Origin: Phytophthora sp. 'mugwort'
Lineage: Eukaryota > Oomycota > Peronosporomycetes > Peronosporales > Peronosporaceae
Assembly: GCA_033558025.1 (NCBI GenBank)
Contig: JAUCEF010000004.1
Coordinates: forward strand, 124,001 to 188,000
Direction: 5' to 3'
Length of the DNA: 64,000 bases
Part shown: positions 1 to 64,000 of the stretch, piece after piece
Position numbering within the stretch: position 1 is the first letter of the stretch
Layout: every line of letters begins with the position of its first letter
The notes under the pieces: model-generated
Told to the model about the DNA's origin: nothing
The model's database searches: none
The model's input: the letters and a program-made list of their open reading frames with translations, nothing else
Position numbers and translations under genes: made by a program

Positions 1-2276
1 AGCTTTTCGTATTCTTTTGCATTATTATCAGCCTGTAGCACCCGGATTTCTTTGTCGTCGATGTGCCGGCGACGCCATTCAAGAACGTTGACATTTTTTC
101 TGAAGACATTCAAAGGTTTCTTCCTGAAGTCTTCGTAGCATTCGTACAAGTCGCTATGAGCTTTGATCGGGTAGATGAACATGAATCGAGAGAAGTCATT
201 GATAAAGATCAAGAAGTAACGGCAACCAGTAAGGCTAGATACAGGAAGAGGACCACAAATGTCGGTATGAACTTTCCCTAGGGGAGATATGGCACGTTCA
301 ACAATTCTGTTAGAACAAAAGGGGGTGCGGTGAGACTTCGCTAACGTGCATATAATGCAGAAGAAATCTGCTGTTGGAGCTACAGACGCAGATCCATCCA
401 GTTCATGAATGACTTGACCTCTAGATAGGTCATGCAAAGACGCGGGCGTTAGAATGGCCAAGACCTTTGTTCAAAAGCAGAAAAGATCGTTGCTTACCTG
501 AGGCAACGAGCGCCGTTGGGGTCGCCATAGGTTTGGCTTGGAACTGATAAAGATCCGTGCTGGTGGTCATAGGTGCCTTGATGCTGAAGCGCTGATCGAG
601 CTGCACGGCGCACTTCTTGCGGTCAAAGTTAAAGCGGAAGTCATGCTTCACTGTCGCAGCGACAGACAAGAGGCTGAAGTGCAATTGCGGTGCGTACAGC
701 ACATCCTGAAGGGTGAGCGTCTTCGACTTGCCTTTAAAGTCAATGACGTCTAGTTCAACACGTCCAACTCCTTCAATTGAGATTTGATTCTTCCCGCCAA
801 CCGTGATGGAGCCACCGCTGATAGTGATATCAGTGAACCACTGGGGATCGTGCGTCACATGACGCGTATACCCAGAGTTGATAGTCCATGTGGGGTCCAG
901 CTTGCGTTGGCTTGAGCCGTGAAGCTTACGGGAGGGTTGACCGCAGTGACGACAGCGATCCGTCCGACATCGCGGCGTTCTTGGCGAAACACCTTGCGGT
1001 TACTACCATGTAGGTCGTCCTCATCGTCCGAGTCGGAGTCGAGGGGGAGGTTCCGGCTCGGGTTTGATCACGGCGCTTGCCTTGCTTAGCGTCAACGCAT
1101 CCCCTGTTGCATTTGCCACGACGATTGGAGTTGTCGCGATCATTGCGTCCACGGTTTCAGGTCTTGTTGTTGTTGTTGTGGTACGGATGGTCTCTTCGCC
1201 TGTTTCCTCCCTTGAACACGAAATTCGCTGGGAGAATCGTGTCAGCCTTGACACGGCCGTTGCGCAAATCCTTTTGCAGACCGCGGCACTGCCGGATAGT
1301 GTGGCGCGGGCGGTCAGAGTACGAGCAGACATTGCCAGTATCAGGACTGGTGTTCGGGGCGTAGGTGCCGCAGCCACGAGAGCACGCTCATTCTTGGTCT
1401 TTGTCGTCTCCGGCGCTCCCTTGGATAGCGTGTAACGCTCTTGGGCCTGGAGATCGCGAACCTTTTTTTCATGCTCTGCGCAGGTATTCGTACGGGATGT
1501 ACTTCCGTCGACCCTTCCAGATACGGAGGTCATTCTTCCACGTTTTGGGCATGGAATGGAGCAGGTAAATAGATTCCTGTCCTTCCGTCACCGATTCGGT
1601 GGCTTCATCCGAGGCTTTCATCGCATTCTTCAGCTTGAGGAAAAACTCAGTGAGATCGGAGCCTTCCTTGTACTTGATCTCCATCAAGTAGTGATAGATG
1701 AAGTAGGGGTCACCTTGAAAGGCTGCGCCCTCATACTTCTGGCAGATGAAGTTAAAGATCTCGTACGAGGTCGTGAGATTCTTAACCAGTCAGACGTGAG
1801 TGTTGTCCATCGTCTTCATCAGGATAGCTTTGGTATTAGCTTCCTTGCGGCGTCGCTCACGGTGGTTGATAGATTGGGTCTTCTCTCTGGTACTACGCTT
1901 GCGTTTCTTGGCGGCTTGGCGGCGATTGAACGGGCGGCGGTGGGTAGATCTTTGTGCTTGATCGGAGCGTCAGAGTCATCTCCCGATTTTTCGTCAGATT
2001 CTCAGGGAGGCTTGAGTTCTTCGTCATAGCCCACGGCGTCTGAGTCGACTTCAGCCTGCTCGGTCAGTTTGCGCTTCGGCGGGTCGACGACTCGGACATC
2101 TCGCTTCCGCTCTCTTCAGCTTCATCCTCGGAAACGCCATCGTAGTCGGGCTTCGTCACGAAGCCGAGAAGATGCTTTCCGTTGAGGGCTGTGCACACGC
2201 GGGTCTTCCACACGTCGAAGTTATCAGCGCCAACGAGGCGTGGGAAGTCGTCACTTGAGGCTTGGCTTGGGCTCAT
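1..2276 (-). mobile_element. Ty1/copia retrotransposon gag-pol, 5' part, degenerate, runs off the left edge
   Basis: Read on the minus strand, a copia polyprotein starts at 2276 with a typical gag N-terminus (residues SDDFPRLVGADNFDVWKTRV). A UBN2-type gag block follows at 1687-1469, then a CCHC-like knuckle near 1330-1285 in which the second cysteine is serine. The protease/gag-pre-integrase block lies at 858-430 (motif LSVAATVKHDF) and the start of the integrase core at about 420-1 (HTDICGPLPVSS). The blocks are in different frames with stops between them, so the element is dead. Reverse transcriptase and RNase H would lie beyond position 1. The neighbouring LTR (2281-2450) and primer-binding site confirm the type and direction. 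Family assignment is from recognised motifs; no database search was made. Confidence 0.85.
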
Positions 2277-2280
2277 AACC
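2266..2280 (-). promoter_or_regulatory. copia primer-binding site complementary to the tRNA-iMet anticodon arm
   Basis: Immediately after the LTR the minus strand reads GGTTATGAGCCCAAG. This is complementary to the anticodon stem-loop of initiator methionine tRNA (GGGCTCATAACC), the half-tRNA priming known for Drosophila copia. The ATG inside the site is also the gag start codon. Confidence 0.7.
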
Positions 2281-2450
2281 TGTTAAAGGGGAAAGTTGAG
2301 TGATGAGAAGGAAGAGACTGACTTGTAGATGGTAAAAAGGAAGTGATAGCATTAGCGTGTAGTTAGGAGGCGCAGCAGCGCCGACGCGGTGGTTGGTTCT
2401 GAAGGAACTACACTACTACATATTATAGCATAGTTACTGCAACAATAACA
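2281..2450 (-). repeat. copia 5' LTR (170 bases)
   Basis: On the minus strand the segment starts TGTTATTG and ends TTTAACA, the TG..CA termini expected of an LTR. It lies directly upstream of the primer-binding site and gag start. The partner LTR is outside the window, so the boundaries rest on the termini and the primer-site position. GATTT at 2451-2455 would be the candidate target-site duplication. Confidence 0.75.
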
Positions 2451-2745
2451 GATTTCTGAAACCCTTTAGTATATGATCAGCTACTTACAAGGGGAGAAAG
2501 TACAGTGTGTCAGAATGCACAGAGACAAACACCGACACAATTTAAATGAAGGGTTCGTGTAGCTCAATCGGCAAGCAGTGATTTGTCGACTAAATAGAAA
2601 ATTAACAGAAGTAGATGTAAACGCCCTCGGTCACAACCTATTTGTGCAGCCACCTGAACTTGAACGTGTAGTCCGTGCCTGTGGTAGGGCAAGGGAAACG
2701 AAAAGAAAAAAAAACTAGGTTAACGCTCGTTACCCTCAAGACCAT
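2451..2745. other. spacer without recognisable gene
   Basis: AT-rich spacer between the copia LTR and the membrane-protein pseudogene. A short piece near 2551-2562 resembles a pol III A box, but no B box follows. I see nothing else. Confidence 0.5.
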
Positions 2746-3749
2746 TTATCTTGCTGTCCACGTACCAACATGCTGGATCGATGACTGCAGCACGCAAAAG
2801 ATCCAAAGCACCGACTGACCTTGTACCACTCTCCATTCGTTATTTAGAACGAAGCGGAGAATTGCCCCCCGTGCGAGCCGGTAGCGTCGACTAAGTGCAA
2901 CCAAGAACAGAATAAATGAAACCAACTGAAGTGAGCCATAAATCAATACGTTGCAGATTGTGCTGTGGATGTCGGTCTCAGACATTTCGTTCAGGTACGG
3001 AAGTACTTGCGGTTTGGAAGATGATATACTGTGGCAATATAAATGACTGGTAGCGATTGTTTAGCAGGTCAGCAGACGCAGTCACAATCATTTGGCGCTT
3101 ACCATAAACGATTGGGACCATAACTTCCGTATACTCGACGAGCAATAAAATTACAACTCGGCGCAAGACGCTGCAAGCTTCGTGCACATATTGCCGTCGT
3201 TCTTTGAGCGAAAGCTCCTCAATCATCTGAACAAAAAGTGGATTGCTGCTAATCTCCTGAACACTAGGATCACGATAAAACGGAGACGGTAAGCTGATTT
3301 TGGTGGATATGACAACGTTCTTTTTCGGCGACAACGTTTTCTTTTCCCACGCAATCTTTGACGGGAAAGTGGTTGGATTAATCGCCATCACTGACCATAT
3401 TAGGTATCCTTTCCACATGGTTTACATTTTCAGCCCGGTCAGCTTTGCTCACGTCAGAAGCGTCCTCACCTACCCACGAAAAGACGATAGATATATGTTT
3501 ACTGTTGCAGCGCGGTAATTTTACGCCACCTTCTTGTACAACAAGGCTGTCAGGGTGATGATGCTTTGCAATAAGCGTTGCAATTTCTATCATCCTCGCT
3601 CGCGTGGCTTCAGCGCCCATTTTGACACCCAGCTCATCCACTTGCAGCATGATGTTTCTCAACCCGTACAGAGCAGCACAAGCTCCCATGAAATCGGTAA
3701 CCATTAGCGCGATCGTCACGCTCACTGACGTCGCGTTGCGCATGCAGCT

Positions 3750-3801
3750 GGACACGAATAACGCGTTGAACACCAAGGTGTTCAACGCGTTATTCGTGTC
3801 C
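3750..3801. repeat. near-perfect 52-base palindrome
   Basis: Arms 3750-3774 and 3777-3801 are exact reverse complements (GACACGAATAACGCGTTGAA and onward) around an AA centre. It lies within the membrane-protein pseudogene, just before the conserved FNALFVSS codons on the minus strand. Confidence 0.9.
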
Positions 3802-3892
3802 CTTGGTATTGAAGGTGATAAAGACAGGCTGAATTTCCGAAGCATGGCGTGTTGTGTGATACACAAGCAGTTTTTCCATCATCTTGATTACT

Positions 3893-4160
3893 AGCCGAGC
3901 GCGCCGCCTACGCGGCGGTGGGTTTAGGTTTGGTCCCAGTATATTGAAAGAAAGTGGATCCTGTGCCCATCTCACATAAACATATATATACTTTAAGTTT
4001 CAACCAATCGTTTAATTATATTTCCACCAATGGCCGCCTTCGCGAAAGATTGCTTTAGTCAATGACGGTCGCCTTCGCTGCGCTCGGCAGCCAATGAGAT
4101 TGCGTCTAGAATCACGTTATGGCGTGACAGACGGACGGACGGACGGACCGACGGAGCGAC
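3893..4160. repeat. repeat insertion with a GACGGACG tract inside the membrane-protein pseudogene
   Basis: The block breaks the protein homology. It holds a GC-rich palindrome-like motif (CGCCGCCTACGCGGCGG near 3903), an AT-rich core with tatatata, and a tandem GGAC tract at about 4130-4155 that reads as a serine/arginine/proline run in translation. The composition differs sharply from the flanks. No terminal repeats could be fixed, so the ends are approximate and the class (MITE or Helitron-like) is open. Confidence 0.5.
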
Positions 4161-5252
4161 GCTAGCGTTGACTTTTAGGATAGGCAACGCAAACGTCAGC
4201 ACGAGTTGTGCATTGACGTATTCTCGAACCTGTAAGAAAGTATAGTAGAACAATGGATACACGACTGCCAGACGGGAGGCGGCGTATATGAAGATTGCAT
4301 GTAGCTTGAGTCGTTGCCGCACAAATGCGCTTGCTCGACATGCTCGGCCCATGTACACCCAGAGTCCTACGACGATAAGTGATATCCATACCATGTTAAG
4401 TGTGAGATACGAGAACGGCACAGAGAATCCGAGCGCTAATGCCACCATGAAGTAGACGCCGGTGTGCACTGCCGAGATTCCAGCCGATAGGAGATAAAGC
4501 CACATCCGACGTTCTGTAATTGGTGCTATGGTGGCGTGATGCATTGGGAGCAACATGGCCAACGTGAAAAGCCTATGATGAACCAGGATTAACCCCCCAA
4601 CATACCATCGGCACGCGGACCATCTTCCGGTGGCGCTAGTGGCATGGCATCGGACATTAAAGCGATTAGGAGACACGGCAGAGGAGTCGCTATCGCCACG
4701 ACGAGGTCCAGCAAGACGGATGTGACGTCTGACTTTTGCCGATCGAGGAAGTACTGTAGCATCTGCAGGCGCTCCAGCGAGTAGGACCCCTTGTGTTCAA
4801 CGTGCACAGTATACCAGGTACGCCAGCACGCGTCGTACGCACCCCATACTAGGCGCCAAAACATCGAGTCGACGACGATATAAGAAATGCCCGTCGCACA
4901 ACAGGCTGCATTTAGCTGACGAAACTTTTCGCAGCTTTCCAAGTATACGCCATTAAATGTATACGCCGAGAAGACTGCGAAAACGTTAAGACGCTGAAAA
5001 AATGCTTGCCAATAGAAAGCCAGAGGAGGATCACAGCAAAATGTACCCATGGAAAAAAGAGGATGCGTAACAACTTCAAGCGATTCTTTTCAACCAGCAA
5101 AATACGGCGGAGTCTGGCGGGCGGACACTGTGTCGTTCTGAACCCTATAGTCGCGGGGCAGGTACACTCCTTGCGGAAAACCATCACAACCCAATTGCAC
5201 CAGGATTAGACACATCTTTGCGTGGATCGCACCGACCAACTTCGGGGCCAGC

Positions 5253-7712
5253 ATGAGATCTCAGACGATGTGGACATCGCTCGTGCTGCTCACCAGTCTG
5301 CAACTTACCCTGGTGAGAGCGCAAACCTGCGATGCCGAGGGCTCGACGCTGTCGTCGTCCTGCGGCGGCGTATGCAACTCGTATCAGCCGTGTCTGCATT
5401 ACAACGTGTCAGATAGCACGTCATGCAACAGCTGCGTAGCCGACGCAGCGGGCGACTGCAACTACGTGTGTTACAATATCTATCGCCAAGAGCCCGCGGA
5501 TCTATCGTTCTTCGTCTTCCTTATCACCTACGGCGCGTACCAGAGCGAGGAGGAGCTGGCGGCCAGAGCCCAGGACCCCATGTACGACGCCACGCTCCTG
5601 AGCCTTCCCGACAATACGAGCACCTATGCCTGGGCCAGCAACAACATCATCACGCGAATCGAGGCGCTGGACTTGCCGTCCGCTACCACTTCAGTGTAAG
5701 TGTCTACAGTTATAGGATCTTAAACTCAGGGCTGATGATCACCGTGTCTGCAATGAATACTGTCAGCGTGCTGGCTGGAGGCAAAAACTACGACTACACG
5801 CTGAAGTCCAAGGTAGTGAGTCTGCAGCTCGCAGACGATCTACTCACCTCACAGACGCAAGTGACCCAGGTTTGGTTGGTCTGCATGAACCTGAAGGAAC
5901 AAATTGGCTCCGTCCGAGACCTCCTCCCGTTCTCGATCACGTATCTTAACCTCGCGAACACACTGCTGACCGAATTTCCTACAGATTTATTATCGCTACC
6001 CTCACTCGTCTATCTGTACGTGGGTGGTTTCTTTTTCGTGTGCGGTGTGCCCAACTTAATCTTGTTTGTTTTACTTTGCACTTGTGCGCGTAGGCACCTC
6101 AATATGAACTATATCACGGGAGTCAACTCCTCCACCAAGTCCCAGAAGCTCCTTAATCTGTACGTCGAAAACGTTCTTTTCTTTGTTGTGATCAATTACA
6201 ACTTTAGCCGTCACTTAATCTATGTAGCGGGATGACGGCAAATGGTATGACATTCTTCGAGGGTGACTACCCCAGCCTAACTGTTCTGTAAGTCGTGTTG
6301 GCATATGGATATTCAACTGCGCAGCTAACGTTTTCGCTTCGCGTTGTGGTATCTGGCGAACTGCTAGTGAGCTCGATAAGAACAACTTCACCGAAATTCC
6401 TGCTGTCATATTTACGCTGAAATCTTTGAAGTCGCTGTATCTCGCCGGAAACCCGTTCAAGACACCGATGCTTACGTTGGATCAAGTCAATTTCCTGAAG
6501 GGGCTCACCGATTTTGATCTGACCGCAGTCGATTTTCAAGAAAAGGTCAATTGTGAAACATCAGCACAGCGCACTATCCAGGGGCTTACGGTGTGTGTCA
6601 GCGATCTAATGGTGAGCTCGCACTCAGCTAGCTCTGGCTCAATTGACGACACGTCAGGATCAAAGTCAAACCCCAACACGGCGATTATACTGGTTGTTGC
6701 AGTTGGTGGCGTTGTTTTACTCGCCATCGTCGGGGCAATCGTGTATTGCCGGAAGGCACGCAACGCAGATAAGCCCGAGCCAATTGTCACGACGGACCCC
6801 ACTGTGCGCACTACTCGAGACAATTACGACAACTTGTCGATTTGGCGCGACCCCGAATTGCTCTCGCTCCAAGTGTGTGTTGAAGATATACACGATATCA
6901 GGTTGGTCGGGAGTGGCGCCTTTGGTGTAGTTTGGCTTGTCCGCTACCGCAGCGCTCAACTTCTGGCTTCTAAACGACTTCGTGAGGATGTGGCAACGCG
7001 TGAACGGGTGCAAGACTTTGTTGATGAGATCAAAATGGTTTCAAAGTTTGATCATCCGAATATTGTCAAATTTGTCGGAGCGGCATGGAGCATTGAGTCC
7101 GACCTCCAAGCACTATTCGAGTACATGGAGAATGGCGACCTGCGCACGTATCTGTCGGCTTCCTTCCTGCCGCGCTACTGGTCGCCTACGAAATTTCAGC
7201 TGGCGATTGATACGATTGAAGCGCTCGTTTACGTGCATTCGTTCGACCCACCGCTGGTTCACCGCGATCTGAAGTCACGGAATGTACTGGTTTCGGCAGA
7301 AATGCAAGCAAAGTTGACTGACTTCGGTACAACACGTTACCGATCGAAGGATGGCACAATGACGATAGGGGTGGGAACCGGCCGCTGGGTCGCACCCGAG
7401 ATCATTTCAGGAAGCACTGAGTACGATCAGAGTGCAGATATTTTTTCCTTTGGGGTGCTTTTGACCGAGATCGATACGCATAACCTCCCCTACTACGACG
7501 CCGTTGGACCAAGAGGTAACAAACTGGAAGAGGTAGCAGTGCTTCAAAAAGTAGCTAATGGCCAGTTACGCCCGACGATCAGTGTATCATGCCCACCGAC
7601 GGTGCGAGACCTTGCTAACCTGTGTATGTCTCACAACCCGCGAGACCGCCCCGTTGCTGCAGAGGCTGCTTATGTGCTGCGAACCGTGCAAAAGGAGATG
7701 AATAGTGTTTGA
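5253..7712 (+). CDS. LRR receptor-like protein kinase (TKL-type), five exons
   Basis: CDS exons are 5253-5695, 5767-6015, 6094-6159, 6228-6287 and 6368-7712; they join to 2163 bases (720 residues) with one open frame. All introns are GT..AG, 68-80 bases and phase 2. An N-terminal signal peptide (residues 1 to about 23, ending VRAQ) leads into a cysteine-rich segment (about 24-75) and a short leucine-rich repeat region (about 165-320). One transmembrane helix lies near 378-400. The cytoplasmic kinase has a glycine loop GSGAFG (about 454-459), lysine in ASKRL (about 475), HRDLKSRN (571), DFG (591) and APE (615). All catalytic residues are present, so an active Ser/Thr or dual-specificity kinase is likely. 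The ligand is unknown. Start choice: first ATG, followed directly by the signal peptide. Confidence 0.9.
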
Positions 7713-8552
7713 GGTACACGTATCAAATTTAAATGTCGTGTTGTTTACGTCGAGTCATATATTTAATCCTTCCGCCACCCATTCAGACTACTACTTCATA
7801 CTCACAAAGCTAGGGAACAAGGAATGAAAGCAAGGCTAATAGAGAGAACATTGTGATGGCAGAGCAAGTGAAAAAAATCGAAACCGGCATTTCATTATAG
7901 GCAGAGAATATTGTCACAACATGGAACGAGATGTGCAGGCAGCTTGTGGTTCCACAAGCTATCACAAGACCGCAATGCCTATGTACTCACCATCGCAGGT
8001 AGATGCCGAGGCCGGCCCGCCTTCAAAGCAACGGCGGCGTCATTTTCAGCGTTATTTTGTGTTCTGCACGCATCTACTGTTTGAGTTGTACATGTACTGT
8101 GTCGTTACTAAGTTATTATCTCATCTCTCGTGATATCAAAGCTATTTAACGTAGAATACCGAATAGGATTTCCAGAATGCTTTCCTTTCACCACGTTTCT
8201 GGAATTACGCGGGGCTGCGAGACTTGGATGATTACATGACTTCTAAGCAAGCTTTACACATATTATTTTGGTTAATCCTTTAGTTCTCTGGCGTGGCCCT
8301 CACTGTTATCGTTCAACAACTCCCCTTGAAGTTATCACCATCTGGCAATGTAGCGCCACGTGCCTTGACTTTTTCTACCCGGGAGCTCCGCTAAGGGAGC
8401 TCCCTAATTACTCCCACTCACGAGCTCCTCCGGATGCTGCCTTCTCTTCAATGCAACGCCAAAGAGATCCCTGCCATTTTTGGACGATCAATCTATGCTG
8501 GTATTCTAACATTTAATTCATATTCTGCGTTCTCCAGTACTGCATGTCTCAA
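7713..8552. other. intergenic, no supported gene
   Basis: Spacer between the receptor kinase and the LYR-motif gene, which converge here. A 70-codon open frame at 7921-8133 has no recognisable domain and ends in a hydrophobic tail; I do not support it as a gene. A short GGGAGCTCC duplication sits near 8390-8412. Confidence 0.5.
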
Positions 8553-9026
8553 TCAGCGCCGCTTGATGCCCTCTAGATCAAGTTTGTCTGAGCCTTTGGC
8601 GCTTTTCCAGGGCCAGCCAGTACCCACCCGTCCCTTCACGTCTTCCTTGCCGTCCTTCTCCTCCAACGGCGTGTCCACCCACGTGTCTTGCGTGTTCATG
8701 GCAGCTGGCTTAACCGCGGGCCACTCGCCCTTCTTCCAGTCGCGCTCGCTTACGGCGCTGCGCTGCTGCGCCACCGCCGTGTCCACCAGGTCGCTCACCA
8801 TCTTGAGCTGGTCACGCGCTTGCCGCAGCAACAGACTCACACGGCGCTCGTCCTCTTCATAGCGACAGGAGTCGAAGCCCGCGCGGATCTGGCGCCGCAC
8901 GTCCAGTCGCACGTCGGCGGCCAGCGGCTTCGTGGTGCGCAGGAATTGGCGATACTGGTTCAGCACCGCCGTGCGGTTCAGGAAATACTGCAGCGACTTG
9001 ACCTCGGGCCCCAGTGCTCGCCTCAT
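8553..9026 (-). CDS. LYR-motif (complex 1 LYR) protein, LYRM2-like
   Basis: The 157-residue protein carries the LYR family signature near its N-terminus: a leucine-rich helix followed by NQYRQFLR (about residues 23-30), with QYR replacing LYR. An arginine-containing helix RRQIRAGF and a FLR-to-phenylalanine spacing like LYRM2 follow. Family members are small mitochondrial adaptors that bind acyl carrier protein and help assemble respiratory complexes or Fe-S proteins. This member has an extra hydrophilic C-terminal tail of about 70 residues beyond the usual 90. It has a single exon. The start is the first ATG of the frame; no clear targeting peptide is visible. It lies 205 bases downstream of the first permease gene on the same strand. 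Confidence 0.75.
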   Translation of the reverse strand: MRRALGPEVKSLQYFLNRTAVLNQYRQFLRTTKPLAADVRLDVRRQIRAGFDSCRYEEDERRVSLLLRQARDQLKMVSDLVDTAVAQQRSAVSERDWKKGEWPAVKPAAMNTQDTWVDTPLEEKDGKEDVKGRVGTGWPWKSAKGSDKLDLEGIKRR

Positions 9027-9231
9027 GGCCGCACCCCGAGCTCCTCAAATGGTAAATGTGCAAAGTTAGTCACATATTTTGTGAACTGACAACAAACAAA
9101 TTCATCCAGGAGTACTTAAGTGTTACTTCTTATTAATTGTTTGAAAGGCAAGTTGATGCAGACAAAAAAATTGGACAAGCAGGTGGTTCGTTCATGTTAA
9201 CTACCGGTAACGCATGAATGGAAATGGTGAC

Positions 9232-11304
9232 TCAGGCCGTAATGACACGGACACCAACCGACGACACACGCTTGGCCGACACCATGTCGGGCTGCGTGAT
9301 GAACATCATGTTACGCGGCACGTCCATCTTCTTTGACAGCCACTCGATGGTCGCAGGCTTGAACTCGCCCTGTACCGATACAAAATCAATACGGATCTTT
9401 GGGTACATGCTGTCGAACAGCGCCACCAGATTCCGGAATGCCTTGAGTACAGGGGCATCAGTCTCTTCATCCGAGAACATGTGCACAATGCGGAGCGTGT
9501 GCGTCTGCTCATTGCGACGCACGTAGACGATCACCTTGTTGATGATCGTGAGGTTTGGACGCTTGCAGAAGAAGATGATGGGTGCATTGCGGATACTTGT
9601 AATGGCTTGAGCGATCGTGCGACCTCCTCGAGCTCCCGTGTGCTCGACCTCTGGAGTGTCACGCGAGCGGAAATAGTTGACAGCAGCGTCTTTCGCATAC
9701 TGCGACGGCACCGTTTTCTTCATGAGCACCAACAGGCAGCGCAGGATCGTGACGCGCTCGAACATGATGAACATGACAAGTGCCACCGCGATGAAATACA
9801 ACGCAAAGTACATCAGCACTGATGGATCGCCCAGCAGATTGGCGAAAATGGCCACCACTACCATCACTAGGCCAAGCACGAGGGCGCTCCATGGTGCAAC
9901 GACATCACGCGGAATTTCAGGTCGCTTGGCCTTGAGTAGCATAGCAGCACTCGCAAAAAGCGCCATCAACCCCAGGAACGCATACGTGTACACACCGTTC
10001 ATGATAGTGGAGTCGGCATTGAGCACCAGTACGAGGCTTGACGCCAACAAGAAGTAAAGGCCAATGATATAGTGGTTTGTGCCACGCAACGTGTTCGTCT
10101 TGGCGAGAAAGCTCGGCAATACCCGATCAACTGCAAGTCGACGCACTAACCCACAGATACCGACATAAGAGGTTAGGACCGAGCCCGAGAGCACAACGAA
10201 TGCGTCTATGCTGACCCAGGTACTGAACCAGCCTCCCAGCGACACTTCTGCGGTTTTGGACAGCAGTGCATCGGCACTCTCGTCGATATCACCAAGCGGG
10301 AGAACAGCCAGGATGCCGACTCCAAGACATACATTAAAGAATGTGGCCAGCGCCCACATGTTGCGTAGCGTCTTGCGGAACACCCCGGGGGCTTGCTCTT
10401 CGACGTAGTTGGAAGACGTCTCGAAGCCGGTGATTCCGAGCATGGCAGCACCAAACCCGAAGAAGATGGCAGTGAACGCGTTGCCATCGAGCATTGTTCC
10501 GGCAAAATCCACCTCGGGGAAATCCACGTTCATATTATCACGGAAAATGTGCGGGTTCTTGATGCCATGCACCGCGCACGACACTACCAACACGCTGAGC
10601 ACGACGATATGATGGAGAAAGATGACGAGTGCAACACGGGAGTTTTCGGCGATGCCCACGAGAGCCAGTAACGCGAACGCGAACAGGAGCGCGATGGTGC
10701 AGAGTACAATGGGGATATCGACTTGGGTGGCCAGATAGTGAATGCCGGACGTGGCAGACACAACGCCTGTGGCCATGTAGGACAATATACCCAGGCAAGC
10801 AGCGATGGCGGCAGCACGCTTGGAGGTGGTGTTCAATAGGGCGTTGTAGGTACCGCCATTCATGGGAATCGCAGTGACAACTTCTTCGTAGATGAACCGG
10901 AAAAAGTAGAGCACGACCCCCACCAGGAGCAGCGGGAAGGGCATGAGCTTGCCGGCCTTAGCGACAACCGAGGAAGCGGCATACAACACGCTTCCCAGGA
11001 TGTCGTTGCCACTGATGGCGGTGGCAGGCCATTCCGACAACAATTTCCGTGGCTTGTCCAACTGGTGTTGAACGTCTGCAAGCTCCAATTCGGGCACGCG
11101 CACATGCTGGGAAGTGCCAGCACGGGGGAACTGCCATGTAGGACCTCGTGACGGTCCGTCTTCCAGTTCAATCTCGACCTTGCGGCGGCGGACGTTGGCC
11201 CCGCTCGCCATGATCGGCACCGGCGACGCGACTTCAAGGTAGCTGTTTGAATTCATGACTGCGCTTGAATACCTTGGACGTGATAGAACTTGACTTGAGA
11301 CCAA
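9232..11304 (-). CDS. APC-superfamily amino acid/polyamine permease, paralogue 1
   Basis: The protein has 690 residues and a single exon. The N-terminal about 95 residues are hydrophilic, with the family motif GPTWQFP. About twelve membrane helices follow, beginning with the TAISGNDILGSVLYAASS stretch and including EEVVTAIPMNGGTYNALLNT, the signature of helix 2-3 in APC transporters. A C-terminal soluble domain of about 170 residues (TGARGGRTIAQ to the end) has an alternating strand/helix pattern similar to a nucleotide-binding or stress-protein fold; its role is not known. It probably imports amino acids or related cations at the plasma membrane (family knowledge; substrate unknown). It is closest to the genes at 15373 and 18840. 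Upstream on the minus strand a CTCATTTTGCC stretch near 11325 resembles the oomycete initiator element. Methionines at residues 17 or 32 are alternative starts. Confidence 0.88.
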   Translation of the reverse strand: MVSSQVLSRPRYSSAVMNSNSYLEVASPVPIMASGANVRRRKVEIELEDGPSRGPTWQFPRAGTSQHVRVPELELADVQHQLDKPRKLLSEWPATAISGNDILGSVLYAASSVVAKAGKLMPFPLLLVGVVLYFFRFIYEEVVTAIPMNGGTYNALLNTTSKRAAAIAACLGILSYMATGVVSATSGIHYLATQVDIPIVLCTIALLFAFALLALVGIAENSRVALVIFLHHIVVLSVLVVSCAVHGIKNPHIFRDNMNVDFPEVDFAGTMLDGNAFTAIFFGFGAAMLGITGFETSSNYVEEQAPGVFRKTLRNMWALATFFNVCLGVGILAVLPLGDIDESADALLSKTAEVSLGGWFSTWVSIDAFVVLSGSVLTSYVGICGLVRRLAVDRVLPSFLAKTNTLRGTNHYIIGLYFLLASSLVLVLNADSTIMNGVYTYAFLGLMALFASAAMLLKAKRPEIPRDVVAPWSALVLGLVMVVVAIFANLLGDPSVLMYFALYFIAVALVMFIMFERVTILRCLLVLMKKTVPSQYAKDAAVNYFRSRDTPEVEHTGARGGRTIAQAITSIRNAPIIFFCKRPNLTIINKVIVYVRRNEQTHTLRIVHMFSDEETDAPVLKAFRNLVALFDSMYPKIRIDFVSVQGEFKPATIEWLSKKMDVPRNMMFITQPDMVSAKRVSSVGVRVITA

Positions 11305-11933
11305 CTCGGCAAAATGAGGAATAGCACAGAAGTGAAAGGTGTTGCTAAGTGAGTTGTTTGATGTGGTGGGCGCATTTGCTTGACAATAGCCTCACAGGGG
11401 GTCCCTCCTACTCAGAACTCTTGCTACTACTGTCGCCAATCCCGTTTCGGGCCCTACGAGAAGCAGAGTGGAAAGATTAGGGAGGGTCACCCCCCCCTCC
11501 CCCGCTCAGAGGGCATCAGAACCTCTACCGCGCTCTCTTCAACATTGCTCAAACGAAGAGATCGCTCGCAAAAGACTGCGACTATTTCCGAAAGTTAATA
11601 CTACAACTAAAAGTAGTTAAATACATTTACAGTACTACCTTCTCTCTCTCAGACCTTTTGGATGCCAGAGGTCAATGAAAAGCAGGGCATGGGAAAAATA
11701 GGGTATTACATTGACGGAATAACTTACTATTGTTTTTATGGGCCCGCGTATAATACAAAACTTTATACAATATATATAATACAGTATTATTCCAGCTCCA
11801 ACCATCCTGGCCCCTCTGCCCTCCAGTCATTCAACAAATGCTCCAGAATCCAGCTCGACCCCTTCCGTACTTATCAATTCACCTCCTTCAAGCAGAACGT
11901 CTCCAAGCCCTTCACCCGACCTCTCAACCCGCC
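11305..11933. other. intergenic and 5' end of hAT debris
   Basis: Promoter side of permease 1, then low-complexity C-rich DNA (near 11489-11505) and AT-rich DNA before the hAT remnant. No gene supported. A CAGGGGGTCCC motif at 11394 could be a hAT terminal repeat, but no matching partner was found. Confidence 0.4.
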
Positions 11934-13330
11934 ATGACTTCCCGCCAGCTCTGTGCCATCTACTTCACCGACCTCGAAGGTCTGTTCGAGTGCAAGGCGT
12001 GCGGACGACCCCGGAAGCAGACGTCCGGCACGGGCTACAGCAACCTCCTAAGCCACCTCAACACCAAGCATGCTGGATACGCCTCTGAGTATGCTGAGCT
12101 TCATGCAGCCCAGACGCCGTTGATCACCACGTTCGGCTTTGTGGACGAAGTCACGCGCAAAACAAAATCTACCAATGGATGGTCTGGCTGATGCAGAGGA
12201 ATCTACCAATTACTGGGGTCGAGAACAAGTTCACGCATGAGGTGGTTACGATGAAGGCAACATCTGTCAAGACTATCAAGCGCTGCATGGTCTTTGTCGC
12301 CCTCGCAATCGGGCGTATCGTTATCAAGGAGATGGGAACCTCTTTTTGCTTGATGTTCGACGGCTGGTCCTGTCATTCGCTTCGCTTCCTGGGCATCTAC
12401 GCGGTCTACGTTTTCAACTGAGAGCACTGCCAGCCCTTGCTCGCACTGTCTCCAATGGCGGACGGTCAGACAGCTGAGGATCATGTGGCGCACATCGCGT
12501 CTGTTCTGAGCGTGTCGACAAGGAGATCGACATTGTGCGGTTCATTGTCGGGGACAACTGCGCCACCAACCAGAGCATCACTACCAGAATGGGCGTCCCG
12601 CTGATTGGCTGCGCCAGCCATCGATTTAACCTCGCCGTTAATCGGTTCTGCTGTATTATAGACTCAGACCGATCTGTTTCAGCATCTGATGATAAACCTG
12701 CGTCACGTCAAAAATGCTCTGCGCTTGCCAAAGTGACCAGCTATAGCCGATCAAGGCTAACGTCACACGTTGGTCGTCGACGTTTCAAATGCTACAGCGC
12801 TACTGCAAGATTCGTGATGCAATCATGACGGTGAAAGCTGTTGAAGACTACGTGCCACTTGGACATGCGCACCGTCGCATTATGGCTTTGGTTGACAAAC
12901 TCCGTGAGCTGGACAGTGGGTGTGTGAAAATTCGGGCAGAGAAATGCACCATGACTGAGGTTTGCTTGCTATTCAATGCTTGCACGGACAAGTACCCCGT
13001 CATGGCCGACTATTTGCTTCCACGACGGCCATCGTCCACACACCCCTGTTCGAGTCTGTTACTATCAAGCTGCACAACGATTTGCCGCTATCCACTGACG
13101 AACTACGTGCCGTCAAAGGCTTCACCTACATCCGGCAACCCCAGCAACCGATGCGGACAGGACGCCCGACTTCGCCACCTCCGTCCTCCGACAATCGAAG
13201 AAATCGCGGCTCGCAGGGCATGCAGCTGCGCGGTACGACCCGCTCCTCCTGTGCGCACTCCCGACAAGCAACACCGGCAAGAGGCTCCTCTCGGAGTGTA
13301 AGCTTGTCCTGACCTCGCTACGTGCTTCAT
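11934..13330 (+). pseudogene. hAT-family transposase remnant with BED finger
   Basis: A first block (11934-12190) encodes a BED-type zinc finger: CKACG, then SHLNTKH giving C-x2-C..H-x4-H. The next block (12179-12420) has the hAT motif FDGWSCHSLRFLGIYAVYVF with the catalytic-core aspartate and W. The third block (about 12535-12650) has [12 protein letters not shown] and a [13 protein letters not shown] stretch, both typical hAT core elements. Later C-terminal fragments (LPLSTDELRAVKGF near 13080) lie in other frames. At least three frameshifts or stops separate the blocks, so the element is inactive. Terminal repeats were not identified. Confidence 0.75.
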
Positions 13331-15372
13331 CACTTCCCGCGAGCTACGTGTTTCAACATTACCCGCGAACTTCGAGACTGCGATGTTTTTACGTGCGAAT
13401 CGCAATATGTGGAACTGCGCGACGCTCATTGATTGCCCTGACGAGTAAGTGAGATTGTTTGCAATTCTCGTTAACAATACATTGCAATCATTGCAGTAAC
13501 TATTATTGCGTTGTTATGTACTGTAATCGTTATTACGGGGCTCAGTGGCCCGACGTCACACTGGACATTGTATTTTCCATGCCCTGATGAAAAGGATGGT
13601 GTCGAATCGATGCCACCTTATCCTCTGGAGACGGGGTGGGCTCAAAAATATCCTCCCGTTGAAAATGTTCTTTTTCCAAAATCGCCAAAATATGTCATAC
13701 AAGTTGTACGAAATGTGTGTCTATTGAATTTGAAAACCAAGTTTAGGCCACTCACACGTACTGAAACAGGGTTGTGTGGTACTGTAACGCCACTTGTGGT
13801 TTTTGCCGATGGGACCTACCTAAACAGATCCAGCGCAACTTCGCAACGCATAACGCATTACCTGCAGCAATGGCGCGGATGAGGACGAGGAGTGGGGTAC
13901 TCTGAGCAGCGCGCCACCAAGATCGGCTACTTCACAACCACGTCGCCGAAAGCGATACAGAGAATTGCTGCCCGTGATTCTGCACGAGCGTATCGCTGCG
14001 GTGCAATGAAAACTCAGCGTGAAAGGCCGCTCGTAGCGACGAACCCGGGATCTATCGTGTTAGGGCATACCAATCCGATCGAGTCTGTACAGCGATTATA
14101 GATCTGCAGGTACACTATATTCATATATATAGGTGACGCAGATGCCGGTGGGACTCGATTCTTTTTTTTGGCATCTGCCCAAATCAAACATATTCTAGCG
14201 ATATTAATATTCTTGTACACATGAACTGACAAATCCAAAATTCACAAGTCTTTAAACTGCTTCGGGCAACACGTACCGTGTGGTATCACATGCAGTACTG
14301 TACTGTTACAGTACTACTGTGTGGCGACTTTTTTCAAAACTGAAATGGAAAGGGCAAAACGTCAAAACGTGTGTCACTCCAGAAGATTGACGATACGGCT
14401 TGCACACGAATCACGCCTGCTGCTCACCCCGCATTAGCGCCAATTTGGCGGTCCTTTGCACTGCGTCCTGCAGACGCGGCGGCATCTGCGGGAAGCCGCT
14501 GTCAGTCGAATTGCTTGGCCTTCGCTGCCAGCAATTTTTGCACGGGCTGTGCTAGCTACAGCGTCACCCGGGATCCTATATCTCCCTGCGAAACGAAAGG
14601 CTGACGACGACGGGGGTGCGACGCAGAGCTGGTCCGCTGGATATTGCGAAGTAAGTGCGAAGTTGAGTTGCACTCGAGTCCGGACAGGACGCTGTCCAGT
14701 CTGTACGATCCGGACGATGCCCTGGACTTTAGGCCCTGGAGCGTACTGATCGATTACTGGACGGTGGGTTAACTCTGGATTTTTTCGCATGTGACGAGGC
14801 GTTTGGCCACCCCTTTTTTCGGCAGCTAGTCCCTTTTTGGCAATGTAAGCTGTCAAATGAGATTGGGCGAAGCCATGTCGTCCGCTGGTGTGTCGCCGGC
14901 ATCTGCTCAAAGCCCATCCGGAAGCCGAGCATCCGAAGCGAAGCACTTGGTTTCAGCTTAGACCAAATCATGTGGTGAGTGGACGGCAGCCGATACTATA
15001 ATATGGGGTGTCTGTCAGTTTGCAGGAGTTTAGAGTATCCGCAGGCAAAGACGGCGGCAAGCGTCCAGCGGCTGTCCGGCCTAGGACGGATGGCATGGGG
15101 CTAAGAATGCCCAGGATCTGTTAAACCGCCCGCTTCACAAGCCCCGAAGATACTGGAATCCCAATGCTGGGAGGGGTGACCCGTGCTCGGCAGTCCCTAC
15201 TGGCAGCCAGGACAGACGACATCAACCTGCCATGAGGCCTGTCCTAGTCTCTCTATAGCGTCAACAATGTCGTCAAAGTGCCATATCACACGTGATTTAA
15301 GCGCGCTGCACCGCAGTCCAAGCGCACATCAAAAGCCTGAAGCATTCCGCTTTTCGCCACGTTCGAGTCAAG
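13331..15372. other. 2-kb interval without recognisable gene
   Basis: Several open frames under 175 codons lie on both strands, none with a domain I recognise and none with consistent coding bias. I see two inverted repeats: GCAGATGCC/GGCATCTGC at 14138-14178 and AGTACTGTA/TACAGTACT near 14290. The last 150 bases are the promoter side of permease 2. It may be worn-out transposon DNA. Confidence 0.4.
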
Positions 15373-17505
15373 TTGTCGTCAATCGAAAGTCCAAGTCACA
15401 AAAGTCCCAGTCTAATGGTCTCGAACATTGGAGAAGGCGGAAGCACCGCCGGCAGCCTCCAGGTGCCTTCCACAGCTTACATGGAGATGGCCTCCCCTCG
15501 CGTCCCGACCTCCGCCACCAGCTCGCGTGCCGTGAACCTGCGCCACCGTAAGATCGAGATTGAGATCATCGAGGGCGCGCACAGGGGACCAACGTGGCAG
15601 TTCCCAGGCTCAGGCTCTTCGGAGCACGTGCAGGTTCCGCAGGGCGAGCTCGCAGAGATCCAGAAGGAGCTTGATCAGCCCAGGAAGCTGCTGGGGCAAC
15701 TGCCAGCCACGTCCATTTCGGGTAATGACATCCTGTCCAGTGTGCTCTACTCGGCGTCGTCGGTAGCTGCCAAAGCCGGTAAGCTCATGCCCATCCCGCT
15801 GCTCATGGTCTCAACCGTGCTCTTCTTCTTCCGGTTCATTTATGAAGAAGTGGTCACGGCCATCCCCATGAACGGCGGTACCTACAACGCTCTACTCAAT
15901 ACGACGTCCAAGCGCACTGCGGCTGTGGCGGCTTGTCTCAGTATCTTGTCATACGTGGCTACAGGTGTGGTCTCGGCCACGTCCGGTATCCGTTACCTGA
16001 ACAACCAGATTGACATCCCCATTGTCGTCTCGACGATTATCCTGCTTGGAGCCTTCGCAGTGCTCGCGGTGATTGGCATTACCGAGAGTTCTCGCGTCGC
16101 TGTCGTCATCTTTCTGCACCATATCGCTGTCCTCCTCATCCTCCTCGTGTCGTGCATTGTCTATGGCATCAACCACCCTCATATCTTCCGTGACAATATG
16201 CATGCAGGGTACCCTGAAGTGGATTTCGCGGGTTCCATGCTAGACGGCAATGTCTTCACGGCAATTTTCTTTGGCTTCGGTGCGTCAATGTTGGGTATCA
16301 CGGGCTTCGAGTCGTCGTCCAACTACGTCGAGGAACAACAGCCCGGTGTCTTCCGCAAGACTCTTCGCAACATGTGGGCGCTCGTCACACTCTTCAACGT
16401 CGGTCTTGGTACCGGTATCCTCGCTGTTCTACCGCTCGAGGGCGAAGGTGGCATCTACAAAAGCTCTGACGATCTTCTCGCAATGGTTGGCCGAGAAGCG
16501 ATAGGGAAATGGTTCGAGTCGTGGATTTGTGTTGATGCCTTCATCGTGCTCTCCGGTGCCGTACTGACGTCGTACGTCGGTATCTGCGGTCTTGTGCGTC
16601 GTTTGTCCACGGACCGTGTGCTGCCGGCCTTCCTCGCCAAGACTAACAAGCTTCGTGGCACGAACCACTACATTATCGGCATTTACTTCCTGTTGTCGTC
16701 GAGTCTTGTTCTCATCCTGGATGCGGATGCTACCACAGTGAATGGTGTGTATACGTACGCTTTCCTCGGACTCATGGCCATGTTTTCGTGTGCGTGCATG
16801 TTGCTCAAAGGCAAACGCTCGGAGATCCCACGTGACATCCACGCTCCATGGATCACGGTAATCATCGGCTTTATTCTGGTTGTGGTTGCCATTTTCGCCA
16901 ACTTGCTTGGCGATCCGTCGGTGCTCATGTACTTTGCCATCTACTTCATCGTGGTAATTTTCGCAATGTTCATCATGTTTGAGCGCGTGACGATTCTTCG
17001 TTACATGTTGGTGATGTTGAAAAAGATTGCACCTTCCCGGTATGGTAAAGCTGGTGCCGTCGGTCTCGCGACGAACAACTCGTCGGAAATGGAGCATACT
17101 GGCGCTCGTGGTGGTCGAACGATCGCCCGCACCATTGTCAGCATCCGCAATGCCCCCATCGTTTTCTTCTGCAAGGTCCCCGATCTGACAATTATCAACA
17201 AGGCAATTATCTACGTGCGTCGTAACGAACAAACTCATACGCTGCGCATCGTCCACGTGTTTGCGGACGCGGAGGCCGACGCTCCGGTGCTCGCGGCCTT
17301 CCGTGAGATGGTTGCGCTCTTCGACAGCATGTACCCGAAGATCCGCGTGGATTTCGTATCTGTGCACGGCGAGTTTAGTCCCGCGACGATCGAGTGGCTG
17401 TCGCGCTCGATGAATGTGCCGCGCAACATGATGTTTATCACGCAGCCAGATTTGATCTCGGCTGAGCGCGTGTCGACGGCAGGTGTCCGTGTCATCACGG
17501 CATGA
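15373..17505 (+). CDS. APC-superfamily amino acid/polyamine permease, paralogue 2
   Basis: 710 residues, single exon, same architecture as the gene at 9232: hydrophilic N-terminus with GPTWQFPGSGSSEHVQVP, about twelve helices with the EEVVTAIPMNGGTYNALLNT signature, FFGFGASMLGITGFESSSNYVEEQ in the middle, and the C-terminal soluble domain (TGARGGRTIARTIVSIRNAP). It is more similar to the 18840 gene than to the 9232 gene. A second methionine (residue 16, position 15418) is an equally plausible start; I keep the longer frame because the extra N-terminus is hydrophilic like the rest. The GCATTCCGCTTTTC stretch just upstream (about 15342) resembles an oomycete initiator. The complementary strand has a long overlapping open frame that is a codon-bias shadow. 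Confidence 0.88.
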   Translation: MSSIESPSHKSPSLMVSNIGEGGSTAGSLQVPSTAYMEMASPRVPTSATSSRAVNLRHRKIEIEIIEGAHRGPTWQFPGSGSSEHVQVPQGELAEIQKELDQPRKLLGQLPATSISGNDILSSVLYSASSVAAKAGKLMPIPLLMVSTVLFFFRFIYEEVVTAIPMNGGTYNALLNTTSKRTAAVAACLSILSYVATGVVSATSGIRYLNNQIDIPIVVSTIILLGAFAVLAVIGITESSRVAVVIFLHHIAVLLILLVSCIVYGINHPHIFRDNMHAGYPEVDFAGSMLDGNVFTAIFFGFGASMLGITGFESSSNYVEEQQPGVFRKTLRNMWALVTLFNVGLGTGILAVLPLEGEGGIYKSSDDLLAMVGREAIGKWFESWICVDAFIVLSGAVLTSYVGICGLVRRLSTDRVLPAFLAKTNKLRGTNHYIIGIYFLLSSSLVLILDADATTVNGVYTYAFLGLMAMFSCACMLLKGKRSEIPRDIHAPWITVIIGFILVVVAIFANLLGDPSVLMYFAIYFIVVIFAMFIMFERVTILRYMLVMLKKIAPSRYGKAGAVGLATNNSSEMEHTGARGGRTIARTIVSIRNAPIVFFCKVPDLTIINKAIIYVRRNEQTHTLRIVHVFADAEADAPVLAAFREMVALFDSMYPKIRVDFVSVHGEFSPATIEWLSRSMNVPRNMMFITQPDLISAERVSTAGVRVITA

Positions 17506-18839
17506 TACATGTACATGCACTAGCGACTATGATCTAAGCTTCTGAATACATTAAGCATTTCCTCTTTGAAATATGCTCATGAATAGGCTTCGCTTGTTTT
17601 GATCGAGGCACTGGCACTAGTATGCTCACTGACAATTGTCAGACACGTATCATTAGTACTACTGTAGTAGGTAAGGTGGATCGCTTTCGTACCCACAGTG
17701 TGACCACACGGTCGCCATGGCGGTGAATGCTGGACGCGAAATGGCTGGCGGGGATCGTTTGATGATGCAACGCTGACAATTCAGGGCTGCGGACCTGTAA
17801 ACAGGCGGGTTCATTGAGATCTACTTTTCTCCTAAAATATACACCCTGCTGGCCAATCAGCACACTAGATTTATCACAGCATCAGCATTGATGTCCTAAA
17901 ACGCTCCGCCAACAAAATTGTTGGTTTCGACAAAACGATACTACAAACTCCGTACCATCCCCAACTTAGTGCAAATACTCCGCCCAATGTGCCCTTTGGC
18001 AGCAACTAGGGCGTCTGCAACTTTCGCTGGAATACGACTCGTGTTTCGCCGTCTAAACCGTTGAGGGGTATACATGTACATGTACCTATTGGTATTCCTA
18101 GTGGTCATTAGGAAAGACAGCAAACCAAAGCAGTTCAACAAACGCGATCATTTTCCATCTACTTGATAACCATGATGAACTCTCCTCAAGAATGAACGTC
18201 CTGTTGCAATACTGTGGAATTAATCTGCTGAAGGTTGCCCATACCTATTTGTGTTCCCAGTACTGTAAATGTATATAATCAGGCAATGATAATTTGAACA
18301 TCGATGGATATCCGCGTGTGATATATTACGGGTAAATTACTTTTCTGTGTCCTGCGAATCTATTTTTGGAGCATTTGTATACTCCATTTGACATTTGTTG
18401 TTTCCAAATACGCTTTTAGGGTCTTCTAAAAATTTTAAATTATGACATTAAGGATGAATTGACGGCTTGTTTTTACTCGCCATTCACAAACTCACAGCTT
18501 CAATGCTCCTGGCTGATAAAAATTACTTATACGATACCAACCTCGTGCTGCCAGCACGAGGAGAGATGATCAGCGGCGATGCGCGTGAACGCTTAAACAT
18601 GGACACAGGATGGGCGAGGCGGCCCGCCTCACTCATTGAGTGACTCAAAACGTCGGCGTACCACTCCCGGTCTCCACATAACTTGTCCCATGAGGAATAC
18701 CCGCTGCGTTCGAGAACAACTTGAAGTGACTATGCCGGATTCCAGACCCCTTCTCTCACTAGAGCCCTCAGTTTTGAATTTGCTGTCTCCAAGCTACGTG
18801 TCTTCAGTCTTCAAGTCTCTCATTTTCGATCTCCAGATC
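17506..18839. other. intergenic between permeases 2 and 3
   Basis: No domain-bearing frame on either strand. It includes short ATGTAC repeats near 18070-18086 and AT-rich DNA. The stretch CTCATTTTCGATCTCC at about 18818, 20 bases before the preferred start of permease 3, resembles an oomycete initiator. Confidence 0.5.
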
Positions 18840-20918
18840 ATGACCGCCGACGCAGAATCCGTCAGTGGGCTACAGATCCCAACCACAAGCTACCGGGAGG
18901 TCTTGTCGCCTCGGCTGTCAAGCGATGCCACCAACTCGCGCCCCGTGAAGCTCCGTCACCGCAAAATCGAGATTGAAGTCGTAGAAGGAGCCCCCAAGGG
19001 CCCAACGTGGCAATTCCCAGGTTCAGGCTCGTCACAACACGTGCAAGTCCCGCACGACGAGCTCGCGGAGATTCAAAAAGAGCTCGAGCAGCCCAAGAAG
19101 CTGCTGGGCCAACTACCCGCCACAGCCATCAGTGGCAACGACATCTTGTCCAGTGTGCTCTACACGGCGTCATCGGTGGCCGCCAAGTCGGGCAAACTCA
19201 TGCCGATCCCTTTGCTCCTCGTCTCAGCGGTGCTCTTTTTCTTCCGCTTCATCTACGAAGAAGTTGTCACGGCCATCCCTATGAACGGCGGTACCTACAA
19301 CGCCCTGCTTAACACGACGTCCAAGCGGACGGCGGCCTTCGCTGCCTGCTTGGGCATCTTATCGTATTTGGCCACGGGTGTCGTCTCCGCCACTAGCAGT
19401 GTGCGTTATCTGAATAACCAAGTGAGCATTCCGATTGTCGGGTCGACGATCATTTTGCTGGGTGCTTTTGCATTGCTGGCAGTGATGGGAATCTCGGACA
19501 GTTCACGAGTGGCGGTGGTCATCTTCCTGCACCATATTGTAGTGTTAAGCATCCTTTTCGTGTCGAGTATCGTCTACGGCATCCAGAACCCACATGTCTT
19601 CCACGATAATATGCGCACGGAATACCCTCAAGTTGATGTCGCGGGGTCGATGATGGACGGCAACGTGCTGACAGCCATTTTCTTCGGTTTTGGCGCTTCG
19701 ATGCTTGGTATCACGGGCTTCGAGACATCGTCCAACTACGTGGAGGAACAAGCGCCCGGGGTTTTCCGTAAGACACTTCGCAACATGTGGGCGCTAGTGA
19801 CAGTGTTTAACGTGGGGCTGGGAGCTAGTATCCTTGCCGTGTTGCCACTTGGAGGGAAGAATGGCATCTATTTGAATGCTGATGCTCTTCTGGCCAAGGT
19901 TGGGCGTGAGGCTCTAGGAAGATGGTTCGAGTCGTGGATCTGTGTCGATGCCTTTATCGTGCTCTGCGGTGCTGTTTTGACGTCGTACGTCGGTATCTGC
20001 GGTCTTGTGCGTCGTCTATCAACTGACCGTGTACTGCCTTCCTTCCTGGCGAAAACGAACAAGATTCGAGGTACTAACCACTACATCATTGGCATCTACT
20101 TTCTACTATCGTCGAGCCTCGTGCTTATCCTGAACGCTCACGCCACCACAGTGAATGGTGTTTACACGTACGCCTTCCTGGGTTTGATGGCGCTCTTCTC
20201 GTGCGCGTGTATGTTGTTGAAGGGCAAACGTTCGGAAATCCCGACGGATATCCATGCTCCGTGGGTTGTTGTCATTCTCGGCTTTTTAATGGTTGTCGTT
20301 GCCATTTTCGCGAATCTGGTGGGGGATCCCTCGGTGCTCATGTACTTCGCGTTGTACTTTATCGTCGTGGCTCTCGTTATCTTCGTCATGTTCGAGCGCG
20401 TGACGATCTTGCGCTGTACTCTCGTTCTTTTGAAATGGTTGGCGCCCTCACGCTACGGCAAGGCAGCAGCCGTTGGTCTGGCAACGCACCAGTCAGCTTT
20501 AATGGCACACACTGGTGCACGAGGTGGTCATACTATTGCTCGAACCATTGTGAGTATTCGAAGTGCGCCTATTGTGTTTTTCTGCAAGACGCCCGACCTG
20601 ACGATTCTGAACAAGGCCATTATCTACGTCCGTCGAAATGAACAAACACAAAACCTGCGCATCGTCCACGTATTTGCAGATGAAGAGGAAGACGGACCAG
20701 TGTTTAACGCATTCAAAGAGATGGCAGCTCTCTTTGACAGCATGTACCCGAAAATTCGGGTGGATTTTGTGTCGGTGCATGGAGAATTTGGTCCCGCCAT
20801 GATCGAGTGGCTTTCCAGACAAATGAACGTGCCGCGCAACATGATGTTTATCACTCAACCAGACTTCCTCTCGGCCGAGCGGGTATCGACGGCTGGTGTT
20901 CGCGTCATTACAGCCTAA
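18840..20918 (+). CDS. APC-superfamily amino acid/polyamine permease, paralogue 3
   Basis: 692 residues from the preferred ATG at 18840. The frame is open from 18636, but the extra 68 residues do not match the paralogues. The initiator-like TCATTTTCG lies just before 18840, and the alignable N-terminus (SVSGLQIPTTSYREV, then RHRKIEIEVVEG) follows it. The domain order is the same as in paralogues 1 and 2, including EEVVTAIPMNGGTYNALLNT, the middle ITGFETSSNYVEEQAPGVF and the C-terminal soluble domain. It is a tandem duplicate of the gene at 15373, in the same direction. The substrate is unknown. Confidence 0.88.
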   Translation: MTADAESVSGLQIPTTSYREVLSPRLSSDATNSRPVKLRHRKIEIEVVEGAPKGPTWQFPGSGSSQHVQVPHDELAEIQKELEQPKKLLGQLPATAISGNDILSSVLYTASSVAAKSGKLMPIPLLLVSAVLFFFRFIYEEVVTAIPMNGGTYNALLNTTSKRTAAFAACLGILSYLATGVVSATSSVRYLNNQVSIPIVGSTIILLGAFALLAVMGISDSSRVAVVIFLHHIVVLSILFVSSIVYGIQNPHVFHDNMRTEYPQVDVAGSMMDGNVLTAIFFGFGASMLGITGFETSSNYVEEQAPGVFRKTLRNMWALVTVFNVGLGASILAVLPLGGKNGIYLNADALLAKVGREALGRWFESWICVDAFIVLCGAVLTSYVGICGLVRRLSTDRVLPSFLAKTNKIRGTNHYIIGIYFLLSSSLVLILNAHATTVNGVYTYAFLGLMALFSCACMLLKGKRSEIPTDIHAPWVVVILGFLMVVVAIFANLVGDPSVLMYFALYFIVVALVIFVMFERVTILRCTLVLLKWLAPSRYGKAAAVGLATHQSALMAHTGARGGHTIARTIVSIRSAPIVFFCKTPDLTILNKAIIYVRRNEQTQNLRIVHVFADEEEDGPVFNAFKEMAALFDSMYPKIRVDFVSVHGEFGPAMIEWLSRQMNVPRNMMFITQPDFLSAERVSTAGVRVITA

Positions 20919-21251
20919 AGAAGTAGAGCATGTAAACGTAGAAGTCCAATACGAGACGAATGGACGAACATGAGTCTATTATTTCTTTCATCACTTTTAG
21001 ACAAAAAATGCCAATGCTGAGATCAGAATGAGCAGACCAAAATCCAGCTCGAGCTCGATTAACCTCGCATGTTTCTCGGCGTACGACCCTCTGCGGCGGC
21101 GACGGTCCCTGTCCGTCCAGCTTGTTGAAGCTTTAGTACCGATGATGCGGCCAATAACTTCAACATCGAAATTGGGCTTTCAGTTAGAAATAATAACTTT
21201 GCGATTTAGAAACGTATCTAACAAACTGCATTGACATCTGCGCCCGAGGGG
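20919..21251. other. intergenic, promoter side of the K channel gene
   Basis: 333 bases with no supported gene. The ATG chosen at 21252 is preceded by ordinary GC-rich sequence. Confidence 0.5.
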
Positions 21252-22748
21252 ATGAGCGTCAAGGAGCGCTCTGACGTCGACAGCTCCGGCCTCCAGCGCC
21301 CCTCTGTCCACTTCCTCATCAGTCTCCAGAAGGTAGTAAATGCGGTACTAAGCCGTCATCATGGCAAGACTCGTTTAATTTATCTAACCTATTGACTATC
21401 GGAATTCCACCAGCAATTTCAGCTTCGTCGCCGCTATGAGCTCTCATCCTGCATCGTGGGGCTACTGGGTGTCGCTCTGATGCTCGTGGAGAACGATATT
21501 GTGGAACGCAAGGACGAATTATCATCAGAATCAGAGCGCTTGGTACTCATTCTCAAGAGTTTGGTACTGGCGTCGACTGTGCTACTGGACGTTCTACTGG
21601 TGCTGAGATATCGCTGCGATGGTGGAGTGAACCAGCTGCAGAGCGCCGTCCCGTCCAAAAGAGCCAAGCTCTCCATGTGGAGACCTCTGCTGCTGTTGCT
21701 GGAACTGGTTGTCTGCAGCTTTCACGTCCCTCCGGGAATTGGCGGGGAGTTTGAGATCGTGCAGCTGTACGGAGCTCCGAGTTTGGAGGGCGAGTCGGTC
21801 TGTGAGCCTCTGCAGCGAGGAATTGGGAGTCTCAAGCGCGGGGGATCGTGCTATTTGGTGTATCAGTATCCGGTGGAGGTGTTAGGCGTGTTCATGGCGG
21901 CGAGGTTGTATCTGCTGGCGCGTTTTGTCCGGAGCTCGTCAGCTTTATACTCGCCGTGGATTTCATTTGTAGGCTCGCTGAATGGAGTGGACGCCACGAC
22001 GCCATTCTTCCATTTCAAGGCCATGTTCAAGCTTCACCCGCTGAATATCTTGATACCACTGATAGTACTGGTGACGCTGCTTACGGCTGCTATTGTACGA
22101 GTCCTGGAGCGACCAGTCCAAGCTGCATTCGACAACTACTGGAGGTCAGTCTGGTTCACCATCGTGACTCTGGTAAGAAAATGTGCATTCAATTGTCACG
22201 CTTTAGCATCAATAAGTATTTACGTTTCTACTTGTTTTTATTGTGTGCAGTCAGGAACCGGTTTTGGTGATTATTTCCCCGTGACGTATCTTGGCCGCGC
22301 GTTCGCGGTCGCTGGAGGGATGTTCTGCGGTGTGCTCATCGTGGCGCTCATTCAGTCGCTCTTTTTTAACTTTCTCCATCTTTCACCGAGCGAGAAGAAT
22401 GTTAGGTACCTCATCGAGCTAGAGTGGTGGGAGAAGGCGACCCGCCAAAACGCGGCGAAGCTGCTACAAGCAGCGTGGCGATCAGGGAATTTGCGGCGAG
22501 GGGGTAATGGTAAAGATGACCAGCGCCATCTTTTCTCTCTAATGAGAACTGCTCGCAGCTTGCGGATAGACAAGCCAACTATTGAGCTATCGCTTGAGGA
22601 CCAAATGGCAGAGATGGAGGCTACTGTTCTAGGTGAAGTGGAGCGCATGGAGACTCAGAAGCTGGAGGCCATCCAACGCATTCAATCCAAGGTGATGCAG
22701 CTCGCCACTTTGAAGCAATCGCTGGAGATGAAAAGGAGAACAGGCTGA
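21252..22748 (+). CDS. small-conductance Ca-activated K+ channel-like protein
   Basis: Exons 21252-21332, 21423-22172 and 22251-22748 join to 1329 bases (442 residues); both introns are phase 0. The protein has six membrane helices. S1 begins in CIVGLLGVALMLVEND, and the pore carries a TLSGTGFGDYFP selectivity filter (about residues 276-287) formed exactly across the second intron. GFGD replaces the usual GYGD, as in some EAG-type channels. After S6 a charged helix (WWEKATRQNAAKLLQAAWR, about 335-353) and a coiled coil correspond to the calmodulin-binding region of SK channels. A short first exon, found by splicing, supplies an in-frame ATG. The gene likely provides Ca-dependent K+ efflux at the plasma membrane (family knowledge). 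The S4 region has few arginines, fitting SK rather than voltage-gated channels. Confidence 0.8.
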
Positions 22749-23364
22749 CAGCAACTTTAACATCTACCAGCTTGAAGTAGTTGCTCATCGTGTTTATATA
22801 TATCATCAGGGAGTCTCGCTTACCGATAAATGCGGAAGAGAACCAGCGTATTTGGAATGTGCTGATATGCTGACACCTTCGGCCAATGAGACTGGTACAG
22901 GCTACAGCTCCAAGGCAAGGAGGTTTTACTGCATCGGTGCAAAATCCAACGCCAATGCAGCGGTCCTTAGTCAAATTGTATCTGCACTTGTCTACCTATG
23001 AATAATTGAATAGCGTTAAAATTCACGCTTTCTGATCTGCTGCCTTGTGTCTTACAATACAATACTAGTACATGTACGAAGCAAAAATGATTCTTGCCTT
23101 ATTAGCACATGGTCGGTGCTTCAGCATTTTTTTCAAATTCAAATTTTGGCGCCTTTTGATTAGTCGACAGCAGGGTAGGACAAGGGTTTCTCCTCATTTG
23201 TTTTGTCCACTCATAAACGCAGCATTCCACCGGTACTGAGGCCAGTTTAGCCACTCTCAGTCTCAAGAGCAGCCCCGACCACCAGCCAGCCAGCCACAGC
23301 TTCCTCTCTTCCTGCCGCTCTTCCTCCTGTCCGCCCGCCTTCTTCGAGGCCCCCTCACGGCCCC
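22749..23364. other. intergenic between the K channel and cyclin genes
   Basis: No gene supported. The last 130 bases are pyrimidine- and CCAGC-rich and are probably the 5' leader of the cyclin gene. Confidence 0.5.
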
Positions 23365-24622
23365 ATGTCGTCAGACTGGCTCTTCTCCGCCGCCGAGCTG
23401 CAGCGCTCCCCGTCCCGCCGTGACGGCGTGTCTCTCGCCTCGGAGCTGGAGCGCCGCGCCTCCGCCTGTCGCCTCGTGGCTCGACTGGCGTCGACGCTGC
23501 GTGTATCACTTGCCTCCCAGCGTGCGTCCTGTGTGTTCCTGCACCGCTTCTTTATGCGGCGCTCGCTGGCACAGTACGACGAGCGCCAGGCGGCGGCCGC
23601 GTGCCTCCTGCTGGCCTCCAAGGCCGAAAACGACGAGACGCAAAGTGTCGACGTGCGGCGACTAGCTAAGGCGCTGATCATGCAGACATCATTGGCATTA
23701 TCTGAGGCTGACGTGTCCATCAACATTCTTCAGCTTGAGGGGGATGTGCTCCTGGCGTTGAGCTTTGAGTTGGACGTGGACCACTCTTTCTGTTATATCG
23801 CAGCTGCGGTGGACAAGGTCATCGCGCTCACGAAAGCACAGGGAGACACTCTGCAGCAAACGCTGAAGCAGACAGCCTGGAGTTTCCTGAACGATAGCGC
23901 AATCACGTGGACGTGTCTGGCGGTGGACGCGCCGCTTGCTGCCAAGGCCGCAGTGTACGCCGCCGGACTGTTTAATGGCTGCGTGTCAGAAAAAACTATG
24001 ACGAATGATAAGGAACCGTGGTGGACGGTGCTGGAGACACCTGTGAACGTCTTGAAAGGTGCTTGACTGTATAGTATGTTTACTGGATGAGAACTGGGTG
24101 GACTCATGAGGTAGTTGGTGGTGTGGTTCAGATGCCGCAAGACACGTGCTGTCCGCCTACACGGCTCCATTTGTTGACACCAGTGTGTTGCCCAGCGCAC
24201 TGGTCGAGTTGGTGAACGTCTTCCACGAGAAGACAGAGACGAACGAGTCCAGCGAGACGTGCGTGCGTGATCCAGAAGTGACCGAGACGCCGTGCGAGCT
24301 GCTGGACGATGACTTTAAGCAGGTCGAGATCGACGCAGAGATTCTGTTCCAGGGTGTGGAGGGATCCCTTGTCAGCGAGACCTATGTGGACCAGTCCACT
24401 GCGTGGATCGAGGACTGTGTTCTAATCATGAAGGGTCAAGGAAAGGGCGAGCAGAGCCCGTCTAGCCCTTCCGACCCGTGCGATGTGGAGAAGAGCATCC
24501 TGCTCTACTCCCCGCAATACCGTGCCATGGGATCATGCACGCAACGACCTCTTCTAGTGAAGCGCTCGATTACGCTAGCAGAGTGTGGCCGCAGCATCAA
24601 GAAGGCCAAGCTGGCACTATGA
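23365..24622 (+). CDS. cyclin of the transcriptional (T/K/L/C-like) type
   Basis: Exons 23365-24058 and 24132-24622 join to 1185 bases (394 residues); the intron is 73 bases, GT..AG, phase 1. The N-terminal cyclin box is visible: RRSLAQYDERQAAAACLLLA followed by SKAEND, matching the core helix 3 of cyclins T and K (ACLFLAGKVEE-like), then a second helical repeat with LEGDVLLALSFELDVDHSF. Such cyclins activate CDK9/12-type kinases or Mediator CDK8. The C-terminal tail is acidic and unlike characterised families, so the exact subfamily is open. The start ATG is the first in frame after a pyrimidine-rich leader. Confidence 0.75.
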
Positions 24623-24964
24623 GGATCGTTCTAAGCACGGTGGTCGCCCGTCCGAGACGTCAAATCTCCGTGGGGCGACTTGCTCGGACGATGGAATGCT
24701 CTTCCACGCACGTAGCATCCCGAAAAAGTGTGAAAGCAGTGAAGAATCAAGCGTGAAGCAGCATTCCGACCTGCATACGAAGCGAGCGCTTCTGTATATT
24801 CTGCCAAACTACATGGAAACCATCCTCGTAAAGTAAAAAGTAAAAAAAGATACTTGCATCGTGCTGTGAGTACACCGCTGTTTTAGTTGAAGTCGATACT
24901 GGTAGTGGTAGTGGTTCACATTAGCGTGATGATAGACAGACACCTGAGCCGGGAATATTTTTTT

Positions 24965-25077
24965 CACGTGTGAGATCAATGTTCACGTGTGCTTTGAATC
25001 ACACGTGTATCGGTTTGGTCATGGCTAACATGGTGAAACCCACGTGTGTCTGAGCGGAAGCGAGCTGAAATCACGTG
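24965..25077. promoter_or_regulatory. cluster of five CACGTG(T) boxes
   Basis: CACGTG occurs at 24965, 24984, 25002, 25041 and 25072, five times in 113 bases and each followed by T. The hexamer is the classical E-box/G-box for bHLH and bZIP factors. The target gene is not obvious: the cyclin ends upstream and a transposase fragment follows. Confidence 0.4.
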
Positions 25078-25078
25078 T

Positions 25079-25382
25079 TTTAGAGAAAATGAATGGAAAC
25101 GATCTGATCAAGTCATGTGCACTCGAGGAGGCAACCCTCGTACTCCCTCCATTGACACTAAACAGTTGTTGCGTAGGTGGCAAGTGGCACCGGGTTTCAG
25201 AAGGCGTCGTGCGGGACAGCGTCGCGAAGTGTGGCTTTGCTGATGAGCCTAACGAATGGCACATTGCCAAGCACGATGTGTACCCAAGTTCCGGCCTGCA
25301 TGGGGGTTCGACAACCAACTCAGCAAATATGACGACGAGGACATCGACAGCTCGAATACGAGACTCGGCGTATTTTTTATGA
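25079..25382 (+). pseudogene. pogo-type (DDE_1) transposase C-terminal fragment
   Basis: Two frames together give the C-terminal signature of oomycete pogo/Tigger-like transposases: TRGGNPRTPSI near 25122-25154, then SEGVVRDSVAKCGFADEPNE and HIAKHDVYPSS in another frame (about 25195-25290). The same signature recurs in the better preserved copy at 56925-57573. It is short, frameshifted and inactive. Confidence 0.65.
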
Positions 25383-26420
25383 GGTCTGGATTGAGTCTCC
25401 AACAGGACAAACCACTAGAGACCTCTGTTTTTTTTCTCCTTCACACGCTAGTGAACGGATTTCATCGTCTGCAGGGCACTACCGGTAGCCGGACAACGAC
25501 ATTAAACATAGTCGCAGGAGTACTAGCAATGGGAAAATAAAGTCGTGACTAAAGCTCAAGGCGCTTTTTAAAAAGAGAAGAAGCATGGCTTCAATTTTCC
25601 AGAAATCTTGCAAAGATGGCACAAACTTTGTCGTCCAGGCGTTTGTACAGTAGATTGTATCGCACGTATAGCGCTGTGGTTGGCTGCATCCAACATTCTG
25701 GTATGCTTGAAATTGGATCCCGGCTTCCGTCGGGAGCTAAGGTCAGTCAAATCCACGACATAGTTGTTGGTAGCATCCAAATGTCTCGAAAAGAATACAG
25801 ATACTGAGGCTATTGAGAGCAAGCCCTGTCAATCCGAATCCTCTGTAAGAAGTTACAGAGAATTCGGATTACCAGGGAGTTTTCATGATGCTGCTGCGTA
25901 AAGTTGAAGCCTATCCTGTCTTCTGGATCTAAATTTGCAGCTCGCAAGGTTGTTGTTGTTACACGGAACACTACTGCATTTCATGTACTGAAAGTGGAGA
26001 CAACGCCGTAATAACTTATATCGAGCTTAGAAACGTTGTTATCTTCTGCAGCCCTGGTTCAAATGACAATTTCTAATCAAATATTTGTACTGAGTATAGT
26101 ACTTCGAAGTATAACAGTTATGCTTTGTACAAACTTTTGAGTTGTCAGTTTTTGAGTTGTCAGCTTACATGTACTATAGCAGACAACTCCAGCGAAGGGC
26201 AGCAGTTTATACAGTTGTGGTGGCGATAAAATTGACAATCGCGCGATTGTGCGGCGGTCAAAGTCCGTGAACAAGTTTGTTCAAGTAACTAAAAGTGTTA
26301 TCTCGAAGGAAAAATATTAGTGTGAGTGAATGCTCTAGTCACCCGATGGGGCGCTAGGAGTCGTTGTTTATAAAAGCTGGGCACTTTTTAAGCCTAATCT
26401 ATTAAGTTCTGCGTGCGGCC
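25383..26420. other. intergenic, contains one strong hairpin
   Basis: No gene supported. The notable item is an 18-base stem hairpin at 25831-25870. A TTTTGAGTTGTCAG direct repeat lies at about 26137-26163. Confidence 0.5.
25831..25870. repeat. hairpin with 18-base arms and GAAG loop
   Basis: Arms 25831-25848 and 25853-25870 pair at 17 of 18 positions (AATCCGAATC.. against ..AATTCGGATT), with a 4-base loop. No T-run follows, so a terminator reading is weak. It may be a collapsed terminal inverted repeat or a small-RNA precursor. Confidence 0.6.
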
Positions 26421-28019
26421 CTACAACAGGCACTCAAACCACTTCACTGGCATCTTCGCTTTATCCATCAGGGCATCGCCCGCTTTGAAAGCCACATCGT
26501 AGTGGTTGAGTTTTGCTGCGTAGAAGCGATGACGATAGTCTTTACGAAACTTGGACGCTGGAATACCCCCGGCGCAACTGTGGAATTCTACCATACCGTC
26601 ATTTTTGCGAGATTTGTGTGAGACCATGCTGCCCAGTACCCAGAAGCCAATCTGGTACGATGAAAGGATTCCGGAATAGCTCCTGCTACACATGAGGGCG
26701 TACACATTGTCTCGATATGCCTCCTGTGCAGCCTCGTAAGCCTCGTCTAGCTCAGCGTTACTGTAACTCTCGTGCTCATAGGCAAGAGACTTGATCCCGT
26801 CGTCTGCAGGGCAAAACCCAGTATTTTCAACAAATTTTTCCATGAAAAGGTTGGTCTGATCCATGCAAGATTCCTGGAAGTAATCCGAGGCCATGCTCCC
26901 AGCCATCGGCGAGCCTGTGCTAACCCACGTCGTGCTTTTGTCAAAGCTACATATCCCGTTAGCGATTGCACCTGCCACCATGAGTCCGCCCATGGAGTGC
27001 GAGATGACAATCGTGTCAGAAACTGTAGTTCCCTTGCTAGTCTCGCTTACGCCGAGGATGTGATCGCATACTTTTTGCTGCTGAAGTCCATCCGTCCATG
27101 AATTGTTCACTGTGTTAAGTACTGCGTACTTTGTCGACGAGCAGCACGGTGTATGGCCCGTCATATTTCCCCAATATGTGTCCGTCTCAAGGTTCTCCTC
27201 CTCCTCAGTAAGAACTCCAAGGCCGTGGATGAAGATACACGGACGCGGCTCTGACTTGCACGTGCACACATCCTCGAGCGAAACTTCCAACGATGCTGTC
27301 AGCTTTCTCGCACTGTCGGTGGAGAGTTTCTCTCCAGTTAGGAAAGACTTCCCCACTGAAGTCACTGAACTCGACGCCACTTTCTTGCACTCGATTTTTG
27401 TGTTGCCATTAAGTTTTGGTGCCTGAATTGGCATATGATTTCCCACGTACTCCACCTTGATATTCATATCACTGCCATACATTGTGAAACCTGAAGAACC
27501 TGAAAAACACAGGCCGAATTCGATGCCATTCACCGAAGCCTTAAAGGTATTTCCACTTGAGCATGGTAAAACGCTGCCATCGCTTGCTAGAATCGTTGTA
27601 ACAGCTTTTGCGTCACTTAACGCGGTTACAATTGAGTTAATAGGCGGCAAAATATTTGTGTCCATGCACTTTACCGACGGGTGGTTGTCTCTGAAATTGA
27701 CAAAACTGTGAGAAACGTACGCCACTCCATCCACGAGCGAATAATTGTAGAGCATTCCATCCTCTTCAAATGTAGTGAACGCGTTGTAAAGCACGCTCGT
27801 GTTGTCGATGGATAAAATGGGGTTAGCGAGCACGGAAAACTCGGCTTGGCCATGGACTTTCGTGGCGAAGCGCTTGATCGAGAACTGGAAGCGTAGAGAT
27901 GGCCAACGGGGGTTACTGTCGCTCTGAGCGGCGAGTTGCAAGCTGCTTTGCGCGGCCGCGACTGTCAACAAGACTGCAGATACAATGGTGACAATGAAAT
28001 TTTGTCGAAGCGCCGGCAT
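26421..28019 (-). CDS. secreted alpha/beta-hydrolase (lipase/esterase-like)
   Basis: 532 residues, single exon. A signal peptide (residues 1 to about 23, ending AAAQ) indicates secretion. The N-terminal half (24-255) is a cysteine-containing beta-rich region with no family I can name. The C-terminal half has the hydrolase fold: oxyanion-type HGLG (about 265), the nucleophile elbow SHSMGG with Ser342, and a likely catalytic histidine in KLNHYD (His506). The protein ends WFECLL with a conserved cysteine. The enzyme probably cleaves esters outside the cell; the substrate is unknown. It is the only intact member of a local family of three (see 28395-33000 and 33200-34756). The start is the first ATG and yields the signal peptide. 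Confidence 0.78.
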   Translation of the reverse strand: MPALRQNFIVTIVSAVLLTVAAAQSSLQLAAQSDSNPRWPSLRFQFSIKRFATKVHGQAEFSVLANPILSIDNTSVLYNAFTTFEEDGMLYNYSLVDGVAYVSHSFVNFRDNHPSVKCMDTNILPPINSIVTALSDAKAVTTILASDGSVLPCSSGNTFKASVNGIEFGLCFSGSSGFTMYGSDMNIKVEYVGNHMPIQAPKLNGNTKIECKKVASSSVTSVGKSFLTGEKLSTDSARKLTASLEVSLEDVCTCKSEPRPCIFIHGLGVLTEEEENLETDTYWGNMTGHTPCCSSTKYAVLNTVNNSWTDGLQQQKVCDHILGVSETSKGTTVSDTIVISHSMGGLMVAGAIANGICSFDKSTTWVSTGSPMAGSMASDYFQESCMDQTNLFMEKFVENTGFCPADDGIKSLAYEHESYSNAELDEAYEAAQEAYRDNVYALMCSRSYSGILSSYQIGFWVLGSMVSHKSRKNDGMVEFHSCAGGIPASKFRKDYRHRFYAAKLNHYDVAFKAGDALMDKAKMPVKWFECLL

Positions 28020-28394
28020 CGTGGAAGTCTTAACCTGATCAGCTTAGTGGGGCAGAAAGGAAATCAATCACTGAGAGGGTCACGTGACTCACGTCCGCCA
28101 TTGCTGCTCGGCGACACCGAGTCGGTAGTAGTGCGTCGAAGAGTGTCAAGTTCTAGGTAATGGGGAGCCGTAGACCACACACTTGAGGAGCGTGTATACA
28201 AATTTCAAGAGTAAACATGTATTCGGTTTGTTAATGACCATGTGCTTTATCTTGAGGCTTTGCCATGACGTCACGTCTTCAACCCGGATGCTTTTCATCT
28301 TCGGTCAGTCGAATGGTATAGCAAAAGTAGCACTCTGAAACCGTATGTATAGATCATAAACTTTTGTAGTGCAGATTCAAGTTTACTACACCGT
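28020..28394. other. intergenic between hydrolase gene and decayed paralogue
   Basis: No gene supported. It is the promoter side of the 26421-28019 gene. Confidence 0.5.
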
Positions 28395-29490
28395 TCTAGC
28401 AAACACTCGAACCACTTGACGGTCATCTTTGCTTCACCAAAAAGAGCATTGCCGCTCTGCGGCGACGAAATGATTGAGTTTCGTCACGTAAAATTGATCG
28501 TGATAGTTGTTGTCGAACTTGGATTCCGGGATACCTCCAGCAACTATGGATCTATAACTGCGCATTGCTGCCGTCATATAGGTCTGTTACACCTTCTGAG
28601 CCGCCAGGTACGCTGTGTTCAGCTTGCTCGACGAATACTGCTCGTTTTCGAGTGACGCGAATCGCGGCACTCGTCCAGTGACATTCACTAACTTTTCAAT
28701 AATCAGATTCGTTTCGCCATCGCATGAGCTATGGAGATAATCTGAGCCCATACTTACTCTCATTGGGACGCCGACACTGATCCATGTGGCTTGAAGAAAG
28801 GCGACACTTTCCCGTTGCAATTACGCCGGCCAGCATTAGAGCGACCATTGAATGCGTGATGATAATAGTATCCGAAATGGTCGATTTGCTACTCGTTTGC
28901 TAACTGCGAGAGCCGGATCGCGCACTTTGTGCTGCTTAGTGTCTTCTATCCCCACGAGTGATTCACCGTGTTGAGCACTGCGATGGAGCTGCATTATGGC
29001 GCGTGGTCCGTAAAGTTGCCCCAATATTTCGTACGGAACGAGTCCTGGTTATCGGCAGCTCCATTTTAATGCTTGGCCGATAATTAAAATACACGGACGC
29101 GACGTCGACTTGCACGAGCAGGAAGGAGAGAGATCCAACGAGAAACCGAATGCAACTTTCAGTATTCTCGAGCTCTGGGCGCGGATTAATTGACCTGTCG
29201 ATAGCGACTTCTCGATTACCGCTTCACACTTGGCACTCGAGTTAGTGTTTAGAGATGCACTGCGGATCGCTTCGCGATTGTTTAAATACTCCACTTTAAT
29301 TTACATGTCGCATTTTCCATTGAAAGGCCTCGAGAGCTGGAATAGCAGAGACTGAAGACGATCCCATTGACCAAAACTTTAAATTGGTTCCCGCAGGAAC
29401 ACTCGATAACAGTGCTGCTACTTGTTAATATACTACGGCTGAGCACTGCCAGTCATGCATGGACCTACGCCTTGTCAACTGAATGACTCG
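28395..29490 (-). pseudogene. decayed hydrolase paralogue, middle and C-terminal part
   Basis: Minus-strand frames match the neighbouring hydrolase from about residue 160 to the C-terminus: TSRPCILIIGQ for the HGLG region, THSMVALM for the nucleophile elbow, VGVPMRVSMGSDYLHSSC and a KWFECLL-like end. The elbow glycine is lost (HSMV in place of HSMG) and many frameshifts are present. The missing N-terminal part lies beyond a Harbinger insertion, at 32660-33000. Confidence 0.7.
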
Positions 29491-29817
29491 CCACTGCCCT
29501 CATGTTGTTGCTGTGAAGAGATGCAATACGGCATCTGAACCACCGTCTTAGACGGTGTTTGGATTCTAGAATAAATCGCGATTTACCGCTCAAAATCATG
29601 ATTTTCGACCGATTGCAATTTTCGAAAAATCACATTCCAAACGATGACCCCAATCTCAATAAAAATATCGATATCGAAAAATCGCGATATCTGCAAGATT
29701 GTTGCGTTCCCAAACGCCATAAAAAAGATCGCGATTCTAGACAAAATATAGCGATTTCAAAGTTTCTATCAGACCAGAAACATTTTATCGCGATTTGCCC
29801 TTCGGTGAGGAATCGAA

Positions 29818-30859
29818 ATGCCCACCAAGAGCAAGAGCGCGCGTCCTGGAACACCGAGAAGGATGCCTTCCTCGTTCAGTCCATTATATAGCAAGCGCAA
29901 GCAGGAAAGCGGGCCGATCTTGCATTTTCCGTGCAGCCTTTACCGCGAGATCCAAGACGACGTTGATGAAGCAACAACTGAAGTTCAGACTTACTGCGGT
30001 ACCTCATATCGAGCCCTGCGTATCGTGATTCGAAGTAACCCACTCGTTGCATGTGTTATGCAGCTGAAAAGGGATCTACATAGCGATCAAAACAACGTTG
30101 GACGCGGCTGGCTTTGGCTGGGATGCTGATCGCCACCACGTTGTCCTCGTTCTCGACAATGATTTAGACGGCTACGTTAAGGTACTGTTCTCGCTAATCG
30201 TGGTCAAGGATAACGCTTTCCAGCTGACGTTAGGTATATGCAGCACCACCCGAAAGTTGCAGACTATCGGAAAAAGCCCATGGCATTATATGAAGACCTC
30301 AGTACCCTGTATGAAGGAACGTATTCCACTGGGGAGTACGCGTGGCTTCTGATGAACCGTGCCCAACTGATTTTGTCACGTACCATCGGCACCACAACCA
30401 GCCGAGCCATCGACACCCACGGAGGGTATCACTGATGGTAGAATACCGAGGCGTATTTCCGCCGAGCCAACTTCTCAAGTTGCTTCTGCTGCCGATCCTG
30501 CTGTTGCGCTTGCTGATGAGCCTGTTGCTAGCGCTAGTAGCACGTCAACGACTACTACTACATCTAAAAACCGTAGTAGTGGAAGTGGAGGAGTAGTGAT
30601 TGCAGAGGCAATCAGTGATATCAGTGATATTGCTGCGAAAATGCGTCACCGAACCTCAAAACTGAGGGTGCTTTCGAACTCACAGAGGACCATTAAATTG
30701 CTGCAGAAAGACTACGCAGATGAGCTGCAAACGGAGAGTCTTGTTCAAGCATTTGATGTTGTGATTGATGAAAAAGAAAGCACTGGTTTTTTGTTTGTTA
30801 TGGAGGCGGGACCAGCGCGTGACGCATGGCTCAACAGGCAGCTTGGGACCCGTGACTAA
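29818..30859 (+). pseudogene. Harbinger Myb/SANT-like companion protein, broken
   Basis: The trihelix/Myb-like pattern is visible as WNTEKDAFLVQSI (about 29852-29889) followed by QAGKRADLAF in a later frame. A second block (about 30230-30360) gives HPKVADYRKKPMALYEDL and STGEYAW, frequent in oomycete Harbinger-associated proteins. The C-terminal helical block (30596-30859) has coiled-coil character. Several frame changes and stops are present. In intact elements this protein helps the transposase bind the termini. Confidence 0.6.
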
Positions 30860-30944
30860 GTGGGCGGAGATACGGAAGCGAGGCTGTGCTTTTAATACAT
30901 CAACGATTTCGGATTACCTTATATGAATCCCACTTTTTTTTTTC

Positions 30945-32250
30945 TAGTCTATCGCTCATGTTGCTTGCCTCTCGATAAGTTCCGGTTGTGTCTTAGCGAA
31001 GGCCGGACGAGGTTCATCCGTGGCGTCATCGGAGTCATCATATCCTTCCAGTTCATTTTCCGGATCATCAGGCAACTCATTTTGTACACGGATAAAATTG
31101 TAAAGCACGCAGCACGCTCTTACAATTTTTGCCTGCGTTTCAACCGAGAATTTAAAAAGGCACTTAGGATAGGAAATCGTCGCTTTAAAACGCCGATGGC
31201 TCTTTTGATGACATTGCGTGCCTGAGCATGCCTCAAATGTTACAGTTCCTTATAGTTGCGAGGTCTACGATAGCAATAAATTATTAGCTGGAGGATAGTT
31301 GCAAACGCATTCAGTAGTACTCTTACCATTCGTTGGCCTGACCCCATTCATTCCAATGATATCGAACTCCTCGATACGGAGTCATCACGTTCGTTGAAAG
31401 TCCGTACCCAGTATCCCTAGATCGAACAGCCCTTGAGGGGTCCTGAATTCCTTCCGTCTAGCGTCGGCAAGCACGGTGAAGTCTGCTGCCGACTCTACGG
31501 AATTTTGTGTTGTAACATGGTAATTCTCAAACCACGTTGCAACACAAAGTTTTGTACCTTCCCAACCCGACAGTACATAAAGAAACTGCATATCGAACGT
31601 ACAAGCTGCAAATACGTTCTGGCTAAGCTTTCCGGTTCTATCACGAAAAGGCTTCGCCTTCTCTCTCGGCACATGTGGAGGAATGTGTGCTTCATCAAAA
31701 GCAAGACGACATTAATTGAGCTGCTTGGCGTACTTTGGCTCTTGCTGTAGTATTTTGGATGGCGTGCCTGGTTGAACAAGGTAACTGGAAGCCATATTAT
31801 ACACCGCATCCAAGACTCGATGGAAGTGCCTATGCGACGGGCAATGCATAGTTAGAATTAGCAGCAGTCAAATCAAAATGATAAACCGAACCGGTGAACT
31901 GTTTCCCCGTTACGCTGAAATCGCTCTTGATGGTCGCTGTTGGACGCGTGTTTAGAGAGGCAATAGAGAAACATGGCAGCCTCTCCTCAGCGCTAACCCG
32001 AGACCAATTGCTTGGTGGATCTGCGCTTTCCAGAGCGATACAAAAGCGCTTGAAGACTGGCTTTGTCATGCGATAGCTTATGAACATTCGCTTCGCGTTG
32101 CCCTCGATTATCTCGGCTACCCAATTCGATCCAGTAAGAATCGACGTGTAGAGAGTTCTTTCTCGAAGTACGTGATAGCATAATACCCTGTAACGAGGGC
32201 CAACATATTCACAACGTCGTCATCACCATCACAATCATCCGCTTCCAGCA
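30945..32250 (-). pseudogene. PIF-Harbinger transposase, broken
   Basis: The N-terminal helix-turn-helix block at about 32090-31890 reads MTKPVFKRFCIAL and VSAEERLPCF. The catalytic core at 31672-31440 reads PFRDRTGKLSQNVFAACTFD, then YVLSGWEG and ESAADFTVLADA. The C-terminal end near 31200-30950 is on the same strand. The motifs match the DDE_4/HARBI1 family. Stops and frameshifts occur throughout. It runs opposite to the Myb-like gene, as expected for the family. Confidence 0.7.
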
Positions 32251-32659
32251 TGACGTCGTTCTCACTCATTGGAAACTAGACTGTGAAAGGTCGCCTCCGC
32301 GTTTGGATCGCCGCGATCCACGTAGATCGCAAACAGCACAGGATTGCGATCTATTCTGTTTCGTGATTTCCACGATGGTTCCAAACACGGAAAAATGCGA
32401 TTTCGACATCACGAAAATAGTTATCAAGTTCTAAAAAGATCGTGATAAAAAAATTCAGTGGATCCAAACAGACAATATTGCTCTGGACAAAATTTCATGT
32501 TTTCATTTTCTAAAATTCAGCTTCGATTTTTCAACCTAAAATTTTGAATCTGTCCATTTTTGCTCTGTACTGTGGCCATTTCGGACTGGCAAAGGTGAAG
32601 TTTCACTCAGTCCAGCAAATAATGGAGTTTACACACAGGAAAATATCCGAGTCCGAGGA

Positions 32660-33000
32660 TTTAACGGACAAAGAGCCACCAGTACCGTCCGTAGGAGACG
32701 CCGTCCACGAGAGCATAATTGAAGACCGTTGACTCTTCTGTGACGGGTACGAGACTGTCGTATAATACTTCAAGTACACTGGTAGGGTCATCGAGTGAGA
32801 CAACAGGGTTGGCAAGAACGGTTAATTCTGACTGCGTGGACCGTCATGGAAATGCGTTTAACTGTGAAGTGGGAACGCAGAGATGGTCAATTCGTTTCGT
32901 TGTTAAAGTTTCGTCGTGCCCTCCTGGTGGACTGCAGTTGCTTGGGTACTGTACTAGCGCAGCCAAGACCGCCACCAACCACAGCAGCGACGTCATCTCG
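32660..33000 (-). pseudogene. decayed hydrolase paralogue, N-terminal part
   Basis: The minus strand matches residues of about 30-105 of the intact hydrolase (DNA resembles 27715-27905), again frameshifted. Together with 28395-29490 it makes roughly one gene copy interrupted by the 2.9-kb Harbinger element. It could instead be a separate fragment, but order, strand and non-overlap favour one copy. Confidence 0.6.
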
Positions 33001-33199
33001 TAGTGTTTTTAACTCTACGTCTGGAAATTGGCCAGACGACTCTGTGGAAATTCCATTCCACTGGGATGTCGCAGTGACTTCCCATCCAACGGGGAACTTG
33101 AAAAAAAAAAGGCATACGAAGATCGAGTCCACATGTCAGCCACATCATTCAACTTCCTTTCATTTCGTTGCTTTTCTGCTCTGTCTACATATGTACCAG

Positions 33200-34756
33200 C
33201 TAAAGCAGACACTCGAACCACTTGACGGGCATCTTAGCCTTGCTTAAAAGGGCATCCCCATTCCGGAACGCAGTATCAGCATGATTAAGTTTCGTCACGT
33301 AGAATTTGTCCTCGTACGAGTTCCCAAATTTTAACGTCGGGAATCCAGCAGCGCAACTATAGAATTCTACCATACCGTCGTTCTTGAACGAGTGATGAGG
33401 AACGACTGTGCCTAACGTCCAATACCACCATTGGCGCTCTGATCGCAGCCCGGAGAACCTGTTGCTACACATTAAGGCATCCACGTTGCTTCGATACGCC
33501 TTTTGTGCGGCTAAGTACGCTCCATCCAGCTCCGAAGAACTGTAGCTCTCACCTTCATACGCGAGAGAGATAATACCGTCATCTGCTGGATAGAAGCCGG
33601 TCTTGGCTACCAGGTTTTCCGCTACAAAATTGGTGTCGTTCTTGCATGAATCTTGGAAATAATTCGAAGCCATACTTCCACGCAACGGGCCTGACAGACC
33701 CACCCACGCTGAACTCGAATCAATGCTGCATTTGCCCGTAACGATGGCTCCAGCCAGCAGGAGATTGCCCTGTGAGTGCGTGACGATATTAGTGTCTCTA
33801 ATCGAGTTGTCTTGGCTGACGTCATTCACCGAAAGAGCTCGATCGCACACATTTTTGCTGCTGCTCGTCGTCCGTCCATGAGTTATTTACCGTGTTGAGC
33901 ATTGCATACTCCATTGACGAGCAGCACGGCGCGTGATCCGTTAAGTTTCCCCAATAGTTAGTGGAGAACACGTCCATGTTTTCTGGTTCCTCTGTCGTGA
34001 CTCCTAGTCCATGGAGAAAGAAACACGGGCGTGGCGTCGACTTGCACGAACACGAGTCATCCGTCAAGGGAGAAATCAAGGTTAAACAATGCAGCTCTCA
34101 ATTGCCTCGCATCGTGAGGAGAGATCGATTCGCCAGTAAGCAAAGTCCGTCCGATCGATGTCAAAATTGTTGGCGTTGCCACCTTCTTGCACTTAAATTT
34201 CGCATCTGTCGGCTTGATAATCCTTTCGTGCGTCGGCAATACTCCACTTTGATTTCCATGTCGCTGCTGTTTCTTGAAGCCTGAAGACCCCGAGAAGCAC
34301 AACCCCAATCGATTCCATTGACCGAAATTTTTGGACGTGGTTCCGCTGGCACAGTCGATAATGCCACTACTTTTTTGTGATAAACTCGAAACGGGGATAG
34401 CTTCGTTCAGTGCAGACACGAACGCATTGATTGGGGGCATAATATCCGTCTGATCACATTTAGCTTGACGACTGCTGACGTCTAACTGTCGAATCCTGTA
34501 TAAAGGTGGCTAAGGTGTCGTATAAAACACTGGCACCATTGTTCATGAGCACAGGAGCGAGTATAGAGAAATCCAAGTGTTTGTGGACTCGCATGGAGCT
34601 GCGCTTGATCCTAAAGTCGAAACGGAGCGAGGGCCAACTCGTAGTCACCCCATTCACATGATTACGTCCAGCTATCACTGATTGAACAGCGAATGCAAGT
34701 AATGCGGTCACCAGCGTGAGCAGACAAAACTGCATTGTGGAATACAGTGACGGCAA
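33200..34756 (-). pseudogene. second decayed hydrolase paralogue
   Basis: Blocks in order on the minus strand are the signal peptide and N-terminus (34756-34460), a middle part (34440-34060), the HGLG region with RPCFFLHGLGVTTEEPEN (34079-33830) and the long C-terminal part (33850-33200) ending KWFECLL. The nucleophile elbow reads THSQGNLL, so the serine is kept but the following residues differ from the intact gene. At least three frame changes separate the blocks, and residues equivalent to about 95-125 are missing. It is likely a pseudogene; sequencing error cannot explain all the breaks. Confidence 0.75.
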
Positions 34757-35025
34757 GTGTGTGCGTTCTTGGCTCCCAATTGGGAAATGAATTGTGAGAT
34801 TTGAGAGTTGACAGCGCTACAGTAGCGAGCATGCTGATAACCAGAGGTCACATTCCATGATTCTCTGGCTGTCTATCACACGTTTAGTGCGAAGAAATGG
34901 TATGCAAGCACTACTGTTGACGCCAACCGACTCGTTGTCACACACGGCTTGTGTCATAAAGCTTTATCGTTAATAACTTACCTATATACACAATCTCACA
35001 CGCTTCACTATTTTCAAGACATGAA

Positions 35026-37146
35026 TCAGTCTGTGATAACTCGCACACCTAACGCCGACACGCGGTGGATCTTTTCGTTTGCAGGTTGACGCATGAACAT
35101 CATATTGGTTGGCACATCCATCGACTTGGATAACCACTGCACCATGGCCGGATCAAATGCCCCAGTAACTGCGATGAAATCGATCTTGATCGACGGGTAA
35201 ATGTGGTCGAACAGATTCACCACATCCTCAAACTCGCGTGGAACAGGGGCGTCCGGCTCACATACGTGGACCAGTCGAAGGCAGTACGTGTGTTCGTTCT
35301 GCATCACGTACCGCACAGCTTCATTGATCTTGGGCAAGTTGGCGACCTTGCAGAAAAACACTACAGGCGTGTTTTTGACTGTCTCAATTGTTTTAGCAAT
35401 TTTCACACTGCCAATGAAGGGCTGACCACCTGCTGAAAGCTGCAGAATTGGAGGAATGTCGCCTTGTCCGCCACGGAAGTGAAGCAGTAGCTTTCGGGAA
35501 ATGTAGAGAAGCACTTTGAGCAGACTAACGCGAGTCAGCATCAGGAAAACTACCAGGAAGAACACCGCGAAGTAGATGAAGAAGTATGACAATGCCTTGA
35601 CATCGGAGAAGGCGTTGGCGAGGATGCCCATTGAGATCATACCAAGACAGAAGCACGTGTTGGTCCAAGACGTTGTTTTCTTGCGCGGAATTTCCTCTCG
35701 ATAGATCTTCAGCAGTAGACACGCGATAGTAAATGACAACAATACGCACAGGAAAGCTAGCGCAAAAACTCCAGAGAGCACCGTCACTTCAGCGTTCAAA
35801 ATGAACACGAGACTCGAAGCCACGACGCAGAAGACCATGATAATGTAGTGGTTCGTGCCACGGCACGAGTTGACCTTAAGTAAGAAGCTTGGTAGCACAC
35901 GATCGATGGCCAGCCGTTGAAAAAGACCATTGATACCCACATAAGCCGTCAATACCGCACCAGCAAGCACTCCAAATGCATCAATGGCCACGAGAATCTC
36001 CAGCCAGCGACCACCACTGAGTCGACCCATGTAGGACAGCAATGTTGACTGGTTCGAAATGATCGTGTCGACCGGTACAACTGCTAGTGCCAGCAGTGAG
36101 TACGTCACATTGAACGTACTCGAGAGCGCCCACATGTTGCGCAGAGTTTTCGGGAATACGCCTGCAGCTTGCTCTTCCACGTACTGCGACGAGCTCTCGA
36201 ACCCCGTCACACCCAGCATTGCCGTGCCATAACCTAGGAATAATGCCGAGGCCACATTGCTAGCATCTGTGGCTCCACCAAACATTGTCACTTGAGGAAA
36301 AGAAGTGTCCATGTTGTCTATAAAGATCGACGGGTGCTGCAATACGTAGAGAAGACATAAGACGGCCAACAAAGTGAGTGTGAAAGTGTGGAAAACGAAT
36401 AAAATCAACGCAACGAACGCGCTTTCCGCGATCCCCATCAGACACAATAGCGCGAATACTACGAGCAAGCCAATGGTGCAGCCCATGACGGGGATCTCCA
36501 CCAAAGACTCGTTGACGTAATTCATCGCTGATACTCCATTGACCACTGCCGTTGACAGGTACGAGAGCATACTGAAGACAGCACAAATTGCAGCAATTTT
36601 CTTTGGCGCTGAGTTGAGCATGGCCGTATAGAAACCTCCGTTTAAAGGCACAGCACTCATGACGTCTTCGAATACCCACCGGAGGCAATAGACCACTGCC
36701 ACGACGACCAGTTGCGTCACAGGGGCTAATTTCCCTGCTTTGGCGATTGTTTGACCTGCTGAGAACAAGACACTCGAGAGAATGGCATTGCCACTAATGG
36801 AGGTGGCTGTCCATTCTCCAAGTTTGTTCTTCGTCTCATTAGCCTCCAATTCCTTGCGGATGACGTCGATTTCGTCCGTGCGGCCCTGTACGAACTGAGC
36901 CTCTCCGCCGATGTTAGGGTGCATCCATGAAGGCTCCTTGAAACGCCGGTCCGTGACTTGGATCTGGATGAAGCGTTGACGCAACTGGCTGGGCGTTTCC
37001 GCGCGGATAAAGGTCATCTCGCTCACCCAGCCCAAGTCCGAAGGCTGATGCACCGATAGCGCATAGTCTCCGAGGTGGGGGGACTCGGGAGACAGCAGGT
37101 CTAGATGGAGGTCTTTGTTGGGATCATGGCGGTTTGAATTGGCCAT
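35026..37146 (-). CDS. APC-superfamily permease, second subfamily, paralogue 4
   Basis: 706 residues, single exon. The architecture matches the permeases at 9232-20918, but the sequence forms a distinct subfamily: N-terminus with RFIQIQVTDRRFKEPSWMHP, the TATSISGNAILSSVLFSAGQ first helix, a helix 2-3 signature with MSAVPLNGGFYTAMLNSAP, about twelve helices, and a C-terminal soluble domain with KTPVVFFCKVANL-like residues. The last about 170 codons (35105-35613) are almost identical to the next gene although the remainder is clearly diverged. Start: the first ATG of the frame, 37146. It is expected to act at the plasma membrane; the substrate is unknown. Confidence 0.87.
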   Translation of the reverse strand: MANSNRHDPNKDLHLDLLSPESPHLGDYALSVHQPSDLGWVSEMTFIRAETPSQLRQRFIQIQVTDRRFKEPSWMHPNIGGEAQFVQGRTDEIDVIRKELEANETKNKLGEWTATSISGNAILSSVLFSAGQTIAKAGKLAPVTQLVVVAVVYCLRWVFEDVMSAVPLNGGFYTAMLNSAPKKIAAICAVFSMLSYLSTAVVNGVSAMNYVNESLVEIPVMGCTIGLLVVFALLCLMGIAESAFVALILFVFHTFTLTLLAVLCLLYVLQHPSIFIDNMDTSFPQVTMFGGATDASNVASALFLGYGTAMLGVTGFESSSQYVEEQAAGVFPKTLRNMWALSSTFNVTYSLLALAVVPVDTIISNQSTLLSYMGRLSGGRWLEILVAIDAFGVLAGAVLTAYVGINGLFQRLAIDRVLPSFLLKVNSCRGTNHYIIMVFCVVASSLVFILNAEVTVLSGVFALAFLCVLLSFTIACLLLKIYREEIPRKKTTSWTNTCFCLGMISMGILANAFSDVKALSYFFIYFAVFFLVVFLMLTRVSLLKVLLYISRKLLLHFRGGQGDIPPILQLSAGGQPFIGSVKIAKTIETVKNTPVVFFCKVANLPKINEAVRYVMQNEHTYCLRLVHVCEPDAPVPREFEDVVNLFDHIYPSIKIDFIAVTGAFDPAMVQWLSKSMDVPTNMMFMRQPANEKIHRVSALGVRVITD

Positions 37147-38012
37147 GATTCACTGAAGGGGGGTCTAGACTGTGGTGCCAATGGTGCTGGCGTCTCGAGT
37201 TGCGAACTGACACTTGGAATAGACGTCAGGTGAAACGCTTGGACTATTTGGGCTTTTGTATGTATTGACAGAGAGCGGCCATGAATTTGAACTGGGTAAA
37301 ATGAATTTCGAAGTACAGTACCAAGTATTATACTTCGCCATTCAATTGGTAAAAGTTTTGCCACAAGAACGTTTTTTTGCTAATGTTTTGGAAGCTGAGA
37401 GGCGCCCCCCTCAGTGGTAAACTCGGAGGCGCGCTGGCGCTGCATGATATCCATTTATTCGCCGATGGGCTGTGTTTGTCGGTGATCCATTGCCCAGGTG
37501 CACCGCCCCCAATCGGACGGACGGACGTCAGGTGCGGCTGGCTCGTCGTGAAGGTGCATAACCCACCGCAATGGTTTTAGACGTCGGCGTGGTGTGTGGC
37601 ACGCAAACGCCACGGCATACGGAGATTTTGCTGCTGCTGGATGTCGGCACTGCCGCGCCCACACATCGAATTATGGTCCCTCTGTCCGCGCTTTCTATTA
37701 GCTCTTATGAACTGTTTTCTCGTTCGCGGGCTGCACGGCATGGAAGACGGCAACCGTCCATGGAGATTTTGTGGTGCGGTTGCTACCTTGGGCAATCTCG
37801 GTTCCTTGCTTGCTGGAGACCGCGCAATCTCCCTTATCATTGACGAATAACCGTGCACTTGCCTGGCGTCGGCGTATCTGGCAGATGTATTGCTAGTGGC
37901 AACACATCTGCGACAAGGTCTTAAACTAAACCGCGTAAAAACTATCGGATACTAGTTACTTGAGGAACAATCTGCATACCAACTGCCTACGTTACACTGA
38001 TACTAAGCGTAT
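37147..38012. other. intergenic between permeases 4 and 5
   Basis: Overlapping open frames under 95 codons on both strands and no recognisable domain. It contains a GGACGGACGGACG run near 37517, similar in style to the repeat at 4130. No gene supported. Confidence 0.45.
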
Positions 38013-40166
38013 TTAGCCTGTCACGACGCGCACACCCAGTGCTGAAACACGGTGGATCTTCTTGCTCGACGGCTGGCCCATGAACATCATGTTGGTTGGC
38101 ACATCCATCGACTTGGATAACCACTGCACCATGGCCGGATCAAATGCCCCAGTGACTGCGATGAAATCGATCTTGATCGACGGGTAAATGTGGTCGAACA
38201 GATTCACAACGTCCTCAAACTCGCGTGGAACAGGGGCGTCCGGCTCACATACGTGGACCAGTCGAAGGCAGTACGTGTGTTCGTTCTGCATCACGTACCG
38301 CACAGCTTCATTGATCTTGGGCAAGTTGGCGACCTTGCAGAAAAACACTACAGGCGTGTTTTTGACTGTCTCAATTGTTTTAGCAATTTTCACACTGCCA
38401 ATGAAGGGCTGACCACCTGCTGAAAGCTGCAGAATTGGAGGAATATCGCCTTGTCCGCCACGGAAGTGAAGCAGTAGCTTTCGGGAAATGTAGAGAAGCA
38501 CTTTGAGCAGACTAACGCGAGTCAGCATCAGGAAAACTACCAGGAAGAACACCGCGAAGTAGATGAAGAAGTATGACAATGCCTTGACATCGGAGAAGGC
38601 ATTGGCGAGGATGCCCAGTGCAACCATACCAAAGCAGCAGCTTGTGTTAGTCCAAGACGTTGTTTTTTCCCGAGGAATTTCTTCACGATACACCTTCAGC
38701 AACAGGCACGCGATGATGAAACACATCAACACGCACAAGAAAGCGAGTGCGAAAACTCCGGAGAGTACCGTCACTTCAGCGTCCAAAATAAACACCAGGC
38801 TCGCGGCCACAACGAAAAAGACCAGAATAATGTAGTGGTTTGTGCCACGGCACGAGTTCACCCGGAGCAAAAAGCTCGGTAAAACACGGTCGATAGCCAA
38901 ACGCTGGAAGAGACCGTTAATCCCCACGTAAGCTGTCAGAACAGCCCCAGCGAGCACACCGAAAGCATCAATTGCCACAAGGATTTCCAGCCAGCGACCA
39001 CCACTCAGTCGACCCATGTACGCCAGTAAAGTCGATTGGTTAGCAATGATCGTATCTAGCGGCACAGTCGCCAAAGCCATGAAGGAATACGCCACGTTAA
39101 ACGTACTGGAAAGGGCCCACATGTTGCGCAATGTCTTCGGGAACATGCCTGCAGCTTGCTCTTCCACGTACTGTGAAGATGTCTCAAAGCCTGTAACACT
39201 CAACATTGCTGTACCATAGCCCAGAAATAAAGCTGAGAAGACGTCGCTGTTTTCTAGAGCCTCACCAAAAATCGTCACTTCAGGAAGCGACGTGCCCATG
39301 TTGTCCACAAAGATGGACGGATGTTGCACAATGTAAATGATACTGAAAACGCCTAAAAGAAGGAGCGTGAACATGTGGAAGGAGAATAAGAGCAGTGCAA
39401 CGAACGCGCTCTCTGCGATCCCCATAAGGCACAACAGTGCAAACATGGCCAATAATCCAATCGAGCAAATCATTACAGGCAACTCCACCAGCGACTCGTT
39501 CACATAATTCATCGCCGATACGCCGTTCACCACTCCAGTCGCCAAATATGACATGACACTAAAGACAGCACAGATCGCAGCCACTTTTTTGGGGGCAGAG
39601 TTAAGCATAGCTGTATAAAAGCCTCCGTTTAACGGCACCGCACTCATCACCTCTTCAAACACCCACCGCAGATAATAGATCACGATTGCCACGAGTAATT
39701 GTGCCACTGGAGCGAGTTTTCCAGCCTTGGCGATGGTTTGTCCCGTGGAGAATAAGACACTGGACATGATGTCATTGCCACCAATGGATGTGGCCGTCCA
39801 CTCACCCAGTTTGTGTTCGCTTGCATGGTCTTTGAGCTCCTCGCGAATAGCTGAAATCTCGTCAGCTCGTCCTTGAACATATTGAGCCTCTCCGCCAATG
39901 TTCGGGTGCATCCAAGAAGGCTCCTTGAACCTCTGGTCCACGACTTGGATCTGGATGAAACGTTGGCGTAGCTGGCTGGGCGTATCGGCCCGGATAAAGT
40001 TCATTTCGCTCACCCAGCCAGCAGATTCCGTGTCAGTCGGTTGATGTATCGACAGGGGCGTGATCCCGCTCAGATGCACATAGGTGGTACCAGGCGAGCC
40101 CAGCGACAGAGGCGACCGCGGTGGCAACGAATCCAAACGTGAGCTTCGGTCGTCGGAGTAGGGCAT
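38013..40166 (-). CDS. APC-superfamily permease, second subfamily, paralogue 5
   Basis: 717 residues, single exon, tandem duplicate of the gene at 35026 in the same direction. Shared features are RFIQIQVVDQRFKEPSWMHP, the SIGGNDIMSSVLFSTGQ first helix, MSAVPLNGGFYTAMLNSAP and ITGFE-like VTGFETSSQYVEEQAAG in the middle. The N-terminus is longer and serine/proline-rich. The 3' tract 38092-38600 matches 35105-35613 at all but four positions, which points to gene conversion between the pair. The start is the first ATG, 40166. Confidence 0.87.
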   Translation of the reverse strand: MPYSDDRSSRLDSLPPRSPLSLGSPGTTYVHLSGITPLSIHQPTDTESAGWVSEMNFIRADTPSQLRQRFIQIQVVDQRFKEPSWMHPNIGGEAQYVQGRADEISAIREELKDHASEHKLGEWTATSIGGNDIMSSVLFSTGQTIAKAGKLAPVAQLLVAIVIYYLRWVFEEVMSAVPLNGGFYTAMLNSAPKKVAAICAVFSVMSYLATGVVNGVSAMNYVNESLVELPVMICSIGLLAMFALLCLMGIAESAFVALLLFSFHMFTLLLLGVFSIIYIVQHPSIFVDNMGTSLPEVTIFGEALENSDVFSALFLGYGTAMLSVTGFETSSQYVEEQAAGMFPKTLRNMWALSSTFNVAYSFMALATVPLDTIIANQSTLLAYMGRLSGGRWLEILVAIDAFGVLAGAVLTAYVGINGLFQRLAIDRVLPSFLLRVNSCRGTNHYIILVFFVVAASLVFILDAEVTVLSGVFALAFLCVLMCFIIACLLLKVYREEIPREKTTSWTNTSCCFGMVALGILANAFSDVKALSYFFIYFAVFFLVVFLMLTRVSLLKVLLYISRKLLLHFRGGQGDIPPILQLSAGGQPFIGSVKIAKTIETVKNTPVVFFCKVANLPKINEAVRYVMQNEHTYCLRLVHVCEPDAPVPREFEDVVNLFDHIYPSIKIDFIAVTGAFDPAMVQWLSKSMDVPTNMMFMGQPSSKKIHRVSALGVRVVTG

Positions 40167-40368
40167 GACTGGTAGCGACGTACGTATGAGCCTGGGACGG
40201 CAACTTCTTAACTGACGGGAGGACTCACATGTGTTCTAACCGTTGAACTATTTGAGGCTTCTTGTCCCATTTTCAAACTGGCGGGGTACGTTTTGCAGCC
40301 AATCGAGTTACATTGACAATTACCGTATACAAGGTATACAATATAGCAATGAAACATGCATGTTTTCA

Positions 40369-41901
40369 TTAGAAAAGAAGAGGAGGCATGTCTTCATTCT
40401 CTTCTATCTCTCCTTCAGGGCCAGCGGGGTAGCTAGCTACCGTTTTTGTCACAAGCGGCGTCATTTGCAGTCGCCCTTCGAAAGCGTTGTTATCGTCATC
40501 GTTATCTCTTTTAACCAGTCCACGAATTTTCACTGTACGCCGTTTACCAGGTGAAACGTTGTTTGCGGCTTCCAGTAACTAAGGATGCATTCGAAAAAAT
40601 GAGTCTATCACCCTCGAACTGCAATATAATAGGCAAAGTCGTACCTCGTCGAAGAGTTTCGTGCTCTGCGTCATGGTCCTTGTAGTCGAAGTTGATTTCT
40701 TCTTCGCGTTCTTGTCCTTCAGCTTTCTCTCCTGCTCTTCGCGGTACAGCTGAGCGCGAAGTTGTTGTGTGGGAGTAACATGAGCTTTCGGTAGAGTCAA
40801 GCGTAAAGTGCCAGTGATTTTCGACCGCTCGGCTTTTCCCGCGTCCGAGTGCACGAGCTCAGGAAATTTAAGCCGAAGAACCTTGTTCTTGGCCACAATG
40901 GAAACGTACGACGGGTGGACGTCAATATCTACGAGCGACGTGTCAAGGAACCGTGGCAAATCCACTTCCACAATGACGTCGATTATCTCGTCCGTCAGTC
41001 GGAACTCCCATTTTCCTTCGTTACACTGCCGAACGGATCCATCTGCCCGCTCTTCCAGCTCTCGAGCCTTTCGCCGCGTCTGCTCGTGTTCCGCCTCTGT
41101 ATTTCTCTCCTTCGGCTGGTTCTCGCGCCGTCGAGCTTCTTCTTCTTCCTTCTGCTCTGCCATTTCCAAGTACATCTCGCGACGGGTGTGTGGGGTATAC
41201 GGCACCTTCTTCGTCGATGCCATCACAGCCTTTTTCTTCTTTCCAGCCTTTTCCCTCTGCTCCTCCGAGATGTCGGTCGCTTCACCGCCTACAACTTCAA
41301 TCACTGCTTCATTTTCTGTCACAGCCTGTTGCTCTCGCTCCAACGCCTTCTTGGAGAGCACCATCGTGGCTTCTCTGCGGACATATTTCTGCCTCTCTTG
41401 GAACACCTGCAAGGCCTTAATCCGGTCGCTGCGTTGAATCTCTTTGCCGTCTAGTATCTCAAGTTGAGGCAGTGAAGCGATGACGTATTCCCTGAACCCA
41501 GTCTCCCAGTTGGACTGGCACGGATTACCGAGCATGTAGAGCTCTCGGAGATGCTGCAGAGGCCTCAGATGATTAACGCTCTCTTCCAGCGTGTCGAAGT
41601 CCACAAAGTTCACGGTGAGGTCCAATTTGTTGAGAAACTCGCAGCTCTGCAGGCCCTCGATCTTGCCGATATTATTCAGAGCTAAGTTGAGGTACCGCAG
41701 CTCCTTCATGTGCGTCAGGCCCTCCATCTTGTCGATGATATTGTTTTGCAGGTAAAGGATGCGCAGCTTGCGGCACAAAGTGCCGATCACCTCGATCTTC
41801 TCTAGCTCCTCTTGGTGCAGAGAGATCTCTTCAAGAGTCGAGATGATGCCTTCATTGTGCTCCGCTCGCTTGCGAAGTAGCTCCACCGTGATACGAGGCA
41901 T
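40369..41901 (-). CDS. DNAAF11: DNAAF11/LRRC6 (tilB)-like dynein arm assembly factor
   Basis: Exons 41901-40645 and 40578-40369 on the minus strand, intron 66 bases (phase 0), 488 residues. The N-terminus (ITVELLRKRAEHNEGIISTL) is diagnostic of LRRC6/tilB. Leucine-rich repeats (about 20-130) and an LRR cap with LPQLEILDGKEIQRSDRIKA follow. A charged coiled coil (about 165-290) leads into a CS/p23-like domain (about 295-385). Without the second exon the reading frame runs into unrelated residues; with it the protein ends in the family's acidic PPL motif (EDMPPLLF). The protein helps pre-assemble axonemal dynein arms in the cytoplasm, so the organism makes motile flagella, in keeping with oomycete zoospores. 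Confidence 0.9.
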
Positions 41902-42880
41902 GGCGGATGGCAGATGGCCTGCAGAATCGGAAATGAATGAACATGTATCTTTGGCTGCGTCTTTTCACTATATTGATGTGGCGAACACTACAGAACTGAT
42001 GAAAAAAAGAAATCAAGCTTCACTCCGCGACAGATTATTATCCACCCATTTCGGTGGTTGTAACTCAGTGAATTTGTACATGTATTGCTACCATTGCACG
42101 GCGTTATTCACAAAGTCGACACTCAAATTAAAAAAATGCGCAGTCAACTTCAAATGCACTCTCCACGATCATATTCTAATTAATATTCTTTAAAATAGGA
42201 TATTTGTGATTGCGAAAGGGCGGAAAGCTTTCGGCGAGGGTGCTGCGCTCGCTCAGCCATCGCCATCACTTCTCATCTTTCACACAGTTTTTTTTTAAGC
42301 AAGCAGTTACTAGTAATATACGCCTTATTGTACAGGTGCGCGGTTGCATCCTGCGCGTCGACAATGTGACGGGGCACACAACACCTTGCGCACTGGAAGT
42401 GTAACTTTTTGAGTACAAGTCCCCGTCCTGGGGGACAGTTACCAAATTAGGTAGATATAAGAGCAACTGGACCGGTAGTGAAAAGGAGCAAAAGTTTACG
42501 CTCGTTTTCATTAATGACACATTGGAGACTTTATCGGTGTAGTGATAGGATTTAAAAAGTAATGATGAGGTAACTCATCAAACGCGGTAGATGTCCTACG
42601 CGGAAGACGAAGTGAATACACCCTCTATATTCACAAAATAAAGTCAGCAGACGTTCCGTAGGGAATAGCACTTTTGAAAACGACTGGAGGGGTCGTTTTG
42701 CCTGAATAAAAGCGGCGCGTCTCCCACCCCTCTCTAAACCGTAGCTATATCTTCCTCTCAAATTTTTGAAACTCCCGGCTGCGCTCTCCGTGGTCGGTGA
42801 CCACATAGCTGCGAGTGCTGATAGCCATGAACTAACTAACTAACTACATCGTCGTTATTGTCACTGTTGTGAACTCGCCA
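41902..42880. other. intergenic, upstream of DNAAF11
   Basis: About 1 kb with no supported gene; mostly AT-rich DNA and a short GGGGACAGTTACC stretch. A tandem ACTAACTAACTA run lies near 42832-42846, next to the Harbinger element. Confidence 0.5.
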
Positions 42881-42887
42881 TCTAGAT

Positions 42888-44084
42888 GCTGACGTAATAC
42901 CAAATGCGACGGGTTGGAATGACGAGGAGTTTGTTTGGCTCCGCATTGCGTACACAAACATATCAGAAGATGGTGGGGAGATGTCTAGCTCTACACTGCG
43001 TACACAAACATATCAGAAGCTGGTGTGAAGACGTTTGCCTCTGCACTGTGTACACAAACATATCAGAGGATACCGACACTGATCAAGATAGCAGCAACGT
43101 ATGGGAACGCATTCATGCGACTTACTGTCGGGTTTCCAAACCAGAGGCTACGTCGCGAAATGCAGAGGCCCTTCAAAGCCGTGGTCAAGCTTAATACGTG
43201 ATTTTATTCGCTTTGCTGTACAGTTTGGTGAGTAACCATTTGCTATTGATTGTTATGACTTTACTCTGACTTCATGGTCCTGGTTGGCTTATGGTAACAC
43301 AATTCGAGGCAGAAGAACATAGCGTCTGGACCGTCGACGACTGCATTCGAGAGACAAATGATCGTTTCTCTGCTAAGCGAGAACAGCAAAATGCAAATGC
43401 ATTTGAAATATATAGGAAGGATCGCAAGAGTAAGAAGACGAAGTCACGTCCAAATCCCGACGTCTTTCGTTTTATGCACTGCTACACCATTCTGAAGAAT
43501 AGCGTGCGCTTCATGTGAGCGATTCCGTCTCCGCGAAAACGGACTCCACCGCCTACAGTCGGTCGTTCTGTTGGTAATTCTGGTAACTTTAATAGCGAAA
43601 TGCTGAAAATTGATCTGACTTAATTTATTGTACTGCATTGACATAGGTATGATTGATGCAGAGCTCGGGCGTTTTCGATGGATAATCTGCTAGACAGCGA
43701 CGACAGCGGAATCTCAGAGAGTGCTTCGGGAGCTGGTCGACTCGACAACTGGAGTCAAAGGCCTGTATGACCACAGGGAAAGAAACAAGCGAAGGCAGCG
43801 TGGAAGCGGCTGCTGACAGATCCATGGCTCTCTCGAAGCACGGGTTGGCTAAGGCGACTGCTGCACATGTGGACATTATGAAGGAACAACGGGGTGTGGC
43901 CAAGAAAACAAAATATGCAAGTGCAGTCCGAGATGACTATTATGACTGCGTCAGCGTCTCAACTAACCGAATAAGGTTCGGAGTACATACGCCTCCGACA
44001 AAAACGAAAGCTGAAATCGTAAGCGGTAGTTTGAGCTCGAAGAAGCTAACGGCAATTCAAATTAAATTGTACGCCCCATCGTAA
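42888..44084 (+). pseudogene. NAM/trihelix-like Harbinger companion gene, broken
   Basis: Starts with a SANT/NAM-like segment (GWNDEEFVWLRIAYTNISED, 42914-42973). A 50-base unit is then tandemly triplicated (42931-43080), which disrupts the frame. Downstream blocks match the family: WERIHATYCRVSKPEA (about 43098), SVDDCIRETND-like VDDCIRETNDRFSAKREQQNA (about 43333-43395) and FRFMHCYTILKNSVRFM. A basic KKQAKAAWKR stretch (about 43783) and HGLAKATAAHVDIMKEQ (about 43840) close the protein. Several frame changes make it non-functional. Confidence 0.55.
42931..43080 (+). repeat. three tandem copies of a 50-base unit
   Basis: TACACAAACATATCAGA recurs at 42951, 43001 and 43051, an exact period of 50, with diverged bases between. 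The unit lies inside the first coding block of the NAM-like gene. Confidence 0.85.
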
Positions 44085-44149
44085 AACATCTGAACTAGCT
44101 GGTACATGCCCAAACATGCCCAATAATATCCGTTTTTAGCTGAAAGTGT

Positions 44150-45266
44150 TTTGCTGTGTTCATAACAGAACTGTACAGGACGAAAAACTTTCGGGTAAGT
44201 TTTCGGTTTTGCTGCTACGCGTTTGAATTGAAATCGATGGCGTCTGTAGTCACCTCGCAAAACACTGAAGCCAAATATCGAATGGGTTGCCGAATGTTTG
44301 GCTGGTCTCGCTATCAATGATCATGTCGTGCAAAATTATGCAGCACTTGAGGATGTCCTTTACTTCGTCTAGGTTCCATTTTGTTGCTGAACGGGCGACA
44401 ATGGCAAAGTGCGCCTGCAGAACACCGAAGGCTCTCTCCATATCCTTTCTTAACGACTCTTATGCCTTCGCAAATTTCTGTTGCTTCTTATTTACTGGAG
44501 CAGCTATTCTTTCCACGAAATATAACTAAATAAAAATATTGCCAGTCGGGTTATACTCCATCGGCTAACCAGTACAGCGATCAGTATGTATTTCCATTTC
44601 TAATGAATTCAAACTGAGGCGCTGCAGGATCCACATACCCCCGCAATGCGATACGTGTAATACATTCAGATCATCGAGAGACCCAGGTATTCCAACGAAA
44701 GCATGCCATTTACGCAAATCTGATGTCGTAACTGACTCCAAAACCACAATAGCGTTATTTGAGCACCTTGAAAATCACCTCCCCAAACACTGGGGCAACT
44801 ATTCCATGTCCACTTCATGCTATCAATTGATCCGATCATATCTGGAAATCCCCGGCCCGCATTTACGTCAAGTATGTTTCGTAGATCTGCTTTGTTCGGA
44901 GTCGCAAGAAGTGCCTGTAGATAGCTAGGATAGCTTGAACGAAGTGTTTTAGATATGGGTTTACCGTGGGTTCCCCTATTCCAAACACCTCACCAAGAAT
45001 CCGCCGAGCAACCGTAAGACAGCATGCGCAAAGCTTGAACTTTGGATGAATACCCAGTTTTCCAGTTGCATCCCTCCGCAAGCGAAGTATGGGTCGTACC
45101 GTCCAACATCATCTACAATCTGGGAAACCAAGGTTCGGTTCATACGAAAACGTCGTCTGAACTGCTTATCCATGTAGACCGGTCTGTCGCAAAGGTGGAT
45201 CTTGATGAAGCGCGCGTATTCAGCTTCGAAGTCGCGTGGTAAATTTGTTTTACATCGATGCCGCAC
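44150..45266 (-). pseudogene. plant-type PIF/Harbinger transposase, broken
   Basis: Blocks on the minus strand in order are RRRFRMNRTLVSQIVDDVGR (about 45155-45095), CACCLTVARRILGEVFGIGE (about 45025-44965), a GSID segment (about 44820), KWHAFVGIPGSLDDLNVL (about 44710-44655) and the C-terminal MERAFGVLQAHFAIV with ILHDMIIDSE (44441-44290). This is the ALP1-like transposon protein layout. Frameshifts separate every block, so it is inactive. Confidence 0.8.
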
Positions 45267-45584
45267 TCGCCGGCGCTTTGATGGTTCGTCGGCGGCGCAT
45301 AGCGCAAGAACGGATAGCTGCTGTAGCAGCGCTAGCGCCGTACAAGTGCATGAAGCGACTGAAAATGACCAAAGAATGACTCCTGTGATTTCTACTCTAG
45401 GCAGACTTACGTATTAAGCATATGCGTATCACTACACCGGTAACGAAAGCCGTTATAGTGCACATTGCCAGGCCCTTTTATGAGGCCTCAATTCTGCGCA
45501 ATGCGATTCGCTTCGGGTAACCACTATTCTTTTTTTTTTTGCCTTTTCACTACCGATACAGTTGTTCTAAGAATATATATTTAG

Positions 45585-45757
45585 GTGATCTCCTTTAGAT
45601 TTTCACCTATAAAGTATCCTAGATGTTATCCTATTGGGTGGCTCTGAGGTCTTTGTACCATATGTATGGTACCCATTCATGACGACAATGCATTGACGTC
45701 TTAGTGATGTTTGCTACATTACTAGCGGTACTTGGGTACACCATCCCGTTACATCTC
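45585..45757. repeat. partial LTR of a gypsy-type element
   Basis: A TATAAAG-bearing segment ends in CCCGTTACA at 45757. Directly after it comes TCTCCCCCCACC, which read on the other strand is a purine tract. The left end is missing. Orientation is therefore not certain: it could be a 5' LTR for the plus gag at 45941 or a 3' LTR for a minus element. Confidence 0.4.
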
Positions 45758-45940
45758 CCCCCACCTAAGTTTGGTTTACCGACCATCCGGACAAAAGAAA
45801 GGAAGTCACCGCCTTTCACTCTCTAAGTCGAAATACATCGACTTCGCTGCGGTCGGTTTTCCCCATCTGGCTCATTTACGTTTGAGTCTCGAGCAGTTAC
45901 ACGTGTTCTCGTCTTCTTGGCCACCACATCGGCCTCAAGT

Positions 45941-46860
45941 ATGACCAAGACTCGGCCTAGCAGCGGTTCGCAGGCGCCTGCAAAGCCTGTTGCCTCCAAA
46001 CAGATGCTAAGAGCTCTAAGACGTCTGGCAAAGACTCCGCTTCGAAGGGATCCACCAAAATGACATCCAAGGTGGCATCCAAGGCGCTCGAGTCGCCTGC
46101 AGAGGACCCTGAGCACCTTGTGGACTCCCGGGTCCTGAGGCGACAATGACCCCCACGACCAGCTTGTCAAGGGGTCTGACGAGGAACTGAGTCAGTCCGA
46201 CTCGCTTGGGTCGCATACACCGCTATTCATCCGGCATGGCGACGACGGCGACGCGCTCAACACGCCGGAACGTCAGGAAGTCGTGTTGGCTCACCCAAGG
46301 AGAACAAAATGTTGACCTCCAGTTAAGAACTTGGCGCTCGCTGAGGCCTCTGCCCGCGTCAAGGCTGCGAAGGCAGCAGCATCCTCGGAAGTCAGCCCTA
46401 AGAGACGGGCTGCTTCCCCGTCTCCACTCCGTGAAGAGTTGGGGAGTATCAGTTGTAAGACTGAGAGGGGCTTCTTAGCTCATCCTCCGACAAAGAGGAG
46501 AAGGGGCACTCCATTTCGAGGGGCAGTCGAAATGGAGTGCGCATCCCGGCGACCCAGTCGCCTGCCAAGAAGTATTCGTCTCCTCGCCATGAGGGACCGC
46601 CTTACGCTCTCGGGTACTTCCCTCAGAGGGATTCCATCGGAGCTGATGCCTGCTTGGATCGGCTCCAGTCACCTCGTGGGCTGCTCGGCGGGCACTCTTC
46701 CAAAAGCGCGTATGTGCGCCATCTGGTGGCCAAGCAGCCCCTGTTGCAAAAGACACGGTGTGCTGCTAGATGAGTACTCCTGGCACCGCGTCATATCCCT
46801 CTTAAAGGGTTCATGAGCTGGCGAAAAGAAGCCAGAGATCCGGTCGGGAATTCGACCTGT
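45941..46860 (+). pseudogene. gypsy gag-like N-terminal part, broken
   Basis: From ATG 45941 the plus strand gives a lysine/serine/alanine-rich start, then LALAEASARVKAAKAAASSE (about 46332), an arginine-rich stretch, and YALGYFPQRDSIGADACLDR with RGLLGGHSSKSAYVRHLVAK (about 46606-46740). Low-complexity charged starts of this kind are common in oomycete gypsy gag proteins (family knowledge, from memory). There are four or more frame changes. No polymerase follows. Confidence 0.4.
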
Positions 46861-46869
46861 GGGGCTACC

Positions 46870-47571
46870 CTTCGGTAATGTCGTCTGAAGCGGCACCATG
46901 GTGAGCAGGGTCTGGCAGCCCCGCAGCTCCGCACGCAGAAGCGAGACCAGCCCTTGGAGCCGAGACTGCGTCTCCACCGCCTGAGAGAGCCCAGGTCCAG
47001 AAGCCCAGGCCCCTTGTGAGACCACGGAAGGGGCTCCATACGAAGGAACCCCGGCTGCATACGACGCGTATGAGCCATATCGGTAAGGCTCGGAGTACGC
47101 AGGAATCGCTCCTGCCTGAGGCACAGGCCACAGGAGGTCCCGAAGGAGTTGCATCTGCCTCTAGAAATAGTGCACGGACATCCAAAGGACATCCAGACGT
47201 CGGAAGGCCTCGTCCACGTCAGTGGTCCGACGGTCGACCCGACCTTCAAGGGCCGACAAGTCGCTTGTCAGACGGCTCAAGTCGTCATGGACCGGACCAA
47301 GGATCCGCGGAGTTCCCAGCCTGGGCGGCTGTACGCCATCACTCACTCCAAGCGCTATCGCCAGCCCAAGGACTCGACGAGGGAGAGCGAAGTCCTCAGC
47401 TGCTCGAGGTGGAGCCGAAGGCGGCACACCTGACCCGGAACCGGACCGTATGGGCGGTGACTCGTACTCATATCCATACTCGTACGGGCGCTCCACCGCC
47501 TCTCCTCGACCGTAATGGAGATACCCACTACCATGTGGACCGTGTGCTCCAGGGCTCCAGGAGCGGCGCAT
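46870..47571 (-). pseudogene. gypsy gag-like block in opposite direction
   Basis: The minus strand has two consecutive open blocks in one frame divided by a single TAG: a tyrosine/serine/proline-rich part with coiled-coil residues (LTSDLSALEGRVDRRTTDVD, 47571-47161), then SEPYRYGSYASYAAGVPSYG and ETQSRLQGLVSLLRAELRGC (47154 to about 46870). Its coding look is on the strand opposite to 45941-46860, so an internal inversion or two elements is implied. Assignment to gag is inference. Confidence 0.35.
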
Positions 47572-47768
47572 TCACGGGAAGCGCCGGCTCCGCGTGTAGT
47601 GGAAGGGGTACTCAGAGGCTGAGAGCTCGTGGGAGCCGATTGAACTGCTCCCAGGCTGACAGCTCGACGGCTGTCGCAATCTGGGAACAGAACCGGCGAC
47701 GGCTTCGTAATTAGCTCAGGCTTTCTTGCCCGAACGGGTGTGGTCGCGGAACTATGACCATACCCGCG

Positions 47769-47797
47769 CGGTATTAGATACTGCGTACCTAATACCG
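47769..47797. repeat. perfect 9-base inverted repeat
   Basis: CGGTATTAG (47769-47777) and CTAATACCG (47789-47797) flank an 11-base loop. It sits between gypsy and MULE debris and may be part of a terminal repeat. Confidence 0.6.
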
Positions 47798-47974
47798 ATC
47801 TAAACTGATCGAAAAGCTCTAATGTGAATTACCCATTTTACATTTTAATGAATCTGACCTAAAAATAGTTTTAAATAGCACCCGATATTTTATCATTGAA
47901 TACGTAGTTCAAGTCGCTTTAGTATAAATTCTCAGCCTTTTAAACAGTTACACGTTTAGAATCCTTGCGTCGTT

Positions 47975-48950
47975 CGTCATTCTGCAATGGAGCACAACGG
48001 CTACAATTTCTAATGCCAGATCAAGGAGGAGGATACCAACACTGCGTACTGGATCGGCACTCGCCGCCGAGGTGGCTGCAAGGCTCGGCTGATCGTGTGG
48101 GACGGGGAGATCCGAGGCCGCAACAACCACACCTGCGATGTGGAGGCGCCGCCAGAAGCCATCGACGGCGTCGGGAAATCCGAGCCACCCTTCAGGCAGC
48201 CTGCCTGTCCAACCTGTATGTTCTTCCCGACATGGTGTATGAGCAAGTCATGGCTAGTATGCGGAAAGCCTACCCTGGAGCTACTCTCAGCACCGTCGGC
48301 AGGCAGCCTGGAATCTCCGTCATTAAGTACACTAGAGCGCAAGGCACAGGACACGATACCCTTCGCGCCTTCGAGAGCGCCCCGCTGGGCTATGTGGCTC
48401 AAAATGACGTTCGGCCGTTTCTCCAGTTCAATATGGTCAACACCATTGGGTGTAACAATGATATCTTGGGTTTGGTCATCCTGACCGCATTTGCTTGCTG
48501 CGCTATTCAGGCACCGCCTTCTTCATTGACGGGACGTTCAAAATGGTGCCAAGCCTTTTTCACAAGTGCCTCGTCGTGATGGTATGCGACATTGGGTAGA
48601 CCTTTACGTTCCGTGTGTGTACATGCTCATGGGCCCCAAACCGCAAGAGCGTACTGGAATGTGCTTAACTACCATGTCATTCAGACAGGTCGATTACTGG
48701 AGCCATCATCCGTGACGGGTGACTTCGATCGTGCTCTCATGAACGCAATTACCGATCAATTTTCCTCGTCAAGTTTGTCGGGTGTCTATTCCATTGGAAA
48801 CATGAATAAGCGCAAAATGGTTTCCCTGCGAATCCCCGTAGAACATATGAAGCGGTGCTTCAACTTGTCTCTCCCTACAGAACTTACCATGGCTAGTGGT
48901 AGGTTCCTAGTAGGACAATTCCCCCACATTAAACAGTTTAAGTCTCCGGA
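47975..48950 (+). pseudogene. MULE-type transposase with FLYWCH-like N-terminus, broken
   Basis: The first block (about 48040-48160) has the YW..CKARL.. and N-H-x-C pattern of a FLYWCH-type finger. Next come VLPDMVYEQVMASMRKAYPG and VAQNDVRPFLQFNM (48210-48440), FFIDGTFKMVPS (about 48510) with the first catalytic aspartate, and LEPSSVTGDFDRALMNAITD (about 48698-48757) with the second aspartate. These are standard MULE domain landmarks in oomycetes. Stops and frame changes between blocks make it a relic. Confidence 0.65.
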
Positions 48951-48977
48951 TCTATTCTTGTATAAGTATTCCTTCTG

Positions 48978-49530
48978 TTTGTCCTATGTCTCTGCCATGG
49001 CATCAAGGGCACGGCTGATTACGGAATTCAGCCTGGAGTGTATATAAGACTCCACTTGTTTCCGCACGGAAGTAGTCTCAATCCGAGCATCTCCCCTAGT
49101 TAGAGCCGAAGGCGGGTTGCTCCCTCGAAAAGTAAGCGGCACCCGTGGATGGCGTAATCTATTCAGGTAGAACGGGGTATACCCGGTCGATGCGTGAACC
49201 ACACTGTTGAGTGCGAACTCAACTACTGACAGCCGTTCTGACTATGTGCGAGGAGACTCCGAGCAGATACTGCGAAGAGTGCCTTCAAGCACTCAGTTGA
49301 CACGCTCCGCCTGCCCGCCCGTTTAAGAATGATCGGCAGTGAACATGTGCAGCCTCGTTCCAAGTAGTTGGAACAGCGTTCGCCAAAACGCAGCTCTAAA
49401 CCGCGGGTCACAATCCCAGACAATCGTCTCCGGCAGACCATGATGGCCGAACAGCTTCACAGCCTGTTTCCCGGTCACTGTCCCTTTGACGGAGCCAGAG
49501 GAACCATCTTGCTCAGACGGCACACGAACA
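48978..49530 (-). pseudogene. gypsy integrase fragment
   Basis: On the minus strand, LPETIVWDCDPRFRAAFWRT and LGTRLHMFTADHS (about 49430-49323) are followed by GGQAERVN-like residues. After a frame change comes VHASTGYTPFYLNRLRHPRV (about 49199-49140). This is the core and C-terminal linker of Ty3/gypsy integrase; WDCDPRF covers the second catalytic Asp. It is isolated, truncated at both ends and inactive. Confidence 0.8.
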
Positions 49531-49840
49531 ACAAGATGCTTATGTTTCAGTGGCCGTCCGCAGGAAGGCCAAAAATGAAGTCCAGAAGTAGTGGTTTACA
49601 GTACACAATCGGGGCTGTTTGTTATAATTCCATCTGGATGTACTAAAACAATGTTTAACCCATGAATTAGCAAACGGATAACACCCTATATAATTTAGGC
49701 AGCCCCTGTCGATAGCCAATATGGAAAGAGACATAGTTTTTGTTCTCAAAAGGTCCTGATAACGGAATATGTAAAGGTGCATAATTTAGTGAATATAAGA
49801 TACAATATGTTGCCCATATGAAGTTATCCAAAGATATAAA
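49531..49840. other. AT-rich spacer at the left edge of the viral remnant
   Basis: Base composition shifts from about 50 percent GC to AT-rich near 49600. No gene is visible; this is probably the left non-coding end of the viral insertion. Confidence 0.45.
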
Positions 49841-50246
49841 ATATAATGAAAGGATTCATATATATAAGATTTCGAAAAAAGACGATTCTATCGTCTTCAT
49901 GGGGAGCTCAACCAAACCACAACAGCAATACTGAAATGATGTTAGAGGTAATTACACCGCATAGTTAAGAACTGGCAAGTCGTTTCGTACAATTTATGAA
50001 CATTTTAAAAACGGTGGGGTCGATAGTTTTGATATAAATTTGATTAGCGAGCATGAGATCACAAAAAGTATCGATATCTATGAGCATAAGCAAGTGGCTA
50101 TAAAAAATACCAAATGCATAAACAACTGCGAGCATTCATTTCGAATTGGGGATGAGAAGCTCAATAACCTCCCAGAAAAGAAAACCCGAGAGAAGAAAAG
50201 ATTCAATGTGAATGCGGCTCGATATATAGTCGATACAATAAGGTAA
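49841..50246 (+). pseudogene. GIY-YIG nuclease-like gene 1, broken
   Basis: An N-terminal piece with IYKISKKDDSIVFMGSSTKP (about 49860-49920) matches the GIY..YIG core as seen in gene 2; the second motif reads FMGS instead of YIGS. After a frame change comes FINLISEHEITK-like residues (DINLISEHEITKSIDIYEHK, about 50029-50085), then KCIN and a basic C-terminus open from 50040 to 50246. Such nucleases are common passengers of PLVs and giant viruses. It is broken by at least two frameshifts. Confidence 0.55.
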
Positions 50247-50441
50247 GCATTTAATGACAAAGAAGCACCAAAATTATTTAACTCGACGTGATTAAACTAA
50301 CAATTCTGAATTTCATGATAATTTATGAATTTCAGAAATATAAACCTTTATGAATTTCACAGGATTCCTCTGAATTTCATAATTATATTATTTTTTCTAA
50401 AAATATTAAGAGCCTATATATAGATAGACCGAACTGATAAC

Positions 50442-50710
50442 ATGTCGAGCGAAGTAACTTTTGGAAAATTCAAGGGCACCAAAATCGAAGAAGTATATAC
50501 TTCTGATCCTGGTTATTATCGATGGATATTCAACCAACCCAGTCTAAATATTAGTGAGGAAATCAAGATATTCCTCCACTCGAAGTTTCTTAACGATGAC
50601 AACTCATATATGCTGACTTGGGGCAAATATCGCGGTAAGTCCCTCAAGCAGATTAGTCGAAGGGATTCGACTATATCGATTGGCTTCGTAAGAGTCAATT
50701 TGTTATTTAG
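50442..50710 (+). pseudogene. protein with two ExoX-like C-terminal modules
   Basis: ATG 50442 follows a TATA-like CTATATATAG (50414-50423). The first module reads TFGKFKGTKIEEVYTSDPGY with RWIFNQ; the second reads TWGKYRGKSLKQISRRDS. Both fit the small GKYKG..DP.Y..W module often fused to exonucleases and present alone in large DNA viruses. A one-base shift near 50660 diverts the frame before the expected DWLRKSQF end at about 50710. The role is unknown; nucleic-acid binding is a guess. Confidence 0.5.
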
Positions 50711-50762
50711 AAGTGTCCTAACCTACTTCAAGAATTGAACTAAGCTATTGAGTTTTTTTTTC

Positions 50763-52508
50763 CTAAGCGGTGGTAAAATCGATTACTTCCCCTGTAAGAC
50801 GATCATAGCCTAGCTCCTGCTCGCTCACCACAAGGACAAACGTATTGGTGCCCTGGCATCCAGCATTCGTGCCCTGGACCTGAATCGCCTGCGGAACATC
50901 ACGCTCCGTTAGGCGGCTAACGTCAGCAATGAGAATGCGGTTAGTCAGCGACCATGCCTGGTAATCAAGAAGACCATTTACGAGTCAGGAGTCAGATCAC
51001 CGCTAATTGAAGCGATTTTCGCAATCTCGTTTGTGAAGTGAAGAAAATCATAGTCATGACTGATGTCGAAGGTTTGGTGGGAGCCAATGCGAGCATTGAA
51101 GTTGCGGATACTCGAACCAGGGTGAAGCGTCCAGGGAGCCGAATCAAAACGACTTTGAAACTCCTGTACAGCAGCAGAAGCGAAATTACCAGTCTGCTCG
51201 GCGAAAAGGAGGAGAATGACAAATTGAGCATTCTTAACAGAAGCTGTTAACTGTAGATCGAAAGCAGCATTGTTTTGAGTCGATTACATTCCTATACCAG
51301 CTCGCTGATAAAACCATTGTGCGTAGCAATCATTGTATCGAACTTTCTTCATTGGCTTTTGAGATGATCGCTTGAGGGTTCTCAATATGTACAAATGGAA
51401 CGTATAAACGAGAAGTGGTGAAAGGCATATACGTACCATCAATTGAAGGTTCAAGGGCATTGACGCAGCACCCCAAGAAATACTGAACCCGGCAGAAGCA
51501 GCAAGGACACCAGCCATGGGATTACCTGTCGATGATGCAGAAACCATCACCGGACAGGTATTGCCACTTGCGAGAGTGGTGCTGGTAAGAGACATACGCT
51601 TCGATGCGTCGACAGCAATAGTGGCAGTACCTTGGTTGACACAGAAGCGTAGGCGGATCTGAGGGTTCGGTATGAGGTCTAACTCCTTGAAAATAGGATG
51701 CAGATCATTTAGCTTGACCTTGAGCATGTAGTTCCACGTTCCCATGATCGCTTTAGCAGTAGCAGCACCAGCTACCAAGGCACCACGCGCCAATTGATTT
51801 GAGATTGTAGTAGAAGTTGCAGCCGCACCAAGTGAAGGCCACGACGTGGAGAAATCAGATCCAGCGTTAGGAGGGTTCGACAACAGATGCTTTACAACAC
51901 CATCATTAACGATAAAAGCACCACCAGATGGGTCAGTAGTAGCAAACGAAGATGAGAAGGCAGTAGTATTAGTGTAACCATCTCCCGTAGTAGATGATGT
52001 AGCAGAACTCTACAAAGTTGACTGAGCGGCATCCGGATAACGGAACGACTCAGCTCCATGCTTCTCAACAAATCCTAGACTGTAGCTTGTCTGAACTCGG
52101 ATATTGTTCCAAAACAGCTTGTAGTCAGCCATACTCACAACAGTTTTCCCGTTGAGTTCAAGCGACATGCTATCGATTACATTCCAGTTACCGAATATGA
52201 GAGTAGAACAGAAGCGGTTAGCTGGTAGAGTCTGGGCATACTACCGTTCTTCATTGAGACCTTGTACGGTAGCACGATGTAGGTATCGCGAAGACAAGCG
52301 AATCCTTCACTCCCATTCAGCCGGGCAGGAGCATCAATAGTAATTACACCATTCTGATACGATCCTTGATTGAGCTCGATTACGAAGGGTACTCGCTTAC
52401 CGGAAGATACCTTGATCTCCGGGTCGCTCTTGAGCGAGCTCTGGTACAAATATTGGTCGTATAGTTGAGTTTCGCCCATCGCTGAATCTATATGGATTAC
52501 TTCCATCA
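50763..52508 (-). pseudogene. PLV major capsid protein (double jelly roll), broken
   Basis: From ATG 52508 on the minus strand the blocks read, in order, QLYDQYLYQSSLKSDPEIKV, LNGSEGFACLRDTYIVLPYK (52509-52240), then in a second frame MSLELNGKTVVSMADYKLFW (about 52165-52106). The long block 51883-51440 includes MLKVKLNDLHPIFKELDLIP and PQIRLRFCVNQGTATIAVDA. A C-terminal region with NARIGSHQTFDISHDYDF follows (about 51110-51040) and the stop is at 50763-50765. Length of about 580 codons and the KLNDLHPIFKEL block are what I know from PLV capsids. At least four frameshifts or stops occur. The protein would form the pseudohexameric capsomers. Confidence 0.75.
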
Positions 52509-52520
52509 AAATTAAATATT

Positions 52521-52899
52521 ATGGCTCATTCCATTAAGCTAATCACAAGCGATCATGATCTTATTGAACTTGCGGATCGATTAGAAGTCCGTCTGGATAA
52601 TATTCGAATCGAGTGAAATATCGAAACCGATCCGAAAGGAAGGTACGTACTTGGTCTTATTGAGGCCTCCTAACCTTGATGTAGGACACTGGTAAGCGGT
52701 ACACGATGGCGAATTTTTCGACTCGATGGGCAAAGCAGCTCCGACAAAGTATGGAATCGGTAGATACAACCCTGAACAATATCAAGGAGCAAACGGTAAT
52801 TATTGTGGTATATGGTGCATGCTTTGGGTATACTGCAAACAAAAAAATAAAATGCATTTATTAGATCGATTCGAAGACCTAAATTTAATCATTCTTTAA
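52521..52899 (+). pseudogene. adenovirus-type cysteine maturation protease, broken
   Basis: ATG 52521 lies only 12 bases from the divergent capsid start. After a frameshift near 52610 the frame reads LLRPPNLDVGHW, where the histidine is the expected catalytic residue; an in-frame TAA follows immediately. Then come AVHDGEFFDSMGKAAPTKYG, an EQYQG segment with the oxyanion glutamine, and NYCGIWCMLW with the catalytic cysteine. His, Asp, Gln and Cys order and spacing match the Polinton/adenovirus protease family (C5/Ulp1-like). At about 125 codons it is short for the family. It would cleave capsid precursors. Confidence 0.7.
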
Positions 52900-52921
52900 A
52901 TAAAATCAGTCATGAAATATA

Positions 52922-53674
52922 ATGATGGCGTTCAGAGAGTTACCAGTTTTATCGTCAATCCCAGAGGCAAAGCTTAAGAGGGCATTTAAATCTAGTACCC
53001 TTTCATTGACTAAGGATAAGTTGCGTGGTTCTGGTGCTACGCTCCATCTTCATCCTGAATCGTATGCTAAAGCTCTTCGAGCTCACAAATCAGGTAAAGG
53101 AACGCGTTTGGCAATACGAATAAAGAGATTGGATATCCTTTCAAGCATATGAAAGTATGCATGGAGCCAGTATTTGGTCTAAGATATGGAGTGGTATTAA
53201 AAAGGCATTCAATGTTGCTAATGACTCTGGCATTCTTAGTGGAGCAGCAGATGCTGCTGTTCCCGCTCTCGCAACTGCACTCGGTGCTCCCCAGGGCGCT
53301 ATTCCAGCGAGAGCTGCTATCCGTTCCATGATGGGTATCGGAGTTGCTTATGACGATAAGGAAGGAGGACGTCTGACCATAAGTGATATTAAGAAGGAGC
53401 CAAACGTGCTCTTGCTTATACTAAACGAAAAGGAGTTCTAACCGATGCGGTCGATGCTGGAGAGAAGTTTTTTCCTTTTCACAGCCACCAAGCCTGAACA
53501 TGAGGAATTAATCAAATCGATTCGAGGTGAGGTTCGTCGTCTATGGAGTTGGTGTTGCCAAGCCAAAAAAAGTCAAAGAGATTCATAAAGGGTTCCCAAG
53601 AAGCACGCGATCATATGGCTAAGCTCCGTGCAATGAAGAAGAAGCCTATGCAAGCGGGGAGCTTTACATTTTAA
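52922..53674 (+). pseudogene. small virion protein (pVI/pX-like candidate), broken
   Basis: The N-terminal block from 52922 has LSLTKDKLRGSGATLHLHPE. A second frame (53157-53441) begins with GASIWSKIWSGIKKAFNVA, an amphipathic helix, followed by an Ala/Pro-rich stretch (SGAADAAVPALATALGAPQG). A basic C-terminal tail (about 53480-53670) contains KSIRGEVRR. Adenovirus-like minor virion proteins with amphipathic helices are common next to the protease in PLVs; equivalence here is inference. The stop at 53672-53674 overlaps the converging minor capsid gene by 11 bases. Confidence 0.5.
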
Positions 53675-54613
53675 CTTCCGCCTCATTACGCTCAAAAACG
53701 ACACAAGCAATGACTTTATTTTTTTGGTTAAAGCAAAAGCATGATCGAGACCGAAGTATCTCGAAACTTAACCTTCCGATCAGTCAGTCTGGTTGTAAAT
53801 GGAGATCGTAATCCTCGTACGAGCACCGTTGTGACAGTTCATCCAGGAATATTGACTCGGTTTGCAACTAAATAGCTGTCCAACCGATGCATCACCTCGA
53901 TCGAATGCACTCAATATCGCCACTCGCAACGTATTCACTCTTAATTAGATCGCATGGTACGATGTATGAACACGTAGGGTGGGTCTGAGGGATCGTGTTC
54001 GAAAGCTGAGCGCTTGCAACCGTTGCATGGGACGATGGATATGTTCCAACAGTAAATCCAACAACCTTTCAAAACTCAGCACTATCGATGATCAGGCGCG
54101 GAACGCGCGTAGTAGTAGGCAAACCAGCACCGCCGGAGCTATATAGACCAGTAGTAGGTCTCGTCCAGGTACCTTCAACGGTAGGTAGAGTCGTTGGGGT
54201 AGCGCTGAAAAATCAAACTGAGCAGCCTAATATACGCTATTTTCCGATAATTGGATGTAAAGACATTATTTCCAGATACATCAATGAGATAGGCACCAGC
54301 ATCAACGAGAGCAGTCTGGATGCTTTGATTGATATTGGCATACATGTAAATACCATCCGAGAGATTGATACTCGCAATGGATGTTGTAGCACCCGTCGGT
54401 ACTTCGATTTCAAAAGTGTTGTTCCAGAAAGGGGTCGCATCGATATTGTATTCGGAATTGTACATGCTGACCGATTGAACGACGCAAACAACATCGCGAA
54501 AATCGGCAGCAGAACCCGGGAAACTGTATCGCCAAGTTGGGTTGTACCCATCTTGAACGAGGTTCGTGGAATCGAGCTTGATAAAACTCGCACACACTGT
54601 AAGCAATATTCAT
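53664..54613 (-). pseudogene. PLV minor capsid (penton-like) protein, broken
   Basis: The longest block (54606-54175) reads KLDSTNLVQDGYNPTWRYSF and later NTFEIEVPTGATTSIASINL, a jelly-roll-like strand pattern. A second frame (about 54175-53940) has TGLYSSGGAGLPTTTRVP, then KVVGFTVGTYPSS, the GF..GTYP motif I know from PLV and virophage minor capsids, and IVPCDLIKSEYVASGD. A stop is at 53664-53666. It would form the pentameric vertices. At least three frame changes occur. Confidence 0.7.
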
Positions 54614-54668
54614 CAGATCATATTTTTTAAGCGATAAGCGCTAATAAATATAGTAACTTTATATAGGT

Positions 54669-55203
54669 ATGATTGGATGTGTATATAAGATTGTCAATGC
54701 AGATGAGACCATCGTGTAAATTGGCTCGACTACACAGTATCTTTCCACTCGTTGATCTGAACATAAAAATAAATATAAACGCTGGATCGATGAACGAGTA
54801 GGTTGCTCAATTTACCAATACTTCGAATCCCACGGTATTGGAAACTTTCAAATTGAAAAGATCGGTGAGCATGAAATCACTAACCGGCGACAGTTGTGTG
54901 AGTTTGAGCAATCTATTAGTAATTGATAGAACCCAATGCACGGTTAATTTCCAAAGGGCGTATCAGACAGAAGATCAGTTTCAAGAACAAAAGCGTGCCC
55001 ACAACCGACTCCAATATGAGAATAACAGAGAGCAGCGCATTGAGTTTCAGAAGCGGTACTACAATGATAATAAAGAAGCTATCAAACAAAGAATGTCGAA
55101 GAGACTGGAATGTGAATGTGGTCGCAATGTCAGGTGGATTGAGAGAAATAAGCATTACGCAACGCGGAAGCATCGACGCTGGCTTACCGATCAACAAGTT
55201 TAA
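54669..55203 (+). pseudogene. GIY-YIG nuclease gene 2, broken
   Basis: ATG 54669 starts MIGCVYKIVNADETIV, followed by a TAA in place of the tyrosine of YIGS, then IGSTTQYLSTR (the YIG half), a QYFESHGIGNFQIEKIGEHE block (about 54817-54876) and CEFEQSI. After a frame change a basic helix-rich tail (REQRIEFQKRYYNDNKEAIK) and a C-x-C..H segment (ECECGRNVRWIERNKHYATR) end at 55203. The layout (nuclease domain plus zinc-like tail) is typical of algal virus and PLV GIY-YIG proteins. The stop codon overlaps the ATPase stop on the other strand. Confidence 0.7.
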
Positions 55204-55877
55204 ACATCAGCTGGATTGATTACTTCATTAAAGTTATATCGTAGTTGACTTTTCACGCTGTCTACAAGTAAGATTTGACCTCTGCCTCGTGATATTGCTT
55301 CATTATAGGCAATCATTTTTGTTTTGTCGTCTATGCCATTTATATTGAAATCATTAGCAAGTCCCTTTTACTATTTACTCGTAGAGTAGCAACAATTTCA
55401 CTGTTCAATCGTATCATCTTATCAGTTGCAAAATAGCTGTGGCTCAAGAATATGGTACTCAACTTGAAGTGTCTTCCACGAGTATAATAGTGGAAAAAGA
55501 TATTCTTCTGGAGTAGCTTATCGTTACTGTATTCGTCTATGATAACAAGCTCAGATATATTGGAACTTAATGGTGTACGACGCACTTATTCAACGCTCCG
55601 AGGCGTATCTGGATCAGCGAAAGTAATGAAATCTTCAAGCTTGTCGCAAGGTACTCATACAGTTCTTGGTGGGGATTGCGAGCAATAATCGTTAAATGGG
55701 CGAATACGTGGGGTGCATGTTTGAGAGTGAAAAAGCATAGGTTGTTTTTCCCACCGAAAGAGGGTCCAAGGACAATCATTCTAAATAGCTTTTTAATGTC
55801 AAGCGCAGTGATATCGCCCATACAGTTGTCTTGTACTTCTTACCCAATGAAGCAGCGAAATCTGGAATAGTGCTCAT
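55200..55877 (-). pseudogene. A32-like (FtsK/HerA) DNA-packaging ATPase, broken
   Basis: From ATG 55877 the minus strand gives a short start, shifts frame, then reads FRMIVLGPSFGGKNNLCF (about 55785-55735), the Walker A region, with N in place of the usual T/S after GGK. ELVIIDEYSNDKLL (about 55550-55510) is Walker B, followed by FFHYYTRGRHFKLSTIFLSH (about 55495-55440), the A32-family sensor region, and SEIVATLRVNSKRDL. Another frame carries the end (AYNEAISRGRGQILLVDSVK) to a stop at 55200-55202. It would pump DNA into capsids. Divergent to the fibre gene. Confidence 0.72.
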
Positions 55878-55899
55878 GGTCGTGTCTTTTAATCGCTGG

Positions 55900-55911
55900 A
55901 TCTATATAGAT
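55900..55911. promoter_or_regulatory. palindromic TATA-like box between two divergent viral genes
   Basis: ATCTATATAGAT is a perfect 12-base palindrome halfway between the ATPase start (55877, minus) and the fibre-like start (55928, plus). Related TATATAG motifs precede the genes at 50442 and 54669. It may be a viral bidirectional promoter. Confidence 0.5.
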
Positions 55912-55927
55912 TGAGATAAAAACAAAC

Positions 55928-56911
55928 ATGAGTTCTGGTTTCTCATATCCTCAGCCAATATTCATATCACCGATCTACAATCCTGCATTCTATCTAACGT
56001 TGGATGCCAGCGGCTATCTGACCTATGAGTATGCCCAGACGCTTTACCTCGATAAATATGATTATCCACTAACATATATTTCTGGTATCACCCCAGGGGT
56101 TGCAACACAAGGTGTAGCCCTTGTTCCAGGTACTAACAGTGATATCAATGGTATTGGGACACTACCTTGTGTAAGCTTGATAATGGATGGATCCATCGTG
56201 TCGTCTGCTCCTGCATATACTCTCGACATCACCCCAGGTACTGCCACTCCGGGTAAGGCACTTGTGCTGGATGGATCTGGATCTATCGGAACAATTACTT
56301 CGCTGGCAGCTACTTCGCTGACCGGTACGCTCGAGACGGCGGCTCAGCTTACTATCACATCGCTTGGATCATTATCTGCTTTGACTATTGTAGGCAATCT
56401 ATCGTTTAGTGGCGCTTCAATGACTTTGACCGGTCTATCAATGCTCAGTTCTACGTCAATAACAGGCACCCTAGCCACTCCCTCCCAGCCAAATATAACT
56501 GTCATTGGCACATTGAGCTCGCTCACCATCAGTAGCAGTTTAACACTAGGTACGACAGTAATCAGCGAGGCAGAAATAGTGGTCCTTGATAGAGTAACCA
56601 AAGGCTCTGCGGGAGCCAATAAAGCTCTTGTCTTAAATGCCAGCAGTAATATTACTGGTATTAATGCACTGTCTGCATCATCTCTTAGGGGTACCCTTCA
56701 AACAGCGACTCAATCCAACATCACAAGCGTCGGCACTCTATCCGGATTATCAATCGGTGGCTCTCTAACAATATCCGGTTCATCACGAGTACTCTCTATT
56801 ACTGGAGCATCCTCGTATATCAATTCGTTATCGCACAGACTCAGTGGAGTAACTATCGATCTGAGCGTGTTGAACGGGGACTATGGCGTTATCACGTCAA
56901 CAAAGCTCTGA
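55928..56911 (+). CDS. fibre-like repetitive virion protein, probably 3'-truncated
   Basis: 327 residues, uninterrupted. The N-terminus is hydrophobic/aromatic (FSYPQPIFISPIYNPAFY). The rest is Ser/Thr/Gly/Leu-rich with a repeating unit of the type LTGTL.TA.Q..ITSLG.LS.LTI (about residues 125-150, 175-200 and 252-280). Such repeats form beta-helical or triple-stranded fibres in viral and phage attachment proteins (family knowledge). Fibre proteins usually end in a knob or tail domain; none is seen here, and the frame stops about 15 bases before homology to a pogo transposase begins, so the 3' part was probably lost on insertion or deletion. It is the only open gene in the viral block. Confidence 0.55.
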   Translation: MSSGFSYPQPIFISPIYNPAFYLTLDASGYLTYEYAQTLYLDKYDYPLTYISGITPGVATQGVALVPGTNSDINGIGTLPCVSLIMDGSIVSSAPAYTLDITPGTATPGKALVLDGSGSIGTITSLAATSLTGTLETAAQLTITSLGSLSALTIVGNLSFSGASMTLTGLSMLSSTSITGTLATPSQPNITVIGTLSSLTISSSLTLGTTVISEAEIVVLDRVTKGSAGANKALVLNASSNITGINALSASSLRGTLQTATQSNITSVGTLSGLSIGGSLTISGSSRVLSITGASSYINSLSHRLSGVTIDLSVLNGDYGVITSTKL

Positions 56912-56924
56912 TCTCAGATTCATT

Positions 56925-57573
56925 TAATGTGATCCGCGTTCCACTTGGTGTTAGAGGCTGCTACGTTTCCTTTCAACCTCGCGCATGGGTCGATCACGAA
57001 ATGCTACTTCAGTGGCTTGAATGGCACTACCCCACTGTGACGCAAGCCGATGGACAATGGGTTGTCTGGAATTCGATGCGCGCGCACCTCGCCAAACCAG
57101 TGAAGCAAGGCTGCGCTGACAAGACTATTAAAATGGCTGTCATCCCTGGTGGGCTCTTGCGCTACTTGCAGGCAGGCAACGTCGGGATCCTCAAGTCTTT
57201 CAAGAACCAAATGTCAGTTTTAATCGATTTGAACACGCCCTCATCAAGTGGCGTACATCCGCGGTGGAAATCCCCCCCCCCTTCTATCGAAACGGTTGTA
57301 TCCTGGGTAACGACAGCGTGCCAGGTTCCTGAAAATGTGGTGATGAAGAGCATCGGTAGGTGTGGTTTTTACGATGATCCTAACGAATGGTTTATCAGCA
57401 GACACGACGTCTACGGAGCTAAGTTTCACAATGCCTGGTCGGAATCTGCTGTGGACGAACAAGGTACTGGTAGCAACGGTAGTGACGACGGCCCTGCTGA
57501 CGAACTGCTTGATGCCTTTGACGAAATGTGGGTCGAAGAATATGTCTCGGAGTCTGAGCTACATCTAGCATAA
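56925..57573 (+). pseudogene. pogo-type (DDE_1) transposase, N-terminally truncated
   Basis: The open frame starts at once within the catalytic domain: VPLGVRGCYVSFQPRAWVDH, then QWVVWNSMRAHLAKPVKQGC, MAVIPGGLLRYLQAGNVGIL and SFKNQMSVLIDL, and the C-terminal SIGRCGFYDDPNEWFISRHD. In active relatives the third block reads WDSMRAH; here the second catalytic aspartate is asparagine. The CENP-B-like DNA-binding half and the first catalytic region are missing. It follows the fibre-like gene with no spacer of note. Confidence 0.78.
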
Positions 57574-57841
57574 ACATTCTAATCCATCTTGCTGATGTTG
57601 AATGTCAATCGCCGTCATGTGGTTTTCAGTGGTCGGTCCAGACTCCTCGTTTCGCAAGAAATAGAGTACCATCCTACACAGTACGCTCGGTGGCGTCGTA
57701 GGGAACTCTATAACAATAGATGAGTAGACGACGGCGTACTAATACGTATTCTACGTTAGGTAAGCAATTAACAAGATAGTATTATTGCTGAGATTTAACC
57801 TTGAGCAGGTAGCGGAATCTTAGTAACTTGGCGTCGAATAT

Positions 57842-58150
57842 CTAGAGTCTCAAACAGATACCTCTCACAAACGCCAACACAAGCGCTCCGCAGCTCTTGT
57901 CATCTTGCGGAAAATACCAGCTGACATCTCTGCGCCAGCGCTTCTTTGGGAGTATGGGCAAGAAAACACTTTTGAAGACACCATCAACTAATTCGATCGT
58001 ATCCTTGTCGTTTCGCGGATTCATGCCAGTGTACACGTACGTAATAGGCTAATACGGAGACCGCACCAATGGTTTATATCCATCCACAGAGCTCCAACAA
58101 TCTTGGCGGCGCCGGTTTCGACATTTTTGTGCTTTTGAGCCATTCTAACT
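57842..58150 (-). pseudogene. C48 (Ulp1-like) cysteine protease C-terminal fragment
   Basis: The minus strand reads GALWMDINHWCGLRIS (about 58110-58060), with the NHW histidine. After a frame change it continues YTGMNPRNDKDTIELVDGVF and YFPQDDKSCGALVLAFVRG (58036-57860), with glutamine and catalytic cysteine. Such domains are frequent in oomycete MULE and related elements. It is too short to be a gene. Confidence 0.5.
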
Positions 58151-58990
58151 TTTCATCGCACTTCCAATTGTCATCAACTGAGTAGCGAACGTGTTTGCAC
58201 TCCGCGCGTGCGGTCGCCTGTTTGCATCAGCGCAGATGATAGGCATTGCTGCTGTCATTGCAAATCTTCTGCCAGTTCGTGAGCCAGACTGAGCAGCGAC
58301 CGCTCTTCGTCGTCCTTCAGGTTAATATTGGCTAGACAAGTGCAAACAGGGTTCCGTCGCCGAACAGAGACCCCAGATGTGATTCCTCCGCATCAACTCC
58401 ATTAATCCACTCGATACGTTTTTGAATCATTCTGAATGTATTTCTGATTCCGTGCCATCCTCCCGTGGTGTATATGTAGCTACCCGTTATTTTGGGGTAA
58501 ATGGTCGAGTGACCCTGATGGAATTTCAGCAAAATCTCATTGTCTCGCAGTTCTGCGTGCTGCTGTTCTCTAGATAACAAAATCAGTTAATTGGGCACAA
58601 TATGTTCGAAGGTTTTTTTTATATCATACTATAAAAATTGCTGTAGATTCAGCAATTGAGCAGAGATTGAGATAATCCACAATTAACGGCTGTCGCTGCA
58701 TTTTTTTGCTGACCTGCGTATTTCATTGGATACCTACCATAGCAAGACCGATCGATGAAAAATACAGATGCTGCATTTCCATCGCGCCACCCAAAGTCGC
58801 CATGGGACCTGTAGCTCAGTGTGCGACAGACCACCCCTTGAATCAGTTTGTTTGGGGTGAATTGAGGGGAGTGGCGCTGCAAAGTGTCGCTCTAAGAGGG
58901 CTGTCACCTACCTGCGATGGTCCATATCTGACCAACGGGAATAATGCTCCGTCCACACCACAGCTAACGGAAAAGCTCGATAGAGAAGAT
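58151..58990. other. unassigned decayed DNA
   Basis: A minus open block (58580-58332) contains residues such as HSTIYPKITGSYIYTTGGWH and may belong to the same element as the C48 fragment. The remainder has no recognisable content. Confidence 0.35.
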
Positions 58991-58999
58991 GGTGGTTCA

Positions 59000-60510
59000 A
59001 TTCCTCCTACTGGCGACTTTCGCGATCTGAAAACAATTTCATTTGTTTACTATTACGGCTTATATATGCAGCGATTTCTGACGAAGAGAAGACGACTCTC
59101 GCAACCAAGAAGTTGGCTGCTACGAAGCTAGTACGGCGAGAAATGGAGGAGTCGAGATGCTTGCGATGACTGGGATTGCTGCGCTTGAGCAAATTTCAGG
59201 GTTGATCCGGTTGGTCCGACGACGACGGTACGTAGCTTAGTTGCGCGCATGCCTGTCCTTTGCTTGTTCGCCGCGTCATATGTACTTTTTCAGCGTCATC
59301 TTGTAGAAATCGGCATCCTGAGCGAAGACGTGCATTAGTGACGTGTGTAGCTCGTCAATGCGCAAGTAATATTCGCGATCATGCCGCCGAACTTGTCGTG
59401 ACTCCAACGAAATGTCTCTGACCCGCTCGCCCACAGCTTGCTCAAGCGACCGAAGTACATCTAGACAACGATGCGGTCAGAAGAAACGCGCCGGCTACGC
59501 TGAGTTTCATCGTTGGTAAGCCCGCCATTTCGAAGTTTGCGCTTGGGTTGGATCGTTCCGATTATTTGTCCAGACCCTTGGTATCCCATGTCTACCAGGA
59601 CTGTCTAGCTTCGGCAAAATTCTTCGTGGTCTTCTCCGTTGTCTTCGATTCCGAGTTCTCCAGCGACGGCATTCTTGGCTCATGTTCGTGTGAAGCTCTT
59701 TCCGCTCCATGAAGATGGTGTTATGGTGCGTGGCGCCCGGATAGTGCGATGACAGCGAGACACATATTCCAGGAAGTGCAACAGGCGCTTCAAGCTTTAG
59801 TCCGTGAAGGTGGTGCTTACCTGAATAATACGTTTTTGCCTCCGCGAATCTTCTACTCGGACGGTGAGTTTCTTGAATTTCACGTTTGTAGTGTAGCGTG
59901 CGTAGCATTGTTGAGGCTTTGACACTACGTTGTCATTGAGATCGGCTGGATGAAGTGATCCATGAGTGGCTTTTCGATCAGTTCGAGCACCTTCATCGTC
60001 ATTTTCTCGAACGTGGATGTTTTCCTCCCGAAAACTTTGGCATGCATGTCCCACTGAGAGTACCGCTTCAGGACATTCAACGTCATGAAGAAGGCATCGC
60101 ACGCGGTGCATTTAAATCTTGGACCCCCCCCAACATCCAGTACGATGAGATTGCCGGCTAGGCCAGAGCATATAATGTCTCGTACTCAGGGTGGGATTAG
60201 TTGGTCATGTTGCAAATTCTCTCCGATCCTTGATCAACGAGGAAACGGCCGTGGATCGGGCTGTCAGAGTCGATTTTGTCTTCGAACAGGTGGAAGTACT
60301 CGTATTCGCCGTTTCTTGCAACCTCTCGTCACGGTGCAGCATGGAGTCTTCCATCTGGGCCAGGGCCACGGCGGTGTTGATCATCTGGGGGTCGCTTCTG
60401 TCGGCGTTAGCGAAGAACTTGGGTATGCTGTTCTGTTGGCTTGTGAATTCAGAAGTGAAGCGCGCTTTCGGGATTTTGACGGGAATTGTGCTGTAGACAA
60501 ATCAAATGCC
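59000..60510 (-). pseudogene. decayed coding region of unknown family
   Basis: Coding-like minus-strand pieces lie in several frames: RKRASLLNSQANRTAYPSSS or, in the next frame, NADRSDPQMINTAVALAQME (about 60410-60350), a cysteine pair FKCTACDAFF (about 60110), and REYYLRIDELHTSLMHVFAQ (about 59375-59310). The style (short Cys-pair finger, charged helices) suggests a transposon-borne or oomycete-specific nuclear protein, but I do not recognise a family. Confidence 0.3.
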
Positions 60511-60599
60511 GTTTTCTTTGATAGCCAGTAAATTACTGATATATACATATGGAGTTAGCTAAACAATTTCGCGTACAGCTTAGTGGCAACATAAGAAGA

Positions 60600-60672
60600 T
60601 ATCGGAGGAGGGGATCGAACCCTCGATCTTGAGCGTGTTAAGCTCACGTCCTAACCACTAGACGACACCGAC
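60600..60672 (-). tRNA. tRNA-Val(AAC), copy 1
   Basis: 73 bases folding into a cloverleaf. Anticodon stem TGAGC/GCTCA has loop TTAACAC, anticodon AAC (valine GTT). T arm is GAGGG TTCGATC CCCTC. Acceptor stem has a G1-U72 wobble and a U6-U67 mismatch. Confidence 0.85.
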
Positions 60673-61317
60673 ACTCGAAACACGAACACACTTACCCGAA
60701 TAAGACGCTTGCGCTACCGTTTACGGCACAACCAGACAGATATCTTCCCTATCAGCACTCATCGAATGCCCGCCTCGGTATCATACCCTCTCGCATCGCA
60801 TCAACCCACTCCAATATCACAACAGTGAGATCAATCCGAGACTGACTTACGGCCCATGACAGCCCCCACTGTACGCGCATCTACTCCCGGCGGGGCTTAC
60901 TAGTTCTCGGTGGCGCGTAGACCCCTCGAGACCGCAGCGTGGTAGATAAACATCAGCTACGAGGACCGTCTTGCCGCGCATCAATGTTGCCAGACTACGC
61001 CGTGTTTTGCCGGGAAAAGCTGTGGCGCGACTTTTTTTGTCCCTACTGCAGCCCGAATGCACTGTATTGATCCGCTGCAGCTACCCTTCCGTCGTAGCAA
61101 ATAGCCCAGTGGGGAACAAGCGCAGCTTTGATCAGGTGACGTGAACAAACAGAATTCGTGGCGAAACCACAGATATGTGGGTCAAACTACGCGTAGTGTA
61201 CGCGGGGATGGCGAAGGCATCCGATGCAGGCTCCAACGGGCTCACAGCAGTGCATAGGCGTGGGAAGGCGGCGATAGCGGATAGTTGGCGGTGCAAAAGT
61301 GCAATGCAAAATGGACC

Positions 61318-61398
61318 CGACAGCTGTGAGATTTGAACTCACGCGGGTTACCCCAATAGATTTCTAGTCTATCGCCTTAACCACTCGGCCAAGCTGTC
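61318..61398 (-). tRNA. tRNA-Ser(AGA), copy 1
   Basis: 81 bases with perfect acceptor GACAGCT/AGCTGTC, discriminator G and a long variable arm. The anticodon stem ATAGA/TCTAT has loop CTAGAAA, anticodon AGA (serine TCT). Confidence 0.93.
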
Positions 61399-61763
61399 AT
61401 TAAAATACGAAACAAATTCACTTCTTCACCACATTCGCCATACATTTCAAGACATTCCTACTAGCATTCTACACAACATACGCCGCCATGGACCACACTA
61501 ACGGTCGTCCGCACCGTAGTTTGCCAACCTAGCGACTCTACCACCGCCCCATACCTTCTCACCGAAGCGTTGCCTCCTACTCCCCTATGTGTGTCTTCAA
61601 CCGAATCGGTGCCTTCTAGGTCAGGGGACAACTCGCTGCGCTGCTGGAACCACGCCACGGTTCGGCTACGTGTGGTGTCGGAAACAGAGGGCGGGTAGTG
61701 AGTCCAGTTGGCCCGGAGTTAGCTAAACAATTTCGCGTACAGCTTAGTGGCAACATAAGAAGA

Positions 61764-61836
61764 TATCGGAGGAGGGGATCGAACCCTCGATCTTGAGCGT
61801 GTTAAGCTCACGTCCTAACCACTAGACGACACCGAC
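61764..61836 (-). tRNA. tRNA-Val(AAC), copy 2
   Basis: Identical to copy 1 by reading, offset 1164 bases; the same acceptor mismatch is present. Confidence 0.85.
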
Positions 61837-62481
61837 ACTCGAAACACGAACACACTTACCCGAGTAAGACGCTTGCGCTACCGTTTACGGCACAACCAGA
61901 CAGATATCTTCCCTATCAGCACTCATCGAATGCCCGCCTCGGTATCATACCCTCTCGCATCGCATCAACCCACTCCAATATCACAACAGTGAGATCAATC
62001 CGAGACTGACTTACGGCCCATGACAGCCCCCACTGTACGCGCATCTACTCCCGGCGGGGCTTACTAGTTCTCGGTGGCGCGTAGACCCCTCGAGACCGCA
62101 GCGTGGTAGATAAACATCAGCTACGAGGACCGTCTTGCCGCGCATCAATGTTGCCAGACTACGCCGTGTTTTGCCGGGAAAAGCTGTGGCGCGACTTTTT
62201 TTGTCCCTACTGCAGCCCGAATGCACTGTATTGATCCGCTGCAGCTACCCTTCCGTCGTAGCAAATAGCCCAGTGGGGAACAAGCGCAGCTTTGATCAGG
62301 TGACGTGAACAAACAGAATTCGTGGCGAAACCACAGATATGTGGGTCAAACTACGCGTAGTGTACGCGGGGATGGCGAAGGCATCCGATGCAGGCTCCAA
62401 CGGGCTCACAGCAGTGCATAGGCGTGGGAAGGCGGCGATAGCGGATAGTTGGCGGTGCAAAAGTGCAATGCAAAATGGACC

Positions 62482-62562
62482 CGACAGCTGTGAGATTTGA
62501 ACTCACGCGGGTTACCCCAATAGATTTCTAGTCTATCGCCTTAACCACTCGGCCAAGCTGTC
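62482..62562 (-). tRNA. tRNA-Ser(AGA), copy 2
   Basis: Second identical copy, offset 1164 bases. Confidence 0.93.
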
Positions 62563-62927
62563 ATTAAAATACGAAACAAATTCACTTCTTCACCACATTC
62601 GCCATACATTTCAAGACATTCCTACTAGCATTCTACACAACATACGCCGCCATGGACCACACTAACGGTCGTCCGCACCGTAGTTTGCCAACCTAGCGAC
62701 TCTACCACCGCCCCATACCTTCTCACCGAAGCGTTGCCTCCTACTCCCCTATGTGTGTCTTCAACCGAATCGGTGCCTTCTAGGTCAGGGGACAACTCGC
62801 TGCGCTGCTGGAACCACGCCACGGTTCGGCTACGTGTGGTGTCGGAAACAGAGGGCGGGTAGTGAGTCCAGTTGGCCCGGAGTTAGCTAAACAATTTCGC
62901 GTACAGCTTAGTGGCAACATAAGAAGA

Positions 62928-63000
62928 TATCGGAGGAGGGGATCGAACCCTCGATCTTGAGCGTGTTAAGCTCACGTCCTAACCACTAGACGACACCGAC
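62928..63000 (-). tRNA. tRNA-Val(AAC), copy 3
   Basis: Identical to copies 1 and 2 by reading; the same acceptor mismatch is present. Confidence 0.85.
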
Positions 63001-63646
63001 ACTCGAAACACGAACACACTTACCCGAATAAGACGCTTGCGCTACCGTTTACGGCACAACCAGACAGATATCTTCCCCTATCAGCACTCATCGAATGCCC
63101 GCCTCGATATCATACCCTCTCGCATCGCATCAACCCACTCCAATATCACAACAGTGAGATCAATCCGAGACTGACTTACGGCCCATGACATCCCCCACTG
63201 TACGCGCATCTACTCCCGGCGGGGCTTACTAGTTCTCGGTGGCGCGTAGACCCCTCGAGACCGCAGCGTGGTAGATAAACATCAGCTACGAGGACCGTCT
63301 TGCCGCGCATCAATGTTGCCAGACTACGCCGTGTTTTGCCGGGAAAAGCTGTGGCGCGACTTTTTTTGTCCCTACTGCAGCCCGAATGCACTGTATTGAT
63401 CCGCTGCAGCTACCCTTCCGTCGTAGCAAATAGCCCAGTGGGGAACAAGCGCAGCTTTGATCAGGTGACGTGAACAAACAGAATTCGTGGCGAAACCACA
63501 GATATGTGGGTCAAACTACGCGTAGTGTACGCGGGGATGGCGAAGGCATCCGATGCAGGCTCCAACGGGCTCACAGCAGTGCATAGGCGTGGGAAGGCGG
63601 CGATAGCGGATAGTTGGCGGTGCAAAAGTGCAATGCAAAATGGACC

Positions 63647-63727
63647 CGACAGCTGTGAGATTTGAACTCACGCGGGTTACCCCAATAGATTTCTAGTCTA
63701 TCGCCTTAACCACTCGGCCAAGCTGTC
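63647..63727 (-). tRNA. tRNA-Ser(AGA), copy 3
   Basis: Third identical copy, offset 1165 bases because of the one-base insertion in unit 3. Confidence 0.93.
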
Positions 63728-64000
63728 ATTAAAATACGAAACAAATTCACTTCTTCACCACATTCGCCATACATTTCAAGACATTCCTACTAGCATTCTA
63801 CACAACATACGCCGCCATGGACCACACTAACGGTCGTCCGCACCGTAGTTTGCCAACCTAGCGACTCTACCACCGCCCCATACCTTCTCACCGAAGCGTT
63901 GCCTCCTACTCCCCTATGTGTGTCTTCAACCGAATCGGTGCCTTCTAGGTCAGGGGACAACTCGCTGCGCTGCTGGAACCACGCCACGGTTCGGCTACGT

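Follow-up and report, generated by a model that had tools for sequence, protein, structure and literature searches.

A truncated and decayed Polinton-type viral fragment in the genome of Phytophthora sp. 'mugwort'

What kind of element left a compact set of virus-like genes in an oomycete genome, how far does it extend, and is it complete? These questions are raised by a block in the window, that is, the whole stretch of 64,000 nucleotides analysed here (contig JAUCEF010000004.1, positions 124,001 to 188,000), where an endogenous Polinton-like virus (PLV) had been predicted at 49841..56911. On the whole, the gene set, together with the host genes of the window, whose best matches are Phytophthora species, supports reading the block as a Polinton/PLV-group virus endogenous to an oomycete genome. 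The fragment is 7,365 bp long and represents the left-terminal part of a Polinton/Maverick-type virus, with the features listed below.

49587..56951, + strand: whole viral fragment, left end intact, right end lost (similarity end points and junction probe)
49586..49849, + strand: left terminal inverted repeat of about 250 bp (40 genome matches; present in inverted form at the right end of each of six copies tested)
49785..50243, + strand: decayed ORF pieces, a weak candidate, probably the left GIY-YIG nuclease (motif read by eye)
50424..50735, + strand: gene with an ExoX-like C-terminal domain in two domain stretches, frameshifted near its end (PF20600, E 8e-14; tblastn, two frames)
50766..52479, - strand: major capsid protein (MCP) pseudogene in three frames with two or more in-frame stops (tblastn, the queries being the open frames of 585 aa in relatives L014 and L015)
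52522..52896, + strand: probable remnant of an adenovirus-type cysteine protease, kept in place in relative L036 (69.9% aa, tblastx)
52925..53452, + strand: small virion protein-like pseudogene split over three frames (tblastn with L036 911-1462, 70-85%)
53719..54609, - strand: probable minor capsid (penton-like) pseudogene (tblastn and tblastx with L036)
54662..55200, + strand: decayed GIY-YIG nuclease gene, colinear with the PF01541 match at C8:2224635 (28.3 bits) that adjoins the ATPase in the C8 relative
55218..55788, - strand: packaging ATPase (A32-like) pseudogene in three frames with one in-frame stop (tblastn)
55928..56951, + strand: N-terminal part of a fibre-like gene, its frame open to 56,908 and its S74 chaperone end lost
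56952..57758, + strand: fragment of a DDE_1 transposon, 5'-truncated and joined to the virus (DDE_1, E 4.3e-10)

The ends of the fragment are defined as the positions where similarity to sister copies begins or ceases. Non-self matches in the genome number 26 at the left marker and 37 at the right marker, among which 7 and 11 loci were fetched respectively. Six of the seven left-end loci begin at 49,586/49,587 and the seventh at 49,830, while the right boundary falls at 56,946-56,951 in all 11. These ends are sharp and are common to copies lying in unrelated flanks; the predicted block is present, with its true limits at 49,587-56,951. The common end points first suggested a mini-virus of 7.3 kb, complete with both ends, a reading rejected because all 11 fetched right-end loci run beyond 56,951 with common sequence. 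Actually, the window copy represents the left portion of a longer element, cut off at 56,951, where the fibre gene is joined to a truncated DDE_1 transposon. Insertion of this transposon into an otherwise whole virus is also rejected, because the alignment between two other DDE_1 copies (L040 and L041) continues for about 800 bp past the junction and because the right half of the virus is not found elsewhere in the window (blastn of the L033-L035 stretches against the window). In addition, no right partner of the left terminal repeat is found within the window, and the window copy, which lacks its right half, shows neither integrase nor family-B polymerase. The predicted contrast of an AT-rich block in GC-rich surroundings holds, being modest in size: G+C content is 42.4% in the block and 50.6% in the remaining window, where the lowest among 169 equal-sized segments is 46.7%. 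The block lies far above chance expectation, and Rfam at gathering thresholds gives zero matches in 47,000-60,000.

The MCP pieces in the window are 77-88% identical to L014 and L015 in two main frames (tblastn), and the structure predicted for P0001, a protein 97% identical to L015, matches virophage and NCLDV MCPs. The top four PDB structural matches of this model are the MCPs of Sputnik and mavirus, with 10-13% identity in the fold alignments, listed TM-scores of at most 0.51 and a moderate pLDDT of 70.6. The window lineage would accordingly have a double-jelly-roll major capsid, with the fold taken from this close relative, and the predicted capsid gene is borne out by both the open frames and the modelled fold. 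The mavirus and Sputnik virophages carry the same kinds of morphogenesis genes and share the predicted capsid fold; unlike them, the present MCP shows no sequence homology that would place it in the virophages (Maveriviricetes), as its sequence profile (A1) finds no virophage or other capsid chain among the PDB sequences at E up to 1, the matches returned being meaningless. A scan of IMG/VR with the same profile gave 14 pattern matches, with 0 confirmed as relatives, and hence no sighting of a free particle belonging to exactly this lineage.

The packaging ATPase, another gene of the original prediction, is confirmed through an intact relative in L036 that exceeds the Pox_A32 cut-off (E 3.2e-8, 33.8 bits, cut-off 22.8). 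The window pieces are 48-80% identical to a relative (tblastn), in agreement with an A32/FtsK-like packaging ATPase, and match the terminase family phrog_2666 with E 9.6e-5. The fibre-like gene is likewise upheld: it has PHROG matches, two of them named tail fibre, and its relatives in L034 and L036 carry Peptidase_S74, the intact relative being above the Pfam cut-off. As to the two predicted GIY-YIG nucleases, the one beside the ATPase stands by its position in a relative, while the left one is without profile support, the related ORF L002:1403-1828 having no Pfam match. The minor capsid, protease and small virion genes are kept in place and sequence in relatives, and no library profile names them. 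The penton and cysteine protease candidates are conserved ORFs at the expected places: the former has at least 154 genome matches and no meaningful match in PDB or PHROG, a profile search with it against PDB being equally meaningless; the latter has no profile match, and its cysteine motif is one that we take to be that of adenovirus-type proteases. Both names are probable ones, taken from position and motif. The small-virion-like relative in L036 has no family match. The ExoX-like gene was absent from the gene list of the original prediction. Overall, the matches to each of the MCP, ATPase, minor-capsid-like, small-virion-like and ExoX-like genes are spread over at least two frames, and the fibre gene is open but truncated.

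The relatives in the same genome provide a view of the missing half. At least 159 matches are found for the MCP, many of them in copies with broken capsid genes and 8 of those listed with open frames of at least 575 aa, and at least 155 for the ATPase. An RVE integrase is present in L057 (rve above cut-off, E 6.3e-10; Chromo below cut-off), while the right half of L034 has a chromodomain above cut-off and S74, its rve piece being without a match. The family-B polymerase profile PF03175 matches at only 12 places, far fewer than the capsid genes, with 11 of the 12 above cut-off (two only together with their neighbours) and the match in L035 just below it; this scarcity reflects either loss from most copies or a weak profile. 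Since they carry RVE integrase and family-B polymerase, the relatives are Polintons by their gene content. Copies of 16-18 kb are bounded by terminal inverted repeats, 231-450 bp long in the five non-palindromic copies tested, of which the window keeps only the left one. Candidate target duplications in six tested pairs agree at 6/6 positions in one, 5/6 in three, 4/6 in one and 2/6 in one palindromic locus.

The selection pattern differs between levels of the family. Within the window's subfamily dN/dS is 0.5-1.0, and between more diverged copies 0.05-0.29. MCP comparisons of the window copy with 10 loci from other subfamilies give 0.05-0.20; when these 10 loci are compared with one another, 42 of the 45 pairs lie at 0.07-0.29. 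This low ratio between subfamilies indicates that the capsids were under selection during past spread and that the window copy decayed afterwards.

Based on these results, it is very probable that a capsid-coding virus family of Polinton type integrated in the Phytophthora genome, and that the window copy, once inserted, decayed, lost its right half and was fused to DDE_1. The family would use its own RVE integrase for insertion, and the inserted copies would probably be bounded by terminal inverted repeats of about 230-450 bp and flanked by 6-bp duplications. The family would presumably be copied by the family-B polymerase, and may have formed virions, packaged by the module of MCP, penton, protease and ATPase and entering cells by means of the fibre. 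After insertion the window copy would have decayed at a near-neutral rate, and a rearrangement, possibly later than this decay, would have removed the fibre end, integrase, polymerase and right repeat and fused the rest to a broken DDE_1 transposon. The integrase with chromodomain, the terminal repeats, the high copy number and the many broken capsid genes would also suit a transposon that spreads only within the cell with capsid genes as idle baggage; this is nevertheless unlikely, as the MCP ratios given above imply a need for capsids during the spread of the lineages. The fibre frame, which stays open for about 980 bp in contrast to the broken MCP, ATPase and other genes tested, might seem to be kept for host use in a tamed copy. 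We reject this, the chance of it being very slight: its dN/dS of 0.70-1.01 against six sister copies gives no support, and the frame is truncated and only one of about 38 matches.

An origin as a fragment of a giant-virus (NCLDV) insertion has to be considered for the capsid fold and the A32-like ATPase, both of which occur in NCLDV, but it is highly improbable given that terminal repeats bound elements of only 16-18 kb and that the best structural matches are virophage capsids. The abrupt change of composition could also be produced by contamination or a false assembly join, which the original prediction had named as grounds for refutation; with 27 left-marker and 38 right-marker matches over many large contigs, of megabase size, and with differing flanks, we give this practically no credence. 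As to the preferred reading of an integrated virus family, we further propose, tentatively and with more doubt than confidence, that the genome is still home to a population of Polinton viruses in which virions were made until very recent times, with several subfamilies having open capsid, ATPase and penton-like frames under strong purifying selection alongside the dying subfamily of the window. If so, live and extinct viral lineages are recorded together in one genome.

Whether this lineage had been described could not be judged from the sequence in the original prediction. It is already in print: in the relevant passages of Bellas and Sommaruga 2021 (PMC7805220) and Bellas et al. 2023 (PMC10120064), such elements are reported in oomycetes, with up to 299 MCP copies in one genome, so that these insertions are common and the window copy is ordinary. 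One of these papers gives oomycete MCPs as restricted, and elsewhere in its text as 'almost always' restricted, to the Gossevirus (GKS1) group, from which we infer that the relatives here probably have a Gossevirus-type capsid. The published oomycete GKS1 Polintons/PLVs resemble ours in host group, high MCP copy number, an MCP with RVE and pPolB in 4 of 15 oomycete elements, and terminal repeats in some, with duplications of 5-7 bp also reported for some of the published elements; the window copy differs in being a truncated fossil. The MCP of a Polinton in Phytophthora infestans, a different species, is assigned to the Gossevirus group in that account (PMC7805220); listed P. infestans proteins are 66-80% identical to the MCP of L015, though they may differ from the proteins of PMC7805220. 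Cryptophyte PLVs, as described in part of PMC12220804, live in other hosts and are similar in that some of their capsids fall in the GKS1 clade and that they have stand-alone GIY-YIG genes and phage-like fibre proteins; there the earlier GKS1 group is split into two subclades of ochrophyte and oomycete MCPs. The present locus is one more clearly bounded fossil of an invasion of oomycete genomes that is already known. Its value is mainly that of an example, in which the ends of a fragment, its lost half and its history of selection are read from sister copies. The suggested selection on capsids during family spread bears on whether protist Polintons are viruses or plain transposons.

In addition, the MCP spacing on contig C12 (26,420, 26,415 and 26,420 bp) suggested head-to-tail virus concatemers; further spacings on this contig lie at 25-29 kb. 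This is rejected because two 6-kb stretches one period apart, 99.93% identical, contain a short piece of virus and, after it, other ORFs that look transposon-like by eye; the array is more likely a repeated host segment with virus pieces, or an assembly effect.

The virus fragment occupies 49,587-56,951 of the window (7,365 bp), with its ends placed by comparing it to its sister copies across the genome (86.3 Mb, 154 contigs). The original prediction had put the virus structural genes in a block at 49,841-56,911; the block itself stands, but the sister copies move its ends to 49,587 and 56,951. On the left side, where 7 of 26 other left-marker matches were compared, similarity begins at 49,586 or 49,587 in six of the seven non-self loci, whose flanks are all different, and at 49,830 in the seventh. 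On the right side, all 11 non-self loci compared, from 37 other right-marker matches, end their similarity at 56,951 (nine loci) or 56,946 (two), and past this end the other copies share a common continuation that the window copy does not have. The fragment has a G+C content of 42.4% against 50.6% for the rest of the window, below all 169 outside segments of the same size (minimum 46.7%). To the left of the insertion, the short ORF at 49,326-49,595 looks by eye like a piece of retroelement integrase, with no Pfam support. The genes of the fragment are as follows.

50,424-50,735, + strand: ExoX-like domain gene (PF20600, E 8e-14), not named in the original prediction
50,766-52,479, - strand: major capsid protein (MCP) pseudogene, spread over three frames and interrupted by at least two in-frame stops, where the sister loci L014 and L015 have open 585-aa frames
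52,522-52,896, + strand: protease-like remnant, its place conserved in the sister copy L036
52,925-53,452, + strand: small virion protein-like gene, split across three frames
53,719-54,609, - strand: penton-like gene, with eight relatives aligned
54,662-55,200, + strand: GIY-YIG gene, with a colinear PF01541 match (C8:2224635) adjoining the ATPase of the copy on contig C8
55,218-55,788, - strand: packaging ATPase, in three frames with one stop
from 55,928, + strand: fibre gene, open for 327 aa

The packaging ATPase and the fibre-like gene were both predicted correctly, as an intact relative of the former scores 33.8 bits with Pox_A32 (cut-off 22.8) and the L036 relative of the latter, 686 aa long, carries a Peptidase_S74 chaperone domain. 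Of the GIY-YIG nucleases proposed, the one at 54,662-55,200 is supported by the match in the C8 copy, whereas the left one has no profile support. The remnant at 52,522-52,896 is presumably a protease, a name that we take from a cysteine motif. The alignment of the eight penton-like relatives gives no meaningful match against PDB.

For the major capsid protein, 120 of the 199 database relatives of L015 are listed. Among these matches, those with an organism in the name are from Phytophthora, save one from Plasmopara halstedii, and most of the others are metagenome proteins without a name; in a few, the source gives a name such as 'Major capsid protein', 'Capsid protein' or 'Virion structural protein'. 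A structure model of the database relative P0001, 97% identical to L015, was built from 33 aligned sequences (pLDDT 70.6, pTM 0.71). In the structure search its top matches are the MCPs of Sputnik (E 1.8e-13) and mavirus (1.4e-11), followed by the capsids of PBCV-1, iridovirus and PRD1, and the first match in BFVD is a Qinghai Lake virophage MCP.

Such elements are known in oomycetes. Passages of PMC7805220 describe 15 oomycete elements with MCPs of the Gossevirus group, RVE and pPolB in 4 of the 15, and terminal repeats and 5-7-bp duplications in some, and identify the missing capsid of the P. infestans Polinton as Gossevirus type. Passages of PMC10120064 survey 245 oomycete genomes, with up to 299 MCP copies in a single one, and place oomycete MCPs 'almost always' in the Gossevirus group, elsewhere calling them restricted to it. 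In parts of PMC12220804, GKS1 is divided into subclades including oomycete capsids, PLVs are reported in Phytophthora quercina and P. betacei, and GIY-YIG genes are widespread. Given these published elements, the window fragment adds a new member, in degraded form, to a kind already described. Our literature search, mostly at the level of search records, found the window locus nowhere named and likewise no test for selection on oomycete PLV capsids; PMC10120064 contains neither 'purifying' nor 'selection'.

The sister copies show what lies beyond the fibre gene. There the copies on C5 (L034) and C1 (L035) align together as far as the sequence compared extends, and the third one compared, on C10 (L033), has no more than roughly the first 3.3 kb of its own stretch in common with them. 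In L034 both an S74 end and a chromodomain score above cut-off, and L035 has a family-B polymerase match slightly under cut-off. Another copy, on C5 near 4.2 Mb, has an rve-chromodomain integrase of 371 aa. Chromodomain, rve integrase, polymerase and S74 end were not found in the window. Instead, the fibre gene directly abuts a DDE_1 transposon fragment (E 4.3e-10) at 56,951. A probe across this junction splits cleanly: similarity to sister viruses covers its first 47-52 bases (60 in one case), and on the transposon side similarity starts at base 52 for two DDE_1 copies and at base 58 for a third. Since the first two of these DDE_1 copies are mutually alignable for about 800 bp beyond the junction, both partners are broken at 56,951, which rules out a clean DDE_1 insertion into the virus and points to a deletion or rearrangement.

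The left-end probe has 40 genome matches (62 candidates, 40 scored). Six facing repeat pairs were tested, on C8 (17.7 kb), C1 (18.4 kb) and C4 (about 16 kb), together with short pairs of 7.3, 6.3 and 3.6 kb. In five of the six, the inverted repeats can be aligned for 231-450 bp, the 450 bp being a lower bound for C1 because that alignment runs up to the limit of the sequence fetched; the palindromic C14 locus aligns inverted over 478 bp, flank included. With the ends placed by a motif chosen from the repeat alignments, the 6 bp outside them agree at 6/6 in one pair, at 5/6 in three pairs, at 4/6 in another and at 2/6 in the palindromic locus. For ends so placed, this would be compatible with a 6-bp duplication that has since been obscured in part by mutation. 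The palindromic locus (C14: 2,797,980-2,804,311, 6.3 kb) has the same terminal repeat at both ends and mutually inverted flanks. Two short derivatives also keep both terminal repeats, C12: 222,116-225,745 (3.6 kb) and C14: 2,533,572-2,540,918 (7.3 kb), with flank 6-mers that are exact and 5/6 respectively when ends are placed by the chosen motif; they may have arisen by internal deletion and been mobilized in trans.

Jointly, integrase, inverted repeats, polymerase, capsid, ATPase and S74 fibre fit an integrating virus, on the basis of anatomy, predicted fold and selection. Such a virus would integrate into the host genome and replicate with its own polymerase, its DNA would be packaged into a putative icosahedral particle, and attachment for entry would be by the S74-matured fibre. 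In IMG/VR, no free relative was confirmed.

For the fibre gene, dN/dS between the window and six sister copies is 0.70-1.01 (dS 0.06-0.09), and 0.12 (dS 1.4) against the more distant L036. For the MCP, two segments give 0.50-0.56 against L019, of the window's own subfamily, and 0.05-0.20 against ten loci of other subfamilies. Among these ten loci, 42 of 45 pairs fall at 0.07-0.29 (about 240 codons, stop codons skipped), and the three near-identical pairs at 0.77-4.55 (dS up to 0.022). As these are simple pairwise Nei-Gojobori counts with some dS near or above 1, the contrast is the message, not the exact values. We read it, from sequence comparison, as capsid genes probably held by selection on deep branches, during the spread of the family, and drifting without constraint after a copy has settled in the chromosome.

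The family is abundant in this genome, with at least 159 matches for the MCP (353 candidates, 150 scored), where one locus may yield several pieces, at least 155 for the ATPase, 154 for the penton-like gene, 27 for GIY-YIG and 12 for the family-B polymerase profile, all of them lower bounds. That polymerase matches are so few may be due to weakness of the profile as well as to loss. Eight of the MCP matches listed have a frame that is open for at least 575 aa, with no stop in the matched part; they are not independent, because four lie on C12 with duplicated segments. At about 2.34-2.51 Mb on C12, a segment of about 26.4 kb with virus pieces and ORFs transposon-like by eye is tandemly repeated at 99.93% identity across the 6 kb compared, which could come from segmental duplication in recent times or from the assembly.

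Around the fragment, the host gene at 40,582-41,964 has its best named matches in Phytophthora spp. (79-86% identity), then in other oomycetes, among the best 120 of 1,476. Five long stretches, open for 707-773 aa (9,235-11,391; 15,301-17,502; 18,597-20,915; 35,029-37,149; 38,016-40,235), have motifs in common by eye, such as ATSISGN in those where that part was read, and resemble a family of host paralogues local to this region.
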